Source of the DNA: Micavibrio aeruginosavorus EPB
Lineage (GTDB): Bacteria > Pseudomonadota > Alphaproteobacteria > Micavibrionales > Micavibrionaceae
Assembly (NCBI RefSeq): GCF_000348745.1
Contig: NC_020812.1
Location: forward strand, 124,001 to 188,000
Direction: 5' to 3'
Length of the DNA stretch: 64,000 bases
The translations under genes were made by a program, and so were the position numbers. The notes under the pieces were generated by a model that was given only the letters and a program-made list of their open reading frames with translations, was not told the DNA's origin and made no database searches. Each line of letters opens with the position of its first letter. Position 1 is the first letter of the stretch. Below are positions 1-64,000 of the stretch, in pieces.

Positions 1-2641
1 TCCGGGCTTGCGCGGCGGTGTAGGGGCGGGGTGCTTCCGCCTTGCGCGTGGTCCATAATGGCGCGGGCAGGCCCGTCTTGCGCGGCCACAATACGGGCAC
101 ATCTTTCTTCCCGCCGCCGCCCTTGATCGTATCGGGCAGGATGACCACAGGGGCCTGCAATCCCTTGGATGCATGTACGGTCATAATGCGCACCTGATCC
201 CCGGCTTCATCCATTTCACGTTTCAATTGTGTGGTGGTGCGGTCTTGTACCTGCACGAAATCCTGCAATGACGGGACGTGTGTGCGTTCGAATGACAGTG
301 TGTTGTTGATAAATTCTTGCAGTGGGTCCAGCGCTTCATGCCCCAACCGCGCAATCAATGCGTGGTGGCCGCTTTTCGCATCGGCGGGGCAGGATGTTTG
401 CAACAGCCGTGTGAAAAATTCATAGGGGCGCAGCAAGCTGCCATCGCGCAAACGATCATTCAGCCATGCGATCACCGGATCATCGCCTGCGCGGGCGCGC
501 AAGGCGGACCATAATGTCTGGGACCCGCGGTTCCATGCAATATGTTCCAGCCGTTCATCATCCCATCCACAAAACGGGGATTTCAGGATACAGGCCAGCG
601 ATAAATCATCCTCCGGCAACAACGCAAACCGCGCCACCGCCATCATATCCTGTACCACCAGCTGGTCGTTCAGGACCATGCGGTCCACACCGCTGACGGG
701 CACGTTGCGGGTTTTCAATTCGCGCACCAGTTTCGGCACGAAATCATTCCGGTTGCGGACCAGCACCAGAATATCCCCGGCGCGCATGGCGCGGCCTTTG
801 GATTCCAGCATCGTTGTGCCGATGGATGATGCAATATGGTCCGCCACGCGGATTGCCAGCTGCGTGCGCGCATCAACCGATGATGTACGTTCCAGCGGCA
901 ACACCCAATCGTCTTTGCCTTTATCTTTTTCCGGCTCATTCAGGATGGGCCAAATTTCAACCGATCCCGCCTGACCAATCCGGTGGGCGGTATGGGTGAT
1001 GATATCATCGGCCACGCCCTGTAACACGGGGGGCGGGGCAAATGTTTCGTCGGTGGCGCGCAAAACCGATGTCGTGGACCGGAACGATACGTTCAATCCC
1101 ACATCCCGCCACCATGATGCATTCATGGCGCGCACACGCGCGGCGAAATTTTTCCGCATGGTTTGGAACCCGTCGCGGTCGGCGCGCTGGAACCCATAAA
1201 TGGATTGTTTTTCATCACCAACGAAAAACAATGTGCGGGCCAGATTTTCGGAATCATCGCGCCCGCGACCCGACAGGAAATCATCGCTCAACGCGCGAAT
1301 AATCGCCCATTGTTCGGGGTTTGTATCCTGCGCCTCGTCAACCAAAATATGGTCCAACCCCTGATCCAGCTTGAACATCACCCATGGCGCGATGGTGTCG
1401 GCATCCATGCCCATGGTCTGCCCCTGTAACAGAGCCAGCGTGCGCAAAATCTGGTCATCGAAATCCAGTGCGGAATGACGCGCTTTTATCGCTGCATAAT
1501 CGCGCAGCACAGCCCCGCCAAAGGACAGCAAATCACTGGTCGCGCGGGCGGATGCGATGGCGCGCAATGTTTCATGCAACGCGATCAGCCGCTCGGCCTC
1601 GGCAATCAATGTCGGTTCACAGGCTGGGTCGGCATCCTTCGCGCCCTTGGTGGCGATGCGGGCCAGAATGGTTCCGGCCTTGGTCAGGAAAATGCCGGCG
1701 TAATCATCAAATTTATCCGCCCGGGATTGCGCCGGGGATTCCAGCCAGTCCTGTAACGCGCCTGCACGATCGACGTCGGTTTTTGTTCCCTGATTCAGGG
1801 CACGGCACGCCGCCCATAAATCGTTTTTGGCAAAGGATGAATCGGCGCAGGCGTTTGCAATCAATTGATCGGCATCCAATGCCGGATCAATGTCCAGAAT
1901 GTCACACACGGCCCGGTGTAATGTGGTGGCATCCGGATAATCGCGCATTGTTTGTTCCAGCGCGCCGCGTTCGGACAGCAGGGCGCTGAGCTGCGCATCC
2001 ATTTGTTCTTCATTCAAGATGCGGGTCAGACGGCGAACGATGTGATGCAAATCACCATGCATGTCATCGCGTGCGGTTTTTAAAACCTGATCCCGCGCCA
2101 ATGCGGTGAATCGTTTGGCTTCATCATCTTCCAGCGTTTTGAAATCGGGGGACAAGCCCGCTTCCAGCGGGAAGCGCCCCAGAATGCTTTTGCAAAACGC
2201 GTGAATGGTGGTGATGTTCAATCCACCGGGCGCATCAACCACGCGGGCGAATAATTGCCGGGCGGTGATCATCTGGTCGGTATCCGGGTTCTGGCCGATC
2301 AGATCGCGCAATGTGGCGCGTAATTTATCATCATCCATCACCGCCCATTCGCCCAACCGTTTGGACAGGCGCAGGCGCATTTCACTGGCTGCCGCTTTGG
2401 TGAAGGTCAGGCAGAGAATGCGGTGCGGGGCGCACGCGCTGGCCGCTCCCTGTCCGGGGCGGGGCAGCAGAATGCGTAACACGCGATCGGTCAGAACCTT
2501 GGTTTTGCCCGATCCGGCGGATGCCCCCACCCATACATGGGCGGCGGGGTCGGATGCCTGCGCCTGCAATGATGCGGCATGGGCGCTGGCGGCCTGGGGT
2601 GATTGATCCTGTTTTTCGATGGCTGAGGATTTTGGGTTCAT
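1..2641 (-). CDS. addA: AddA, double-strand break repair helicase-nuclease (partial, N-terminal ~880 residues)
   Basis: UvrD-type helicase and nuclease subunit of the AddAB enzyme, which resects double-strand ends for RecA-dependent repair. The frame stays open from the ATG at 2641 to the window edge, so the C-terminal nuclease domain lies outside. Visible motifs are a Walker A (GASAGSGKT) about 35 residues in, the AddA-type TIHAFCKSILGRFPLE near 2160-2220, and the helicase motif LVDEAQDTNPEQW near 1300-1345. The ATG overlaps the addB stop codon by 4 bp, which indicates translational coupling. Function is known from the family. Confidence 0.93.
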   Translation of the reverse strand, partial: MNPKSSAIEKQDQSPQAASAHAASLQAQASDPAAHVWVGASAGSGKTKVLTDRVLRILLPRPGQGAASACAPHRILCLTFTKAAASEMRLRLSKRLGEWAVMDDDKLRATLRDLIGQNPDTDQMITARQLFARVVDAPGGLNITTIHAFCKSILGRFPLEAGLSPDFKTLEDDEAKRFTALARDQVLKTARDDMHGDLHHIVRRLTRILNEEQMDAQLSALLSERGALEQTMRDYPDATTLHRAVCDILDIDPALDADQLIANACADSSFAKNDLWAACRALNQGTKTDVDRAGALQDWLESPAQSRADKFDDYAGIFLTKAGTILARIATKGAKDADPACEPTLIAEAERLIALHETLRAIASARATSDLLSFGGAVLRDYAAIKARHSALDFDDQILRTLALLQGQTMGMDADTIAPWVMFKLDQGLDHILVDEAQDTNPEQWAIIRALSDDFLSGRGRDDSENLARTLFFVGDEKQSIYGFQRADRDGFQTMRKNFAARVRAMNASWWRDVGLNVSFRSTTSVLRATDETFAPPPVLQGVADDIITHTAHRIGQAGSVEIWPILNEPEKDKGKDDWVLPLERTSSVDARTQLAIRVADHIASSIGTTMLESKGRAMRAGDILVLVRNRNDFVPKLVRELKTRNVPVSGVDRMVLNDQLVVQDMMAVARFALLPEDDLSLACILKSPFCGWDDERLEHIAWNRGSQTLWSALRARAGDDPVIAWLNDRLRDGSLLRPYEFFTRLLQTSCPADAKSGHHALIARLGHEALDPLQEFINNTLSFERTHVPSLQDFVQVQDRTTTQLKREMDEAGDQVRIMTVHASKGLQAPVVILPDTIKGGGGKKDVPVLWPRKTGLPAPLWTTRKAEAPRPYTAAQAR

Positions 2642-5600
2642 GCCGCATCCTCCGCTTCATCATCGGCGTCGCTCAACACCACCCATTCCTGCACGCGGGC
2701 CAGTTGATCGTAATCACGATATTTCGGTGCGTTCGCCGGATTTGGCAGGCTGTAATACGGTGTGGCCGGATTTTGGAACGCGGTCACCAGATCGCGCAAT
2801 CCGTTATAGGCATAGGTGGCCAGATGCACGGCATCGCCATCTTCCACGATCAGAACGGTCGGATTTTTCCGCCCCGATCCATCCCATGCGGTGAAGGCGC
2901 GCAGGCCGTCGACGGCTGGTTTGGGGCCACTATCATTAAACCCGCCATGCAAAATCATGGCCCCTTCCAATGGCAATTGCGGGGCCAATCCGGCTTCAAT
3001 CGCTTTCTTGCTGGGCAATGTTCCGGTTTTGTAATCAATCACGGTGGCGCGGCCATCGATCACGCTGCGGTCAATGCGGTCCGCCTTGGCGGTCAGGGTG
3101 AAAACGTGACCATTCTCCAACGTGATGGGTAATGTGCCTGTGGCTTCCAATGCCCATGGTTTGGAATGGGCGCGTTGCGCGGTTTCCAATGTGACGAAAT
3201 GGTCAATCGCTGCTTCCATGCGCGGCCACCAGAATCCCCACAAGCGCGGGTCGTCCATGTGGTCCTTCATCTGATCATGGGCCAGCGTGATCAATCGGCT
3301 TTGTGCGTCATCCGGCCATTCATGCATGTGGTCGGATACGAAATGTTCGAACACTTCGTGGATCAAGGTACCCCGGCTGGCGGCATCTTCGGGTTTGTCC
3401 AGCATGTCCAGCTTACGCAGACGCAAAATCCGCTTGGCGTACAACGCATACGGATCGCGCATCCATGTTTCGATATCGGTGACGGGCAACGTCATTGGGC
3501 GGCGATCGACGGCGGGGGTCGGTGCGGGCCGTGTGGCGGCGGGAACGCGCGCACCATCGTCGCTGAACATCCGCGCGCGGTGCAGGGCCGGGTGATCGTG
3601 TAAATGTTCGGGTGGAATGTCGAGCGCCTGCAACACTGTGTCCAACCGTTGCAACCAGCGTGACGGAACGGTTGGCGTGCCATCCACCCGCTTGCTGCGG
3701 CTTAAATACACCGTGGGGGCGCAGAAGCCGCAGGCAAAATCATGCGCGGCAAACCCGACCATCTGGTCCGTGGGGGGCAGGCCGAATTGTTTGCGCATCG
3801 GGCGCGACATCCATGGGTCATGGCCGGGATCGGGCGGCCATGTGCCGTCATTCAATCCGGCCAGAATAACGCAATCGGCCTGGCTCATCCGGGCTTCGAT
3901 CTGCCCCAGGATGGACAGACGCGGGTGCGTGCCATAGGCGGGGCGGATATTCACCCCCTCCATCATGCCGCTGATGATCGACAGATAATCGTCCAAACGC
4001 ATCGGTGGCATGGCGTTTGTATCGCCGGCAAAGGCCTGCGCCAATTCGCCGTGCAGCTCGGCCAGAACCGTTGCTGCCGCTTCACCATCTTCGCCGGTCC
4101 AGATCGTATCGGCGCGGCTTAAATGTTCGGCCACTTTGATGTGGGCGCTCAGCCAGTCGGGCAATGGGCGCAGTGTTGCGGCATCACCCTGCAATAAATC
4201 ATCCAGTGGTGCAAAGCAGGTGCGTAAATGGTCAATCAGGGGGGCAACATCCGGCGGCGCCTCATGCCCACGTGCGATCTGTGCGTCGCGTTTGGCGGTG
4301 ATGTGGGCGGTCAATCCATCCCATCCGTGCGCCGGGGCGGGGCCGCGTAGATAATGACGGTCCAGTGCGCGGACCATGCCGCGCCCGTCCGCCGTATCAT
4401 TGTCATCCCACCGCACCAGCGAATGTTTCACGGCGGCCAGCAACGCGGCGGGGGCGTATTGTTCAATCGCCGCGCGCGCAATCAGGCGCAGGAAAATCCC
4501 CACGCGCGTGGTGCTAAGCGGTTGGCCGCCGGAATCATCCATAACGATGCCCCAGCGATTCATGATCAAACTGACCCGCCGCGCCAGCATCCGGTCCGGC
4601 GTAACCAGCGATGCCGTGCGCCCCGGTGTTTCCAATGTTTCGCGCAAGATCAGGGCGATGGCCTCGGCCTCTTCCTGCGGGTTTTCCGCGTCGATCCGGC
4701 GTACGCGGCCCAACGTGTCACGCACATGGGTGCGGGTCTCGGCATCCGGGTCCAATGTCGTCCACGCATCGGCGGTGGCGGCCGGGCGCATCATTTCACG
4801 GGCCAGCCATTGGCGCGCGCTTAATTGTTTCTGCGCAATTGCGGGGTTGGTATCGGTCTGGGCGGGCGGTGTATGCGGCCACACTGTGACATCATGACGA
4901 TGCAGATTGTCATCCATCCCGTGCAGTAATTTTTTCAATGCCTGCTGCGAATGGGAATCATCCAGCGCGGCCCAGCTGTCATCATCCATGTCGCGGTCCA
5001 GCGCGGGCAGGATCACCGACCCGTTCGGCAACCCGGCAATCACGCGCAGAAGCCGCGCCGTGGCGGGAATGGATCCGGTCGATCCGGCGGCGATAATTCG
5101 CTGGGTGGGGCGTGTCGCATCCCAATGATTGGCCAACGCGTGGGTTAATCGCCCGCTACGATCCGCCGCATCAATCATGCCGTGCGCATCCAATAACGCG
5201 GGCCACAATTTCATGATGATGGACAGGAAATCCAGCGTCACACGCCAATGATCGGCAAATTCATCCGGGACCAATGTGGGCAGGGCGTCCAGCGTGACTC
5301 CCTCCATATAACATTGGTCGATCAAACGACCCAGCGTGCCGGCCAGGGCAAAGGCTTGATCTGGGCTGTGCACCCGTGTCTTCCATTCCATGATCATGCG
5401 CGCCAATAAAATCTGGCGGCGGATTTTCGGCATGGCCGGGGGCAGGGTCAGGGCGGCGTGATTGCTGGATGATGCAATGGATTCAAGGCTCAGCGAATCC
5501 TCATCCACTTCACCCAATGCACTTAAGCGCGGCAACAAAATCGGTGCGCCCTTGGACAGGCGCAGGAACGCATTCTGCATCGTCCGCGTTGCGCGGCGTG

Positions 5601-5748
5601 TGGGCAGCAACAGGTGAATGGATGACAATCCTTTCGGATCGTCTTTGGTTTCACCCAACAACCCATGCGCCAGCGCATCGGCAAAGGCCACCCCCGCCGG
5701 AATGGTGAACAGGGTCAGCTTCTTGTGATCCGCTGCCCCCATACGCAT
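2638..5748 (-). CDS. addB: AddB, double-strand break repair protein
   Basis: Partner subunit of AddA, 1036 residues, with an inactivated helicase-like N terminus and a PDDEXK-type nuclease C terminus. The C-terminal part shows RGTLIHEVFEHF, then KADRIDR and a catalytic DYKTG near residue 900, as in RecB-family nucleases. A longer open frame extends upstream, but the ATG at 5748 (MRMGAADHKK) shares one base with the stop of the upstream nucleotidyltransferase (TAATG), so I chose it. It sits in the tsaE, murU-like, addB, addA transcription unit. The usual downstream trxA would be outside the window. Confidence 0.92.
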   Translation of the reverse strand: MRMGAADHKKLTLFTIPAGVAFADALAHGLLGETKDDPKGLSSIHLLLPTRRATRTMQNAFLRLSKGAPILLPRLSALGEVDEDSLSLESIASSSNHAALTLPPAMPKIRRQILLARMIMEWKTRVHSPDQAFALAGTLGRLIDQCYMEGVTLDALPTLVPDEFADHWRVTLDFLSIIMKLWPALLDAHGMIDAADRSGRLTHALANHWDATRPTQRIIAAGSTGSIPATARLLRVIAGLPNGSVILPALDRDMDDDSWAALDDSHSQQALKKLLHGMDDNLHRHDVTVWPHTPPAQTDTNPAIAQKQLSARQWLAREMMRPAATADAWTTLDPDAETRTHVRDTLGRVRRIDAENPQEEAEAIALILRETLETPGRTASLVTPDRMLARRVSLIMNRWGIVMDDSGGQPLSTTRVGIFLRLIARAAIEQYAPAALLAAVKHSLVRWDDNDTADGRGMVRALDRHYLRGPAPAHGWDGLTAHITAKRDAQIARGHEAPPDVAPLIDHLRTCFAPLDDLLQGDAATLRPLPDWLSAHIKVAEHLSRADTIWTGEDGEAAATVLAELHGELAQAFAGDTNAMPPMRLDDYLSIISGMMEGVNIRPAYGTHPRLSILGQIEARMSQADCVILAGLNDGTWPPDPGHDPWMSRPMRKQFGLPPTDQMVGFAAHDFACGFCAPTVYLSRSKRVDGTPTVPSRWLQRLDTVLQALDIPPEHLHDHPALHRARMFSDDGARVPAATRPAPTPAVDRRPMTLPVTDIETWMRDPYALYAKRILRLRKLDMLDKPEDAASRGTLIHEVFEHFVSDHMHEWPDDAQSRLITLAHDQMKDHMDDPRLWGFWWPRMEAAIDHFVTLETAQRAHSKPWALEATGTLPITLENGHVFTLTAKADRIDRSVIDGRATVIDYKTGTLPSKKAIEAGLAPQLPLEGAMILHGGFNDSGPKPAVDGLRAFTAWDGSGRKNPTVLIVEDGDAVHLATYAYNGLRDLVTAFQNPATPYYSLPNPANAPKYRDYDQLARVQEWVVLSDADDEAEDAA

Positions 5749-6518
5749 TACGCCGTGGGTTTTACGGGCGGATAGGTTGGGTTGGACGGGGAAATAATGC
5801 CGCCCGTTGCCGCCAGATGCTGTTCCACATTGGCCAGATCGGCGGGCGTGCTGATGTGGTGCCACGCCCCGTCATGTTCCAACCCGAACAGGCGGCCATT
5901 GGCCTGCGCCTGATCCATCAATTGCAGGAAGGAAAACGGCCCGTCCGGCGCATTGGCGAATAAACGCGGATGCACGATGCGCACGCTGGTCCACATATGG
6001 GTTCCGGTTTGTGTGGGGCTGCGCACAATCTGGCCGTTGGGCAGGAAATCATAATCGCCCACGCCACCCGTCAGCGTCATGGCCGAAACAGGTTGCAACA
6101 GCATCAACAGATCCATTTTGGAATCGTCCCACGCACTGGCCATGCGGGTCAGGGCATCGCCGCTGACACCGTCTTCCCACAACGTGTCGCCGGAAAAGGC
6201 AAAGAACGGTTGGTTGCCCATGGTGTACAGGGCCTTCTTCATACCGCCGCCGGTGTCCAGCAATGTTTGTTCGAATGAAAACGTCAAACGCGGCGCATGA
6301 CGTTGGCCCAGATGTTGTTCCAACTGCGTGGCGCGGTAATGCAGATTGACGGTAACGTCATGAACGCCATACGCGACCAGACAATCCAGCGTATGGTCAA
6401 TCATCGCCTTGCCCGCGACGGGAACCATCGGTTTGGGCATCGTGTCCGTATGCGGACGCAGACGTTTTCCCATTCCGGCGGCCAGAATAAAGGCGCGGTC
6501 GATGTGTGGTGTACTCAT
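5748..6518 (-). CDS. murU: MurU-like nucleotidyltransferase
   Basis: Sugar-1-phosphate nucleotidyltransferase, 256 residues. The N terminus has the family signature FILAAGMGKRLRP followed by PKPMVPVAGK, and a DTGGG motif lies further in. In alphaproteobacteria this position between tsaE and addB usually encodes an N-acetylmuramate-1-phosphate uridylyltransferase of the peptidoglycan recycling route, preceded by the anomeric sugar kinase AmgK. No amgK is present here: the gap to tsaE is 2 bp. MurU specificity is therefore inferred from context. The ATG at 6518 begins MSTPHIDRAF; upstream in-frame sequence overlaps tsaE and looks non-coding. Confidence 0.85.
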   Translation of the reverse strand: MSTPHIDRAFILAAGMGKRLRPHTDTMPKPMVPVAGKAMIDHTLDCLVAYGVHDVTVNLHYRATQLEQHLGQRHAPRLTFSFEQTLLDTGGGMKKALYTMGNQPFFAFSGDTLWEDGVSGDALTRMASAWDDSKMDLLMLLQPVSAMTLTGGVGDYDFLPNGQIVRSPTQTGTHMWTSVRIVHPRLFANAPDGPFSFLQLMDQAQANGRLFGLEHDGAWHHISTPADLANVEQHLAATGGIISPSNPTYPPVKPTA

Positions 6519-6520
6519 GA

Positions 6521-7009
6521 TTAAGCGGTTCCTTCGTTCAGCGGAATATCGGGGATGGTGATAATGCGTATATCGGGGCGGTGCGGGTCGGCAGTGAAGT
6601 GCAATGTCCATCCTTGCGGCGGCACCATGGTCTCCAGCATCGGGCCCAGATTGCCGGGCCATTCGACGATGGTGATGGCGCTGCTCAACGCTTCTTCCCA
6701 GCCCAGTTCCCACACCTCGTCCGGTGTTTTGATGCGGTATAAATCAAAATGCCACACGGGTCCGCGCGGCGTGTCGTATGTCTGAACCAAAGTGAAGGTC
6801 GGGCTGGGCACTTCCAGTTTTTCATCCCCCGCCAGCGCGCGGATCAACGCGCGGGCAAAGGTGGTTTTTCCAGCCCCCAGATCACCTTCCAGCAACAACA
6901 CCTGCCCCGGGCATAACCGCGCGGCGATGCCCTGCGCCAGCGCGATGGTGGCGTCTTCGCCCCGCGCTTCGTGGGTGGTGGTTGCGATGTGAAAATCATG
7001 GTCTGTCAT
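6521..7009 (-). CDS. tsaE: TsaE, tRNA t6A biosynthesis ATPase
   Basis: Small P-loop ATPase that works with TsaB and TsaD to make N6-threonylcarbamoyladenosine on ANN-decoding tRNAs. It has 162 residues with Walker A GDLGAGKTT near residue 43, then SPTFTLVQTY and FDLYRI, which are hallmark TsaE segments. A WPGNLGP motif is near the C terminus. It is the first gene of the short minus-strand unit that continues into the MurU-like gene 2 bp downstream. Confidence 0.95.
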   Translation of the reverse strand: MTDHDFHIATTTHEARGEDATIALAQGIAARLCPGQVLLLEGDLGAGKTTFARALIRALAGDEKLEVPSPTFTLVQTYDTPRGPVWHFDLYRIKTPDEVWELGWEEALSSAITIVEWPGNLGPMLETMVPPQGWTLHFTADPHRPDIRIITIPDIPLNEGTA

Positions 7010-7126
7010 GGCCTGCTATTTGTGCAGGAAATCACACAAAAACCAAGCCCTGTGCGGTGAAAAAGGGATTGTTTTCCATGACCGTTCCGGGCACGCTCAT
7101 CCCTGTTCGCAAAGAGGTCACCCGTC

Positions 7127-8161
7127 ATGAATGCATCCATTCCCGCCCCTGTTGTTGAAACCGATGTTGCCGTGATCGGCGCGGGGCCTGTCGGGCTATT
7201 TACCGTATTCCAATGCGGGATGCTCGGGCTGTCCTGTACGGTGATTGATGCGCTGCCGGATATCGGCGGCCAATGCACGGCGGTGTACCCGGAAAAACCC
7301 ATCTATGACATTCCCGGCTTCCCGCGGGTGGAGGCGGCATCACTGATCGCCGCGCTGGAGGAACAGGCCGCACCGTTCGCGCCGTTGTACCTGCTGGGGC
7401 AACAGGTGGTCCGTGTGACCGGTACGGTGCAGACAGGCTTCGATCTGGAAACAGAAAAAGGCAATAAAATCAAAGCCAAGGCGATTATCATCGCCGCCGG
7501 GGCCGGGGCGTTCGGGCCGAACCGCCCGCCGCTTGCGGGCATTGAATCGTACGAAGGGACGTCCGTATTCTACATGGTTCGTCGCCGGGATGATTTTGCC
7601 GGAAAACGCATCGTCATTGCCGGTGGTGGTGACAGCGCGGTGGACTGGGCCTTGTCACTGGCCCCGCTGGCCGCGCGGGTGATGGTGGTGCATCGCCGCG
7701 ACACTTTCCGCGCCGCGCCCGAATCCGTCATGCGGATGCAGGCGCTGGCCGATGCGGGTGAAATCGATCTGGTCGTGCCGTATCAGTTAAAAGCGCTGGA
7801 CGGCGTCGGCGCGCATCTGCGTCATGTCACCGTGGCGACCATGGATGGTGCGGAAAAAGTGCTGGAAGCCGATGTGCTGTTGCCCTTCTTTGGGCTGGCG
7901 GCATCGTTGGGGCCGATTGCGGATTGGGGTCTGGCGGTGGATCGCCACCATATTCCGGTGGACCCATCAAATGCGGCCACATCGGTGCCGGGCATTTATG
8001 CGGTGGGGGATGTTGCGACCTATCCGCGGAAACTGAAACTGATCCTGACCGGTTTTGCCGAAGTGGCCCAGGCCGCGCACGCGATTTATCGCCAGATCAA
8101 TCCGGGCAAAGATTTGCACATGGAATATTCCACGACGAAAGGTCTTCCGGGGATGGCCTAG
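7127..8161 (+). CDS. Ferredoxin-NADP reductase, thioredoxin-reductase-like type
   Basis: FAD- and NADPH-binding oxidoreductase of 344 residues, of the YumC/FNR2 type that reduces ferredoxin or flavodoxin. It shows an N-terminal FAD-binding Rossmann motif (VIGAGPVGL), a GGQC segment without the thioredoxin reductase CxxC pair, a second nucleotide-binding motif (GGGDSAVDWAL) near residue 167, and the C-terminal FAD motif VYAVGD. The ATG at 7127 has an AGAGG-type ribosome site upstream. Its stop overlaps the convergent acetyltransferase gene in a shared CTAG. Electron acceptor specificity cannot be read from sequence. Confidence 0.88.
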   Translation: MNASIPAPVVETDVAVIGAGPVGLFTVFQCGMLGLSCTVIDALPDIGGQCTAVYPEKPIYDIPGFPRVEAASLIAALEEQAAPFAPLYLLGQQVVRVTGTVQTGFDLETEKGNKIKAKAIIIAAGAGAFGPNRPPLAGIESYEGTSVFYMVRRRDDFAGKRIVIAGGGDSAVDWALSLAPLAARVMVVHRRDTFRAAPESVMRMQALADAGEIDLVVPYQLKALDGVGAHLRHVTVATMDGAEKVLEADVLLPFFGLAASLGPIADWGLAVDRHHIPVDPSNAATSVPGIYAVGDVATYPRKLKLILTGFAEVAQAAHAIYRQINPGKDLHMEYSTTKGLPGMA

Positions 8162-8445
8162 GCCAGAACGTCATGCTGATCCGGATGGCGGTTCATCCAT
8201 GATACGGCATAGGAACAGATGGGATAAATTTTCTGGCCGCGGTCGCGGGCCATGGTGGTGATGCCCTCCATCAACCGTCCGGCGGCGCCGGTGCCACGTA
8301 AGGGTGGCGGGGCTTCGACGTAATCAATGAATAACAAGGGCCCCTCAATACGATACGCGGCAAAGGCGGTGTGTCCGTCAATGTGCAGTTCGAACCGTTC
8401 TTTGTCTTTGTTATCAATGACTTGTTCTGTTTCGCCTGAGGCCAT
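8158..8445 (-). CDS. GNAT-like N-acetyltransferase, short (YhcR/NATD1-type)
   Basis: Small protein of 95 residues in the compact GCN5-related family. The order is a beta-rich first half (RFELHIDGHTAFAAYRIE), a central VEAPPPLRGTG that matches the acetyl-CoA-binding Arg/Gly loop, and a terminal IYPICSYAVSWMNRHPD that matches the family's P-x-C-x-Y-x6-HP ending. The ATG at 8445 (MASGETEQ) fits the family length; the upstream in-frame extension is unlikely. It is convergent with the reductase gene, overlapping by 4 bp. Substrate is unknown. Confidence 0.82.
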   Translation of the reverse strand: MASGETEQVIDNKDKERFELHIDGHTAFAAYRIEGPLLFIDYVEAPPPLRGTGAAGRLMEGITTMARDRGQKIYPICSYAVSWMNRHPDQHDVLA

Positions 8446-8513
8446 CACCGATCTCGCTTTCCTCAAATGACATAGGGTGCGCATAAATCTGCGCAAGGGC
8501 GCGGCGTGTTTTG

Positions 8514-8522
8514 TGCTATAGT
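8514..8522 (+). promoter_or_regulatory. Extended -10 promoter, likely leaderless transcript
   Basis: TGCTATAGT is an extended -10 (TG-N-TATAGT). Its end is 7 bases from the ATG at 8530, so transcription would begin at or next to the start codon. No ribosome-binding site is present. The same arrangement stands before rpoN. Confidence 0.5.
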
Positions 8523-8529
8523 TGAACTC

Positions 8530-8958
8530 ATGAGGACGTTGATCGGATTACTCTTTTTGCTGTTCTGCAGCATGATAATCGCTCCGGCCGCCAGCGCACA
8601 GGATGCGCCGGTGATTGTGCCGATGGCCGACCCGGTCACGCCGCCCGCGCGGCCCGATGGGGCGCGATGCTTTACCATCAAAAATACCGCCCCGTACACA
8701 ATCATGGGGTCGTTCCGCACCAATTTTTTTGAAGCTGTTGATGGAACGCAGGCGCGTTCGCAAACAAATTTCCGCATGGCCCCCGGCGCGTCCGAAGAAT
8801 ATTGCACCTATGGTCCGTTTTACAGCGGCGGGCGGCTGGAAGTTATCTTGCGCACAATCGTGCCCATTTTTTCCTGCTTCACAGTGGCCGCAGGGGAAAT
8901 CACAATTCAGGGCAAGATGGAGCGGACAGGGTCCAAAACATGGATCGAATGCCGTTAG
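8530..8958 (+). CDS. Secreted hypothetical protein
   Basis: Not recognised. The 142-residue product starts with a clear signal peptide (MRTLIGLLFLLFCSMIIAP, cleavage probably after AASA). The mature part has four cysteines (in ARCFTI, EYCTYG, FSCFTV and WIECR), suggesting two disulfides in a small periplasmic or secreted domain. The ATG at 8530 lies just behind an extended -10 element and lacks a Shine-Dalgarno sequence. The gene is convergent with the DivL-like kinase gene. Confidence 0.72.
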   Translation: MRTLIGLLFLLFCSMIIAPAASAQDAPVIVPMADPVTPPARPDGARCFTIKNTAPYTIMGSFRTNFFEAVDGTQARSQTNFRMAPGASEEYCTYGPFYSGGRLEVILRTIVPIFSCFTVAAGEITIQGKMERTGSKTWIECR

Positions 8959-8967
8959 GGCCGTGTC

Positions 8968-11307
8968 TTACGCGGGCAAGGAAATCGTAACAATCGTGCC
9001 GTGATCGTGCGGGCTGTCCAATGTGATGGTGCCGCCATGCAGTTGTACGATGTTGCGCACAAGGGTCAGGCCCAACCCCGCCCCTTGCCGCGCGGCCATC
9101 GCCCCCTTCACAGTCCCGCGTTCAAACGGTTCCAGCACGCGGGCGCGGTCTTCGCTGGCGATGCCGGGCCCGGTGTCGGTGACGTGCAGGGCAATATGGC
9201 CGTCGTTTGTGCGTGTGGCGCCCACGGTAATGGTGCCGCCTTCCGGTGTGAAATTGATCGCGTTGCGGATCAGGTTTAGCAACACCTGTTTCATGCGCTG
9301 TTCATCGGCGTTGATGGTGCCAATATCATCCGGGCAATCCAACCGGACATTGATTTTTTCTTTCCGCGCCCATTCCGTCGTTAAATCAACCAGCCCGGCC
9401 AGCATGCGATGGACATCAACCGCGGCTGTCTGCAGCTGCATATAGCCCGCTTCGATGGTCGACAGATCCAGAATGTCATCAACCAGATTGACCAGACGTT
9501 TGCCCGCGTCCTGCAACCCGGTTGTGTATTCCTTCTGCCGTTCATTCAGGGGGCCGAAATATTCATGGCCCAAAATTTCGGCAAACCCGGTAATCGCGTT
9601 CAACGGTGTGCGCAGCTGGTATGACACGTTGGCGAGGAAGTCGAGCTTCAATCGTTCGGCCGCTTCCAAGGCTTCGTTGCGGTCGCGCAAGGCGGCTTCG
9701 ACGCGGGCGCTGTCGGTCACGTCGATATGGGCGACCAGAACGCCACCATCGGGCAGGGGCACAGTGGAAAAATCAACCAATGTTTGATTGAGAAGCTGGA
9801 GCCGTCCTTCGCGCTGCGTGCGGTCCAGCCCCTGTGCGATCAATTCATCGCGTTGCTGCGCCCAAACCGTTTCATGGAACAGCGGTTTGAGCCGTTCAAC
9901 GATCCGGCTGATATGCGGTTCGCCGTCCAGATCCTCGGGGTTCAGGTGCCACAGCCGGGCCCAGGCCGGGTTCCACAATTTCAATCGCCCGTCACCGCCG
10001 AACACGGCGACGCCTTCGGACAAATTGTCCAACGTTTCTTTCTGCACCGCGACCAGCGTGTTGTAACTGGATTCCAGTTCCAGCCGCCCGGTCACATCTT
10101 CGAAAATCATCATCAATCCGCCCATCGGGTGCGGAATCACCAATTGGCGCAAGGCCCGCCCGTCGGGCAGATACAGCATGTCTTCGTGTCCACCGATCAA
10201 TCCGGTGAACATGTTCAGCCAGCTTTGCTTGAACTTGCGGAAATCGGCCTGTTCCGGCAGGCGGCGCGTTTCGCGCAATTTTTCCATGATGTCGCCCAGC
10301 TTCGGTTGCGTGTTCAACCAGCTGTCATCCAGTTGCCACAATTGCGCAAAGGCGGAATTGAAAAATTCAATCTTCTGGTCGGCGGCAAAAATGGCGATGG
10401 ATGATCCCAGCTGTTCCAGCAATTCCTTGTTCGCGGCGGTGTTGCGGCGCTGGTGTGTTTCCAGTTCTTCTTCCCGGCTGCGGTCATGCGCGCTGCCCAA
10501 TGTTAATCCCAATCCCGGCAACGGCGTTTCCGTGACATCCCACAACAGCCGGGTTCCGGCATGAATAATATGGGCCTGTGTGGTTTTGGGTTGGCCTGAA
10601 TCTATGGCGGCCTGCGCCAATGGGCGGCCGGGTTGCAATGCGGTTGGTGGGCCTTTTTTCCGCGCGGTCTGCGGCAACTCGCGTTGCTCGGCAATCACGG
10701 TTGCCGGTGATGTGTCCAACACATTGGCATAGGCCCGGTTGCACCAGATCAAATCCGTTTGCGTGTTGCGCATCCATAATGGCACAGGGGCGTGGTCCAG
10801 CGCGGCCTGCAGGCGCAGTTGTTCCGATTCGGCAAATTGCTGGGCTTCGGTGATCCGGCGCTGTTCCTGGGCCTGGACGGTCGTGTCCTGAAGCCACAGA
10901 ATGTTGAAGCGCATGTCGCCACCGCTATCCGCCCCTCTGGACCCGGACAGGGTCATGGTCCGGATGCGGTCGGCGGTGCGGACGGTGATGGAAAAGGGCT
11001 CTCCCTGTTCCTGCAACCGAAAGAACATGCCCTCCAGCGCGGCGGCATCGCTGGCCGACAGGCGGTTTTGAATGTCGTGAATGTTGCGGATCGAATCCAG
11101 CGCCAGCAGGCGGCAAAACCCCTCCGAATAGGCAATCGCCCCATCCGGGCCCCAGCCGCAATAATCCATGGGTACGGCAGATAAAAACGCCTCCATCCGC
11201 GCTTTTTCTGTGCGCAGCTCACCCCCGCCCATCAGGGCCGTGATAAAACGGGGTCCTTTGGCGGTTTTTTGCGGGTTTTTCTTACTGGAATCTGCGGTTT
11301 GGCTCAT
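8968..11307 (-). CDS. DivL-like PAS sensor kinase with tyrosine in the H-box
   Basis: Protein of 779 residues with a series of PAS-like domains (roughly residues 40-130, 165-270, 290-400 and 420-530), then a dimerisation (HisKA) domain and an ATPase domain. The phosphoacceptor box reads FLANVSYQLRTPLN: Tyr (codon at 9619-9621) replaces the His of ordinary histidine kinases, as in Caulobacter DivL, which acts as a cell-cycle signalling pseudokinase. The ATPase boxes look intact (LLNLIRNAINFTPEGG, VTDTGPGI, GAGLGLTLV). No transmembrane segment is evident, so it is probably cytosolic. Placement upstream of tsaE agrees with DivL-like genes in related genomes. Role in cell-cycle control is inferred. 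Confidence 0.87.
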   Translation of the reverse strand: MSQTADSSKKNPQKTAKGPRFITALMGGGELRTEKARMEAFLSAVPMDYCGWGPDGAIAYSEGFCRLLALDSIRNIHDIQNRLSASDAAALEGMFFRLQEQGEPFSITVRTADRIRTMTLSGSRGADSGGDMRFNILWLQDTTVQAQEQRRITEAQQFAESEQLRLQAALDHAPVPLWMRNTQTDLIWCNRAYANVLDTSPATVIAEQRELPQTARKKGPPTALQPGRPLAQAAIDSGQPKTTQAHIIHAGTRLLWDVTETPLPGLGLTLGSAHDRSREEELETHQRRNTAANKELLEQLGSSIAIFAADQKIEFFNSAFAQLWQLDDSWLNTQPKLGDIMEKLRETRRLPEQADFRKFKQSWLNMFTGLIGGHEDMLYLPDGRALRQLVIPHPMGGLMMIFEDVTGRLELESSYNTLVAVQKETLDNLSEGVAVFGGDGRLKLWNPAWARLWHLNPEDLDGEPHISRIVERLKPLFHETVWAQQRDELIAQGLDRTQREGRLQLLNQTLVDFSTVPLPDGGVLVAHIDVTDSARVEAALRDRNEALEAAERLKLDFLANVSYQLRTPLNAITGFAEILGHEYFGPLNERQKEYTTGLQDAGKRLVNLVDDILDLSTIEAGYMQLQTAAVDVHRMLAGLVDLTTEWARKEKINVRLDCPDDIGTINADEQRMKQVLLNLIRNAINFTPEGGTITVGATRTNDGHIALHVTDTGPGIASEDRARVLEPFERGTVKGAMAARQGAGLGLTLVRNIVQLHGGTITLDSPHDHGTIVTISLPA

Positions 11308-11372
11308 GGGTGCAGTTTATCCGGTCGAGGATGTATCAGCAAGGGTGGCGGCGGCGCGGGGCGCGCGGCCCG

Positions 11373-11406
11373 GTTTTATAGATTTATCAATATTTTCTGG
11401 TACAAT
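11373..11406 (+). promoter_or_regulatory. Shared propeller-gene promoter element, copy 1
   Basis: A 34-bp element with TTTATAGATTTATCAA, then TATTTTCTGG and TACAAT. TG-G-TACAAT is an extended -10. The upstream part contains an imperfect inverted repeat, TAGAT-TT-ATCAA, that could be an operator. Near-identical copies lie at 30851-30884 and 35807-35840, each just before a propeller gene. Confidence 0.75.
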
Positions 11407-11435
11407 TTCAATCAATGATAATGGGGGACTACATC

Positions 11436-14120
11436 ATGGGGGATCGTCTTTTGCGCAAGGCTGTGCATGCCGCTCTGCTGGTCGGGGGGATTGTGCTTGG
11501 CCTGGGTGTGCTGGGTGTTCCCACGCCGGCCCTCGCGGCCTGCTCCAACCCCGCCGGAAATGCGGGGGAGGTGATCTGGAACACCACGTCCAACACTCCC
11601 ACATATTGCGACGATACCAACTGGGTGTCCCTTGCCAAGGGCGGAAACGCGATCAGCTGGTTCACCGCGGCAACCCTGCCGTCTTTGGTTAATCCATCAC
11701 CCAACACCAACGATTATATGGGCCGCGGCGGTGTGTCCATATCCGGTAACCTGGCGGCCGTGGGTGCGCCGGATAATGCCGTCACTTTTGCGGCTGAGGG
11801 GTCCGTTTATGTTTATGCGCTGGACACCGGGGCGCTGGTGTCGACGCTGGTCAACCCCAATCCGACGGCCAGTGATTATTTCGGTTATGATACCGAAATT
11901 GACGGCAGTCTGGTTGTTGTGGGTGCGCCTGACGATGATGCCGGGGGCAGTGGCGCGGGGCAGGCTTATGTGTTTAACGCCACGACCGGGGCGTTGGTGT
12001 CAACGCTGGTCAATCCCAATCCGACCGCGAATGATTCATTTGGCGGCGATGTTGATATATCCGGCAATCTGGCGATTGTAGGGGCGCGGTTCGATGATCC
12101 GGGCGGAGTCAGTGCTGCGGGGCAAGCCTATGTGTTCAACGCCACGACCGGGGCGCTGGTGTCGACGCTGGTCAATCCCAGTCCGACGACGAATGATTAT
12201 TTTGGTGTGGATGTAGCGGTATCCGGGAACTGGGCCATTGTGGCCGCGCCGGATGATGATCCGGGTGGTCTAGATAATGCTGGCTCGGTGTATGTTTTTA
12301 ATGCGAATACCGGGGCGCTGCTGCATACGCTGACTGCGCCTGTTCCCGCGGTTTATAAAGATTTCGGATCCTCTGTCGCGGCGGACGGGGATCGGCTGAT
12401 CGTCGGAATGAACAATGCCGATGTGGGTCCCGGGCCAGCTTACTCTGCTGGGGCGGCATATATTTATAATTTAAATACCGGTGCTCTGGTGATGACCATC
12501 GAAAACCCCGAACCAGAGGACAGTGATAATTTTGGCTATACCAATTCCGTTGCGATTTATAACGGCATGGTGGCGGTCGGTGCCTATAGCGCCGATCCGG
12601 ATGGGATCAGTGCTGCGGGTAAAGTTCATCTGTTCAATGCCGAAAGCGGCGCGTGGCTGGGTCGCGTGACGCGCCCGAATAAACAGGCGAACGATTATTT
12701 CGGCCAGGGGATTGCGCTTGGCGATAATGTTTTGGCGGTGCCGTATCAAAAAGAAATGGTCAGTGGCCTGAGTAATGCGGGAACGGTTTATGTTTTTGAA
12801 CCCAGCCTTCCTGTTGGCGCGGAACCCTGGACGAATGTTGGAATGGGCAATTATTCCAGCTGCGGCACGCGCAATGGCCAGCTTTATTGCTGGGGTCAAA
12901 ACGCTTATTACGGGACAGGTCTTGGTACATCCACGGGCTATCAAACCACCCCGGCGCGCGTGGGAACAGATACGACGTGGGATATGGCCAAGGGCTCGGC
13001 TTTCCACAGCTGCGGTATCAATAACGGGGCGTTATATTGCTGGGGCGGGAACGCTTCCGGCCGCACTGGCATGGGCACGACATCAGGAGATACCACGACA
13101 CCAACGCAGGTTGGGGCATTTACGGATTGGACCTATGTGGATGCGGAATACAGCCACTCTTGCGCCCTGCGTGGCGCGGGGCTGCTATATTGCTGGGGAT
13201 CCAACAGCTCGGGGCGCACGGGGCTTGGGACAACATCGGGAACGACAACCACGCCAACACAGGTTGGGGCATTTACGGACTGGACGTGGGTGGCCGGGGG
13301 TAACACAACAACATGCGGCATTCGGTCGGGTGCGTTGTATTGCTGGGGTTCGCAATTCTACGGCAAGCTGGGTAACGGTTTGACCAGCGGCAGTGCATCC
13401 AGCCCGGTTCAAATCGGGTCGGATACGGATTGGACGGATGTCAGTGCGTCCTGGTCCCACACATGCGGCATTCGCGGCGGGGCGATGTATTGCTGGGGTT
13501 TCAACGGCGATGGCAGAACGGGGATCGGGGTTACCGCCGGGAACCAGACCACTCCGGCGCAGGTGGGGTCCGATACAGATTGGACCAACATTTCTGTTGG
13601 TGAAAGTTTCAGTTGTGGCTTGCGGGCGGGCGGCCAACTCTATTGCTGGGGGGCGAATTTCAGGGGGAAAACAGGTCTGGGGACCGATTCCGGAAGCCAG
13701 CTGGTTCCAGCCCAAGTGGGATCCTACAGCGATTGGGCTGCGCTCAGTTCAGAGGAAGGAGCCAGCTGCGCCTTGCGCAATGGCGGCACGATGTATTGCT
13801 GGGGCAATAACGGTGGCGGTGTGACGGGGCTTGGGCTTGATGGTGATACGACTGGCGTCGAGGGCACGTGGGTGCCAACGCTTGTGGGTGATGCATGTGC
13901 CGGACCTGTCGGAACAAATGGCGATATCACCTACAATCCAACCGACCATGTCCTGCAATATTGTGCGGGGGGACTGTGGCTGGCCGCCGGGCCGCCGGGG
14001 AATGGTGGGGCGGGGTGTTCCAACCCATCTGGCTCAGCGGGTCATATCGTTTACAACTCCACACACAATGTCCTGCAATATTGCGAGGGCGATACATGGG
14101 TTGCGTTGGGGCGACCGTAA
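11436..14120 (+). CDS. Secreted 7-blade FG-GAP plus 7-blade RCC1 propeller protein
   Basis: Protein of 894 residues. Signal peptide (hydrophobic AALLVGGIVLGLGVLGVP, AxA site ALA), then a cassette CSNPAG...TYCDDTNW. Next come seven FG-GAP_2-type repeats of about 54 residues (key pattern DYFG, then VVVGA, then YVFNATTGALV). Seven RCC1-type repeats of about 50 residues follow, each with a cysteine and a YCWG. Two C-terminal cassettes (GPVG...LQYC and NPSG...LQYC) end the protein. The ATG at 11436 follows GGGGGAC at a good distance and aligns with the start of the 35867 paralogue. It sits between the DivL-like gene and ahcY on the opposite strand. Binding or adhesion is a guess. Confidence 0.85.
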   Translation: MGDRLLRKAVHAALLVGGIVLGLGVLGVPTPALAACSNPAGNAGEVIWNTTSNTPTYCDDTNWVSLAKGGNAISWFTAATLPSLVNPSPNTNDYMGRGGVSISGNLAAVGAPDNAVTFAAEGSVYVYALDTGALVSTLVNPNPTASDYFGYDTEIDGSLVVVGAPDDDAGGSGAGQAYVFNATTGALVSTLVNPNPTANDSFGGDVDISGNLAIVGARFDDPGGVSAAGQAYVFNATTGALVSTLVNPSPTTNDYFGVDVAVSGNWAIVAAPDDDPGGLDNAGSVYVFNANTGALLHTLTAPVPAVYKDFGSSVAADGDRLIVGMNNADVGPGPAYSAGAAYIYNLNTGALVMTIENPEPEDSDNFGYTNSVAIYNGMVAVGAYSADPDGISAAGKVHLFNAESGAWLGRVTRPNKQANDYFGQGIALGDNVLAVPYQKEMVSGLSNAGTVYVFEPSLPVGAEPWTNVGMGNYSSCGTRNGQLYCWGQNAYYGTGLGTSTGYQTTPARVGTDTTWDMAKGSAFHSCGINNGALYCWGGNASGRTGMGTTSGDTTTPTQVGAFTDWTYVDAEYSHSCALRGAGLLYCWGSNSSGRTGLGTTSGTTTTPTQVGAFTDWTWVAGGNTTTCGIRSGALYCWGSQFYGKLGNGLTSGSASSPVQIGSDTDWTDVSASWSHTCGIRGGAMYCWGFNGDGRTGIGVTAGNQTTPAQVGSDTDWTNISVGESFSCGLRAGGQLYCWGANFRGKTGLGTDSGSQLVPAQVGSYSDWAALSSEEGASCALRNGGTMYCWGNNGGGVTGLGLDGDTTGVEGTWVPTLVGDACAGPVGTNGDITYNPTDHVLQYCAGGLWLAAGPPGNGGAGCSNPSGSAGHIVYNSTHNVLQYCEGDTWVALGRP

Positions 14121-14342
14121 AATTTTCAGTTTATTGTTGCTGTCGCATTTTGAATTTATGATTGCGTATATTTAGGACGACATCTGTCGCCCCGGGTCTC
14201 GAAAAGCCCGTATGAATCAAAACATGGATGTGTCCCGCATTATATTCGTGCAGGGTGCGCATCCTGTCACATTCATACATATGGTTTTGCCCCGGCGGGA
14301 TTGGCGCTCCGGGGCTTTTTTATTTTTTGGGATTTTGACCAT
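14121..14342 (+). other. Intergenic leader with palindromes and internal terminator
   Basis: These 222 bp hold a near-palindrome CGACA-TC-TGTCG around 14180, another (CAGG..CCTG) near 14250, and a strong terminator hairpin at 14289-14328 that ends only 14 bp before the next start codon. I see no recognised riboswitch. Confidence 0.5.
14289..14328 (+). terminator. Rho-independent terminator or attenuator before the RCC1 gene
   Basis: Stem GCCCCGG (14289-14295) pairs with CCGGGGC (14309-14315), followed by six T, A and six T. It lies immediately upstream of the 14343 start codon, so it either ends the 11436 transcript or acts as an attenuator. Confidence 0.75.
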
Positions 14343-15821
14343 ATGATCCGTTTTTTGTGCTGCATTACTCTGTCCATTTTCCTTCTTCTGGCCGTGACAA
14401 CATCATCGGCGATGGCCGATTGCGCCAATCCTTCTGGTGTGGCGGGCGATATTGTCTGGAATGAAACATCGCTCAGCCCGGCATATTGTAATGATGTTGA
14501 TTGGATCGGTTTTCCACGGGGTCCAGAGGATGCGCCCGATATATCCGCTGGGTTTGGATTTGGGTGTTCTGTTTATGGTGGCTGGCTTTATTGCTGGGGG
14601 AATAACGCCAACGCGCGGACGGGTTTAAATACAACAACGGGGTCAACGATGGTGCCAACCCAAGTCGGCGCGGATTCGGACTGGACCGATGTGTCCGCCG
14701 GGTATGATCATGCGTGTGGCGTGCGATCCGGGCGGCTTTATTGCTGGGGTTCGAATGGTAATTATCAAACGGCTCAGGGGACAACGTCGGGGTCAACCAT
14801 GGTGCCAACGCAGGTCGGTGCGGCGACCGATTGGACCGCGGTTCAGGTGGGGGATAATTTTTCCTGTGGTTTACGGTCGCCGGGGGCGTTGTACTGCTGG
14901 GGTGCGAACAACCAGGGGGCCACGGGGCAGGGCACAACATCGGGCAACACGGCTACGCCGACTCAGGTGGGTGTGGCCACGGACTGGATGTTTCTGGGCA
15001 CTGGTTCTTATTTCATTTGTGGCGGACGCAGCAATGGGGCTTTGTATTGCTGGGGATGGAATCAATATGGGGAAACCGGTTTAAACACGACAGCGGGCTA
15101 TACCACAACCCCGACGCAGGTGGGTACGGATACGGGGTGGACGTCCGTCGCGGGTGGAACCTACAGCGGATGCGGTGTACGGTCCGGACAGCTTTATTGT
15201 TGGGGGTACAATGGGGATGGTGCCACGGGCTTGGGGACGACCACAGGCAACCAACTGGTCCCGGCGCAGGTGGGTGCGGCCACGGATTGGAGTTTTGTCG
15301 ATGTGGGGGGCGTGCATTCTTGCGGTATTCGATCCGGCGCGCTGTATTGCTGGGGATCAAACGGCAACGCGCGGACGGGCCTGAACACAATAACAGGCAA
15401 TCAATTGACCCCGGCCCAGGTGGGCACAGATACGAACTGGCAAAGTGTATCAACCGCCACATCCAGCGGCGCGAGCTCATCAGGTTATCGGGGTGGGGCC
15501 TTGTACAGTTGGGGGTCGAATGCGAATGCGCGGACGGGTCTGAATACAACCACGGGCAACCAGCTGGTTCCGGCGCTGGCCATGGGGTCGGCAACGTCGT
15601 GTACAAACCCGGTTGGTGTTTCCGGGGATATTGTTTTCAATTCAACCCACTCTGTTTTGCAGTTTTGTGATGGTCTGGTGTGGTGGGCGGCCGGGCCATT
15701 CGGCGATGGCGGTGCCGGGTGCACTTCTCCGGTCGGTGTAGCGGGTGCGCTGACGTACAACACCACGCACAATGTCATGCAATATTGCGAAGGCAGCGAC
15801 TGGATAAAAATCGGGGATTAA
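14343..15821 (+). CDS. Secreted 7-blade RCC1-type propeller protein
   Basis: Protein of 492 residues and paralogue of the RCC1 half of the preceding gene. Signal peptide MIRFLCCITLSIFLLLAV with cleavage after SAMA, one N-terminal cassette (CANPSG...AYCNDVDW), seven RCC1-like repeats, then two C-terminal cassettes (NPVG...LQFC and SPVG...MQYC). Blades 1-6 carry a Cys about 8-9 residues before YCWG; blade 7 has lost both cysteines (SSGYRGGALYSWG), consistent with an intra-blade disulfide. No good ribosome-binding site precedes the ATG. RCC1 folds are beta-propellers used for protein binding; the role here is unknown. Confidence 0.84.
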   Translation: MIRFLCCITLSIFLLLAVTTSSAMADCANPSGVAGDIVWNETSLSPAYCNDVDWIGFPRGPEDAPDISAGFGFGCSVYGGWLYCWGNNANARTGLNTTTGSTMVPTQVGADSDWTDVSAGYDHACGVRSGRLYCWGSNGNYQTAQGTTSGSTMVPTQVGAATDWTAVQVGDNFSCGLRSPGALYCWGANNQGATGQGTTSGNTATPTQVGVATDWMFLGTGSYFICGGRSNGALYCWGWNQYGETGLNTTAGYTTTPTQVGTDTGWTSVAGGTYSGCGVRSGQLYCWGYNGDGATGLGTTTGNQLVPAQVGAATDWSFVDVGGVHSCGIRSGALYCWGSNGNARTGLNTITGNQLTPAQVGTDTNWQSVSTATSSGASSSGYRGGALYSWGSNANARTGLNTTTGNQLVPALAMGSATSCTNPVGVSGDIVFNSTHSVLQFCDGLVWWAAGPFGDGGAGCTSPVGVAGALTYNTTHNVMQYCEGSDWIKIGD

Positions 15822-15834
15822 AAAAGCCAGAATT

Positions 15835-15864
15835 AAAAAGGCGGGGTGTTGGCCCCGCCTTTTT
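15835..15864. terminator. Bidirectional terminator
   Basis: Perfect 12-bp stem AAAAAGGCGGGG / CCCCGCCTTTTT with loop TGTTGG. It serves the convergent RCC1 gene and ahcY. Confidence 0.92.
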
Positions 15865-15869
15865 CTTGA

Positions 15870-17186
15870 TTAGTAACGGTAATGGTCCGGTTTGTATGGC
15901 CCGGCTTCCGGCACACCGATATAATCGGCCTGGGCCTTGGTCAGCTTGGTCAGCTTCACGCCCAGCTTTTCCAAATGCAGGGCGGCGACTTTTTCATCCA
16001 GATGTTTCGGCAGAACGTACACCTTGCCAGCCTCATAAGCGGATGTGTTGGTCCAGAGTTCAATCTGTGCGAGCACCTGGTTGGTGAAGGATGCGGACAT
16101 CACGAAGCTCGGGTGGCCGGTGGCACAGCCGAGGTTGACCAGACGGCCTTCGGCCAGAACGATCAGGCGTTTGCCGTCCGGGAATTCGACTTCGTCCACT
16201 TGCGGTTTCACATTGTGCCATTTGTAATTCCGCAGCGCTTCGATCTGGATTTCGGAATCGAAGTGGCCGATGTTGCACACGATGGCGCGGTCTTTCATCA
16301 TACGCATATGGTCCAGCGTGATGATGTCGACGTTGCCGGTCGTGGTGACGAAGATGTCGGCGGTTGCGGCGGCGTCTTCCATCGTTACAACTTGATAGCC
16401 TTCCATCGCAGCCTGCAGGGCACAGATCGGGTCGATTTCGGTGACCAGAACGCGCGCGCCCTGAGAACGCAGGGATTCAGCGGAACCCTTGCCCACATCG
16501 CCAAATCCGGCAACCACGGCAATTTTACCGGCCAGCATCACGTCGGTGGCGCGTTTGATGCCATCGACCAGTGATTCGCGGCAGCCATACAGATTGTCGA
16601 ATTTCGACTTGGTCACGGAATCGTTCACGTTAATGGCAGGCACTTTCAACGCGCCTTTCTTGGCCATTTCGTACAGGCGATGAACGCCCGTCGTGGTTTC
16701 TTCGGACAGGCCTTTGATGTCCTTCATCATGTCCGGGAATTTTTCGTGCATGCGGATGGTCAGATCACCGCCATCGTCCAGAATCATGTTCGGGGTCCAG
16801 CCGTTCGGGCCGGTGATGGTGCGGTCGATGCAGTCCCAGAATTCTTCTTCATTCAACCCTTTCCATGCGAACACCGGAATGCCGGCGGCGGCAATCGCGG
16901 CGGCGGCTTGGTCTTGCGTGGAGAAGATGTTGCAGGATGACCAGCGCACTTCCGCACCCAACGCCACCAGCGTTTCAATCAAAACGGCGGTCTGAATCGT
17001 CATGTGCAGGCAGCCAACGATGCGGGCGCCTTTCAGGATTTGCTTCGGGCCATATTCGGCGCGCAAAGCCATCAGGCCCGGCATTTCCGTTTCGGCAATG
17101 GCAATTTCCTTGCGGCCCCAGTCGGCCAGCGTGATGTCTTTCACGGCGTAATCGTTGGTCATGGCTTTTGCGGCAACTGCGCTCAT
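15870..17186 (-). CDS. ahcY: Adenosylhomocysteinase
   Basis: Hydrolyses S-adenosylhomocysteine to adenosine and homocysteine in the methyl cycle; NAD-dependent cytosolic enzyme. It has 438 residues, the normal length. Visible are the substrate-side segment [27 protein letters not shown], the NAD motif [13 protein letters not shown], and the C terminus KPDHYRY typical of the family. AAGGAG stands 9 bases before the ATG at 17186. It belongs to the minus-strand cluster and is separated from the DivL-like gene by the two plus-strand propeller genes. I see no SAH riboswitch in the leader. Confidence 0.97.
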
Positions 17187-17345
17187 TTCTCGGGCTCCTT
17201 AAAAAGCGGGCGGAATTTAGGAAAATGTTATATCTTTGCGTGTATTGATAAGGGGTCGGCCCACCAAAAGCAAGGCCAAAAGTCACAAAAAGATGGCTTT
17301 AAATATAACAATATCAATCGGTTAGGTTAAAATAGGGGTGTGATT

Positions 17346-17786
17346 ATGACGGTCTATCGTGTGCCAGCGGCCAATCCTTTGAAATCCCAAGCGCCCGTGA
17401 TTGAGGCGCTCGATGGGGGCCAGACCATCCCGGCCATCAGTTTCTCCGCGGGCTGGAACGGGTTTCCGGTCGATGCGCGGAAACTGGCCGATAATATGGC
17501 CTCGCTGCTCAACGGCAATCCGGCCCCGCATGCGCTGGCGACGGCGCAGGCCGACATTCATTATCATCGTATTCCGGCGGGCATCGTCCTGCGTCACCGC
17601 GACCCGGCATCGGGCGGGGTTAGCCGTGAAGGGCTGACCATGATCGTCAATCACGCTGCCGGTGATGTGGGTGAAAAATTGCTGGCGCGGATGACGCCGG
17701 ATTTTATGCAATCGTTATGCGCAACGATGGATCATCGTGTGTCCGCGGGCGGTCCGTCTGGTCGCGCGCCCAAACCGACGCCCTAA
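17346..17786 (+). CDS. Hypothetical protein
   Basis: Not recognised, 146 residues, no signal peptide or membrane segment. The start ATG at 17346 has AGGGG upstream; a GTG at 17340 is possible. The C terminus is low-complexity (GGPSGRAPKPTP). It lies on the plus strand between ahcY and rapZ, where relatives would have the PTS EIIA and HPr genes; it resembles neither. Confidence 0.65.
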   Translation: MTVYRVPAANPLKSQAPVIEALDGGQTIPAISFSAGWNGFPVDARKLADNMASLLNGNPAPHALATAQADIHYHRIPAGIVLRHRDPASGGVSREGLTMIVNHAAGDVGEKLLARMTPDFMQSLCATMDHRVSAGGPSGRAPKPTP

Positions 17787-17801
17787 AACGTATCTTTAGA
17801 T

Positions 17802-18671
17802 TTACCGGCCAATATCACGGTGCAATGTTGTGCTGGAATAACCCTGTTGTTCCAGCCAATCGTGCATTTGTTCGGTGGTGAACACCGACCGATGCCGTCC
17901 GCCCGTGCATCCAATCGCAATGGTCAGATAGCTTTTCCCCTCCTGCTGATACCGGGGCAACAGCGGGGCGATGAGGGTTTGAAAATTCTGCATAAACGGG
18001 GCCCAGGCCGGGTCGTTGCGCACGTAATCGCCGACATCTTTATCCAGTCCCGTTTGCGGGCGCAATTCTTTGACCCAATGCGGATTGGCCAGAAAGCGGA
18101 TATCCATGACGATATCCGCCTCACGCGGCACACCGTATTTGAACCCGAATGACATGATGGTCACCGTCATGCGTTCGCCGCGCGCCAACCCGAACAGGGA
18201 TGTCAGTTGACGGCGCAAATCCTGCGCCGACATATCCGATGTATCAATCACATGGGTGGCGGTGGCGCGCAGGGGGTGCAGCCATTCCTGCTCCCGCTTG
18301 ATCCCGGCGCTGACGGGGCGGTCCTTGGCCATCGGGTGGCGGCGGCGTGTTTCGGTGAAGCGTTTTTGCAAGGTCGATTCATCCGACCACAAAAACACCA
18401 GTTCCGCATTGTGGCGCTTGGCGGCGGCCAGAATGGCGTCCGGGTCAAACCCGCGCGACCGCGCGTCAATGCCAATGGCGACGGGCGCTGCGTCGTGTGC
18501 AGTTTCCTGGATCAGGGAATCGATGAGCGACAGGGGGAAGTTGTCAAAAACCTCATAGCCCAGATCCTCCAGCGCCTTGAGGGCGGAGGTCATGCCCGCA
18601 CCGGACAATCCGGTCAGGATCAGTGTGGGGCGATGGGACGATGGCGTCGTGGGCGCGGATGAATCATTCAT
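17802..18671 (-). CDS. rapZ: RapZ family nucleotide-binding protein with altered Walker A
   Basis: RNase adapter / RapZ (YvcJ) family, 289 residues, the usual length. In enterobacteria RapZ controls glmS through small RNAs; elsewhere it is a nucleotide-binding regulator near PTS genes. The N-terminal P-loop reads TGLSGAGMTSAL, so Met replaces the Walker A lysine. Other landmarks fit: GYEVFDNFPL, IDARSRGF, LVFLWSDEST, IMSFGFKYGVP, MDIRFLANPHW and the C-terminal IGCTGGRHRSVFTTEQ. It lies 30 bp downstream of the 18703 gene. Confidence 0.9.
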   Translation of the reverse strand: MNDSSAPTTPSSHRPTLILTGLSGAGMTSALKALEDLGYEVFDNFPLSLIDSLIQETAHDAAPVAIGIDARSRGFDPDAILAAAKRHNAELVFLWSDESTLQKRFTETRRRHPMAKDRPVSAGIKREQEWLHPLRATATHVIDTSDMSAQDLRRQLTSLFGLARGERMTVTIMSFGFKYGVPREADIVMDIRFLANPHWVKELRPQTGLDKDVGDYVRNDPAWAPFMQNFQTLIAPLLPRYQQEGKSYLTIAIGCTGGRHRSVFTTEQMHDWLEQQGYSSTTLHRDIGR

Positions 18672-18702
18672 CCCATTAAAATACCCCCGCGCGCGTCAAA
18701 CG

Positions 18703-19413
18703 TCACGGGACAAGTTTCATTATTTTGATCAAAGCCTGTCCCAGCGGGCTTTGTGACAGGTCGTTCTGGCTTTCCGCCGCGCGCCCGATCCGGTCGTCAA
18801 TGCGGGTTAATCGCGCATCCGGCCGCCAGGCCTGAACCGCATCACGCAATGGCGGGTACTCTCTGAACGTGTCGGGGAAGGGGACGCTGACATACACGGC
18901 ATCTTTGCGCGTACAGACGCGAATTTGCGAATTGGCACGTTTGGCAAAATCGACATAACCGGGCAAGTGCCGGGCCTGTGCGACGGCGGATAAATCGGCG
19001 GTCGGCCAATTCAAGGCCTCGTGTACCGGGCCAAATCCCGGCAGGCGGGGCAACGCATCAAGATCACGTTTCACCTCGTCCGTTTCCGGAACCAGCCAGT
19101 TGGTGTCCGGAATGCCGATCCAGCCCTCGTGCGTCAGGCCGATGCCATAGCGAAAGCTGATGCTCTCTACACGGCCATCCTCATCCACTTTGTAATGCGG
19201 CGTTTCCGCGCCCAAAAGTGGCGTGGCCTTGCGTAAATAGGCGCTGATGATGTGGGCGGCGTCATTGCGCTGTGTGATCCATTCACCCAGAAAATCGGCC
19301 AGATCGGGATCGGTCACCTGAAAATAGGCGCGGCGCCCGGGGTGCAGGCGCAAGGGGCCCTGTGGTGGTTTTGATCCTGTGGTCCGCGCCCACAAATGCG
19401 ATAAAAGTCCCAT
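18703..19413 (-). CDS. Hypothetical protein
   Basis: Not recognised. It is 236 residues and soluble by composition, with no signal peptide. It probably forms an operon with rapZ (about 30 bp apart). It is in the chvG-rapZ interval where hprK normally lies, but it has no P-loop and no HPr kinase signature, so it is not a diverged HprK that I can recognise. Confidence 0.7.
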   Translation of the reverse strand: MGLLSHLWARTTGSKPPQGPLRLHPGRRAYFQVTDPDLADFLGEWITQRNDAAHIISAYLRKATPLLGAETPHYKVDEDGRVESISFRYGIGLTHEGWIGIPDTNWLVPETDEVKRDLDALPRLPGFGPVHEALNWPTADLSAVAQARHLPGYVDFAKRANSQIRVCTRKDAVYVSVPFPDTFREYPPLRDAVQAWRPDARLTRIDDRIGRAAESQNDLSQSPLGQALIKIMKLVP

Positions 19414-19543
19414 GAAATGCCCTGTTTTTTATTTCTTTTTATAATGGTCCGGAACTTTAGGGCGGGTGTCTGGTCCTGTCAAATTTGACGTTCGATTGCC
19501 TTCTGGGCTATGCCCTGATTGACAATAAAGACAGGGGTTCATT

Positions 19544-20146
19544 GTGCAGGACAACATCAAAAAAGGTATTTTGACATGGGGCAGTTATGTGGCCGCCATT
19601 CCTGTGGGTCCGGGGGCCGGGCTGGCGGGGTATAGCGCCGGTGTCGCCGCTGGTGGCCTGTTCCCCTTCGGCCTGCTGGTCGGTGTTGGTGTGGCGGTGG
19701 CGTTGTCGGCGGTGTGTGTTCCGCTCGCGCTGGCCATGCGGGACAAGGGCGAAGATTTATCCGTGTCGATTCCAAAGGCGGCGATGGGGTACGCCCGCGC
19801 GATTGAGAATGTTATCCCGGCTGTGTTAATCGGTTTCATTACCGGTGCCATGCTGAACCTGCAAATGGGCAGCCTGTTTGATCGGCAAAAACCGGAACAG
19901 CCCGTTGAAACGGGCATGGTGATGTTACCGCACCCCCCATTCCCAATGGTGCCGACCCGGCCCGTTGTTCCTGCACCGGAATCATCTGTTCTGGCCGTGC
20001 GGTTTAATGCGCCGGCGCAAAATATCATCCCGCTGACGAACGGTGCGTATTATTGTGCGGGTCGCGCCGCGGGTGACATTGTGCGCGTGCATGTGCCGGA
20101 TATAAAATATCCGGGCGGCAAAATTTTCGTCGCTGAATGTAAGTAA
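19544..20146 (+). CDS. Hypothetical membrane protein
   Basis: Not recognised, 200 residues, GTG start at 19544 preceded by AGGGG. Two or three glycine-rich hydrophobic segments lie in the N-terminal half (around residues 15-32, 35-62 and 90-108), followed by a Pro-rich linker and a C-terminal soluble domain with two cysteines (YYCAGRAAGD and VAECK). Probably an inner-membrane protein with a periplasmic tail. It is convergent with chvG. Confidence 0.68.
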   Translation: MQDNIKKGILTWGSYVAAIPVGPGAGLAGYSAGVAAGGLFPFGLLVGVGVAVALSAVCVPLALAMRDKGEDLSVSIPKAAMGYARAIENVIPAVLIGFITGAMLNLQMGSLFDRQKPEQPVETGMVMLPHPPFPMVPTRPVVPAPESSVLAVRFNAPAQNIIPLTNGAYYCAGRAAGDIVRVHVPDIKYPGGKIFVAECK

Positions 20147-20152
20147 TGGTTT

Positions 20153-21931
20153 TTATGCGCGGTTAAACACGACCGTGAATCGTGCGCCGCGGATTTGATT
20201 GTCGCGGTCGCGAATGTTTTCCGCGAAGATAACGCCGCCATGTGCCTTTACGATCTGGCGTGCAATCGATAATCCCAATCCAGAATGGCTGCCGTAATCT
20301 TCGTGCGCCGGGCGTTCGCTGTAAAACCGTTCAAAGATGGTATCCAGCTTGTTTTCCGGGATACCCGGACCTTCATCCTCCACCTGAATCAAAACCTGTT
20401 CACGGTTCTGGGACAGGTTGATCGTCACGGATTTATTCACGGGCGTGAAGGACAAGGCGTTGGAGAGCAGGTTTTCAAACACCTGCGCCAGCCGCCCTTC
20501 CGATCCGCGGACGATCACGGCTTCGGCGCTGTCGATATTGATGCGCAACCGTTGTTCTGGTGGCAATGTTTCAACGCCGCTTTCGGCGTGACGGCGGTTT
20601 TGCTGGGCCAGCGCGACGCGGCGTCCGTCAATAATCTGGGTCAACATACGGCCCATATTCACATTCCCCATCTCCTCGCGCGACAATTCGGCGTCCAGAC
20701 GCGAGGCGTTGGAAATGTCGCTGATCAAACGGTTCAGGCGGTTGACGTCATGCTGCATAATGCCGAACAGGCGGTCCAGATCGGCTTTGCTCTTCACAAT
20801 CGGGGCGGTTTCCACCGCACTGCGCAGGGATGTCAGCGGGTTTTTAATTTCATGCGATACGTCGGCGGCGAACCGTTCAATCGTATCCATACGGTCGCGC
20901 AGCGCCGTGGTCATGGCGTTCAATGCGGCGGACAGTTCGCCAATCTCATCCTTGCGGTGGGTCAAATCGGGAATGTCGATCTGGCGGCCCTTGCCCATGC
21001 GCACGGCTTCGGCGGCGCGGGCCAGTTTTTTCAGCGGGCGGCCAATCGACCCGGCCAGATACATCGACAGGAAAATGGTGATGGACAGCGCGCCGAGGAA
21101 AACGGTCAACACATCATACCGCATCTGGGTGATCGCGGATTCGATTTCGCGCCCGTCGCGCGACAGCATGACAACGCCAATCACGTTTTCAACCTTGCGG
21201 ATCGGGGCGGCGGCGGTCAGGCGAATTTTACCCTGACGGTCTTCCCACGCGGTGGCGCTGATCCGCCCGGTCAGGGCGACAGCGGCATCGGGGTACGCGG
21301 TAATGCTCTGCGCGCCGGTATCCGGATAATCGGGCAGGTCGCTTTGCATCGGAATCCATTCAATGATGGCCTGACCCCAGCGATTCATCTGTTCCGACAG
21401 GCTGGGCTGCACGGCTTCGCTTTCGGCGGCAACGGCACTGCGTGCGGCGGCCACCATGGCTTCGCCTGACCGTTCCCCGCCCAATTCCAGTGAATCACCA
21501 ATCAATGTGCCATCGCCGCTAAACAGCCGGGTGCGGTTCTCGGTGGTCTGGCCCAAACGCCGCACCATCCGGCGGGAGAGTTCGGGGACCAATATTTCGA
21601 TTTCTTCGGGCTTGGCAAAAAAGAACGGCTTGCCCTTTTCCACCGGGCGCACGGCGGCCTCGGCAATCGCGCCGGCGAACAATTGCGATTGAATTTGCAT
21701 GGTTTCCAATTCGGCGCGGATCAAACTGTCGCGATATTGGCCCAGATACAGCAGCCCAACGACCAGAACCAGCGGCGCAATCACGTTCACCGCCAGAATG
21801 CGGACCGTCAATCCACCCAGAATACGGGGGCGCGGCATGGGCGGCAAAATGGCCCATACATCATAACCGACATCGGAACTGGCTTTATTCCGCCGGTCCT
21901 TAATCTTCTTTATAACGGTACCCAACGCCAT
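20153..21931 (-). CDS. chvG: ChvG-type sensor histidine kinase
   Basis: Membrane sensor kinase of the ChvG/ChvI (ExoS/ChvI) pathway that governs envelope, acid and host-related responses in alphaproteobacteria. It has 592 residues: TM1 ([20 protein letters not shown]), a periplasmic sensor of about 190 residues, TM2 ([18 protein letters not shown]), HAMP, HisKA with intact His in [13 protein letters not shown], and ATPase boxes [10 protein letters not shown] and HSGLGLSIA. The ATG at 21931 overlaps chvI by 32 bp; a start at 21838 (MPRPRILGG) is an alternative. It is coupled to the upstream regulator. Confidence 0.9.
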
Positions 21932-22619
21932 AGAGTGTTTCAATCTGTGAGAATTCGGGGTCAACGACACGGAATTTTTTCCGGATGCGTTTAATGTGCG
22001 AATCAATGGTGCGGTCATCGACATAGATATTTTCGCCATAGGCCATGTCGATCAACTGGTCACGGTTTTTCACATGCCCCGGACGTTGCGCCAATGCCTT
22101 GACCAACAAATATTCCGTGACGGTCAAATCCACCGCGCCGCCCTTCCACATGCACAAATGACGGGCGTCATCCAAAACCAGATTGCCGCGTTCAATCATG
22201 TTCTTTGCCGCTTCGTCCTGCGACGGGGCGGGTTGCTTGCGCACATCATTGCGGCGCAGGATGGACCGGATGCGTTCGATCAACAGGCGTTGTGAAAACG
22301 GCTTGGTGATATAATCATCCGCCCCCATGCGCAGGCCCAGAACCTCGTCAATCTCATCATCCTTGGATGTCAGGAAGATGACGGGAATGGCCGATTGTTC
22401 GCGCAACTTGCTCAACACTTCCATGCCGTCCATACGCGGCATTTTGATATCCAGTACGACCAGATCAGGTAGATTGGCGGTGATCCCGGCCAAGCCTTCC
22501 TCACCATCGGTGTAGGTCTTGACCGTATAACCTTCAGCCTCCAGCGCCATCGAAACCGATGTCAGGATGTTGCGATCGTCGTCAACCAGGGCGATGGTTT
22601 GGGTGGCGGTCTGGGTCAT
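21900..22619 (-). CDS. chvI: ChvI-type response regulator
   Basis: OmpR-family transcription factor, 239 residues, cognate partner of the downstream kinase. Receiver domain with acidic pocket (ALVDDDRN), phosphoacceptor in LVVLDIKMP, Thr in FLTSKDDE and Lys in YITKPFS. A winged-helix DNA-binding domain follows ([39 protein letters not shown]). The ATG at 22619 begins [12 protein letters not shown]. The 116-bp gap behind it to folC carries its promoter region. Confidence 0.93.
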
Positions 22620-22735
22620 GGGTGTGGCAGTCCTTTGAGAATCAGCAAAAATATCGAAATGATTATAATGATTTGCCACACAAATGGGGATTGAAAAGGG
22701 CGCGTTTGTGAAAAAATCGTGATCTTTTGCCTTTT

Positions 22736-24046
22736 TTACGAAAATGCGGCCTGCGCCAGTGTGTGACCCGCCAGATAAAGCGATCCGGCCACGATGATGC
22801 GGCCTGGTGCGTGTGTGGCGGCCAGTGTTGTGATGGCGTGGTCCAGGTCCGGGGCGCATGACACATTGTGCGCACCATGCGCCTGCCACAGCGGGACCAG
22901 TGTTGCGGGGTCGTGGCTTTTGCCGCCTTCGCTACCCGGCACGGGGATCAGCGTGATGCTGGCCGCACTGGTGGCCAGCGGGGCGATAAACCGTTCCGCG
23001 TCCTTGTGCCCCATCATGCCGATGATCAGGTGTGCGGGGCGGTGATCCTGCGCGTGCAGGGCGGCGATATGCCGGGCCAGTACAATCGCGCCGCTGTCAT
23101 TATGGGCCCCATCCACCCATATATCCCATGATGTTGGCGCGCAGGCGTGCGTAATGCGTTGTAATCGCCCCGGCCAATGGGCCGTGCGCAGGCCATGATG
23201 AATGGCGTCGATGGGGACGGGGCATGCGGTTTGTGCCCGCAATGTCGCAATCGCCAACGCGGCATTATCCATCTGGTGCGCGCCTGCCATGGTCGGGTGC
23301 GGCAGGTGGCGGAGCGTTTCCCCCTTCACCGTCATGGACCATGATGAATCGGTGATGTCATGCACATGCCAATCCCGCCCCATCATGGCGATGGGGGCGT
23401 GCAGCGCGGCGGCCCGTGCGTCAATCACGCGCAGGGCGGCCGGGGCGTCGTCCATAATCTGCGCGCCAACAATGCAGGGCACGCCGGATTTGATAATGCC
23501 CGCTTTTTCTGCCGCGATGTCGTCCAGTGTATCGCCCAGCCACGCCGTGTGGTCATAGGACAATGTGGTAATGGCTGTAACAATCGGGTGATCCACCACA
23601 TTCGTGGCATCCAATCGCCCGCCAACACCGGTTTCTAGCAAGACGATATCCGCCGGGGTGCGGGCAAAGGCGGCCAGCGCGGCGGCTGTGGTAATCTCAA
23701 AAAAACTTTTCTCCGGGTCGTCCTGCGCCGCGGCCAGAACTTCATCCAACAAAGGGTGCAACCGGTCATCATCAATCGGCTGGCCGTTCAGGACGATGCG
23801 TTCATTGAAGCGGATCAAATGCGGGGATGTGTAGGCATGAACGCTGTAGCCCGCGGCCTCCAGCATCGCGCGCATAAAGGCGATGGCCGATCCTTTGCCA
23901 TTCGTGCCCGCAACATGAATCACGGGTGGCAGGTTTTGGTGCGGATTGCCCAGCCGGTCCAACAACGCATAAAATTCAGGCCGGATGGAATGATCCACCC
24001 GGCCATTTTTTCGAAGGCTGAAAATATGGTTCAGCGTGTCCTGCAA
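22736..24046 (-). CDS. folC: Bifunctional folylpolyglutamate/dihydrofolate synthase
   Basis: Adds glutamate to dihydropteroate and to reduced folates. It has 436 residues with the Mur-ligase-like ATP site [15 protein letters not shown] near residue 45, then [13 protein letters not shown], the [12 protein letters not shown] segment and the second-domain WVDGAHND. It lies 18 bp downstream of accD in the standard accD-folC arrangement and starts with MQDTLNHIF. Confidence 0.95.
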
Positions 24047-24064
24047 ACCAACCTGCTTGCGCCG

Positions 24065-25126
24065 TTAAACCGCAGTTTTGCGGATGGTTTTGGTGGTCAT
24101 GGCTGCGCGTTTTTTGGTCATCTTCGCGGCCACTTTCTTTTTCACGGATGGCAGTTTGGCAACATTGCGCGCGGCTTTCGCGGCGCTGGAAATGTCGGCC
24201 TTGCCGCCCTTGCCCGATCCGTTGACGGATTTGCTGCCCTTGCCGCGGCTGCCGCCACGGGCTTCTTCGCGGCCCGTGCGGTTCATCAGCAGGTTCAGAA
24301 CGCGCGACAATGTGGAATGCAGATCCTTGCGCGCCACCACCATGTCGATCATACCGTGGTCCAGCAAATATTCTGCGGTCTGGAATCCCGGCGGCAATTC
24401 TTCGCGGATGGTTTCCTGAATCACACGTTTCCCGGCAAAGCCGATCATGCAACCCGGTTCGGCGATTTGAATGTCGCCAACCATGGCGAATGACGCGCTG
24501 ACCCCGCCCGTCGTCGGGTCGGCCAGCAAAACGATATAGGGCAGCTTCGCATCCTTCACCATTTCCACGGCGATAATCGTGCGCGGCATCTGCATCAGCG
24601 ACAACGCGCCTTCCTGCATACGGGCACCGCCGGATGACGGAATAACCATGAAGGCGGAATGGGTGCGCACGGCTTCTTCGGCGGCGCGCACAATGCCTTC
24701 GCCAACGCCTGCGCCCATCGATCCACCCATAAAGGAGAAATCGAACGCGGCGCACACGACCGGCTGACCGCCGATGGTGCCGGTGGCAATCACAATCGCG
24801 TCTTCGCGTTTGGATTTGCCCTGGGCTTCCTTCAACCGCGCGGCATAGGCCTTGCGGTCCTTGAATTTCAGCGGATCAACCGGAACATGCGGGGCGCGGA
24901 TTTCGCTCCACTCGCCATCATCGAACAGGATGTTCAGGCGCTGGTCCACGTCGATCTTCAAATGATGTCCGCAATGGGTGCAGACATTCATGTTTTCATC
25001 CAGATCGCGGTGGAACAACATGCCATCGCACGCCGGGCATTTCTGCCACAGATTGTCGGGCACGTCCTTTTGTTGGGAAACAAAGGACCGGATTTTCGGA
25101 CGAATGAAATTGCTCAGCCAGTTCAT
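24065..25126 (-). CDS. accD: Acetyl-CoA carboxylase carboxyltransferase subunit beta, with basic tail
   Basis: Carboxyltransferase beta subunit of acetyl-CoA carboxylase, first step of fatty-acid synthesis; partner AccA is not in the window. Zinc finger CPACD...CTHCG is near the N terminus, followed by the crotonase-like core (GGSMGAGVGEGI, PSSGGARMQEG, GGVSASFAMVGD, GFAGKRVI). The ATG at 25126 gives the family-typical MNWLSNFIRPK; an ATG at 25177 with GGGAG upstream is also possible. After the conserved core there is an unusual tail of about 70 residues rich in Lys, Arg, Ala, Gly and Ser. Confidence 0.95.
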   Translation of the reverse strand: MNWLSNFIRPKIRSFVSQQKDVPDNLWQKCPACDGMLFHRDLDENMNVCTHCGHHLKIDVDQRLNILFDDGEWSEIRAPHVPVDPLKFKDRKAYAARLKEAQGKSKREDAIVIATGTIGGQPVVCAAFDFSFMGGSMGAGVGEGIVRAAEEAVRTHSAFMVIPSSGGARMQEGALSLMQMPRTIIAVEMVKDAKLPYIVLLADPTTGGVSASFAMVGDIQIAEPGCMIGFAGKRVIQETIREELPPGFQTAEYLLDHGMIDMVVARKDLHSTLSRVLNLLMNRTGREEARGGSRGKGSKSVNGSGKGGKADISSAAKAARNVAKLPSVKKKVAAKMTKKRAAMTTKTIRKTAV

Positions 25127-25270
25127 GCCTGCAACACTGCCTTCTTTAAAGTGGGCCAGATGATCGTGTTCGATCATTACGCTCCCGCTGGTTTTAAACG
25201 GCACCAGCCGGGGCGTCTTTATCCCCCAAGCCGGGGGGGATTGTCAAGGAAAGCAAGGTTATGACAATGA

Positions 25271-25296
25271 GAAAACCGCCCAAAAGGACGGTTTTC
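25271..25296 (-). terminator. Hairpin terminator of the 25317 gene
   Basis: Stem GAAAACCG / CGGTTTTC with a 10-base loop, about 20 bp beyond the stop of the minus-strand gene. The run of T is short. Confidence 0.5.
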
Positions 25297-25316
25297 TTAC
25301 GTTTTAAAACAAAAGG

Positions 25317-25955
25317 TTATGGTGTGGCCGCCATCGGGGCCAGCCCACGCAATGGCGGAGAATGCAGCTGCGGATTCTTCCGCAGGGTGCGTTGCATCTG
25401 GTCCGATGTCATCCACCGGAACACCTGCGCACAAGACCGCTGGTTCTCTGCGGTACCGATCAGCATGGGGTGCGTGGGCGCCCCGTATTTCAGCGCATCG
25501 AATAAATGTTCGAACGCATCATATAAATTCAAATCATGGCCGATATTGAAATCCAGAAAGCCACGTTGGGACGGCATCTTGCCATTGTCATGCAGCGCCA
25601 GAACGCGGTGATCGTGATAGTAAATGGCAAAGACCAGCGGCCCGATGGTGCCATCATTTTTGTAACACAAGCGTTGATCCAGGCACGGCGTGATGTCGCG
25701 TTCGACCAGCATGTGTAACGTGTCGGCGCGCAATTCACTCAGCAAATTGCGCAGGCGTGCGGCATAGGCCGCCGTGCCATTGGTATTTGCGGCCGGTGCG
25801 AGCCCTTGGTGTGTGTCCGCCCGTAACAATGATCGACGGACCAGAACGGCGATCAAATCCTTCTGAGTGACCGGAATGGTGTCGCTGTCATGGTTGTGAT
25901 TGTTCGTGAAAAGCACGTCAAGGAAACGCCGCATGGCGGCCGATACATTCAACAT
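25317..25955 (-). CDS. Hypothetical protein
   Basis: Not recognised. It is 212 residues, without signal peptide or membrane helix. The middle has aromatic beta-like stretches (PLVFAIYYHDHRVLAL) and FLDFNIGHDLNLYDAFEHLF. It is monocistronic, in the interval where many relatives have trp genes upstream of accD. Function unknown. Confidence 0.68.
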   Translation of the reverse strand: MLNVSAAMRRFLDVLFTNNHNHDSDTIPVTQKDLIAVLVRRSLLRADTHQGLAPAANTNGTAAYAARLRNLLSELRADTLHMLVERDITPCLDQRLCYKNDGTIGPLVFAIYYHDHRVLALHDNGKMPSQRGFLDFNIGHDLNLYDAFEHLFDALKYGAPTHPMLIGTAENQRSCAQVFRWMTSDQMQRTLRKNPQLHSPPLRGLAPMAATP

Positions 25956-26060
25956 GGTACGCAGTCCCCGTTTTTTAACCCTGAAGAGTATCCTAACGGG
26001 CGGGGCTTACAGGAAGCTTTCAGAATGATTTGTACTAGAAAATCAACGGGTTCCCGTGAT

Positions 26061-26729
26061 TTATCCTGGTTGGGGCAATGTGCGTGCGATGGTGTTGATG
26101 GCGTCGATATCCACCTCTTTCAACCACCCATTGGCCTGATACGGCGCGATTTTGGCCCATTCACGCAACACGGTGCGGCGGAATTCGGCATGGGTATGAA
26201 ATTCATGCGCGGGCACCGGAAATTTGTTTCCGGTGGCGTGCATGGCAAACACCTCCGGCCAGCGTCGCGCCGTGGTCATCATGGTGCGGCGTCCGGCGGT
26301 GACATTGCCAATGGTGATAATGGTGCGGATCTGGTCCAGCTCACCCCGTTGCATCATCATGCGGCGGGCGTAGACGATGTTTTCCTGTGTGTTTGTCGCG
26401 CGGTTTTCCAACAGGATGGATTGATCCGGCACGCCGTTTTCAATCAATATCCGGCGCATCATCTCGGCTTCGGTTTCCTGCGGCGTCGCTTTGACGCGGC
26501 CCGATACGATGAAACGGTCCACGTAACCGTCCTGGAACAATTGCGCGCCGCGCTGGGCGATGGCGGGTGTGGTCTTTACACTGCCGCAGAGTACGGCCAG
26601 ATCGGCGCGGGCTAGCTCCGTTTCTTCAATCAGAAGATAGGCGTGAACGGCCCGGTAAAACGCATGCCGCAACGCCCCGCGGGTGGCGGGGCAAGACGGC
26701 GGAAAATCGGGCGATGCGTTACGATCCAT
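26061..26729 (-). CDS. YdcF / DUF218 family protein
   Basis: DUF218 (YdcF-like) protein of 222 residues. Typical family segments are LAVLCGSVKTTPAIAQRGAQL, FIVSGRV, ETEAEMMRRILIENGVP, LENRATNTQENIVYAR and the TIGNVTAGRR strand. No N-terminal membrane anchor is visible, unlike SanA or ElyC members, so this is probably a cytosolic form. Substrate unknown; the family includes S-adenosylmethionine-binding YdcF. It lies downstream of pyrF on the same strand. Confidence 0.82.
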   Translation of the reverse strand: MDRNASPDFPPSCPATRGALRHAFYRAVHAYLLIEETELARADLAVLCGSVKTTPAIAQRGAQLFQDGYVDRFIVSGRVKATPQETEAEMMRRILIENGVPDQSILLENRATNTQENIVYARRMMMQRGELDQIRTIITIGNVTAGRRTMMTTARRWPEVFAMHATGNKFPVPAHEFHTHAEFRRTVLREWAKIAPYQANGWLKEVDIDAINTIARTLPQPG

Positions 26730-26777
26730 GCCATGGTGATTAGGCGAGGGCGCAGGGGATGTCCAGAAAAAAGGCCC

Positions 26778-27500
26778 TTAGGCCGCCGTTTTTACTGTGG
26801 TCATGATCGACCGTGCGGCCTGGGTCGGATCGGCGGCCTCTGTGATCGGGCGGCCAATCACCAGGTGGCTGGCCCCGGCGGCGACGGCTTCGTCCGGGGT
26901 CATAATCCGCTTTTGATCGCCGGTCGCGGCCCCGGCGGGGCGAATGCCCGGCACCATCAAGGTGAAATCGGGGCCAAGGTGGCGGCGCAACGGTGCAATT
27001 TCATGGGCCGAACACACCACACCGCCCAATCCGCAATCGCGGGTCAATGTGGCCAGCCGTATGACTTGGGCGGTCACATCGTCCCCTTGCCCAACGGCGG
27101 CCAACCCGGCGGCGTCAAAGCTGGTCAGGATGGTGACGGCCAGCAGACGTGGCGGCGTGATGTTGCGTTTGGCGGCTTCGTCCCGCAGCGCGTCGTACCC
27201 TGCGCGCATCATGGCGGCCCCGCCGGCGGCGTGCACATTGACGAAGGCGGGCCTGATGCGTGTGACGGTGCGCAAGGCGGCCGCCACCGTGTTGGGAATG
27301 TCGTGGAATTTCAAATCCAGAAACAGGGCCGCATCCGGCGCTTCATCCATCACGCGGCGTATGCCGTCGGGCCCATGGGTGCAGAAAAACTCCAACCCCA
27401 ATTTGATCCCGCCCGTCACCGGGCCAATGGCGGCGGCCAGCGTTTTGGCATGATCCAGATCGGGGGTGTCGATGGCGCAGAAGATGATGGGCTGGGTCAT
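26778..27500 (-). CDS. pyrF: Orotidine 5-phosphate decarboxylase
   Basis: Last step of UMP synthesis. It has 240 residues: FCAIDTPDLDHA with the N-terminal Asp, IKLGLEFF with Lys, the catalytic DLKFHDIPNTV motif near residue 65, and the phosphate-gripper end (VPGIRPAG and HLVIGRPIT). The ATG at 27500 (MTQPIIFCAI) is favoured over the upstream extension. It follows ihfB, whose terminator overlaps its leader. Confidence 0.96.
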   Translation of the reverse strand: MTQPIIFCAIDTPDLDHAKTLAAAIGPVTGGIKLGLEFFCTHGPDGIRRVMDEAPDAALFLDLKFHDIPNTVAAALRTVTRIRPAFVNVHAAGGAAMMRAGYDALRDEAAKRNITPPRLLAVTILTSFDAAGLAAVGQGDDVTAQVIRLATLTRDCGLGGVVCSAHEIAPLRRHLGPDFTLMVPGIRPAGAATGDQKRIMTPDEAVAAGASHLVIGRPITEAADPTQAARSIMTTVKTAA

Positions 27501-27534
27501 GGTGGGTGGTCCGGTCTTGTGTTTTGCGCTCATG

Positions 27535-27563
27535 AAAAAGGGCGCTGGTGATGCGCCCTTTTT
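27535..27563 (-). terminator. Terminator between ihfB and pyrF
   Basis: Perfect 11-bp stem AAAAAGGGCGC / GCGCCCTTTTT with loop TGGTGAT, just after the ihfB stop on the minus strand. Confidence 0.88.
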
Positions 27564-27581
27564 AAATTCTATGTGTGCGAA

Positions 27582-27890
27582 TTAAAACTCGCTGTCGTCC
27601 CCGTCGGACACGCCGCCGTTCAGACGTTCGCGCAGAGCCTTGCCGGTCTTAAAGAACGGCAGACGCTTGGCGTCCACTTCGACGCTTTCGCCGGTGCGGG
27701 GGTTGCGGCCCGTGCGGGCTTCGCGTTCCTTCACGGAAAAGGCACCAAAACCACGCAATTCCACGCGGTCGCCAACGACCAGAGCCTTGGTGATTTCTTC
27801 GAAGATGGTATCGACGATTTTCTCAACGTCCCGCATATAAAGGTGCGGGTTGCGTTCTGCGAGCTTCTGGATCAGTTCCGATTTGGTCAT
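27582..27890 (-). CDS. ihfB: Integration host factor subunit beta
   Basis: HU/IHF family DNA-bending protein, 102 residues. It has [17 protein letters not shown] at the start, [18 protein letters not shown] in the body, the beta-arm GRNPRTGE with its proline, and KALRERLN at the end. Gene order rpsA then ihfB identifies it as the beta subunit. The ATG at 27890 (MTKSEL) is preferred to the ATG three codons upstream. Confidence 0.95.
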
Positions 27891-28107
27891 CGCCTTCAAA
27901 TCCCTTGTGTTTTTGCGCGCCTTGGGCGCTGCGATCTTTGTCTGGGGTATTTCTTAAGGATGCCCCATTTCCCCTGCGCCCGTCAAGTGAAACCCATTGA
28001 TTGAAAAGGATTTTTTAAGGAATTGGGGGCGTTTTTCGGGCCAGCAGGCCCCTGAATCCGTGGTTTTGTGCGGGATTCAGATGAATCAATGTGTTAACGC
28101 GGATATG

Positions 28108-28143
28108 AAAAAACCCCGCTGGTTTTCACCAACGGGGTTTTTC
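28108..28143 (-). terminator. rpsA terminator
   Basis: Stem AAACCCCG plus TGGT pairing with ACCA plus CGGGGTTT, ending in a T run on the minus strand, 20 bp beyond the rpsA stop. Confidence 0.88.
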
Positions 28144-28162
28144 CTGTGTTCAGGCGAGGCGA

Positions 28163-29878
28163 TTACGCTTCGTCTTTTTTCGATTTCAGGGCTGCGCCCA
28201 GAATGTCGCCCAAGGACGCGCCCGAATCGGACGAACCAAAGGCAGCCATGGCTTCTTTGTCTTCGTCGATTTCGCGTTGCTTGATCGACAGGCTCAGCTT
28301 GCGGGACTTCTTGTCGGCGCTCAGAACTTTCGCATCGACTTTTTCGCCAACAGCGAAACGGTCGGGGCGTTGTTCAGAACGTTCGCGGGACAGATCGGCC
28401 TTCTTGATGAAGCCGGTCACGTTGTCGCTGACGTTTACTTCCAGACCGTTTGCGGTCACTTCGGTAATCGTGCAGGTGACAACCGCGCCCTTGTTGAAGC
28501 CGTCCAATGCACCAGCGTTCGGATCTTCACCCGACAGTTGCTTGATGCCCAGAGCAACGCGTTCTTTGTCAGCCTCGACTTCGAGGATCTTGACCTTCAC
28601 GGTGTCGCCCTTGTTGTACTGCTTCAGCGCGTCTTCGCCCGTTACATCCCAAGCGATATCGGACATGTGAACCATGCCGTCGATGTCGCCCGGCAGACCG
28701 ACAAACAGGCCGAACTCGGTGATGTTGCGGACTTCGCCGTCCAGAACATCGCCAGCCTTGTTTTTCGCTGCGAAGTCTTTCCACGGGTTTTCCGTGGTTT
28801 GTTTCAGGCCCAGGCTGATCCGGCGTTTTTCCTGATCAACATCCAGAACCATAACTTCGACTTCTTGGGACGTGGACACGATCTTGCCCGGATGAACGTT
28901 TTTCTTCGTCCAGGACATTTCAGATACGTGAACCAGACCTTCGATCCCGGATTCCAGTTCAACAAATGCACCGTAATCGGTGATGTTGTTGACGCGGCCC
29001 GTGACTTTCTGGCCAACCGGGTATTTCGCTGCAATGCCATCCCACGGATCGCTTTCCAGCTGTTTCATACCCAGGCTGATGCGCTGGTTTTCTTCGTTGT
29101 AACGGATCACCTGAACCTGGATGTTCTGACCGATGGTCAGCATCTCGGACGGGTGGTTGACGCGTTTCCACGAAATGTCGGTGACGTGCAGCAAGCCGTC
29201 GACACCGCCCAGATCAACGAACGCACCGTAATCGGTGATGTTCTTGACGATACCGGTCAGAACCTGGCCTTCGCGCAGGTTGCCCAACAGATCCGAACGA
29301 GCGGATTCGCGGGACTCTTCCAGAACGGCACGGCGGGACACAACGATGTTGCCACGCTGACGATCCATTTTCAGGATGTGGAACGGCTGCGGTGTACCCA
29401 TCAGCGGACCAACGTCGCGGACCGGACGGATGTCCACTTGGGACCCCGGCAAGAATGCAACGGCGCCGCCCAGGTCGACCGTGAAGCCGCCTTTGACGCG
29501 ACCGAAAATAACGCCCGTAACACGTTCGTTTTTCTCGGTTGATTTTTCCAGTTCGGCCCAGACTTCTTCGCGACGGGCTTTTTCACGCGACAGGGCGGTT
29601 TCCCCATCACGATTTTCCATGCGCTCGACGAACACTTCAACGATATCGCCGGCTTTCACTTCCGGATCTTCACCCGGGCGTGAGAATTCGCGCAAGGCCA
29701 CACGGCCTTCGGACTTCAGGCCGACATCGATCATTACGAATTCGCTGTCGACACCAATGACGCGGCCCTTAACAACGGACCCATCAAAGGATTTTTGTGG
29801 TCCCAAAACTTCGTTCAGAAGTTTCGAGAAGTCTGAGTTTGTGCTCAGGTCTTTCAGATTTGCGGCTGGTTTTGCCAT
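28163..29878 (-). CDS. rpsA: Ribosomal protein S1
   Basis: 30S protein that unfolds and binds mRNA leaders. It has 571 residues with six S1/OB repeats. The central ones carry the typical NITDYGAFVDLGGVDGLLH, NITDYGAFVELESGIEGLVH and NITEFGLFVGLPGDIDGMVH segments, with RISLGLKQ-type ends. AAGGA lies about 9 bases before the ATG at 29878. The leader (29879-30114) contains an 18-bp palindrome. S1 commonly regulates its own translation; that is family knowledge, not seen here. Confidence 0.97.
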   Translation of the reverse strand: MAKPAANLKDLSTNSDFSKLLNEVLGPQKSFDGSVVKGRVIGVDSEFVMIDVGLKSEGRVALREFSRPGEDPEVKAGDIVEVFVERMENRDGETALSREKARREEVWAELEKSTEKNERVTGVIFGRVKGGFTVDLGGAVAFLPGSQVDIRPVRDVGPLMGTPQPFHILKMDRQRGNIVVSRRAVLEESRESARSDLLGNLREGQVLTGIVKNITDYGAFVDLGGVDGLLHVTDISWKRVNHPSEMLTIGQNIQVQVIRYNEENQRISLGMKQLESDPWDGIAAKYPVGQKVTGRVNNITDYGAFVELESGIEGLVHVSEMSWTKKNVHPGKIVSTSQEVEVMVLDVDQEKRRISLGLKQTTENPWKDFAAKNKAGDVLDGEVRNITEFGLFVGLPGDIDGMVHMSDIAWDVTGEDALKQYNKGDTVKVKILEVEADKERVALGIKQLSGEDPNAGALDGFNKGAVVTCTITEVTANGLEVNVSDNVTGFIKKADLSRERSEQRPDRFAVGEKVDAKVLSADKKSRKLSLSIKQREIDEDKEAMAAFGSSDSGASLGDILGAALKSKKDEA

Positions 29879-30005
29879 GGTTTAGTTTCCTTTTCGGTAG
29901 TCATGATCGCAAGAGGATTCCCCCGTCCGGCTGACCCCGTTTCAGTGAAGAAGGCGGGGAGTGACGGACGCTTGTCGCTGCCAGAGATTCATTGCGTCGT
30001 GCCTC

Positions 30006-30023
30006 ATGTGGATAAATCCACAT
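30006..30023. repeat. Palindrome in the cmk-rpsA intergenic region
   Basis: Perfect inverted repeat ATGTGGAT-AA-ATCCACAT about 130 bp upstream of rpsA. It could be an operator or an RNA hairpin in the rpsA leader; the rest of the 236-bp gap shows nothing specific. Confidence 0.5.
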
Positions 30024-30114
30024 CAGACGCGCTGGTTGTATCGGGCAAAGCCGCGGAAATCAACCATTTTCATGGAATTTTGTGATTCTTTTTCAAGGGG
30101 TTGACGGTGGCGGA

Positions 30115-30798
30115 TCAGCGGTCCGGCAGGGCCTTGCGGACATGCTCCATGGCCAGGGCGACCACGGCCTCCACCCCCATGGTGGTGGTGTCGATGACGA
30201 TGGCGTCCGGGGCGATCATCATCGGGGCGTCCTTGCGGCCCATATCGCGGGCGTCACGGATTTTCATATCGTCTAAAACCTGTTCAAATTCAATGGCTTC
30301 GCCGTTTCCACGGAGTTCTTTGTGGCGGCGGGCGGCGCGGGTGTCCACGGCGGCGTCGACATAGAATTTCACCGGAGCGTCAGGGCAGATAAAGGTCGTA
30401 ATGTCCCGTCCATCCAAAATGGCCCCTTTGGCCGGGGAGCCGTCCGCCAAAGCGGGCGGATGGGCGGCAAATCCGCGTTGCAGATCGATCAGCGCGGTGC
30501 GCACACCGGTTATGGCCGCCACGACGGACGCGTATTTCCCGGCCTGGGCCGTGCGGATAGCTGGGTCTTTAAGGGATTGAAGATCAAGGTTTTTTTGTAA
30601 ATTCTGCGCGGCTTGAATGGCGGTGGCTTCATCCGCCGGATCGCCCCCCGCGGCCAGCACATCCACGGCCACCTTGCGGTACAGCGTCCCCGTATCCAGA
30701 TAGGCAAAGCCAAGCGCATCGGCCAGTCGCCGGGCCAATGTGCCCTTGCCGCTGGCTGCGGTGCCGTCAATTGCAATGATGGGTGTCGGTGTTGTCAT
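30115..30798 (-). CDS. cmk: Cytidylate kinase
   Basis: Phosphorylates CMP and dCMP. It has 227 residues with P-loop IDGTAASGKGTLAR, then YLDTGTLYRKVA, ILDGRDITTFICPDA and the lid region AARRHKELRGNG. It is normally co-transcribed with aroA upstream and rpsA downstream; here aroA is 10 kb away beyond four propeller genes. The 5' end is divergent from the first of these, with a shared intergenic region of 122 bp. Confidence 0.95.
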   Translation of the reverse strand: MTTPTPIIAIDGTAASGKGTLARRLADALGFAYLDTGTLYRKVAVDVLAAGGDPADEATAIQAAQNLQKNLDLQSLKDPAIRTAQAGKYASVVAAITGVRTALIDLQRGFAAHPPALADGSPAKGAILDGRDITTFICPDAPVKFYVDAAVDTRAARRHKELRGNGEAIEFEQVLDDMKIRDARDMGRKDAPMMIAPDAIVIDTTTMGVEAVVALAMEHVRKALPDR

Positions 30799-30850
30799 AG
30801 TGGGCAGAATTGGGCGATTTGGCGTGTTTTGTAAAGCCTAAAAACGGCAG

Positions 30851-30884
30851 GTTTTATAGATTTATCAATCTATTCTGCTACAGT
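30851..30884 (+). promoter_or_regulatory. Shared propeller-gene promoter element, copy 2
   Basis: TTTTATAGATTTATCAATC, then TATTCTGC and TACAGT (extended -10 TG-C-TACAGT). It is nearly identical to 11373-11406 and 35807-35840. The predicted start of transcription is about 30 bases before the ATG at 30921. Confidence 0.75.
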
Positions 30885-30920
30885 GGTGGGGTGCGGTCAG
30901 GGAAGCGGGGGCGTCCTTTC

Positions 30921-32924
30921 ATGGGTTTTTTGCGTCATATTTCAAACGGACGAATTGCGCGGCTGCGCCAGCGGGTGCTGGCGCGCGGTCTTATTCTTCC
31001 ATGCGCAATGATCTTGCTTGTCACGGGTGCGTTGCCCGCGCCTGCGTACGCGGCGTGTACGAGCCCGACGGGGGCCGCCGGTGATTTGATCTGGAGCAGT
31101 GCGGGGCGCGTGCCCGCCTATTGCGATGGCACGACCTGGCATGGGTTTCCCAAGGGCGGGTATGCGTGGACGTCGCCCATTACTGGCGCGATCATGAACA
31201 ACCCCAGCCCCACCACCAATGACCAGTTCGGCAGTTCGGTGTCCGTATCGGGTAATTTGATTTTGGTTGGTGCTGTTCTGGATGAATCCAACGGGACGAA
31301 TGGAACGGCGGATGCAGGGCGGGCCTATGTTTATGATATCGACACGGGCGCGCTGGTCTCGACACTGAATAACCCCACCCCGAATGCCAATGATTATTTC
31401 GGTGGTTTTGTGGGGCTGTCGGGCACGCTGGCGCTTGTGGGGGCCGAAAATGATGAGGCCAACGGCACCACCGGGACGTCAAATGCGGGCCGCGCGTATG
31501 TGTTCAATGCGCTGACCGGGGCGCTGGTGTCGACCCTGAATAACCCCAGTGCGAACTCCGGCGACAATATGGGTTGGACGGCTGGGTTGTCGGGGAATCT
31601 GGCGGCCCTGGGGGCGCCGAATGATGAATCGGATGGCGGGGCCGGTGTTGCCAACGCGGGGCGTGCTTATGTGTTCAACGCGACAACGGGGGCCGTGGTG
31701 TCGACATTGAACAACCCGACCCCACATACCGACGACCAGTTCGGATACTCGATTGCGATTGATGGAAATTTGGTGGCCGTTGGCACGCCGAATGACGCGG
31801 CGGACGGGACCAGTGGCGTGTTGTCGGGGCGGGCCTATGTGTTCAATGCGACAACCGGGGCCTTGGTGTCGTCGCTGAATAACCCGCATCCAAATGCGAC
31901 GGATTATTTTTCAAATGCAATCGCGATATCAGGCAACCGTGTTGCTGTTGGGGCGCCGTGGGATGAATCGGATGGAACAACAGGAACCAGCTCTGCCGGG
32001 CGCGTTTATGTTTTCAATGCCACGACCGGGGCTTTGATTTCCACCATCAATAACCCGACGCCGCACGCCAATGATTATTTTGGCGTTTCGGTTTCGATTT
32101 CTGACAACATTGTCGCGGTCGGGGCGCCGTATGATGAATCAAACGGCACGACAGGGACGGCGGATGCCGGGCGCGTTTATTTGTTTAATGCGGATACTGG
32201 CACCCTGATCACGGCCATCAGCAACCCGACGCCAAACAATACGGATTGGTTTGGGAATGCGGTTTCTGTGAGCGGACAACGGTTGGGTGTTGCGGCCCCT
32301 CTGGATGAATCCAACGGGACGAACGGAACGGCGGATGCCGGGCGTATCTATGCCTTCAGTGTGAGTTCGGGCACGACGGCGTGCGCAAACCCGGCCGGTA
32401 ATGTTGGTGATATGTCGTACAATACAACCAGCCACGTTTTGCAATATTGCGATGGGCACGCATGGTATGCGGCGGGATCGCCCGGTAATGGCGGTGCGGG
32501 CTGCACAAGCCCCACCGGTGCCGAGGGGGCTGTGACTTATAACACCACGCACAATATCTTGCAGTACTGCGAAGGTGATGTCTGGATGGCGGTGGGTGAT
32601 TTTGTTCCGCCGACATGTGGTGGCGTCGTTGTGGGGACGTATTGCTGGTATTATGGTGGCGATAACCAAAGCTGCAACACGGTCTGTGCCTCACGCGGCG
32701 GGTGTAACGCGGCGGGCATTTCTTACGCGGCGGGGTCGACGGCAAACTGTACGGCGGTTCTGGATGCCATTGGCGCACCGGGCGGGGCGTATTATTTCCA
32801 GGGCTACGGGGCCTTGAATATCGGGTGCAGTTACGCGACAGGCAATGGCCGTGTGCGGGACACCAGCAACACGTGCGGCGGCGCGTTGGCGGCGTCCTTG
32901 CGGGCGTGTGCTTGTAACAACTGA
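30921..32924 (+). CDS. Secreted 7-blade FG-GAP propeller with Cys-rich C-terminal domain
   Basis: Protein of 667 residues. Basic N terminus then hydrophobic LILPCAMILLVTGALPAP with AYA cleavage site; N-terminal cassette CTSPTG...AYCDGTTW. Seven FG-GAP_2 repeats follow, several with an inserted DESNGTNGTADAGR-like loop that could bind calcium. Two cassettes (NPAG...LQYC and SPTG...LQYC) come next, then a tail of about 105 residues with about ten cysteines (YCWYYGG, CNTVCASRGGC, ending RACACNN). The ATG at 30921 is placed by the promoter element; in-frame sequence upstream of it would precede transcription. Confidence 0.85.
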   Translation: MGFLRHISNGRIARLRQRVLARGLILPCAMILLVTGALPAPAYAACTSPTGAAGDLIWSSAGRVPAYCDGTTWHGFPKGGYAWTSPITGAIMNNPSPTTNDQFGSSVSVSGNLILVGAVLDESNGTNGTADAGRAYVYDIDTGALVSTLNNPTPNANDYFGGFVGLSGTLALVGAENDEANGTTGTSNAGRAYVFNALTGALVSTLNNPSANSGDNMGWTAGLSGNLAALGAPNDESDGGAGVANAGRAYVFNATTGAVVSTLNNPTPHTDDQFGYSIAIDGNLVAVGTPNDAADGTSGVLSGRAYVFNATTGALVSSLNNPHPNATDYFSNAIAISGNRVAVGAPWDESDGTTGTSSAGRVYVFNATTGALISTINNPTPHANDYFGVSVSISDNIVAVGAPYDESNGTTGTADAGRVYLFNADTGTLITAISNPTPNNTDWFGNAVSVSGQRLGVAAPLDESNGTNGTADAGRIYAFSVSSGTTACANPAGNVGDMSYNTTSHVLQYCDGHAWYAAGSPGNGGAGCTSPTGAEGAVTYNTTHNILQYCEGDVWMAVGDFVPPTCGGVVVGTYCWYYGGDNQSCNTVCASRGGCNAAGISYAAGSTANCTAVLDAIGAPGGAYYFQGYGALNIGCSYATGNGRVRDTSNTCGGALAASLRACACNN

Positions 32925-32936
32925 CGGTATGACCTT

Positions 32937-32967
32937 AGGGGTAGGGGTGCTGGCCCTCCCCTTTTTT
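32937..32967 (+). terminator. Terminator between the first and second propeller genes
   Basis: Stem AGGGG-(T)-AGGG pairs with CCCT-CCCCT around loop GTGCTGG, followed by six T. Confidence 0.75.
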
Positions 32968-33050
32968 CGGCCTATCTTCCTCAAAATATACGGGAAAACT
33001 GCGCGCGGTCATTCCGGCGCAGTAAAATCGGATTTTTTTGAGTTTTGCGT

Positions 33051-35783
33051 ATGGGTTTATGTGTAAATCGCTGGCACAGGCGATGCGGTGGGTTTTTCGC
33101 CGGAATGGTCTTGTGTGCAATCTCTTTTTTATCTTCCGCACCGGCTCTGGCCGCCTGCGCCAACCCGGCGGGCGATGCCGGGCATGTGGTGTGGGATGTC
33201 TATGCCTATCGCCCCGCTTATTGCAATGGCGCCAATTGGGTGCCGTTTCGCAAGGGGCTGGGGGCGGATACCCTGCCCACAGCGCATCTGCGAACGATCA
33301 ATAATCCTGAGCCGGGTGATGATGACCGCTTTGGTCAGGTTATGTCCATTTCGGGTGACCGTGTCGCGGTTGGCGCATTTATTGATGATCCCGGCGGAAT
33401 CGTGAATGCGGGGTCGGCCTGGGTGTTTGATGTCAAAACCGGTGCGCTCCTGACAACGCTGAATAACCCGAGCCCCACAGCCTCGGATCAGTTTGGCTTC
33501 GAGGTGTCTTTCTCCGGCGATCTGGTGGCGGTCAATGCACCCTATGACGACTTTTCAACCTATTCCGATCCGGGGCAGGTTTTTGTGTTTAATGCGACAA
33601 CGGGCGCGGTTGTGCGCACGCTGCAATCCCCGGCGCCGCAGGACAGCGCCCGCTTTGGCTATGGTGTTTCGATCGATGGCGATCTGATCGCCGTGGGTGA
33701 AGATGGGGCTACGGTTGGTGGTTTTGCACAAGCAGGTCGCGCCCACATCTTTCGCGTCAGCACGGGCGCATTGATTCGAACCATCAATAATCCGGCGCCT
33801 GCCACCAGCGACCGTTTTGGTGTGCGTGTGAGTTTGTCGGGCGATAAGGTCGCGATCGCCGCATATTTGGATGACCCCGGGGGTGTCGCCGATGCGGGGA
33901 CGCTGTATGTATACAACATCAATTCCGGCGCCCTGGTTACAACCCTTAATCATCCGTCCCCGGTGGCCAATGATCAGTTTGGCTTGGGGGTGTCCTTGGA
34001 CGGCGATTTGGTCGCAGTGGCGGCGTATTTTGATGATTATAGCGGCATGACCGATGCGGGCACGGCTTTTGTTTTTAATGCCACAACGGGGGCGTTGGTT
34101 TCGACATTACAATCCCCCAATGCGGCGGCGGGGAATAATTTTGGCAACGGTATTCAGTTGCGTGGTACGCGTGTTTTGGCGGGATCTCGATTTGAAACGG
34201 TCTATGGTGTGTCCAAGGCGGGGGCTGCGTACATGTTTGATGCGCTGACTGGATCTGTTCTGGCGGAATATTATCCCCCCAATCCGATGGCGGATGATGA
34301 ATTTGGTGCGCGTCCGGCGTTCTCAGGAAAATATGCTGCGTTGGGGGCGCGCTGGCGCGATATTGGCGGGTATGTCGATACGGGTCAGCTTTATATTTAT
34401 GGCCCGGATGATTCCAGTTGGCGGACCCCGGTTGTGGCGGCCAGTTTCGAAAATCCTGAGCCCGAGGCCCAGGATCGTTTCGGGCACGTCACGGCCGTGT
34501 CCGGCGATATCATCACGATTGGCGCGCGCTATGATAACCCCGGTGGTGTTGCGGATTCCGGGTCCATTTATGTTTATAATCTAAAGGACAGCACCCAGCT
34601 CCATCACATCACCAGCCCGAATCCCGCAACGGGCGGGGCGTTTGGTTTTGCTTTGGATTCTGAGGAACGCTATCTGGTCGTGGGGGCCCCGCTGGAGGCT
34701 GTGGGTGCGCTAAACGGCGCGGGCCGTGCGTATCTGTACGACATGCAGCAGGGTCGCCTGCTACGATCTTTCCAAAGCCCAACCCCGACGGCTGGTGCCT
34801 ATTTCGGTGAAGATGTCGCCATTTCCGGCAATCTGATGGTGGTAGGGGAGATGCATTATGATGCTTCGGGGGCGGTGACGGATTCCGGGGCGGCCTATGT
34901 GTACAATGTTGAGACGGGGGCGCTGGTGGCGACCCTGTTGAATCCGGCTCCTGCCACCAGTGACCGTTTTGGTGTGCGAACGGATATCAGTGGCAATGTC
35001 GTGATTGTCGGGGCGTATCTGGATAATCCGGGCGGCGTGACCGATTCGGGTACGGCCTATTTGTTCAATGCCACAACGGGCGCTTTGCTGCATACCCTGT
35101 CCAACCCCAGCCCCGGGACCAATGATCAATTCGGTTTGGGGGTCACGATTGATGGGGATTATGCCGTTGTCGGGTCCATGTTCAACGATTATGGCGGGAT
35201 GATCGATGCGGGCTCAGCCCATGTTTTTGATGTCAATTCAGGGGCGTTCCTGCATGCGTTGACCAGCCCCAATCCCGCCGCCGATGACCAGTTTGGCAAT
35301 GGCCTTAAATTGCTGGGAAATGTTGTCGCCGTTGGATCGCGGGGCGATGATTCTAGCGGTGTGACCGATTCTGGTGCGGCGTATGTTTTTCGTGTTGATA
35401 CCGGGGCGCTGCTGGGAACAATGTATTCTCCTACGCCAACAACGGGTGACTTGTTTGGCGCACAGCCTTTCGTCTCGTCACGCTATGTTGTGTTGGGTGC
35501 GCATTACGGCGCGGCTGGTGGTGTGAACGAAGCCGGACAGTTGTACGTCTTCACCGCCCAATGCGCCAACCCGGCGGGCGGCATCGGGGACATTGTGTAC
35601 AACAATACGGATCATGTTCTGCAATATTGTGACGGTGCGGCCTGGCGCGCGGCGGGGCCTGTGGGCAATGGCGGGGCGGGGTGTTCTGCGCCTGCGGGTA
35701 CGGCCGGGCATCTGGTCTATAATTCGACCCATAATGTGCTGCAATATTGCGAGGGCGACCGCTGGGTGGCTCTGTCTCCTTAA
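33051..35783 (+). CDS. Secreted 14-blade (7+7) FG-GAP propeller protein
   Basis: Protein of 910 residues. Signal peptide MGLCVNRWHRRCGGFFAGMV... cleaved after PALA, N-terminal cassette CANPAG...AYCNGANW, then fourteen FG-GAP_2 repeats and two C-terminal cassettes. Blades 4-7 match blades 11-14 one to one: PAPATSDRFGVR occurs in both 4 and 11, NDQFGLGV in 5 and 12, FGNG...GSR in 6 and 13, GQLY(I/V) in 7 and 14. This indicates duplication of a whole seven-blade propeller. A linker near residues 445-460 separates the halves. No promoter motif like the other copies was found upstream. Start at 33051 is the first ATG. Confidence 0.84.
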   Translation: MGLCVNRWHRRCGGFFAGMVLCAISFLSSAPALAACANPAGDAGHVVWDVYAYRPAYCNGANWVPFRKGLGADTLPTAHLRTINNPEPGDDDRFGQVMSISGDRVAVGAFIDDPGGIVNAGSAWVFDVKTGALLTTLNNPSPTASDQFGFEVSFSGDLVAVNAPYDDFSTYSDPGQVFVFNATTGAVVRTLQSPAPQDSARFGYGVSIDGDLIAVGEDGATVGGFAQAGRAHIFRVSTGALIRTINNPAPATSDRFGVRVSLSGDKVAIAAYLDDPGGVADAGTLYVYNINSGALVTTLNHPSPVANDQFGLGVSLDGDLVAVAAYFDDYSGMTDAGTAFVFNATTGALVSTLQSPNAAAGNNFGNGIQLRGTRVLAGSRFETVYGVSKAGAAYMFDALTGSVLAEYYPPNPMADDEFGARPAFSGKYAALGARWRDIGGYVDTGQLYIYGPDDSSWRTPVVAASFENPEPEAQDRFGHVTAVSGDIITIGARYDNPGGVADSGSIYVYNLKDSTQLHHITSPNPATGGAFGFALDSEERYLVVGAPLEAVGALNGAGRAYLYDMQQGRLLRSFQSPTPTAGAYFGEDVAISGNLMVVGEMHYDASGAVTDSGAAYVYNVETGALVATLLNPAPATSDRFGVRTDISGNVVIVGAYLDNPGGVTDSGTAYLFNATTGALLHTLSNPSPGTNDQFGLGVTIDGDYAVVGSMFNDYGGMIDAGSAHVFDVNSGAFLHALTSPNPAADDQFGNGLKLLGNVVAVGSRGDDSSGVTDSGAAYVFRVDTGALLGTMYSPTPTTGDLFGAQPFVSSRYVVLGAHYGAAGGVNEAGQLYVFTAQCANPAGGIGDIVYNNTDHVLQYCDGAAWRAAGPVGNGGAGCSAPAGTAGHLVYNSTHNVLQYCEGDRWVALSP

Positions 35784-35806
35784 AAGCGCCCCCTTAAAAC
35801 AGGGCG

Positions 35807-35840
35807 TTTTTATAGATTTATCAACATTTTCTGCTATACT
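35807..35840 (+). promoter_or_regulatory. Shared propeller-gene promoter element, copy 3
   Basis: TTTTATAGATTTATCAACA, then TTTTCTGC and TATACT (extended -10 TG-C-TATACT). Downstream spacing and the GATGGGGGTC ribosome site before the ATG at 35867 mirror the 11436 gene. Confidence 0.75.
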
Positions 35841-35866
35841 TTCGGGTGATGATGGGGGTCATCGCC

Positions 35867-37996
35867 ATGGGGGCTTCACGCTTTTTGTCAGGGTTTTTGC
35901 CCGTTTTGGGCCTGTTTCTGCTGCTGTGCGGTGGAACGGGCCCGGCGTATGCGGCCTGTGGGTCTCCGGCGGGGGATGCGGGGGATTTGATCTGGTCCTC
36001 GGCGGGGAATGTTCCGGCTTATTGTAATGACACGGACTGGGTGGCGTTTCCTGCGGGCACCGGATCCGCTGTGCCGACCCAGCTGGGGTTCACGCTGAAC
36101 AACCCGGTGGCGTCGGTGTCTGATTTTTTCGGGAACAAGGTGGCCATTTCGGGCGATCTGATTGTTGTTGGTGCCCATCTAGAAGATTTTGGCGGTTTTT
36201 CTGATTCTGGGGCGGCGTATGTCTTTAATGCGTCCACGGGGGCGCTGGTGAGTACACTGAATAACCCGGACCCAACGGTGCAGGATTATTTTGGAATCAG
36301 TGTTGCCATTTCCGGCAATATGGCTGTTGTCGGCGCGTATCAGGATGATCCCGGCGGAACCACCAGTGCGGGAACGGCGTATGTGTTTAACGCCACCACG
36401 GGGGCGTTGGTGGCCACATTAAATAAACCGGTGCCGGTGGCATATGATTTGTTCGGCATTGGTGTTGGGATTGATGGCAATCTGGCGATTGTTGGGGCGT
36501 ATCATGATGACCCGGGGGCGGTGTCCTTTGCCGGTGCGGCGTATGTGTTTAATGCCACCACAGGGGCATTGATCTCGACGTTGGTCAGTCCGAATGTGCA
36601 AGGATCCGGTTTTTTTGGGAACAGCGTATCGATCAGCGGCAATCTGGCCGCGGTCAGTGCGAATGGCGAAGACCCCGGTGGTGTCAACAATGCGGGTGCG
36701 GCGTATGTGTTTAATGCCACCACAGGGGCTTTGGTCGCGACTCTGGCTAATCCGGACCCCACGGATGGCGATTCCTTTGGCAGCAACATTGCGATCAATG
36801 GAAATATTGTCGCCGTGGGCGCGCATACGGACGATGTTGGCGGCACCAGTGATGTGGGGTCGGCCTATACGTTTAATGCGACCACGGGGGCTTTGCTGGC
36901 CACGTTGGTCAAACCGGATCCGCTGGCCAGCGACTTTTTTGGAGTGTCCGTATCTGTATCGGATGGGCTTGTGGTGGTAGGGTCGCGCCAGGCTGATGTT
37001 GGTGGCAATGGAAATGCTGGTGCGGCTTATGTATTTGATGCGACCACGGGTGATGTGTTGCGCACGTTGTCCAACCCCGCGCCGGCTGCCAATGATTATT
37101 TTGGATCTGGGGTCGGTCTGTCCGGGGGGCGGGCTGTTGTCGGAGCTTTTGGCAAAACGCCGGGGGCGTTTTCATCCGAGGGTGCGGCGTATGTGTTTCT
37201 ACCGGGGACTGGTGGCACGGGCTGTTTGACCCCGGCGGGTGTTTTGGGGGACATCGTATACAATAACGTTGCCCACGTTCTGCAATATTGTGATGGTGGA
37301 GCATGGATCGCGGCCGGTACACCGGGCAATGGTGGTGCCGGGTGCGTCAATCCATCCGGTGATGCCGGCGATGTCGTGTATAATTCCACCCATCATTACC
37401 TGCAATATTGCGAAGGTGACGCGTGGGTGGGTATTGGCCGTTATAATGAGGCAACATTGTCGCCTAAGGGCTGTTCTGTCATTGGGGATACGTGTACCGA
37501 TGGAACGATTTATGCGGGTCTGACGCCGGATGGCAATGTGCGTATGTATATAACGGCGGCCAACGGGCCAACGCGTGAACCGTTCAACGCGGGGAATGTG
37601 GGTGCATCGCGGACAGACACATCGATGATCAATTGCGTAACCCCCTTTACCAATGCGGGCTGTATTCAGGGTGAGGCGAACACCGCCATCCTGGTTGTGG
37701 ATGATTCGGACAGTGTAACGCCCGGGGTTCAGTCGCACGATGCAGCGGCCTATTGCTACAATTTGGTTGCCCACGGTCGCGACGATTGGTATTTGCCGGC
37801 CCGTAATGAGCTCAGAGAGATTTTTGACAACCTGGGCCCGGTGCCAAATTATGGTTTCACGTCCACGCCTGATTCATATTATTACTCGTCATCCGAAGAA
37901 AGCGCGACCAATGGCTGGGGCGTGGCCTTTGTCAACGGCAACTATTATGCCGGCGACAAGGCCAATAACTATCACGTGCGCTGCGCGCGCAAATAG
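35867..37996 (+). CDS. Secreted 7-blade FG-GAP propeller with DUF1566-like C terminus
   Basis: Protein of 709 residues. Signal peptide (FLSGFLPVLGLFLLLCGG, AYA site), cassette CGSPAG...AYCNDTDW, seven FG-GAP_2 repeats, two cassettes (LTPAG...LQYC, NPSG...LQYC), then about 180 residues ending in a DUF1566-type domain: HGRDDWYLPARNELREIF, SSSEESATNGWGVAF and YHVRCARK. DUF1566 is common in secreted and surface proteins of predatory and environmental bacteria; its function is not established. An in-frame GTG/ATG run upstream exists, but ATG 35867 has the correct ribosome site and aligns with the 11436 paralogue. Confidence 0.85.
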   Translation: MGASRFLSGFLPVLGLFLLLCGGTGPAYAACGSPAGDAGDLIWSSAGNVPAYCNDTDWVAFPAGTGSAVPTQLGFTLNNPVASVSDFFGNKVAISGDLIVVGAHLEDFGGFSDSGAAYVFNASTGALVSTLNNPDPTVQDYFGISVAISGNMAVVGAYQDDPGGTTSAGTAYVFNATTGALVATLNKPVPVAYDLFGIGVGIDGNLAIVGAYHDDPGAVSFAGAAYVFNATTGALISTLVSPNVQGSGFFGNSVSISGNLAAVSANGEDPGGVNNAGAAYVFNATTGALVATLANPDPTDGDSFGSNIAINGNIVAVGAHTDDVGGTSDVGSAYTFNATTGALLATLVKPDPLASDFFGVSVSVSDGLVVVGSRQADVGGNGNAGAAYVFDATTGDVLRTLSNPAPAANDYFGSGVGLSGGRAVVGAFGKTPGAFSSEGAAYVFLPGTGGTGCLTPAGVLGDIVYNNVAHVLQYCDGGAWIAAGTPGNGGAGCVNPSGDAGDVVYNSTHHYLQYCEGDAWVGIGRYNEATLSPKGCSVIGDTCTDGTIYAGLTPDGNVRMYITAANGPTREPFNAGNVGASRTDTSMINCVTPFTNAGCIQGEANTAILVVDDSDSVTPGVQSHDAAAYCYNLVAHGRDDWYLPARNELREIFDNLGPVPNYGFTSTPDSYYYSSSEESATNGWGVAFVNGNYYAGDKANNYHVRCARK

Positions 37997-38066
37997 GCGA
38001 TATATCCCTAAGGGTAGATCGCTGGTTTAAGCCTCAGATAATCCTATTTTAGTACCATATGTGAAG

Positions 38067-38095
38067 CCCCGCGGCGTTTTGGCGGGGTGTATTTC
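38067..38095 (+). terminator. Possible terminator before the last propeller gene
   Basis: Hairpin CCCCGC / GCGGGG with a 9-base loop followed by TGTATTT. The T run is weak. It lies 28 bp before the preferred ATG at 38115, like the hairpin before 14343. Confidence 0.4.
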
Positions 38096-38114
38096 GTATT
38101 TGGTGTTTCTGTCT

Positions 38115-40820
38115 ATGGGTTTTCGGGTTTGCGGCGTATGGGTGTTACGCTGTGTTTTTATTTTCTGCGTTTTTCTGTGTCCTGTGGCTCCGGCGTGGGC
38201 CGCCTGCTCCGGGCCATCCGGTGTTGCGGGCGATTTAATCTGGGATAATACCGCCAATACACCGGCCTACTGTAACGATGCGCGCTGGGTGCATTTTCCT
38301 GCGGGCATGGCTGGAGATGATTACACGGCAACGCTGTTGCTTCCCAATCCAGGGGTTGTGGCTGATGATGATTTCGGATCATCGCTGGGTGTGTCCGATG
38401 GAAAAATCATTGTCGGTGTGCGTATGCGCGATGTGTCCGGTGTGGCCAATTCCGGGCAGGCCCATATTTATGATGCTGAAACTGGACAGCGTCTTGTGAC
38501 GCTGGTTAACCCTGATAATACCGCAGGGGACCAGTTTGGGCACGGTGTGGACATTGATGGCAATCTGGCTGTGGTTGGTACGCCCGTAAACACGGTGGGC
38601 GGCATTGCTCAGGCGGGGTCGGCCTATGTTTACAACGCGACGACGGGGGCGCTGGTTTCAACGATCAATAATCCCTCACCCGGAAACATGGACTGGGTTG
38701 GATATGATGCGGCCATATCCGGCGCGGTTGTTGTGACCGGCGCACCGCAAAACGATTCCGGCTTTACTGACAATGGGTCTATTCATGCCTTTAATGCCAA
38801 CACGGGGGCGTTGTTGTGGGGTGTCAATGCGCCGGGCGCGGCCAATGGTGACTGGTTCGGAGCGGCGGTGGATATTGATGGCGATTTGGTGATTGCGGGC
38901 GCACATCTCAAAGATCCTGGAGGAATTAGCAATGCCGGGGCGTCCTATGTGTTCAATGCGGTGGATGGGTCATTGGTGGCCACGCTGAACAACCCTAATC
39001 CGGGGGCCAATGACAATTTTGGTCGGGCGGTTGCGATTCACGGCACAGTGGCCGTGGTCGGGGCCTATGGTGATACATCCGGCGGTGTGACCAATGCTGG
39101 AGCGGCCTATGTGTTCAATGCGCAAACGGGGGCTCTGATCTCAACACTCGAAAATCCTGATCCGGAAGATTCAGATAATTTTGGCATGGCGGTTGCGATC
39201 AATGGGAATATTGCCGTTGTTGGGGCGCGGTGGGCCAATATCAATGGGTTGGACAATGCCGGGATAGCGTATGTGTTCAATGCGACAACAGGTGACTTAC
39301 TGGATACTATATATAACCCTGCGCCAGCGGCTTCGGATACGTTCGGGTCACAGGTTCAGGTTTCGGACGGAGTAATTTTTGTGTCCGCCCGTGGCGATCT
39401 TTCCGGCGGTGTTGAAAATGCGGGGGCTGTTTACGTTTATAATAAAAAGCGCCCAAAATTTCAGAGCGCGACGGATCGAACCAAAATCGACAACCCCCTG
39501 CCCGAGGCCAATGACCGTTTCGGGGTCAGTGTGGGCATGTCGGGTGCTCTGGCTGTGGTTGGTTCATATCAGGACAATGTGGGCGGGTTTGATAATGCCG
39601 GGTCGGCGCATGTTTACAATGTGCGTTCGGGGCAACCTGTTGCTGTCTTGAATAACCCGACGCCAGCGGCCAGCGATATTTTTGGGTGGGAGGTCGCGCT
39701 AGACGGTAATATTGCCGTTGTGGGCTCAAACCAGAAAGATGTTGGCGGTGTTGTGGATACCGGCCAGGCCTATATTTTCAACGCCACCGCTGGCGCTCTT
39801 TTATTCACGCTGGACAATCCTGCGCCGCAAACGACGGATGTCTTTGGTATCAATGTGCGCATTGACGGGAATTATGTCGCCGTTGCGGCCACGCTGGACA
39901 ATCCGGGCGGTGTGAATGATGCGGGCAGCGTCTATGTTTTCAACGCATCAACTGGCGCTTTGGTTTCCACCATTCCCAATCCTGCCCCCGCGGCGACGGA
40001 TCGGTTTGGTGGGGGGCTCGATATATCGGGCAACCTTGTGGCGGTGGGGGCGTATTGGGATGATCCGGGCGGTGTTGCGGATGCGGGAACCGCCTATGTG
40101 TTTAATGCCACGACGGGGGCGTTGGTGTCCACGCTGAACAATCCGGCTCCGGCCAGTGGCGATGAATTTGGGTATGAAGTGCGCGTAGATGGAGATCTGG
40201 TGGCCGTTGGGGCGTGGCATGACGATCCCGACGGGGTCAGTGATGCGGGAACGGTGTATGTGTTTAATGCCACGACGGGGGCGTTGGTTGCAACGCTCTC
40301 AAATCCCGATCCGTTGGCCAGCGACCATTTCGGTGCGCGCCTGTCGATCGAGGGGCATCTGGTTTTTGTGGCGGCGCATGCCAGGGATGTTGGCGGCATC
40401 ATCGATGCGGGGATCGTCTATGTGTTTGATGCGATGACGGGCGCGTTGCTGGATACGATTGATAACCCTGCCCCGGAGACCGGCGATTCCTTTGGTCGCG
40501 GCATTTCCGCCGACGGGGGCTCCGTTCTGATTGGCGCTCTGGGACACGGTGTTGGTGGGGTTGCGGGGGCGGGAACGGTGTATCTGTTTTCACCGTCCTG
40601 TACAAATCCTGATGGTGTTGTTGGTGATATTACCTACAACACCACGCACCATCTTTTGCAGTATTGCGCGGGCGGGGACTGGATTGGTGCGGGGCCGATT
40701 GGGGATGGTGGCGGCGGTTGCGCGGGCCCGGCCGGAATCGAGGGTGATCTCATGTACAACTCTACGCATAATTATCTCCAGTATTGTGAGGGGGATAATT
40801 GGATCGGGATCGGGTATTAA
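38115..40820 (+). CDS. Secreted 14-blade (7+7) FG-GAP propeller protein
   Basis: Protein of 901 residues from ATG 38115. Signal peptide with hydrophobic VLRCVFIFCVFLCP and site AWA, N-terminal cassette CSGPSG...AYCNDARW, fourteen FG-GAP_2 repeats and two C-terminal cassettes (NPDG...LQYC, GPAG...LQYC). The two sets of seven are joined by a charged linker (NKKRPKFQSATDRTK) near residue 455. A GTG at 38061 would add 18 residues, but it overlaps a hairpin and lengthens the signal region. It is convergent with aroA, 9 bp apart. Confidence 0.84.
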   Translation: MGFRVCGVWVLRCVFIFCVFLCPVAPAWAACSGPSGVAGDLIWDNTANTPAYCNDARWVHFPAGMAGDDYTATLLLPNPGVVADDDFGSSLGVSDGKIIVGVRMRDVSGVANSGQAHIYDAETGQRLVTLVNPDNTAGDQFGHGVDIDGNLAVVGTPVNTVGGIAQAGSAYVYNATTGALVSTINNPSPGNMDWVGYDAAISGAVVVTGAPQNDSGFTDNGSIHAFNANTGALLWGVNAPGAANGDWFGAAVDIDGDLVIAGAHLKDPGGISNAGASYVFNAVDGSLVATLNNPNPGANDNFGRAVAIHGTVAVVGAYGDTSGGVTNAGAAYVFNAQTGALISTLENPDPEDSDNFGMAVAINGNIAVVGARWANINGLDNAGIAYVFNATTGDLLDTIYNPAPAASDTFGSQVQVSDGVIFVSARGDLSGGVENAGAVYVYNKKRPKFQSATDRTKIDNPLPEANDRFGVSVGMSGALAVVGSYQDNVGGFDNAGSAHVYNVRSGQPVAVLNNPTPAASDIFGWEVALDGNIAVVGSNQKDVGGVVDTGQAYIFNATAGALLFTLDNPAPQTTDVFGINVRIDGNYVAVAATLDNPGGVNDAGSVYVFNASTGALVSTIPNPAPAATDRFGGGLDISGNLVAVGAYWDDPGGVADAGTAYVFNATTGALVSTLNNPAPASGDEFGYEVRVDGDLVAVGAWHDDPDGVSDAGTVYVFNATTGALVATLSNPDPLASDHFGARLSIEGHLVFVAAHARDVGGIIDAGIVYVFDAMTGALLDTIDNPAPETGDSFGRGISADGGSVLIGALGHGVGGVAGAGTVYLFSPSCTNPDGVVGDITYNTTHHLLQYCAGGDWIGAGPIGDGGGGCAGPAGIEGDLMYNSTHNYLQYCEGDNWIGIGY

Positions 40821-40829
40821 AAAATTTGT

Positions 40830-42164
40830 TTAAAGATCCGCGTACATATCCTGTAGCAGTTTGATGAAATCCGGGAAGCTGGTTGCAATCGGGGACGTGT
40901 CGTCCACGCTGATGGGATTCTGGCTGGCCAGGCCCATGATCAGGAAACTCATCGCGATGCGGTGATCCAGCGCGGTTTCGATTGCGCCGCCGCCCTCGGG
41001 GGTGTGGCCGGTGCCGTGGATGATCAAACTGTCTTCGCCTGCCTCAACGCGCACGCCACACGCATCCAATCCTGTGGCCATCATGGCCAGGCGGTCGCTT
41101 TCCTTCACGCGCAATTCGGCCAGGTTGGTCATGGTGGTTGTGCCTTGCGCAAAGGCGGCGGCAATGCACAGGATGGGGACTTCGTCGATCATGCTGGGGA
41201 TGCGCTCGGGTGGGACCGTGATGCCCTGTAGCGCCCCGGTATAACGCACCGTTATATCGGCGATGCGTTCGCCGGCTTCGGTGCGGATGTTTTTAAATTC
41301 AATGTCCGCGCCCATCTCTTTCAACGTGTCATATAATCCGATACGGCGGGGGTTGATGCCGATGCGGGGCAGGGTGATGTCGGACCCTGGCACGATCAAT
41401 GCGGCCACGGTCAGGAAGGCGGCGGATGACGGATCGCCGGGGACGTCAATCGCACATCCCTGCAAGACATGGCCGCCATCAATGTGGATGGCATCGGTCA
41501 GGCCGGAAATTTTTTCAATGCGAACCGGAATGCCGAAATGGCGCAACATGTTTTCGGTGTGGTCACGGGTGGGGTGTTCCTCGATCACCGTGGTGGTGCC
41601 ATTGGCGCGCAGGCCAGCCAGCAAGACGGCCGATTTTACCTGGGCCGACGCTACGGGCAGGGTGTATTTGATGGGCTTTAATGAATCACTGCCACGCATC
41701 GTCATGGGCAATTTGCCGCCGTCGCGGGCCAAAAACACCGCGCCCATTTGTTCCAACGGCGTGATGACGCGGCCCATCGGACGTTTGATGAGCGAGGCGT
41801 CGCCCGTCAATGTCGCGGTGATGGCGTGCCCGGCCATAATCCCGGCCAGCAGGCGTGTCGATGTGCCGGAATTGCCCATGTCCAGAACATGGTCCGGGCT
41901 GTGCAGGCCCTTGGTGCCGACGCCGTGTACACGCCATAGCCCATCATCACCCGATGATATGCGCGCCCCCATCGCGGACAGGGCCGCGGCTGTCGCCAGA
42001 ACGTCGCCGCCTTCCAACAATCCGGAAATGATCGTTTCGCCATGCGCCAGCGCCCCAAGCATCAAGGCGCGGTGTGAAATGGATTTGTCGCCCGGAATCT
42101 TCACCCGGCCCATCAGGGCGGGGCATTGGCGGGATGTCATTGGTCGGTGCATGGAAGGGCGCAT
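40830..42164 (-). CDS. aroA: 5-enolpyruvylshikimate-3-phosphate synthase
   Basis: Sixth step of the shikimate pathway. It has 444 residues with GDKSISHRALMLGALA near residue 25, LDMGNSGTSTRLLAG, TGDASLIKRPM, ASAQVKSAVLLAGL, and C-terminal RVKESDRLAMMATGL and DHRIAMSFLIMGL. The sequence keeps the alanine in NSGTS-T rather than showing anything unusual. Starts at 42152 and 42140 are alternatives. Normally followed by cmk and rpsA; here they are separated by the plus-strand propeller block. Confidence 0.95.
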   Translation of the reverse strand: MRPSMHRPMTSRQCPALMGRVKIPGDKSISHRALMLGALAHGETIISGLLEGGDVLATAAALSAMGARISSGDDGLWRVHGVGTKGLHSPDHVLDMGNSGTSTRLLAGIMAGHAITATLTGDASLIKRPMGRVITPLEQMGAVFLARDGGKLPMTMRGSDSLKPIKYTLPVASAQVKSAVLLAGLRANGTTTVIEEHPTRDHTENMLRHFGIPVRIEKISGLTDAIHIDGGHVLQGCAIDVPGDPSSAAFLTVAALIVPGSDITLPRIGINPRRIGLYDTLKEMGADIEFKNIRTEAGERIADITVRYTGALQGITVPPERIPSMIDEVPILCIAAAFAQGTTTMTNLAELRVKESDRLAMMATGLDACGVRVEAGEDSLIIHGTGHTPEGGGAIETALDHRIAMSFLIMGLASQNPISVDDTSPIATSFPDFIKLLQDMYADL

Positions 42165-42190
42165 AAATGTTTAAAATCCATCATGAAAAA

Positions 42191-42215
42191 AGGGAGCTGA
42201 ATGGCTCCCTCTTTT
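42191..42215 (-). terminator. Terminator of the GGDEF-EAL gene
   Basis: Stem AGGGAGC / GCTCCCT with loop TGAATG, followed on the minus strand by a run of T, about 35 bp beyond the stop. Confidence 0.8.
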
Positions 42216-42248
42216 GTAATCCTTCTATGCCTTAAAGCCAAGATGGGT

Positions 42249-44447
42249 TCATCCGTCAAACTGGGACAAATTCCCGTCATAGCTGGTGATAAAGCTCTTG
42301 AATTTCACCAGCGGGATCGGGCGGGAATAGCGGAAGCCCTGAACCTCGTCGCAACCCTCGGCGATCAGGAAGGCTTCGTGTTCGCGCGTTTCCACGCCCT
42401 CGGCAATAACTTTCAGGTTCAGCGAGTGACCCAGGCCTACAATCGTTCTGGCGATCGCCGCATCATCCGGGTTGTTCAACGCATTCCGGATGAAGGACTG
42501 GTCAATTTTCAGACGGTCAATCGGGAATTGACGCAGGTAGGACAGGGATGAGTAGCCCGTGCCAAAATCGTCAATCGCCAGTTCAACGCCCAATCCGTGC
42601 AATTCCTGCAACGTGTGGATGGTGTGCTGGATATCGTCCATAAACACGCTTTCCGTGACTTCCAGTTCCAGCAGTTTGGGGTTCAACCCGGTCTTGTTCA
42701 AGATGCCGCGGACATAGGACACGATATCGCTTTGATAAAATTGTGCCCCGGATACGTTGATGGCGATCCGGATATCGTGGCCATTGCGGTTCCATTCCGC
42801 TGCGGCCTCGCACGCCTGGGCCAAGACCCATTCGCCAATCGGCACGATCAGGCCGGATTGTTCCGCGACCGGAATAAAATCGGCCGGGGATATGTACGCG
42901 CCGCCTTCTTTGCTGTTGTCGGGTTTGAACCAACGCAACAACGCTTCGGCACCGATAACCTTGCCGGTTTTCAAATCCAGCTGCGGCTGGTAATGCAGAT
43001 CCAGTTGGTTTTTATCCAAAGCTTCGCGCAAATCGCGCAACATCTGGAATCGTTGCTGAACGGCACGGTCGAAATCTTCGGAATATTCCTTGACCTGATC
43101 GCGCCCCTCTTCTTTTGCGCGGTTCAGGGCGATATCGGCGTTTTTCAACACCTGATCCGGGTCGATGCCATCATCCGGGAATGTGGCCACGCCGATGGAG
43201 GCGCGGATCTGGAATTGTTCGTTGAAGACGCGGAACGGTTCGGACCGGATCACGCCCATGACGCGGTCGGCGATATCGCGCGCGACCAATCCACCCGACA
43301 GGGCGACGGTAATGGCAAATTCATCCTCGCCCGACCTGGCCACGGTGGCGGATTCGGGCAGGGAACTGCGCAAACGTTTACCAACGGCGCGCAAAATGGC
43401 GTCACCAATATTGTGACCCATCGTGTCGTTGACGTCCTTGAAATGGTCCAGATCCAGCGCGACGACGGCAAATCGCGTCATATTGTCGGCGGCATCCCGG
43501 CTGCGGGCGTGTTCGTTCAAATTCATCACGAACTGCGTCCGATTGGGCAGCCCGGTTAGTGTGTCGTAATAGGCCAGTTTGTGAATCTGGTCCTCGGCCG
43601 CGGCGCGAATGCGGCGGATATTGTCGGCGTTTTGTTCAATCAAATTATGCGACAGCGCAATGGCCCCGCCAATTTCGTCGGCCGGATCATAGGGGGAATC
43701 GGGCAATTGCGGGTTTTCCGGATGTTCGGCGGCCATGCGCAGATTGTTGCGCATAAACATCACCGGCTCCAGAAGCCAGCGGCCCAACGCCACCATCAAT
43801 ACGGTCGTCACGAATGCAGACATCAGCATCATGACGGTCAATGTTTGTTTCACATACGCAATCACCTGTGGCTGAACCGCAGAGGCATCAATGCGCACGA
43901 CGATGTTGTACGGGCGTCCCAGTGAAGATGGGCGGAACACCGTTTCATAAATATCCCCGTTATTGGTGCGCAATGTCCGTGTCACGCTGTTGGGGTCGCT
44001 CAATGTAATGGTTGTCGGTTCGCCATAACTGCGCAAAAAGTTCAAATCGGCTGCGTAAATTGCCAGCCCGCGTACTTTTGTCGTGGAGAGCAGGCGGCGA
44101 ATGCCAGTGTCGTTCAGTGGCGAAGTGTAATAATCCGGCACATCTTCGATCATCAACGGGACGATGGCGGTGCGCGCCGTGTCCGACAATTCCGCCAGGC
44201 GGTCATTGGCATAGGTGTTGACCGTGATCCACAGCGTAAAGACCTGCACGATCAGGATGGTCAAAAACACAACCATGGCGACGCGCCAGCTCAGCCGGCT
44301 GCGCCAGATCTGCGCCGGGGAATAGAGGAGTTGGTCGGTCAGGCTGCGCTTTTTAACCTGTGTTCTGTTTCGCTTCGCCTTGGCCACCGTTGAAAACCCG
44401 CTCGAATGAATCCGGGATTGAAGATGCATTTTAGACCGTAATCCCAC
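42249..44447 (-). CDS. Membrane GGDEF-EAL protein, probable c-di-GMP phosphodiesterase
   Basis: Protein of 732 residues: TM1 (WRVAMVVFLTILIVQVFTLW), periplasmic domain of about 130 residues, TM2 (VMMLMSAFVTTVLMVALG), HAMP-like linker, GGDEF and EAL domains. The GGDEF signature is altered to SGEDEF (second Gly to Glu), so cyclase activity is doubtful. The EAL domain keeps EALLRW, NVSGAQF, LEVTES, AIDDFGTGYSSL, KIDQSFI, AEGVET and QGFRYSRP, so it should hydrolyse cyclic di-GMP. The 271 bp upstream (44448-44718) carry no gene. Confidence 0.9.
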   Translation of the reverse strand: MGLRSKMHLQSRIHSSGFSTVAKAKRNRTQVKKRSLTDQLLYSPAQIWRSRLSWRVAMVVFLTILIVQVFTLWITVNTYANDRLAELSDTARTAIVPLMIEDVPDYYTSPLNDTGIRRLLSTTKVRGLAIYAADLNFLRSYGEPTTITLSDPNSVTRTLRTNNGDIYETVFRPSSLGRPYNIVVRIDASAVQPQVIAYVKQTLTVMMLMSAFVTTVLMVALGRWLLEPVMFMRNNLRMAAEHPENPQLPDSPYDPADEIGGAIALSHNLIEQNADNIRRIRAAAEDQIHKLAYYDTLTGLPNRTQFVMNLNEHARSRDAADNMTRFAVVALDLDHFKDVNDTMGHNIGDAILRAVGKRLRSSLPESATVARSGEDEFAITVALSGGLVARDIADRVMGVIRSEPFRVFNEQFQIRASIGVATFPDDGIDPDQVLKNADIALNRAKEEGRDQVKEYSEDFDRAVQQRFQMLRDLREALDKNQLDLHYQPQLDLKTGKVIGAEALLRWFKPDNSKEGGAYISPADFIPVAEQSGLIVPIGEWVLAQACEAAAEWNRNGHDIRIAINVSGAQFYQSDIVSYVRGILNKTGLNPKLLELEVTESVFMDDIQHTIHTLQELHGLGVELAIDDFGTGYSSLSYLRQFPIDRLKIDQSFIRNALNNPDDAAIARTIVGLGHSLNLKVIAEGVETREHEAFLIAEGCDEVQGFRYSRPIPLVKFKSFITSYDGNLSQFDG

Positions 44448-44718
44448 ACATAAAACTATCGTTACATCGCCGTTGATAATGTGCGCAGATTACCCCCATC
44501 CGCCTAGAACAGGCGGGTATTGACGTCCCACACACGACTCCGATTATGGCCGGGAAGTGTTAAAAACAACTTTAAAAACCGCGGAAAAAAGGTAAAAAGA
44601 CGCCTTGTAACGCCCTGATTTTCAATATTTATCAGGGTTCGCTAAAAAATTTTACGTTTTTGATTAAAATTTTTCGCAATTTGCATCCATCTCTGCAATC
44701 CGGGGGCATTGCCCCGGT

Positions 44719-46074
44719 CTACAGGCTTTCACGAAACCGCACCGGGGTGCCGGCGGGGCCGCCGATCAGCTCATCCTCCCGCATGACGATATGGCCGCGC
44801 ACCACGGTCATGATCGGCCATCCGGTCACGCGCATACCGTCATATGGGGTCCAGCCGCATTTGGATTTTTGCTGGGCGTTGGTGATGGTGCGTTCGGCGT
44901 TCAAATCGACAATGGTGAAATCGGCATCGTAACCAAGGGCGATGCGGCCCTTGTTTGCAATTTGATGGATGCGCTGTGGGCCATAACTGACCAATTCGAC
45001 AAAACGCTCCAGGCTCAACCGTCCGTGATGGATATGGTTCAGCATAATGGGGACCAGTGTTTGTACGCCGGGCGTGCCGCTGGGGCTGGCGGGATAGGTC
45101 TGGTTTTTCTCTTCGATCGTGTGCGCCGCGTGGTCGGACCCCAGAATGTCGATCAGCCCGTTATTGACGGCGGCCCACAATGCATCCTGATGCCGTTGTT
45201 CGCGAATGGGGGGATTTTGCTGGGCCCGCGTCCCCAATCGTTCATAACAGTCCGGTGCCGCCATGCTCAGATGGTTGGGCAAGACCTCGCAACTGACAAT
45301 ATCTTTGTGATCCTTGATAATTTCCAGCTCTTCCGCCGTGCTGATGTGCAGAATATGCACCCGTCGCCCGGTTTTGCGCGCCAGCCTGATCAGTCGTGTT
45401 GTCGCCGATACACATGATTCGACGGATCGCCAGACCGGGTGTAACCGCACGTCATGGCTGTCACCCAATAATGTGCCCTTGTTGGCGTTCATCATCGCCT
45501 CGTCTTCGGCGTGGGCGGCAACAACGCGCTTGCCGTGGCGCAGGATGTTTTCGATATGGTCGTCCTCCGCACACAATAAATCACCCGTGGAGGATCCCAT
45601 GAAAATTTTGATGCCGCATACGCCGGGCAAATTTTCCCACGCGGCCAGTTGTGTGGCGTTGGTCGCCGTGCCACCAAAATAAAACGCGTAATCAACCCAT
45701 GGTGCACGCGCGGCCAGGTGCATTTTGTCGGCTAGTGTTTCGGGCGTGGTGGTCAGGGGTTTGACATTGGGCATGTCGAAAATGGCGGTGACGCCCCCGG
45801 CGGCCGCGGCCATGGTGCCGTGTTCAATATCTTCCTTGTGGGTCAGTCCGGGTTCGCGGAAATGCACCTGCGTATCAATCACGCCGGGCAGGATATGCAG
45901 CCCCGCACAATCAACCCGATTCGCCGCACTGGTGGTGCGCAGGTCGCCCAGAGCGACAATCTGCCCATCCCGTACCCCCACATCCGTCACGGCCCGCCCG
46001 CCGGGCGTCATCACCGTGCCACCGGCCAGAATCAGGTCAAAACCAGGTGTTTCAAAGGCGGGGGCTTGGGTCAT
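44719..46074 (-). CDS. pyrC: Dihydroorotase
   Basis: Cyclises carbamoyl aspartate in pyrimidine synthesis. Class I enzyme of 451 residues: DTQVHFREPGLTHKEDI with the HxH metal pair, GIKIFMGSSTGDLL with the lysine usually carboxylated, AAHAEDE, HILHISTAEE with the next His, and DILGSDHAAHT with the catalytic Asp. The complete metal set separates it from the inactive PyrX type. Divergent from the 46176 regulator. Confidence 0.9.
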   Translation of the reverse strand: MTQAPAFETPGFDLILAGGTVMTPGGRAVTDVGVRDGQIVALGDLRTTSAANRVDCAGLHILPGVIDTQVHFREPGLTHKEDIEHGTMAAAAGGVTAIFDMPNVKPLTTTPETLADKMHLAARAPWVDYAFYFGGTATNATQLAAWENLPGVCGIKIFMGSSTGDLLCAEDDHIENILRHGKRVVAAHAEDEAMMNANKGTLLGDSHDVRLHPVWRSVESCVSATTRLIRLARKTGRRVHILHISTAEELEIIKDHKDIVSCEVLPNHLSMAAPDCYERLGTRAQQNPPIREQRHQDALWAAVNNGLIDILGSDHAAHTIEEKNQTYPASPSGTPGVQTLVPIMLNHIHHGRLSLERFVELVSYGPQRIHQIANKGRIALGYDADFTIVDLNAERTITNAQQKSKCGWTPYDGMRVTGWPIMTVVRGHIVMREDELIGGPAGTPVRFRESL

Positions 46075-46175
46075 GATGGGGGCCTGTGATATGATTAAGG
46101 TCAGGTTTTTACACGGAAATTTAAGGTCCGTCAGGGGATAATAGGCGGCAGGGGTTCAAAGGAAAAGCACCTTTC

Positions 46176-47060
46176 ATGGAAATTATTCGCGAAAGCGCCG
46201 AACATCATTTTCTCACCTTCGTCGAGGTGATGCGCACCGACCCGAAGGGGTGGGTGGGAATGATTCTGGGCCTGTCGCGCAAATATAACCATGACGCCAT
46301 GATCAGCGACTTGATGACCATCCCGGCGAAGCAGGCCGCATTGGCCGCAGAGGGCGATCAATGGGTCGATTATTTTTCCGAAAAAACCGGCATTCTGGAC
46401 AAGCCGACACTCTATCGTTTTGCCGATGGCGATGTTTTGCTGGTCACGCGGATCCTGACGGAACAGCAACAGGATCGCCTGTTCGACATGCACCGCGAAA
46501 TCACGGACCAGCATAAAATTTCATCCTGCGATGTTTTGAATTTCGGACGTGAAATGATGGTCGCGCAAAAACTGGCCGACCGCAAAATGCTGACGCAGCA
46601 GCGCAGCAAGGCCTATCTGGCCATGGCGGATCAAAACCGTGTCTCCTCCATCGCCGTGCGCCGCGATCGCCGCGATTCGGCTCTGATTTTATTGGTCGAA
46701 GATGATCGTTTCACCGCGTCCTACACCACCGGGATTTTGCAGAAGGATTACGATCTGGTTCATTCCAAAGTGGGCGAGGATGCCATTCTGGCCTATATCG
46801 AACACGCCCCCGATGTGGTGTTTCTGGATATCCATTTGCCGGGCCTGAACGGGCATGAAACGCTGGACGCCATCCGCAAGGTGGATCCGGCGGCCTATAT
46901 CATCATGCTCTCGGTCGATACGGTGAAGGAAAATATCGTCAACGCATCCAAGGGCGGGGCGTCGGGGTTCCTGAAAAAACCCTTCTCCAAGGACCGGATG
47001 CTGGCCATCGTCCAAAAATCCCCCTTTATCAAAGGGGGAAAGGTGCCTTTCTTTAACTAA
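46176..47060 (+). CDS. Response regulator with C-terminal receiver domain
   Basis: Protein of 294 residues. Residues 1-165 form an unrecognised, mostly helical region. Residues 170-290 are a CheY-like receiver: LLVEDDRF, phosphoacceptor in VVFLDIHLPG, Ser in IMLSVD and Lys in FLKKPFS. The output must be the N-terminal part. AAAGGAAAAG lies upstream of the ATG. The last residues (KSPFIKGG) are encoded by a 21-bp palindrome, suggesting a repeat has supplied the C terminus. No kinase is adjacent. Confidence 0.82.
   Translation: MEIIRESAEHHFLTFVEVMRTDPKGWVGMILGLSRKYNHDAMISDLMTIPAKQAALAAEGDQWVDYFSEKTGILDKPTLYRFADGDVLLVTRILTEQQQDRLFDMHREITDQHKISSCDVLNFGREMMVAQKLADRKMLTQQRSKAYLAMADQNRVSSIAVRRDRRDSALILLVEDDRFTASYTTGILQKDYDLVHSKVGEDAILAYIEHAPDVVFLDIHLPGLNGHETLDAIRKVDPAAYIIMLSVDTVKENIVNASKGGASGFLKKPFSKDRMLAIVQKSPFIKGGKVPFFN
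47019..47039. repeat. REP-like palindrome inside a coding end
   Basis: TCCCCCTTT-ATC-AAAGGGGGA, 9-bp arms around 3 bases. It forms the last codons of the response regulator. No second copy was noticed in the window. Confidence 0.55.
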
Positions 47061-47109
47061 ATCATCCTGCTATAGATTTTTGACGGATTTCATACGTTTT
47101 TGACGGATC

Positions 47110-48519
47110 ATGATCATGGCCGATATGCCTGTTTTACGCCTGCATAATTCTCTCTCTGGTGAAAAGGAGGAGTTTCGTCCAATTAACCCTAAGCGTGTCA
47201 CAATGTACGCCTGTGGCCCGACGGTGTACAGTTTTGCCCATATTGGCAATGCCCGTATGGCGGTCTCGTTTGATCTGTTGAACCGTGTTCTGCGCCATCT
47301 CTACCCGCGCGTGACCTATGTGTCCAACATCACGGATGTGGACGACAAAATCATGGCGGCGTCGAAGGATACGGGTGAAGCGATTGATGTGATTACCCGA
47401 CGTTACGAAAAAATTTATAATAGCGATATGAAGAAGCTGGGTGTTAGGAAGCCAGATGTTCAGCCGAGGGCGACTGAACACATATTAGAAATGATCGCCA
47501 TTATATCAATGCTAATAGCTAAAAAGCATGCCTATGAACAAGATGGGCATGTTCTCTTTGATGTCAATTCGTATCCTGGTTACGGGGTTTTATCCAAGCG
47601 TTTGCAAGAAGATCAGATTGCGGGCTCTAGAGTTGATGTCGGTTTATATAAAAAAAATTCCGCGGATTTTGTTCTGTGGAAACCATCGACACCGGACCAG
47701 CCGGGTTGGGATTCCCCATGGGGCCGTGGCCGTCCGGGCTGGCACATTGAATGCTCGGCCATGGCGGAAAAACATCTGGGGCTGCCGTTTGATATTCATG
47801 GCGGCGGGGCCGATTTGAAATTCCCGCACCATGAAAACGAAATCGCGCAAAGCTGCTGCGCCCACGGGCATGAAACCGACCCGCGCGCCTTTGCCCGCAT
47901 GTGGGTGCATAACGGGTTCGTCACCGTGGCGGGTGAAAAAATGTCCAAATCATTGGGCAATTTCCTACTGGCGCACGATTTGCTGAAAGATCACCCGGGG
48001 GAGGTTTTGCGCCTGGCCCTGCTGGCCGCCCATTATCGTCAACCGCTCGATTGGACCGAAAACGGCCTGCATCAGGCGCGCAAAAATCTGGATACGTTGT
48101 ACCGCGCACTGGATGTTCTGTCCGATGTGCCGGATGGCGATGCCGTTGTGCATCATGGCGTCATGGCGGCATTGTGTGATGATTTGAACATGCCCCTTGC
48201 GCTCGCCGCTTTGCTGGCCTTGGCGAAGGACGCCAACCGTGCCGATCTGAGCGAATCGGAAAAGATCGCAATCAAGGCGTCGCTGAAGGGCACCGGGGCT
48301 TTGCTGGGCCTGTTACAGCAAGACCCGAAAACATGGTTTCAAGGTGGCGCGGCCAATGATGACGATGCCGAAATTGATGCCCTGCTGAAGGAACGGACCG
48401 AGGCCCGCAAGAACAAGGATTTCAAGCGCGCCGATGAAATCCGCGACCTGTTCGCCGCCAAGGGGATCGAAATCGAAGACACCCCGACCGGGCCGAAATG
48501 GCGCCGGGCGGTGAAGTAA
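47110..48519 (+). CDS. cysS: Cysteinyl-tRNA synthetase
   Basis: Class I synthetase of 469 residues. Zinc-binding CGPTVY and [14 protein letters not shown] as the HIGH motif, [15 protein letters not shown], and KMSKSLGNF as the KMSKS loop. Length is normal. Starts at 47116 or 47125 are possible. The segment at about 47405-47670 (residues 99-187) is clearly AT-richer than the rest, using ATA, TTA, CTA, AGG and AGA codons that the remainder avoids, while the protein remains in frame and conserved. This looks like a recombinant patch. Confidence 0.95.
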
Positions 48520-48562
48520 AGCGGGCTGGCAATCGGGTGGTGTTTGGGCTAAAACGGATTTT

Positions 48563-49312
48563 ATGATGACCCCAGTTTCCAATATGCCGGCGCGCGGTCT
48601 GGTCGCGCACCATTTATCCAAGACCTACAAAAAACGTCCCGTTCTGCGCGATGTCAGTGTGCATGTGCAACGGGGTGAAGCCGTGGCCTTGCTCGGTCCC
48701 AACGGTGCCGGTAAAACGACCAGCTTTTACATCATCACCGGCCTGATCGGGGCCGATTCCGGCATGATCATGCTGGATGGGCAGGATATCACCAACCTGC
48801 CCATGTATCGCCGCGCCCGTCTGGGTATTGGCTATCTGCCCCAGGAATCGTCGATCTTCCGCGGCCTGTCGGTCGAGGACAATATTCGCGCCGTGTTGCA
48901 GGCCCAGAATTTGAACCGTGAGGATCAGGAAGCCCTGCTGGATGAATTGCTGGCGGAATTTTCCGTCGACCATTTGCGCCGCGCCCCGGCCATTGCCCTG
49001 TCGGGTGGTGAACGCCGTCGTGTTGAAATTGCCCGCGCGCTGGCCAGCCGCCCGTCTTTCATCCTGCTCGATGAACCCCTCGCCGGGATTGATCCGATTG
49101 CGATTGGCGAAATCCGCACCCTGATTTCACATCTGAAGGATAAAGGCATCGGCGTCCTGATCACCGATCACAACGTGCGCGATACGCTCGATCTGGTCGA
49201 TCGCGCGTATATCCTGCATGATGGTCACGTATTGATGGAAGGGTCTCCAGCCGAAATCATCGCGCACGATGATGTGCGCCGTGTCTATCTCGGTGAAACA
49301 TTCGCGATGTGA
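48563..49312 (+). CDS. lptB: LPS export ABC transporter ATP-binding protein
   Basis: ATPase of the Lpt machine that drives lipopolysaccharide from the inner to the outer membrane. It has 249 residues with Walker A GPNGAGKTT, Q-loop YLPQESSIFRGL, signature LSGGERRR, Walker B FILLDEPLAGIDP and H-loop ITDHNVRDTL. QESSIFRGLSVEDN is characteristic of LptB. In relatives it directly follows lptA and precedes rpoN; here lptC and lptA lie 8 kb to the right, while rpoN follows after one opposite-strand gene. Confidence 0.95.
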   Translation: MMTPVSNMPARGLVAHHLSKTYKKRPVLRDVSVHVQRGEAVALLGPNGAGKTTSFYIITGLIGADSGMIMLDGQDITNLPMYRRARLGIGYLPQESSIFRGLSVEDNIRAVLQAQNLNREDQEALLDELLAEFSVDHLRRAPAIALSGGERRRVEIARALASRPSFILLDEPLAGIDPIAIGEIRTLISHLKDKGIGVLITDHNVRDTLDLVDRAYILHDGHVLMEGSPAEIIAHDDVRRVYLGETFAM

Positions 49313-49313
49313 T

Positions 49314-50261
49314 TTAGCCCAGGATTTTTTTCAAACTTTGTGAACACTGCGCCAGTTTTTGGCGCGGTGTTTTTTTATACAATGCCGCGATAAAGGCGTT
49401 GTAATTCATCTTGTTCATATACGGGTGGGGTGTGAAATATTGCACCATGTGCGCACACTCCGCCGCGGTCAGGGTGTGCAGGCTGAGGCCCACATGCTGT
49501 AACGCCTGTTCTAATTCCTGCATATAATCGTCAATATGATCGTTGATGTATTGCTGGCGCGTTCCTTCCGGTGCGCCCACCCATGCAAATCCGGCCAAGG
49601 CCTTGGCGATGGCGGGTATGGCGTTTTTATCTGCGTGCAATTGGAACGATTTCTGTCTTTGCGGCGGATATGCGGATGCCGCTGCCAATACATGCCCGCC
49701 ATTATGATGCAGGAAACTGATCATATTCGCCGCCGTTGTTCCTTGCTCGTATGCATCATCAAACACAACGAAATATGATGGCGCGTTGTTGTTACGATCC
49801 ATAAAGGGCAGGGGGTCGATCTGATGCGCGGCGACAAATCCGAAATGATGTTTGGCGCGCAATGTTTGCACCAAACCCTGTGCCTTGGAACTGGACCGAT
49901 TCAAATGTCGCAATTCGCACAATCCTGTGGCCAGTCGCCAATCCACGCGCGGAATATGGCGTCGCAATTCGGTTTGAAACCGCCTGGCCATCAAGGTTAA
50001 ATTTTGCGGTTCTGGAAAAATGCGTGATGGGCTTTTGTGCGGATAGGCAATGGTCACAATATTATCCGGTGCATCTGTGCCACGGATTTTATCCAACTGC
50101 GCTAAAATTACATCTTTAAAAACGGACAGGTCGATCGGCTGTGTGTACCCCTTCACATGCACGACGTCGGGAAAATCATCGCGCAGCGGCAGGCGTGTAT
50201 CCACATTCACCAACGGGCGTGGTGCGGCATGGGTTTGGAAAAGCTGCGCCAGAAAACTCAC
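49314..50261 (-). CDS. Phosphoribosyltransferase-like hypothetical protein
   Basis: Protein of 315 residues, family not recognised with confidence. Residues about 165-200 read YFVVFDDAYEQGTTAANMI followed by a hydrophobic strand, which resembles the PRPP-binding loop of type I phosphoribosyltransferases (two acidic residues, then GTT). The rest shows no known signature. It interrupts the usual lptB-rpoN adjacency on the opposite strand, convergent with lptB (1-bp gap) and divergent from rpoN. Confidence 0.65.
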   Translation of the reverse strand: MSFLAQLFQTHAAPRPLVNVDTRLPLRDDFPDVVHVKGYTQPIDLSVFKDVILAQLDKIRGTDAPDNIVTIAYPHKSPSRIFPEPQNLTLMARRFQTELRRHIPRVDWRLATGLCELRHLNRSSSKAQGLVQTLRAKHHFGFVAAHQIDPLPFMDRNNNAPSYFVVFDDAYEQGTTAANMISFLHHNGGHVLAAASAYPPQRQKSFQLHADKNAIPAIAKALAGFAWVGAPEGTRQQYINDHIDDYMQELEQALQHVGLSLHTLTAAECAHMVQYFTPHPYMNKMNYNAFIAALYKKTPRQKLAQCSQSLKKILG

Positions 50262-50384
50262 GGGCCATGTCTTTCGGTTGATGCGCGGATCGGGGGACCC
50301 TAAAGCGCCGTTTAAATTATGTCAAACATTCCAGGGGCATACCCATATAACCCTCTGAAAGCCCCATGATTTCCGCCAATTTTG

Positions 50385-50393
50385 TGGTATAGT
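50385..50393 (+). promoter_or_regulatory. Extended -10 promoter of rpoN, likely leaderless
   Basis: TGGTATAGT (TG-N-TATAGT) ends 6 bases before the ATG at 50400, so the predicted transcript begins at the start codon. No ribosome site is present. The 15-bp context TTTTGTG(C/G)TATAGTT is shared with the promoter at 8514. Confidence 0.5.
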
Positions 50394-50399
50394 TATTGC

Positions 50400-51896
50400 A
50401 TGTCCAATGTGTCCCAACGGCTGGATCTTCGCCAGTCTCAAAACCTCGTCATGACCCCGCAACTGCAACAGGCCATCAAGCTGTTGCAGATGAATAATAT
50501 CGAACTGGCGGAATATATTGAGGAAGAGCTGGAAAAAAACCCGCTGCTGGAAAAAGGTGAACCCGACGCGCAGGCCAGCGTTGAAGGCGAGGCGGACACA
50601 ACCGCCGCCGAATCGCCCGCCCCGGAACGCGATGCGCTGGAAAGCGGGTTTGACGAAAACTGGACCGGGAATGAAGCCGACACGCCATCCTCAACGGCGG
50701 CCAATGCGGGCGATTACACCGGGGCCGATGCGTATAGCGGCACGGGCGCGGGCGGACGCAGCAATTTTGAAAATGATGAAAACTCTCTCGAAAATACGCT
50801 GACGCGCGATAAGACACTGCGCGAACATTTGCTGGAACAGGTGGCGGTGGATACGTCCGACGCGCGTGATCGCATGCTGGCCGCGCTGTTGATCGACCAG
50901 CTCGATGAAACAGGATATTTGCGCGAAGGTGCGGAAACATTGGCCGAACGGCTGGGCTGCCCGCTCGACCGGATGCAGGCTTTGCTGGCGCGCCTGAAAA
51001 AATTCGATCCGCCGGGAATCTTTGCCCGCGACCTGTCCGAATGTCTGGCCCTGCAACTGGATGACCAGGGGCAGTTGGATCAACCGATGCGCATTCTGCT
51101 GCAAAATCTTGATAAGCTGGCCAGCCATGATTACGACGCGCTGGCGCGGGCGTGCGGCGTGAATGAAACCTATCTGCGCGATATGATTGATGATATTCGT
51201 GCGCTTAATCCGCGGCCTGCGTCATCCTTTGACCATTTTGTGGTGCAGACGGTCATTCCCGATGTGGCGATGCGCCCGATCCCAAAATCCGAAGGCGGCG
51301 GCTGGCGCGTTGAATTGAACAACGATGCCTTGCCACGCGTTCTCGTCAACCAATCCTATTACACGACCGTGGCCGGACAGGCCAAAAGCCGTCAGGACAA
51401 GGATTACCTGAATGCGCAGATGAACGCGGCCAGCTGGCTGGTCAAGGCGTTGGACCAGCGCGCGAAAACGATTTTAAAGGTCGCCGCCGAAATCGTGGAA
51501 CAGCAAAACGCCTTCTTCCTGTTCGGGATTGAATTTTTGCAACCGCTGACGTTGAAAGACATCGCGGAAAAAATCGAAATGCACGAAAGCACGGTCAGCC
51601 GTGTGACGACGAATAAATATATCGCCACGCCGCGCGGCATTTTCGAAATGAAATATTTCTTCTCCACCGCCTTGGTCGCGGCGGATGGCACCAGCCATTC
51701 GGCGGAGGCGGTGAAAGCGAAAATCAAATCCATGATCGATGCGGAAAAATCCGATGCCGTGCTGTCCGACGATGCCATCGTCGATGCGCTGAAGGCCGAG
51801 GGCATTGATCTGGCCCGCCGCACCGTGGCCAAATACCGCGAAGGCATGAACATCCCATCCTCGGTCCAGCGCCGGAAGCAGAAGAAAAACGCCTGA
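50400..51896 (+). CDS. rpoN: RNA polymerase sigma-54 factor
   Basis: Sigma-54, 498 residues. The N-terminal glutamine-rich activator region (LRQSQNLVMTPQLQQAIKLL) is followed by an acidic linker at about residues 55-130, the core-binding domain, and a DNA-binding domain ending in the RpoN box ARRTVAKYRE near residue 476. The ATG at 50400 begins MSNVSQRLDL. Followed by hpf as in most proteobacteria; ptsN is displaced to 61.7 kb. No sigma-54 activator is seen in this window. Confidence 0.96.
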   Translation: MSNVSQRLDLRQSQNLVMTPQLQQAIKLLQMNNIELAEYIEEELEKNPLLEKGEPDAQASVEGEADTTAAESPAPERDALESGFDENWTGNEADTPSSTAANAGDYTGADAYSGTGAGGRSNFENDENSLENTLTRDKTLREHLLEQVAVDTSDARDRMLAALLIDQLDETGYLREGAETLAERLGCPLDRMQALLARLKKFDPPGIFARDLSECLALQLDDQGQLDQPMRILLQNLDKLASHDYDALARACGVNETYLRDMIDDIRALNPRPASSFDHFVVQTVIPDVAMRPIPKSEGGGWRVELNNDALPRVLVNQSYYTTVAGQAKSRQDKDYLNAQMNAASWLVKALDQRAKTILKVAAEIVEQQNAFFLFGIEFLQPLTLKDIAEKIEMHESTVSRVTTNKYIATPRGIFEMKYFFSTALVAADGTSHSAEAVKAKIKSMIDAEKSDAVLSDDAIVDALKAEGIDLARRTVAKYREGMNIPSSVQRRKQKKNA

Positions 51897-51916
51897 GGGT
51901 TTCAGCCCTCTTTTGG

Positions 51917-51991
51917 GTCATTCCCGCGACAGCCGGAATGCGGAGAAGAGGGCGGATGGGCTGTCTGGATTCCCGCTTTCGCGGGAATGAC
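51917..51991. repeat. Nested inverted repeat between rpoN and hpf
   Basis: GTCATTCCCGCGACAGCC... (51917-51939) is an imperfect inverted copy of 51969-51991 (ATTCCCGCTTTCGCGGGAAT plus GAC). The right arm is itself a hairpin, TTCCCGC-TTTC-GCGGGAA. It resembles dispersed REP-type elements of proteobacteria. It could protect the rpoN mRNA 3' end. Confidence 0.6.
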
Positions 51992-52092
51992 AACACGGGG
52001 TGGCGAGAGTTAAGAAATTTTATTCTTGTCATAATGACCAATTCATTGATTTATATTGATTTCTTGCCTTTCGATACGGGGGGTAAGTTAAG

Positions 52093-52120
52093 TTGATGTC
52101 AATGATTTGCGGACTAGACT
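52093..52120 (+). promoter_or_regulatory. Candidate sigma-70 promoter of hpf
   Basis: TTGATG, 16-base spacer, TAGACT. This would give a leader of about 130 bases. Confidence 0.35.
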
Positions 52121-52258
52121 CAATAATACGGGGGTACGAAGGCGCGCGACGCGCTTTTGATGGTCCCTGAACCGTGGAGGATTTCGCTAAATAAGCACGT
52201 CACAATCATCCCGCCTAAATCGCAAGATTTTTCTAAACCAAATGTAAGGACGAAAACC

Positions 52259-52876
52259 ATGGAACTATCCGTTCAAGGCAAACAGATCAATGTCGGCGAC
52301 GCACTGCGCGCCCATGTCCAGGAAAAGCTGGAGGATCTGAACGCCAAATTCTTTAATCGCGCGATTGATGCAACGGTCATCTTCTCGCGCGAGGGCCATG
52401 CGTTTTTCAATGCGCATGTATCCATTCGCATCGGTAAAAACATCAACGTCGTCGCCGAAGCCGAAGACACCGACATCTATGCCGCCTTTGACCAGGCTGC
52501 GGTGAAGCTGGCCAAGCAATTGCGCCGTTACAAAAACCGTCTGCGCGATCATCATCGCCGTGCCGAAGACATGCCGGACGATACAATCCTGCAAGCCCGC
52601 AGCTATACCATCGCCCCGGAACAGGATGATGAAGATACAAAGGAATCATCCGGTGAACAGGCCCCGATCATCGTCGCGGAAATGACCACCGACATCCTGA
52701 CGCTCAGCGTGTCCACGGCCGTGATGCACATGGATCTGATGCACCAGAATGCGCTGCTGTTCCGCAACGAAAGCCACGGTGGCCTGAACATGGTCTATCG
52801 CCGCCCGGACGGGCATGTGGGCTGGGTCGACCCGGTCGGCAACGGCCTGTCCGCGCACAAGGAAGCGGCGGAATAA
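52259..52876 (+). CDS. hpf: Long-form ribosome hibernation promoting factor
   Basis: Binds the 30S decoding centre and pairs 70S ribosomes into inactive 100S dimers. It has 205 residues: an N-terminal S30AE domain (MELSVQGKQINVGDALRAH to about residue 105), an acidic linker, and the C-terminal dimerisation domain (LTLSVSTAVMHMDLMHQNALLFRN) with GGLNMVYRRPDGHVGWVDP. The C-terminal domain marks the long form. TAAGGA precedes the ATG at 52259. A strong terminator follows. Confidence 0.94.
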   Translation: MELSVQGKQINVGDALRAHVQEKLEDLNAKFFNRAIDATVIFSREGHAFFNAHVSIRIGKNINVVAEAEDTDIYAAFDQAAVKLAKQLRRYKNRLRDHHRRAEDMPDDTILQARSYTIAPEQDDEDTKESSGEQAPIIVAEMTTDILTLSVSTAVMHMDLMHQNALLFRNESHGGLNMVYRRPDGHVGWVDPVGNGLSAHKEAAE

Positions 52877-52902
52877 TCATCCAATTTCTCTTGAAACGTA
52901 TG

Positions 52903-52935
52903 AACAAGGCGGCCCCGGTGGCCGCCTTGTTTTTT
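52903..52935 (+). terminator. hpf terminator
   Basis: Perfect 12-bp stem AACAAGGCGGCC / GGCCGCCTTGTT with loop CCGGT, followed by a T run. Confidence 0.92.
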
Positions 52936-52962
52936 CATGCGTATGCGGGGTTCGCCCACGCC

Positions 52963-53301
52963 TTACTCTTTTTCCGACACATAAACGGCGCAATCCTCCG
53001 CCCCGACGCGCAACACCGCCATATGGGTGTAATGCGCCACGCGGTCGCCGCCGATGCAAAAATCGTAATACAAATTGGCCGGGAAATAATGATCCGCCGT
53101 GGTCGCCACCACGGTGGCATCCCCAAACGCAATGTAAACCGGCGCGGTGGCACAGACGCTGACGATCCGCGTGTCATCATCAAACGCGGTAGCATTCCGG
53201 CTGGACGTGGCCCCGGCGGTCAACGCATGCGCCCCCCCAGATTTCAGCCGCACGGCGGGGATGGGGGTATTATCACTGTCACGGGGCAGTAAAGTTGCCA
53301 T
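52963..53301 (-). CDS. Hypothetical protein
   Basis: Not recognised, 112 residues, beta-rich, no signal peptide. The ATG at 53301 (MATLLPRDSDNTP) has an excellent AAGGAGAG ribosome site, so it is expressed. The pattern RIVSVCATAPVYIAFGD followed by HYFPANLYYDFCIGGDRVAHY resembles small beta-sandwich proteins found near phage-like structural genes in alphaproteobacteria, but no phage genes lie nearby. Monocistronic between hpf and the REC-GGDEF gene. Confidence 0.7.
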   Translation of the reverse strand: MATLLPRDSDNTPIPAVRLKSGGAHALTAGATSSRNATAFDDDTRIVSVCATAPVYIAFGDATVVATTADHYFPANLYYDFCIGGDRVAHYTHMAVLRVGAEDCAVYVSEKE

Positions 53302-53444
53302 TCTCTCTCTCCTTCCAATCACAATAAAAAACGCGCCGAACCGTGGGGTCAGCGCGCAAAAAAGCCGGGTAAAAAATGGATACAGTGATCCCGGCGACAG
53401 GGGCAGTATCGCCGCGGGTTAGTGGATTGTCAAGGAAATTATTC

Positions 53445-54293
53445 CTACGCCATCGACCCGATCGCAAATTCCGTCGCATGACCCGGTTGAACCGTGTGAT
53501 CCGCGTGCAAGGCGCCGACGGGGAGGTCGACGAGGGTGACGTAGAGTTGGACGCCCATCTGGCCGCTGGAGGACAGGTCGGCGTTTTTCGACAAAGCCTC
53601 GGCAAAGCGGGTGGCGGCTTCCAGCGGTTCGGTTTCGTATTGGGGCCGTTGCAGCATCAGGCAATATTCGTTTTTGCCCGTCTGCGCGATGATGTCGCTT
53701 TGACGGCGCAGGCGGACCAGGCTTTGCGACAGGCGTGCGGACAAGGCGGCGGCGGCGTAGGAGCCATCAACCTCCAGCACGTCCTTGTGGTTTTTGATGC
53801 CGATAAAGACGAGGTAGGAGCGTTCGCCATACCGGTCGGCCCGGTCCAGACAGGACAGGAACAATTGGTTAAAGGCGGATTTGGCAATCACGCCCCCGGC
53901 GGACGGGAAATCCTCGGTATCATCGCCAATCCGGGTGATCAGGCTGGTCAGCCGTTCGGCGTTTTGGGCCATTTTTTCCAGCCCCGCCCCGTCGATGGGT
54001 TTCAGCATGACGTCATTGGCCCCGGATTTCAGGGCCTCGACCCGGTCCATGGACCCGGACATCAGCACGATATAGGGATAATTCCGCACCGAACGGCGGA
54101 TGCCCAGAATGATCGGGCGGGCGTTGTTTAATGGCGCGGGGTCGATAAAGACCGCGTCAAAGGGTTCCACCCCCAGCCGTTCAATCGCGTTGTTTTTCAC
54201 CGCTTCCTCCACCACCGTATGGCCGGCGGATTGCAGGCGGGAGGAGACGAGCTGGGTCGTCAGGCTGTCGCGGTCGATTACGAGGATTTTCAT
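53445..54293 (-). CDS. Receiver protein with degenerate GGDEF-like domain
   Basis: Protein of 282 residues. Receiver domain (MKILVIDRDSLTTQLV, phosphoacceptor Asp in VFIDPAP, Ser in VLMSGS, Lys in MLKPIDG) followed by a domain with the GGDEF fold pattern (RADRYGERSYLVFIGIKNHKDV, then SDIIAQTGKNEYCLML). The signature positions read GKNEY instead of GGDEF, so it cannot be a cyclase; it may sense or scaffold. Start ATG at 54293. Monocistronic. Confidence 0.75.
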   Translation of the reverse strand: MKILVIDRDSLTTQLVSSRLQSAGHTVVEEAVKNNAIERLGVEPFDAVFIDPAPLNNARPIILGIRRSVRNYPYIVLMSGSMDRVEALKSGANDVMLKPIDGAGLEKMAQNAERLTSLITRIGDDTEDFPSAGGVIAKSAFNQLFLSCLDRADRYGERSYLVFIGIKNHKDVLEVDGSYAAAALSARLSQSLVRLRRQSDIIAQTGKNEYCLMLQRPQYETEPLEAATRFAEALSKNADLSSSGQMGVQLYVTLVDLPVGALHADHTVQPGHATEFAIGSMA

Positions 54294-54526
54294 GCTGGGC
54301 GGATCCCTTGAAACCCCCGGATTTCCGGGGGGATATGTCTTAAATAAAGGCCTGATTATTCTATCCTATTTTCCCATTGTGCCAAGGCTGGTCTTAAAAA
54401 ATGGGTAAGAGGACACAAAATCCCCCAAAACCGGCAATTCCGCCCCAAAATAGTGCTTTACAAGGGCATGAGGCTTCGCTAATTAAAGGGCCTTCGCCGC
54501 GAGGCGGAGGAAAATCCAAATGCCGT

Positions 54527-54613
54527 GCCCAGGTGGCGGAATTGGTAGACGCGCACGGTTCAGGTCCGTGTGGCCGAAAGGTCGTGGAAGTTCGAGTCTT
54601 CTTCTGGGCACCA
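54527..54613 (+). tRNA. tRNA-Leu (CAG)
   Basis: Class II tRNA of 87 bases. Acceptor stem GCCCAGG pairs with TCTGGGC, followed by discriminator A and encoded CCA (54611-54613). Anticodon loop TTCAGGT gives CAG, reading CUG. A long variable arm (TGGCCGAAAGGTCGTG) and T-loop GTTCGAGTC are present. No integrase or duplicated 3' end marks it as an attachment site. Confidence 0.97.
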
Positions 54614-54654
54614 TTTATTTAGAGTATGAGAGGCTTTCGCCTTGAATGACGATC

Positions 54655-54690
54655 ACCCGCCCGCGATAATGTGGCGGGTTTTTGTTTTTT
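54655..54690 (+). terminator. Terminator after tRNA-Leu
   Basis: Stem ACCCGCC / GGCGGGT followed by TTTTGTTTTTT, 18 bp before the rnd start codon. Confidence 0.8.
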
Positions 54691-54707
54691 AACCATAAGG
54701 GATACCC

Positions 54708-55322
54708 ATGACCATCACACTGCATAAGGGCGATCTGCCCGCGGGATTGAATTTCGGCACCGTGATTGCCGTTGATACCGAAGCCATGGGTTTGAACAAT
54801 CACCGCGACCGTTTGTGCCTGGTGCAACTCTCTGCCGGGGATGGCACCGCCCATCTGGTGCAGTTTGAACGGGGCCAGTATGACGCGCCGAATTTGAAAA
54901 AATTGCTGGGTGATCCGAACGTTTTGAAACTGTTCCATTTCGCCCGGTTCGATGTGGCGATTATCAAACATTATCTGGGTGTGGATTGTAACCCGCTGTG
55001 GTGCACGCGCCTGGCGTCCATGCTGTGCCGGACCTACACCGACAAACACGGCCTGCGCGAATTGTGCCGCGAATTGCTGGGCATTGATCTGAACAAACAA
55101 CAACAATCCTCCGACTGGGGCTATGACACGCTCAGCCCGGAACAGATGAATTACGCCGCCAACGACGTGCTGCATCTGCATGCGTTGAAGGAGCGTCTGG
55201 AAATGATGTTGAAACGCGAAAACCGTCTGGAGCTGGCCCAGAAATTGTTCGATTTCGTGCCGACCCGGGCGCAACTGGATTTAATGGGCTGGCCGGAAAC
55301 TGATATTTTCGCCCATAACTAA
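54708..55322 (+). CDS. rnd: RNase D-like 3'-5' exonuclease, short form
   Basis: DEDD-family exonuclease of 204 residues. Motifs: IAVDTEAMGL (ExoI Asp and Glu), HFARFDVAII (ExoII Asp) and NYAANDVLHLHAL (ExoIII Tyr and Asp). It lacks the two HRDC domains of E. coli RNase D, as is usual for the short alphaproteobacterial form next to kdsD. It probably trims tRNA or other small RNAs. A good ribosome site (AAGGGA) precedes the ATG. Confidence 0.9.
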   Translation: MTITLHKGDLPAGLNFGTVIAVDTEAMGLNNHRDRLCLVQLSAGDGTAHLVQFERGQYDAPNLKKLLGDPNVLKLFHFARFDVAIIKHYLGVDCNPLWCTRLASMLCRTYTDKHGLRELCRELLGIDLNKQQQSSDWGYDTLSPEQMNYAANDVLHLHALKERLEMMLKRENRLELAQKLFDFVPTRAQLDLMGWPETDIFAHN

Positions 55323-55338
55323 AACAAGAAAGATCGCC

Positions 55339-56370
55339 ATGATGACCGCACCGCGCTTTGACGCCGACACCACGCCGATGGACACCGACAAGGCCGCGCG
55401 CGATATCGCATCGGGCCGCCGCACCATTGAAACGGAAGTGGCCGGTCTGAACGCGCTGGCCGCGTCGATGGACGATAATTTCGCCCGCGCCGTCGCCACC
55501 ATTCAGGCGATGAAGGATACGGGCCGGGGCCGTTTGATTGTGGCGGGTATTGGCAAAAGCGGCCATATCGCCAAAAAACTGGCCGCGACCTTTGCCTCCA
55601 CCGGTACGCCGTCCTTCTTCGTCCATCCGGGTGAAGCCAGCCACGGCGATTTGGGCATGGTGACGGAAGACGATATCGTCCTGCTGCTGTCCAATTCGGG
55701 GGGCAGTGCGGAACTCTCCGACCTGATCCATTATACGCGCCGTTTCGGCATTACCTTGATCGCCATGACCAGCAACGCTGACAGCGCGCTGGCCAAACAC
55801 GCGGATCAGGTTTTGTTGCTGCCGAAAATGCCGGAAGCCTGCCCCATCGGCATGGCCCCGACGACATCCACCACCATGACACTGGCGCTGGGCGATGCGA
55901 TTGCCGTGGCGCTGCTGGAACGCATGGGATTGAGCAAGGACGATTTCAAAGTCTGGCACCCGGGCGGCAAATTGGGCCAGCGTTTGCAAAAGGTTGCGGC
56001 GTTGATGCACGCCTATGACGCTTTGCCTCTGATCGATCAATCCGCCACGATGGATCAGGCGATTTTGATGCTGAGCGCGAAAAATCTGGGCGTTGTGCTG
56101 GTTCTGGATTCATCGAAAAAACTGGCCGGGATTATCACGGATGGCGATTTGAAGCGCCACATGGGCCCGGACCTGCTCTCCCGTAAAGTCAGTGAGATTA
56201 TGAGCAAGAACCCGCGCACCATCGCGCATGACGCGCTGGCGGTGGAGGCCGTGGACGTCATGACCAAAACGCCGGGCCAATATCTGACCAGCCTGATCGT
56301 TGTTGATGATGAAAACAATCTGACCGGACTGATCCGTTTGCAGGATTGCCTGCAGGCTGGAATCGTTTAA
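55339..56370 (+). CDS. kdsD: Arabinose-5-phosphate isomerase (KpsF/GutQ family)
   Basis: Makes arabinose 5-phosphate for Kdo and hence lipopolysaccharide. It has 343 residues: SIS domain with IVAGIGKSGHIAKKLAATFAS and VHPGEASHGDLGMV, then two CBS domains (about residues 225-280 and 290-343). Sixteen bp separate it from rnd and 29 bp from dedA, indicating one operon leading to lptC and lptA. Confidence 0.94.
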   Translation: MMTAPRFDADTTPMDTDKAARDIASGRRTIETEVAGLNALAASMDDNFARAVATIQAMKDTGRGRLIVAGIGKSGHIAKKLAATFASTGTPSFFVHPGEASHGDLGMVTEDDIVLLLSNSGGSAELSDLIHYTRRFGITLIAMTSNADSALAKHADQVLLLPKMPEACPIGMAPTTSTTMTLALGDAIAVALLERMGLSKDDFKVWHPGGKLGQRLQKVAALMHAYDALPLIDQSATMDQAILMLSAKNLGVVLVLDSSKKLAGIITDGDLKRHMGPDLLSRKVSEIMSKNPRTIAHDALAVEAVDVMTKTPGQYLTSLIVVDDENNLTGLIRLQDCLQAGIV

Positions 56371-56399
56371 CCCCACATTCTGATAAAAGGCGTACCATT

Positions 56400-57029
56400 A
56401 TGCATTTTGATATTCTGCACCTGATCGAAACACTGGGCATGTGGGGCGTCTGGGCCGTGGTGTTTGCCGAATCCGGCATTTTGTTCTGCTTCTTTATGCC
56501 GGGGGATTCGTTGCTGTTTGCCGCCGGCGTTCTGGCGGGACAGGATTTGATGCCGATCGCTTTGCTGGCGGGCGGGTGTTTTATCGCCGCGGTGACAGGA
56601 AATTTGCTGGGCTATGAGATCGGCAAGCGCGTGGGTATGAAGATCATCAATCCGCGCACGGAAAAATTCCTGAAGCCGGAATATCTGCAAATGACCTCCG
56701 ATTTCTTTGAAAAACACGGTAAAATGGCCGTGGTTCTGGCCCGGTTTATGCCGATCATTCGCACCTTTACGCCGTTTCTGGCGGGCATGGTCGGTATGTC
56801 GTATCGGGTGTTTTTCATTTACACCATTGTGGGCGCGGTTTTCTGGGCGATTGGTTTGACCATGCTCGGCTTCTTCCTCGGTGATCTGATCCCCCAGGAC
56901 AAGATCGACATGTATATCCTGCCGATCATCTTGCTGATTATCCTGATCTCCGTTTTGCCATCGGTGTTCCATATCTGGAAAGAAATGCGCGCGCGCAAAG
57001 CCGTTGCACCCGAGAACGATAAAGCATGA
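56400..57029 (+). CDS. DedA family membrane protein
   Basis: DedA/SNARE-associated family, 209 residues, several transmembrane helices. Family motifs: FAESGILFCFFMPGDSLLFAAG near residue 22 and the conserved FMPIIRTFTPFLAGMVGMS near residue 118. Some DedA proteins are undecaprenyl phosphate or phospholipid translocases, which would fit an envelope operon; that link is inferred. The ATG at 56400 has AAAGGCG upstream. It sits between kdsD and lptC, which are usually adjacent, and its stop overlaps lptC by 4 bp. Confidence 0.9.
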   Translation: MHFDILHLIETLGMWGVWAVVFAESGILFCFFMPGDSLLFAAGVLAGQDLMPIALLAGGCFIAAVTGNLLGYEIGKRVGMKIINPRTEKFLKPEYLQMTSDFFEKHGKMAVVLARFMPIIRTFTPFLAGMVGMSYRVFFIYTIVGAVFWAIGLTMLGFFLGDLIPQDKIDMYILPIILLIILISVLPSVFHIWKEMRARKAVAPENDKA

Positions 57030-57715
57030 TTCCCGGCGGCGACGACCATGACCTGGATCGGGACCGTTTGTCCCAATTGTTGCGCCCCGATACACGGGAA
57101 CGGGCGCGGCTCAGGCTGACAGGGCAACGCCGGACCTTTGTCATGCGGTGGATACGCCTGTTGTTGCCGATGGCGGCGCTGGCCATTGTTGCGGTCGTCA
57201 TTGCGTGGCCGAAGATGGAAGACAACATGGCCCCGGTCCGCAAGGAAGAAATCCTGCCCCAGACGGTTGGCCGAAACGAACTGATCAATCCGCGCTTTGA
57301 AAGCGAAGACAGCGACGCCCAACCCTTCACCGTCACCGCCATATCCGCGACCCAGGACAGCAACGATCAAACCCTGATCCTGTTGAACAAGCCGAAGGCG
57401 GATATCAAGCTGAATTCCGGGCACTGGATCGCGGGCGAAGCGGACCAGGGCGAATATCGTCAGGAACAAAAGAACCTGACGCTGACCGGGAATGTCCGCC
57501 TGACCCAGGATGAAGGGTATATGATGGAAACCGCATCCCTGTTCGTCGATATGAACACGCGCAAGGTCAGCACGACCGACGCCGTGCGCGGCAGCGGCCC
57601 GGCGGGCACATTACAGGCCACCGGCATGCAAGGTGATGGCGTCAGCGGCGTTCTGGTGTTCACCGGACCCGCAACATTGGTTCTCAACCGCTCTGTGAAG
57701 GGCTTGTCACAATGA
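57026..57715 (+). CDS. lptC: LptC, LPS export inner-membrane component
   Basis: Bitopic periplasmic protein that hands LPS from LptBFG to LptA. It has 229 residues: basic cytoplasmic N terminus, one membrane segment (LLLPMAALAIVAVVIAW, near residues 46-62), then the LptC jellyroll with NPRFESEDSDAQPFTVTA and MMETASLFVDMNTRKVSTTDAVRGSGPAG-type strands. It overlaps dedA and lptA by 4 bp each (ATGA), indicating tight coupling. Confidence 0.92.
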   Translation: MIPGGDDHDLDRDRLSQLLRPDTRERARLRLTGQRRTFVMRWIRLLLPMAALAIVAVVIAWPKMEDNMAPVRKEEILPQTVGRNELINPRFESEDSDAQPFTVTAISATQDSNDQTLILLNKPKADIKLNSGHWIAGEADQGEYRQEQKNLTLTGNVRLTQDEGYMMETASLFVDMNTRKVSTTDAVRGSGPAGTLQATGMQGDGVSGVLVFTGPATLVLNRSVKGLSQ

Positions 57716-58626
57716 AAAAACTTCTCGCTCTGTTTCTTGTTTGCGCGCTTTATACGCCGGCGGCCTTTGCGCAAGGCGGCAATTCATCCGAACCGCTGGA
57801 AATCAGCGCGGATAAAACGCTGGAATGGCACCGCAACGACAAACGTTATATCGCCAAGGGCAAGGCCGTGGCGCAGCAAGGTGATACAACCATTACCGCG
57901 GAAACGCTGACCGCCGATTACCGCGAAGCAAACGGCAAAGATATGGATATTTACCGCCTGACCGCGGAACAGAATGTTACGATTACATCGGGCATCAACA
58001 CCGCCTATGGCAATCATGCGGTCTATGATGTGGACAGCGGTATGGCCACGCTGACCGGTGGCGATTTGCGCATGACCTCGCCCGAACAAACGGTCACCGC
58101 CACGGACAAGTTCGAATATGACGTGAATGGCGGACGCCTGTCGGCGATGGGCAATGCCAAGCTGGTGCGTGGTGAAGATGTTTTGGAAGCCCCCGTCATG
58201 TCCGCGTTTTTCGCCGCGCAAAGTGCGGATGAACAAAAATCCCGCAAGCTGGAGCGGATGGAGGCCACGGGCGGTATCAAAATCACCACCCCGACGGAAA
58301 TCTTGACGGGTGATCGCGGTGATTATGACGCGGCCACCAATGTTGCGACCGTGACCGGGAATGTAAAAATCACCCGGGGGCAAAATATTCTGGAAGGGGA
58401 AAAGGCCACCGTAAACCTGACCACGAATGTCAGCACCCTGACCGGAAATACCGTGCAAAAGGGCAGTGACGGCCGCGTCCGTGGCGTGTTCTACCCGGAT
58501 GATAAAACGAATGACACGCCCGTGCAGCCGGTTCAGCCCAAGGCTGAATCAAAACCGGAACAAACCGATTTAAAACCGATCATCACGGTCATTCCCGCCC
58601 CGGCGGATGAAACGGTTACGCCTTAA
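57712..58626 (+). CDS. lptA: LptA-like LPS transport protein with two OstA-type repeats
   Basis: Periplasmic bridge protein for LPS. Signal peptide MKKLLALFLVCALYTPAAFA. The mature part has 284 residues, well over E. coli LptA (about 160), because it contains two OstA/LptA beta-jellyroll stretches: EISADKTLEWHRNDKRYIAKG to about residue 150, and ITTPTEILTGDRGDYD to about residue 250. A Pro- and Lys-rich tail follows. The stop overlaps the convergent gene in TTAA. Confidence 0.92.
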   Translation: MKKLLALFLVCALYTPAAFAQGGNSSEPLEISADKTLEWHRNDKRYIAKGKAVAQQGDTTITAETLTADYREANGKDMDIYRLTAEQNVTITSGINTAYGNHAVYDVDSGMATLTGGDLRMTSPEQTVTATDKFEYDVNGGRLSAMGNAKLVRGEDVLEAPVMSAFFAAQSADEQKSRKLERMEATGGIKITTPTEILTGDRGDYDAATNVATVTGNVKITRGQNILEGEKATVNLTTNVSTLTGNTVQKGSDGRVRGVFYPDDKTNDTPVQPVQPKAESKPEQTDLKPIITVIPAPADETVTP

Positions 58627-59318
58627 CGCGCGATCAAAACGCGATAGAAAATATACTGGTTCGCGTTCGTATCACGGAAGCACCCGGAACTGTGATTGCG
58701 CAGGCGGTCTTCGGTGTCGTCATCGCCCAATGTTTGTGTCCCGGCATAGGTGCCATCAAACAATGTGAAATCGGCTTGGGCGTCGACGGGGATGGCGGCG
58801 CTGTCGCTCTGAATATCCACCAGCACATTGATCCATTTACACACATCGGCGCGCAAATCCCGCACCATCATGATCAGGTCTGCCGATGCCGCCGTGCCCG
58901 CCGTTGTTCCGGCCCCGATAAATTCGTTGCTCCCGGTAAAGACCATGGATGGAACACCAACGCCGGATGCGGCGTCGATGGTTTTTAAAACCACACCGCC
59001 GCCGGTGGGGTCGAAGACTTCGAAATCGGGGTTGGTTCCGGGGGTGCCGTACGTCGCGGATAAATCATCATGCGCGAAACTGACCTGCGCCGCCGTCGCA
59101 CCGCGCAGGCGAATTTGCGCCACGGCCCGGGCCACGGTTTCACCATATTCGATGATGTCGGATGCCAATAATTTGTCGCGGTCGCGTTCCAGCGTTTGCA
59201 CCGACCCGCGATTGCCCTGCGAAATCGCAAAGGACAACGCGCCGAACAAGGCCACGCCGACAAAGATATAAAAGAAAACGTTGCCGCGTTCATTGCGGCG
59301 GTGATCAATATGCGTCAT
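58623..59318 (-). CDS. Hypothetical protein with prepilin-like N-terminal anchor
   Basis: Not recognised by family name, 231 residues. The N terminus has a charged stretch ending RRNERG, followed by a single hydrophobic segment NVFFYIFVGVALFGALSFAI, an arrangement like type IV or Tad pilins and TadE-like anchors. A long extracytoplasmic part with two cysteines (DVCKWI and SGCFRD) follows. It could be a minor pilin or pseudopilin; no pilus genes are nearby. Convergent with lptA. Confidence 0.72.
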   Translation of the reverse strand: MTHIDHRRNERGNVFFYIFVGVALFGALSFAISQGNRGSVQTLERDRDKLLASDIIEYGETVARAVAQIRLRGATAAQVSFAHDDLSATYGTPGTNPDFEVFDPTGGGVVLKTIDAASGVGVPSMVFTGSNEFIGAGTTAGTAASADLIMMVRDLRADVCKWINVLVDIQSDSAAIPVDAQADFTLFDGTYAGTQTLGDDDTEDRLRNHSSGCFRDTNANQYIFYRVLIAR

Positions 59319-59350
59319 AGGATAATGATGCCCGATGCGGGGTCTGTTGG

Positions 59351-59755
59351 CTAGGTCTTCACGATAAAGGCTTTGAATTCAGACTGGTTGGATTTGGGGA
59401 TGTGCACGGGCATGGTGTGCACGCCATGCGCCGCCAGCGTCAGAAATGTGGCGCGGCCCGAACCGATTTCAATATTATCCATCAACCCAATCCCCAGAAT
59501 GGGCATTTCCAATGTGGTCCCGGATGAAATTTTATCTTCGATCTCGGCCCGTTTGGGTTGCTCCTTTTCCGGCAATTCCCCCACATCCTTGATGCGCCCA
59601 TCGGGCAACATCCATTCATAGGAGAAGAGCGACATCTGCCAGCTTTTCAAAACTTTGGGCACGTCGATCATGACCGTTTCATAACGATCTTCCCGCCCCG
59701 CGGTCACGGGGTTGGCGATGAAGTCCGGAATTTTAATCGCGTCTTTTGTGGCCAT
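59351..59755 (-). CDS. Hypothetical protein
   Basis: Not recognised, 134 residues from ATG 59755 (MATKDAIKIPDF), no signal peptide. An ATG at 59845 in the same frame would add 30 residues of unlikely composition. The body has alternating hydrophobic strands ending in VHIPKSNQSEFKAFIVKT. It lies 33 bp downstream of the pilin-like gene start, in the same direction. Confidence 0.62.
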   Translation of the reverse strand: MATKDAIKIPDFIANPVTAGREDRYETVMIDVPKVLKSWQMSLFSYEWMLPDGRIKDVGELPEKEQPKRAEIEDKISSGTTLEMPILGIGLMDNIEIGSGRATFLTLAAHGVHTMPVHIPKSNQSEFKAFIVKT

Positions 59756-59865
59756 GCGCTGTTTCACAATCGGGCCCCGATCCCCTCTGGACGGGCTTAC
59801 CCCTTTTTTATAAAGTGTGCCGGTAACAAATTGGTAAACGCGCATTCGATCGCGTTAAAGGTTTT

Positions 59866-60057
59866 ATGATTATGACAATGCAAAACGCCTCCACCCAACC
59901 CCCTGAAATCATTGTTGTTGATGCGGATTGCGACGAAGTCTGCTGCGATGGCGGGGGCGGGGCTCTGGGCCACCCGATGGTCTGGTACACGTTTGATGGC
60001 CGGAAAACCGTGGAATGCATGTATTGCGACCGCCAGTTTGAGCAGAAATCCGCATAA
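59866..60057 (+). CDS. CHCC-type zinc-finger protein
   Basis: Small protein of 63 residues of the zf-CHCC family, related to the NDUFS6 subunit of respiratory complex I. Pattern: VCCDGGGGALGHPMVWYTF followed by VECMYCDRQF, giving the Cys, His, Cys, Cys zinc set. AAAGG precedes the ATG at 59866; in-frame ATGs at 59872 and 59878 are alternatives. A terminator follows. Confidence 0.88.
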   Translation: MIMTMQNASTQPPEIIVVDADCDEVCCDGGGGALGHPMVWYTFDGRKTVECMYCDRQFEQKSA

Positions 60058-60095
60058 ACTGCGAAAATCCGCCAATTCATCGCCCTCTAATTTTG

Positions 60096-60130
60096 AACCC
60101 CCGGCCTTGATGAAGGCGGGGGGTTTTCTA
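60096..60130 (+). terminator. Terminator of the CHCC zinc-finger gene
   Basis: Stem AACCCCCGGCCTT / AAGGCGGGGGGTT (one mismatch) with loop GATG, then TTTT. Confidence 0.85.
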
Positions 60131-60236
60131 TATATTTAAATGGATGGTGCCGGATGGCCGGGCCATCGATTGCACACCACCAGCGGTGCCGGGTATCCGG
60201 GCTTTTTCGGGGGTGGGCGGTCTGAACAACACCAAA

Positions 60237-60258
60237 CCTCGCTTATCGTTGAAGGAGG
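60237..60258 (+). promoter_or_regulatory. ROSE-like RNA thermometer hairpin before hsp20
   Basis: CCTCGCTT (60237-60244) faces the ribosome site AAGGAGG (60252-60258) across a 7-base loop. It contains the U-C-G-C-U form of the UYGCU motif that pairs with the Shine-Dalgarno in ROSE elements of alphaproteobacterial small heat-shock genes. GC-rich hairpin-forming sequence lies upstream (60150-60220). Confidence 0.6.
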
Positions 60259-60264
60259 ATTATT

Positions 60265-60744
60265 ATGACATCACGCCTGACCGTGTTCGATTCACCCCTG
60301 TTTCTGGGCTTCGAACAATTTGAACGCACACTGGACCGGATCAAAAAAACATCCGACGGTTATCCGCCTTATAACATTGAACAGATCGGGGAAACGGGGC
60401 TGCGCATTACGCTCGCGGTTGCCGGGTTCACCATGAATGATCTGGATGTTGAAGTTGAAAACAATCAACTGACCATCCGTGGCCACCAAGCCGAAGACGA
60501 CGATACGCGCCTGTACCTGCATCGCGGGATCGCGGCACGACAATTCCAACGCTCGTTCATTCTGGCTGACGGTATTGAAGTCGATGGTGCGTCGCTGGAT
60601 AACGGTCTTCTGCATATCGACATGAAACGGGTCGAACCCGAATCCGCGGCCCGTAAAATTGCCATCAAGGACCAAAATGTAATTGGCCAGAATGGTCATT
60701 CGTCCCGCAAGGCAATCGACGTTGAAGGCCAGCACAACAAATAA
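60265..60744 (+). CDS. Small heat-shock protein, Hsp20 family
   Basis: Alpha-crystallin chaperone of the IbpA type, 159 residues. The N-terminal arm SPLFLGFEQFERTLDRI is typical of proteobacterial Hsp20, then PPYNIEQIGETGLRITLAVAG, the ENNQLTIRG strand and the core end DGIEVDGASLDNGLLHIDM. The start is fixed by AAGGAGG 6 bases upstream. Heat induction through the thermometer hairpin is inferred. DUF1150 follows, a common pairing. Confidence 0.94.
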   Translation: MTSRLTVFDSPLFLGFEQFERTLDRIKKTSDGYPPYNIEQIGETGLRITLAVAGFTMNDLDVEVENNQLTIRGHQAEDDDTRLYLHRGIAARQFQRSFILADGIEVDGASLDNGLLHIDMKRVEPESAARKIAIKDQNVIGQNGHSSRKAIDVEGQHNK

Positions 60745-60766
60745 GGCCTGAAACCACCCGCATACC

Positions 60767-60802
60767 CCTAAGCAACGCGCATTGTCTTAAGCGTTGCTTA
60801 GG
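60767..60802 (+). promoter_or_regulatory. 12-bp inverted repeat between hsp20 and the DUF1150 gene
   Basis: CCTAAGCAACGC (60767-60778) and GCGTTGCTTAGG (60791-60802) form a perfect stem with a 12-base loop. No T run follows, so it is not an ordinary terminator; it may be a processing, stability or operator site. Confidence 0.55.
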
Positions 60803-60838
60803 ATCTTTCCTATACATTCTACCGAAAGGGGAATTGCC

Positions 60839-61078
60839 ATGACGGACTGCAAAACCACGGACTGCAAATCGGCGTCCGCCCTTCGCGACATTTCTGCGCA
60901 GGATTTTCTGGGCTTTGGCGTGCAGCATGTTGCCTATGTGCGCCCGGCCATTCTGAACGGCCAAAAGGTGTTTTCCATCCATGCGGCTGATGGGACGCCA
61001 CTGGGGTACCACGATAATTTCGATGCGGCCCTGGTGCTGACCCGCCAGAATGATCTGGAACCCGTGCGCGTCCAATAA
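60839..61078 (+). CDS. DUF1150 family protein
   Basis: Protein of 79 residues. The family pattern is clear: GFGVQHVAYVRPAILNG, FSIHAADGTPLGY and LVLTRQNDLEPVRVQ. Function is unknown; it typically accompanies hsp20 genes in alphaproteobacteria. The ATG at 60839 has AAAGGGG upstream. Confidence 0.88.
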   Translation: MTDCKTTDCKSASALRDISAQDFLGFGVQHVAYVRPAILNGQKVFSIHAADGTPLGYHDNFDAALVLTRQNDLEPVRVQ

Positions 61079-61102
61079 GGCGCGCCGCGATATCATAAAA
61101 AC

Positions 61103-61130
61103 AAAAGCCGGTCGTTGGACCGGCTTTTTT
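61103..61130. terminator. Bidirectional terminator
   Basis: Perfect stem AAAAGCCGGTC / GACCGGCTTTT with loop GTTG. T runs on both strands; it serves DUF1150 and the small minus-strand gene. Confidence 0.9.
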
Positions 61131-61156
61131 CATGGGCGCAATATGGTGCGGGTGGC

Positions 61157-61354
61157 TTATTGCTTGATGTCGTTGCTGGCCATCGCGCGCAAATTCATGC
61201 GCAGGTTTTGCCATTGGCGCGCCGTTGTGTGGCGTTGGTCTTCGGTTTTGTCGCTGTTGCGGACGATCAGTCCACGGATGAAACCCTTGCGCGGAATGAA
61301 ATGCTCGCGGCTATAGCTGCGGATAATCGACGGAATATTCAACATGATGTTCAT
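61157..61354 (-). CDS. Small hypothetical protein
   Basis: Not recognised, 65 residues, basic (MNIMLNIPSIIRSYSREHF at the start). Support comes from context: AAGGGAG just before the start, a sigma-70-like promoter at 61463-61490 on the same strand, and a bidirectional terminator right after the stop. A start at 61345 (MLNIPS) would give better ribosome spacing. Confidence 0.5.
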   Translation of the reverse strand: MNIMLNIPSIIRSYSREHFIPRKGFIRGLIVRNSDKTEDQRHTTARQWQNLRMNLRAMASNDIKQ

Positions 61355-61738
61355 CGGCTCCCTTTGCCCAGATGGGCGTTTTTATCGCGCGCTGCTTCAC
61401 GATCGGGCTCGTCCCGAAAGGCCAGCGCCGTCAACACAATAATGCTACGGAGTATTTACATATCCATACACGAACCTGCGAAAAAGTCAAGAGACAAGCA
61501 TACTTACACGCAATCGCGGGATGGATGAGGGCGGTGAAAAACGGGCGCGCCGGTGTCAAACCATAGGAAATCCGGCCTTGCCCGCCATTGCACACGCTAT
61601 ATAATTTCCATAACTATACATACAGTGTACAGGGTTATTGTGATGCGATTGTGGAAATTGGGCGCGGATTGCGACGAATCGGACCGAATCGGGGGTTCTT
61701 CGGGATAGGTGTGGTGTTTTCCAACACCGGGCGGTGGA
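61355..61738. other. 384-bp gap between the small gene and ptsN
   Basis: It contains the minus-strand promoter at 61463-61490 and an AT-rich stretch with TATACATACAGTGTACAGGG near 61615. No convincing gene is present; open frames here look random. Confidence 0.5.
61463..61490 (-). promoter_or_regulatory. Sigma-70-like promoter of the small gene
   Basis: On the minus strand: TTGACT, 16-base spacer, TATGGA, giving a leader of about 100 bases to the start at 61354. Confidence 0.5.
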
Positions 61739-62218
61739 TTATGCCGCGAACATTCCGCCCGTGCGCACCATCGGGGCGTCCAGGGCCATGCGAATGTCGC
61801 TTTCACTGCGGGCGCGGCGCAACGCGGTGCAGACCGCATCATCCCGCAACAGGCGGGACAGGCGCGCCAGACGGCGCAGATGCAACGGGCCGTCGGCTTC
61901 CGGTGACAACAGCATGGCGACAATATCCACGGGCTGGCGATCCACTGCATCGAAATCAACGGGGCCGGCCAAGGTCATCATCACGAAAACTGGACGGTCC
62001 AGCAGGCGCAGCCGCAGATGCGGAATGGCAACACCACCGCCAATACCGGATGTGGCCTGACGCTCACGCTGCAACAAACGTGCGGCGATGGCGGCGGGTT
62101 CCATAGAGGCAGGGGAGGCGGCCAGATCGGCCAGACGGTCAATGATTTTTCGGCGGGTGGGCAATTTCGCCAGCGGCAAAACAAGGTCGGCGTCGATGTG
62201 AAATACCGAGTCGGACAT
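61739..62218 (-). CDS. ptsN: PTS EIIA-type regulatory protein
   Basis: EIIA-Ntr-like protein, 159 residues, of the nitrogen PTS phosphorelay that ties carbon and nitrogen supply to potassium and cell regulation. The active-site His lies in GGGVAIPHLRL near residue 62. The usual partners PtsP, HPr and HprK are not seen in this window. Normally next to rpoN and hpf; here it is 9 kb from hpf on the other strand, downstream of recR. The ATG at 62218 begins MSDSVFHIDADL. Confidence 0.85.
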   Translation of the reverse strand: MSDSVFHIDADLVLPLAKLPTRRKIIDRLADLAASPASMEPAAIAARLLQRERQATSGIGGGVAIPHLRLRLLDRPVFVMMTLAGPVDFDAVDRQPVDIVAMLLSPEADGPLHLRRLARLSRLLRDDAVCTALRRARSESDIRMALDAPMVRTGGMFAA

Positions 62219-62316
62219 TCTGTCTTTTCCCGTTCCTTTAAAAACCAAGTGAACGATAAGGCAAAGAATCTACGCCGTTCTTTGTACAGCGTGTGATTCG
62301 CTTCGCCAACGGTTTC

Positions 62317-62332
62317 TGAATCATGTGATTCA
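62317..62332. promoter_or_regulatory. Palindrome upstream of ptsN
   Basis: TGAATCA-TG-TGATTCA, with further GTGATT copies at 62292 and in inverse form at 62337. It may be an operator in the 202-bp recR-ptsN gap, which is otherwise unremarkable. Confidence 0.4.
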
Positions 62333-62420
62333 TTTTAATCACAACTTTGAGATTACCGTAAGATGGGTGTTTGTTACGGGAAACCAGCGCGCGCGTGAAC
62401 TGGACCCGCGATCATATTAT

Positions 62421-63047
62421 TCACGCGCGCGATTTCAACGCCGTGGCGATGGTGCCATCATCCAGATAATCCAGATCGCCACCCACGGGAATGCCGTGCG
62501 CCAGCCGTGTGATTTTCACGCTCTGGGTCCCGGTGGCATTTCCATTCAGACGGTCGGTGATGTAATGGGCTGTGGCCTGTCCGTCGACTGTTGCGGCCAG
62601 CGCCAGAATAATTTCATCAAATCCGTCCCGGTTCACGCGCTCCAACAACGATGTGATGCGTAAATCCTGCGGCCCGATCCCGTCCAATGCCGACAACAAA
62701 CCACCCAGGATGTGATAGCGCCCTTTATACGCACCAGTGCGTTCAATCGCCCATAAATCCGATACGCCGGAAACGACGCACAATGTGCGCGCATTGCGGC
62801 TGGTGTCCTGACACACGCGGCAGGGATCGACCATGTCCAGATTGCCGCACGCCGAACAGGTGCGAATGGTTTCCGCCGCATGGTCCAGCGCATGGGCCAG
62901 CGGTTTCATCGCACTGTCCTTGCGTGACAGAAGATGCAGGGCAATGCGCCGCGCCGACCGTGGCCCCAGACCGGGCAGATTGGCAAACGCGCGGATCAAT
63001 TGATCCATCGGTCCGTCATCGCGCCCGTAATTGTTGCTCTGGCTCAT
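62421..63047 (-). CDS. recR: Recombination mediator RecR
   Basis: Works with RecO to load RecA at gaps. It has 208 residues: helix-hairpin-helix (FANLPGLGPRSARRIALHLL), zinc finger CSACGNLDMVDPCRVCQD, Toprim domain and the C-terminal GDLDYLDDGTIATALKSR. The first Toprim acidic position reads CVVSGVSDLWAIE, with Ser where CVVE is usual. The ATG overlaps the stop of the reductase gene by 4 bp. The usual dnaX-ybaB partners are absent from this context. Confidence 0.94.
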   Translation of the reverse strand: MSQSNNYGRDDGPMDQLIRAFANLPGLGPRSARRIALHLLSRKDSAMKPLAHALDHAAETIRTCSACGNLDMVDPCRVCQDTSRNARTLCVVSGVSDLWAIERTGAYKGRYHILGGLLSALDGIGPQDLRITSLLERVNRDGFDEIILALAATVDGQATAHYITDRLNGNATGTQSVKITRLAHGIPVGGDLDYLDDGTIATALKSRA

Positions 63048-63916
63048 GGGTGATGTCCCGTTGGCTGGCGACCCAAACCGCCGGCGCGGGCGGCTGAATC
63101 ATCGGTATGAATATCCCCGCGATGGGCCTTGTGCGCCAGCAATTGCGGAATGACGGCGGACACCATCGGTGGCGGCCCTGCAACATAGATGGACGCACCG
63201 GACAAATCGGCATGATCGTGAATCACAACGTCGCCGACCATGCCACCCTTGGCATCGGCCGGGCGGCTTTTGTCATCTTGTACAACGGGGACGAATCGAA
63301 ATGTTGGGTGCGTGGCCTGCAGCGTCCGGAAATGATTGGCAAGGTACAGGTCGTCGCCATGGTTGACGCCCCAATACAATGTGACCGGGCCCGGATGTCC
63401 GGTGTTCAACGCGGATTCAACGATCGCCTTCATCGGTGACAATCCCATGCCGCCGGCAATCGCGATAATCGGTTTCACGCATCCCGGGGCCAATGTGGCA
63501 TTGCCCATGGGGGCGGTGATGGTGACATTGTCACCAATTTTCAACTGCGTGGTGACGTGCTGGCTGGCCGCGCCGCCCGTATTTCGGATGTGAAATTCCA
63601 GACGGTCGGCGGTGCCATTGGCATCGGGCGCATTGGCAATGGAATAAGACCGCGCGGGCAAACCCGCCACGGCCAGATCGGCATAATGCCCGGCCCGATA
63701 GGTCAGGCGCGCATTGTTGGAGAGGCGCAGGCGCAGAATGCGGATATCGGCGCTGGGCGCATCAATCCCCTCCACCACCGCATCAAGGGGCGCGGGTGGC
63801 GGTGCAGGGGGCAGGGCGGCACACATTCCGGTGCATGAACCAGATGTGTGCGCGGCTGCCGGATCAGCGCTGGCTTTCAGCGTATCGCTCAATCGCGGTC
63901 TCCGTTTGCTGGCCAT
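63044..63916 (-). CDS. FAD/NAD(P)-binding oxidoreductase, ferredoxin-reductase family
   Basis: FNR-superfamily reductase of 290 residues without a 2Fe-2S domain. FAD motif RSYSIANAP near residue 90, nucleotide-binding IAIAGGMGLSPMKAI near residue 150 and YVAGPPPMV near residue 245. The first 45 residues are low complexity with a CTGMCA pair and a Pro/Ala run. Resembles the reductase part of CDP-6-deoxyhexose reductase and phenol hydroxylase types. Electron partner unknown. Translationally coupled to recR. Confidence 0.85.
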   Translation of the reverse strand: MASKRRPRLSDTLKASADPAAAHTSGSCTGMCAALPPAPPPAPLDAVVEGIDAPSADIRILRLRLSNNARLTYRAGHYADLAVAGLPARSYSIANAPDANGTADRLEFHIRNTGGAASQHVTTQLKIGDNVTITAPMGNATLAPGCVKPIIAIAGGMGLSPMKAIVESALNTGHPGPVTLYWGVNHGDDLYLANHFRTLQATHPTFRFVPVVQDDKSRPADAKGGMVGDVVIHDHADLSGASIYVAGPPPMVSAVIPQLLAHKAHRGDIHTDDSAARAGGLGRQPTGHHP

Positions 63917-63936
63917 TCAAGATGCCTCGTTATACC

Positions 63937-64000
63937 CTATTGGTTCAGCGAACCAGGCTTTTTTTGCGGGTCGCGATAGACAAATAAATCACGCTCCAGC
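63937..64000 (-). CDS. C-terminal end of an unidentified gene (partial)
   Basis: The minus strand from 63999 reads LERDLFVYRDPQKKPGSLNQ then TAG at 63937-63939. It is 20 bp upstream of the reductase start, so probably the same operon. Too short to identify. Confidence 0.35.
   Translation of the reverse strand, partial: LERDLFVYRDPQKKPGSLNQ

Follow-up and report, generated by a model that had tools for sequence, protein, structure and literature searches.

Four genes, here called C, D, E and F (starting at 30810, 33045, 35846 and 38061, all on the + strand), sit between cmk/rpsA and aroA, as assigned with Pfam, in the 64,000-nucleotide stretch of Micavibrio aeruginosavorus EPB DNA that was analysed (the window, to which all positions refer). 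The cmk/rpsA-aroA interval around them spans positions 28163-42164. In many alphaproteobacteria, cmk/rpsA and aroA adjoin each other. The insertion is also present in a sister genome of the same genus (G002, a single contig of 2,481,983 bases; the genome studied here, G000, is a single contig of 2,458,610 bases), where C is followed directly by E and there is no separate D gene. Two further genes of the window, A and B, encode proteins built on the same frame. The features discussed below are the following.

11415..14120, + strand: A, predicted secreted protein, one seven-blade FG-GAP_2 ring and then seven RCC1 repeats, with the shared Cys motifs (Pfam; anchor, HMM and motif counts)
11685-12812, + strand: FG-GAP_2 ring of A
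14301..15821, + strand: B, predicted secreted protein, seven RCC1 repeats, same Cys motifs (Pfam, motif count)
30810..32924, + strand: C, predicted secreted protein, one seven-blade FG-GAP_2 ring, C-terminal part without assignment (anchors, HMM, Pfam)
31194-32381, + strand: ring of C, 57-residue blades; Cys motif once before it and twice after it
33045..35783, + strand: D, predicted secreted protein, 14 FG-GAP_2 blades as two rings (Pfam, anchors, blade HMM)
33297..34412, + strand: ring 1 of D, blades 1-7 (anchors, HMM, strand pattern)
34413..34448, + strand: inter-ring linker of D (7-to-8 step of 59 residues versus 54-55 at every other step)
34449..35573, + strand: ring 2 of D, blades 8-14, apparent in-register copy of ring 1 save blade 9 (anchors, HMM, fold, register)
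35562..35770, + strand: tail of D, two Cys-motif copies
35846..37996, + strand: E, predicted secreted protein, one seven-blade ring, Cys motifs, Lcl_C domain (Pfam, anchors, HMM)
36095-37213, + strand: ring of E
37730-37990, + strand: Lcl_C domain of E
38061..40820, + strand: F, predicted secreted protein, 14 FG-GAP_2 blades as two rings (Pfam, anchors, blade HMM)
38340..39464, + strand: ring 1 of F, blades 1-7 (74% identity to its counterpart in the G002 orthologue)
39486..40607, + strand: ring 2 of F, blades 8-14 (48% identity to its counterpart in the G002 orthologue, a ring assigned as D-type)

The layout of C, D, E and F consists of an apparent signal peptide (judged by eye), one Cys motif, the FG-GAP_2 blades and two further copies of the motif, and A and B share this frame, A with FG-GAP and RCC1 repeats and B with RCC1 repeats alone. 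The motif is about 40 residues long, reads C-x-x-P-x-G ... Q-Y-C-x-G-x-x-W (the head copy also as Y-C-x-x-x-x-W), and occurs as one copy behind the signal peptide and two copies at or beyond the ring. Neither Pfam nor NCBIfam has a model that scored above threshold on it. The motif of the D tail recurs in at least ten other places in the genome (11 by one count), and the tail has 23 matches there at E <= 0.001. The Cys motif marks a broad family of apparently secreted proteins whose heads differ.

Structure of the propeller proteins

The Pfam FG-GAP_2 model scored 306.4 bits on D and 337.6 bits on F (curated cut-off 23). Anchors and a blade HMM agree on 7 blades in A, C and E and on 14 in D and F, and both find 7 in an additional FG-GAP protein outside the window (X, at G000:C1:59.3-60.9 kb). 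By Pfam RCC1 match and motif count, A and B have 7 RCC1 repeats each; two more RCC1 proteins of the genome (L048) gave motif counts of 6 and 7 that became 7 and 7 after reading, and these counts leave out the protein at G000:C1:2187.5-2188.3 kb (L137). A sequence-only reading of the window had given FG-GAP counts of 7, 7, 14, 7 and 14 and RCC1 counts of 7 and 7, all of which were reproduced, and its coordinates were right apart from the choice of start codon.

The blade-to-blade step in the FG-GAP proteins is about 54 residues (57 in C) and lengthens by 5 residues, to 59, between blades 7 and 8 of both D and F. A fourth strand follows strand C in blades 1-6 and 8-13 of these two proteins and is missing only at blades 7 and 14, and a lone strand precedes blades 1 and 8. 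Since the long step falls between blades 7 and 8 and the fourth strand is missing only at 7 and 14, D and F are each best described as two closed rings with 3+1 closure.

AlphaFold models of D and F, from two-row alignments, have middling mean pLDDT values of 68.5 and 68.3, respectively. Residues 457-841 of the D model superimpose on integrin alpha-M (9t5z_A; Z 35.3, rmsd 3.2, 343 residues aligned) and residues 86-466 of the F model on integrin alpha-V (8vs6_A; Z 34.6, rmsd 3.8, 349 aligned), these scores covering one ring per model, ring 2 of D and ring 1 of F. Both aligned segments end at the predicted ring borders. The top ranks in Foldseek were WD40 and PQQ proteins with poor superpositions, and it was re-examination with VIA-align that led to the integrins. 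A PDB sequence search with D, F and an array of ~72-residue blades from genome G328 (see below) returned no match at E <= 1. Closed seven-blade rings are well supported by the 7/8 step, the strand pattern, the integrin fold of one ring per model and the array counts in other genomes, 54 of 55 of which are multiples of seven. We infer that closure is selected for, as the sequence-only reading had held; this would be the expected behaviour of a propeller fold.

The same reading proposed that the unit of duplication was a complete propeller, on the strength of matches between blades 4 and 11, 5 and 12, 6 and 13, and 7 and 14 of D. These matches hold, with identities of 64, 61, 52 and 43%, each the best of its row. 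Scored by information content, 1/8 likewise tops its row, 3/10 comes second and 2/9 comes last of seven. Mean identity in D is 0.468 at offset seven versus 0.336-0.411 at all other offsets, and pairing its halves in register gives rank 3 of 5040 by identity and rank 1 of 5040 by information. The register signal comes mostly from blades 4-7 (rank 1 of 840), less from blades 1-3 (13 of 210) and not at all from blade 2. For F the picture is different: mean identity at offset seven (0.433) lies below that at offset one (0.449), and the in-register pairing ranks 737 by identity, 899 by information and, borderline, 265 of 5040 with a wider background. The identity peak expected at offset seven is therefore present in D and not clear in F, and these comparisons support a whole-ring duplication for D only.

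Comparison with the sister genome

Blade counts are equal in the five orthologue pairs compared between the two genomes (A 7, C 7, E 7, F 14, X 7). FG-GAP_2 matches were also sought in the other genus members G001, G003 and G004, and none was found. In G002, the position of the RCC1 gene B is taken by an apparently broken gene, whose frame includes only three FG-GAP blades before it ends out of register (L040:5067-6101).

Between the F orthologues, identity is 83% for the head, 74% for ring 1, 48% for ring 2 and 86% for the tail. Co-linear DNA similarity between them ends at window position 39356 and restarts at 40524, with no match for 39357-40523. Ring 2 of the G002 orthologue is in register with ring 2 of D, the diagonal being best in all 7 rows and in 6 of the 7 columns; blades 2 and 3 of ring 1 of D have no match to it. 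Plain identity barely separates the candidates, as ring 2 of the G002 orthologue is 48% identical to ring 2 of F and 50% identical to the aligned D ring, so its assignment as D-type rests on register and tree. The trees pair blades in register, and most ring pairs other than orthologues and the D group share no register; the trees are therefore readable only for the D group and the orthologue pairs. Uniting ring 2 of F with ring 2 of its orthologue gave p-AU 0.0001 on the whole ring, 0.0004 on blades 4-7 and 0.15 on blades 1-3, and an SH test on the whole ring gave p 0.055, which is no rejection. A clade of ring 1 of F, ring 1 of its orthologue and ring 2 of F was not rejected (p-AU 0.49), which would be compatible with descent of ring 2 of F from its ring 1.

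Taken together, the drop in identity, the D-type register of the G002 ring and the AU rejection suggest that a replacement affected ring 2 of the F gene, either all of it or the part from roughly blade 10 onwards, in one or other of the two sister lineages. Because no test rejects common descent of blades 1-3 and the whole-ring SH test stands at 0.055, blades 8-9 of F may be retained.

Blade counts in other genomes

The FG-GAP_2 survey took in 142 genomes of the order, 21 of which gave matches, and 397 of the phylum, 25 of which did so at E <= 1e-7, and the regions behind the listed matches were taken from 19 of the 21 order genomes (not G124 or G126), all 25 phylum genomes and three plasmid records. 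A separate scan for related loci returned 6 in genome contigs and 1 in viral contigs. Among the matches listed, 33 genomes or records held 55 complete arrays: 41 with 7 blades, 13 with 14 and one with 9. The HMM alone gave a multiple of seven for 45 of them, and reading with the hypothesis known added 9 more, namely L086 (8 to 7), L108, L110, L122 and L130 (6 to 7), L127 (5 to 7), L093 (10 to 14), L043:7144 (12 to 14) and L120 (9 to 14). The broken three-blade gene of G002 and a G148 gene in which a frame break divides the array into 6+1 (L113) were dropped beforehand, as were arrays cut by contig ends (L087, L090, L098, L100, L128:3-1454 and, from the ~72-residue class described below, L097).

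The nine-blade exception (L043:5017-7080, in G047) lies beside five 14-blade paralogues and resembles them minus blades 6-10, as if these blades had been lost in frame. In one seven-blade ring (L116, G218), an insertion of about 150 residues (residues ~690-835) splits the first blade.

A class with longer blades follows another number. FG-GAP_2 arrays with blades of about 72 residues occur inside very long haemagglutinin-type exoproteins, and the complete ones have 6, 12 (six times), 18, 24 (twice) or 42 blades, so that 11 of 11 are multiples of six (L046, L094-L096, L101, L102, L121, L129, L131, L135 and L136, all in other genomes). Nine were counted by HMM, L131 with its own motif-seeded model, and two after reading (L101, 11 to 12; L094, 13 to 12). 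Since several come from close relatives, the independent lineages number fewer than 11. Two of the host proteins were tested and carry TPS, YDG and MBG domains, and the others were judged from flanking text; in Comamonas antarctica, the exoprotein gene adjoins an FhaC-type partner gene. A self-similarity peak at offset six stood out in both G328 copies (0 of 3000 and 0 of 2000 shuffles), in G436 (0 of 3000) and in G094 (10 of 3000); it was weak in G092 (45 of 3000), and the test gave no clear peak in G006, G095 and G125. In G674, offset seven was higher (12 of 2000 shuffles) than offset six (130 of 2000). We read the ~72-residue arrays as putative six-blade rings that would have been duplicated whole. 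The claim that blade counts are always multiples of seven is too broad: it holds for every array counted in the genome studied and for nearly all of those surveyed elsewhere, but not for the nine-blade relative or for the sixes of the haemagglutinin-type exoproteins.

Discussion

D and F belong to an already known kind of protein, with two less expected twists, since bacterial FG-GAP proteins with 7 and 14 repeats have been published. In the sections available, Chouhan et al. 2011 describe bacterial integrin-type propellers of seven FG-GAP repeats, four entries having 14 (PMC3192720). The likeness extends to seven repeats per ring, rings sometimes two in tandem, and the fold of the integrin alpha head. 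In contrast, the five motif-complete examples described there have a calcium site in every repeat (PMC3192720), whereas the window proteins have no match to the calcium-loop motif and belong to Pfam FG-GAP_2. The calcium-loop motif D-x-[DN]-x-D-G, as in the metazoan integrin alpha propeller, had no match in the seven proteins of the genome studied.

WD40 proteins offer a parallel. In the portions available of the papers concerned, 14-repeat WD40 proteins such as Npun_R6612 fold as two seven-blade rings, and duplication is described at both the ring and the blade level (PMC5587647, PMC6805158, PMC9218822). Repeat numbers in WD40 proteins form a continuum between peaks at 7 and 14, and one array of 15 blades folds as 7 + 8 (PMC5587647, PMC9218822). 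The WD40 arrays, however, are of another blade family and are amplified from near-identical blades (PMC5587647, PMC6805158, PMC9218822), while the FG-GAP_2 blades of the window are old and diverged. Like the RCC1 seven-blade proteins (PF00415, PF13540, PF25390), A and B have seven repeats, but they are apparently secreted and are fused to the Cys-motif head and tail, with an FG-GAP ring in addition in A. In the open-access literature, we found no paper joining FG-GAP with Micavibrio and none joining FG-GAP, filamentous haemagglutinin and propeller; FG-GAP and two-partner secretion together led to one review. The words integrin and propeller are absent from the main text of the M. aeruginosavorus ARL-13 genome paper (PMC3189940).

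We consider it quite probable that these are secreted proteins of complete rings, that the ring of D was duplicated, that ring 2 of F was exchanged, and that the ring is the unit in both events. The genes at 33045-40820 would then encode secreted proteins made of complete integrin-type seven-blade FG-GAP propellers. The sequence itself shows that each ring closes by a 3+1 clasp and that a 14-blade protein is two rings joined by a short linker. D would have arisen by duplication, or second capture, of one whole D-type ring. F pairs two rings without demonstrable kinship, and its G002 orthologue carries a D-type ring in second place. Tandem paralogues on the same strand may recombine through similar blades, and presumably no product folds and persists unless its rings are complete, so that the ring would become the unit that is copied and exchanged.

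How the 14-blade proteins are built bears directly on this reading. A single 14-blade ring is ruled out by the linker, the strand pattern and the fold. More broadly, that these proteins form one large ring or an open superhelix is highly improbable: nothing speaks in its favour, the middling confidence of the models being all that leaves room for it, whereas the linker and the absent fourth strand interrupt the array at 7/8, the models fit single seven-blade integrin rings with borders at blades 7 and 8, and G083 and a Sulfurimonas aquatica plasmid have two sevens separated by unrelated sequence. An alternative for F is that ring 2 was never replaced and has diverged much more quickly than the parts on either side, driven by diversifying selection on a binding head. 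The 48% identity that ring 2 retains with its counterpart would agree with this, as would the outcome of the tests on blades 1-3 and of the SH test, yet the G002 ring has a closer in-register partner in ring 2 of D and the AU test rejects the union on the whole ring and on blades 4-7, which makes fast evolution an unlikely account of F.

It is also conceivable that the arrays grew blade by blade and were homogenised, with seven kept by the folding failure of other counts and the signal in D produced by local conversion of blades 4-7 into 11-14. The general lack of shared register among rings outside the orthologues and the D group would fit such a history, and so would blades 2 and 3 of D, which are out of the register match, and the nine-blade protein of G047 with its likeness to the 14-blade neighbours minus blades 6-10. 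Against it, the register between ring 2 of D and its G002 counterpart, the second ring of the F orthologue, holds from the first blade to the seventh, with rank 1 of 210 for blades 1-3, and counts are equal in all five orthologue pairs. We therefore doubt that amplification of single blades explains the locus, and prefer the duplication and exchange of complete rings.

The same may hold beyond the locus. The whole ring rather than the single blade could well be the unit of duplication, exchange and counting throughout this family, with sevens for FG-GAP_2 blades of ~53-59 (up to ~69) residues and sixes for the ~72-residue blades of two-partner-secretion exoproteins, whose arrays of 6, 12, 18, 24 and 42 blades would be one to seven six-blade rings in a row, although we stop just short of calling this probable.

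The function of the proteins can be suggested with much less assurance. They may be exported (the signal peptides were read by eye), with the Cys-motif head and tail anchoring them at the cell surface; the rings would be putative binding heads, probably for contact with other cells. Bacteria of the Micavibrio group are obligate epibiotic predators. Given this, and since the proteins appear to be secreted paralogues with interchangeable binding-type heads, we tentatively raise a role in binding at the cell surface, perhaps in prey attachment, as a possibility that is less likely to be right than wrong.

The tandem genes and the sister genome together amount to a natural experiment, in which orthologues have diverged in one complete ring and kept their head, ring 1 and tail. 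If the sixes are real rings, ring size could be told from blade counts alone in thousands of bacterial surface proteins that lack annotation. For the bacteria of the Micavibrio group, the locus draws attention to a family, as yet unstudied, of candidate proteins for binding at the surface.
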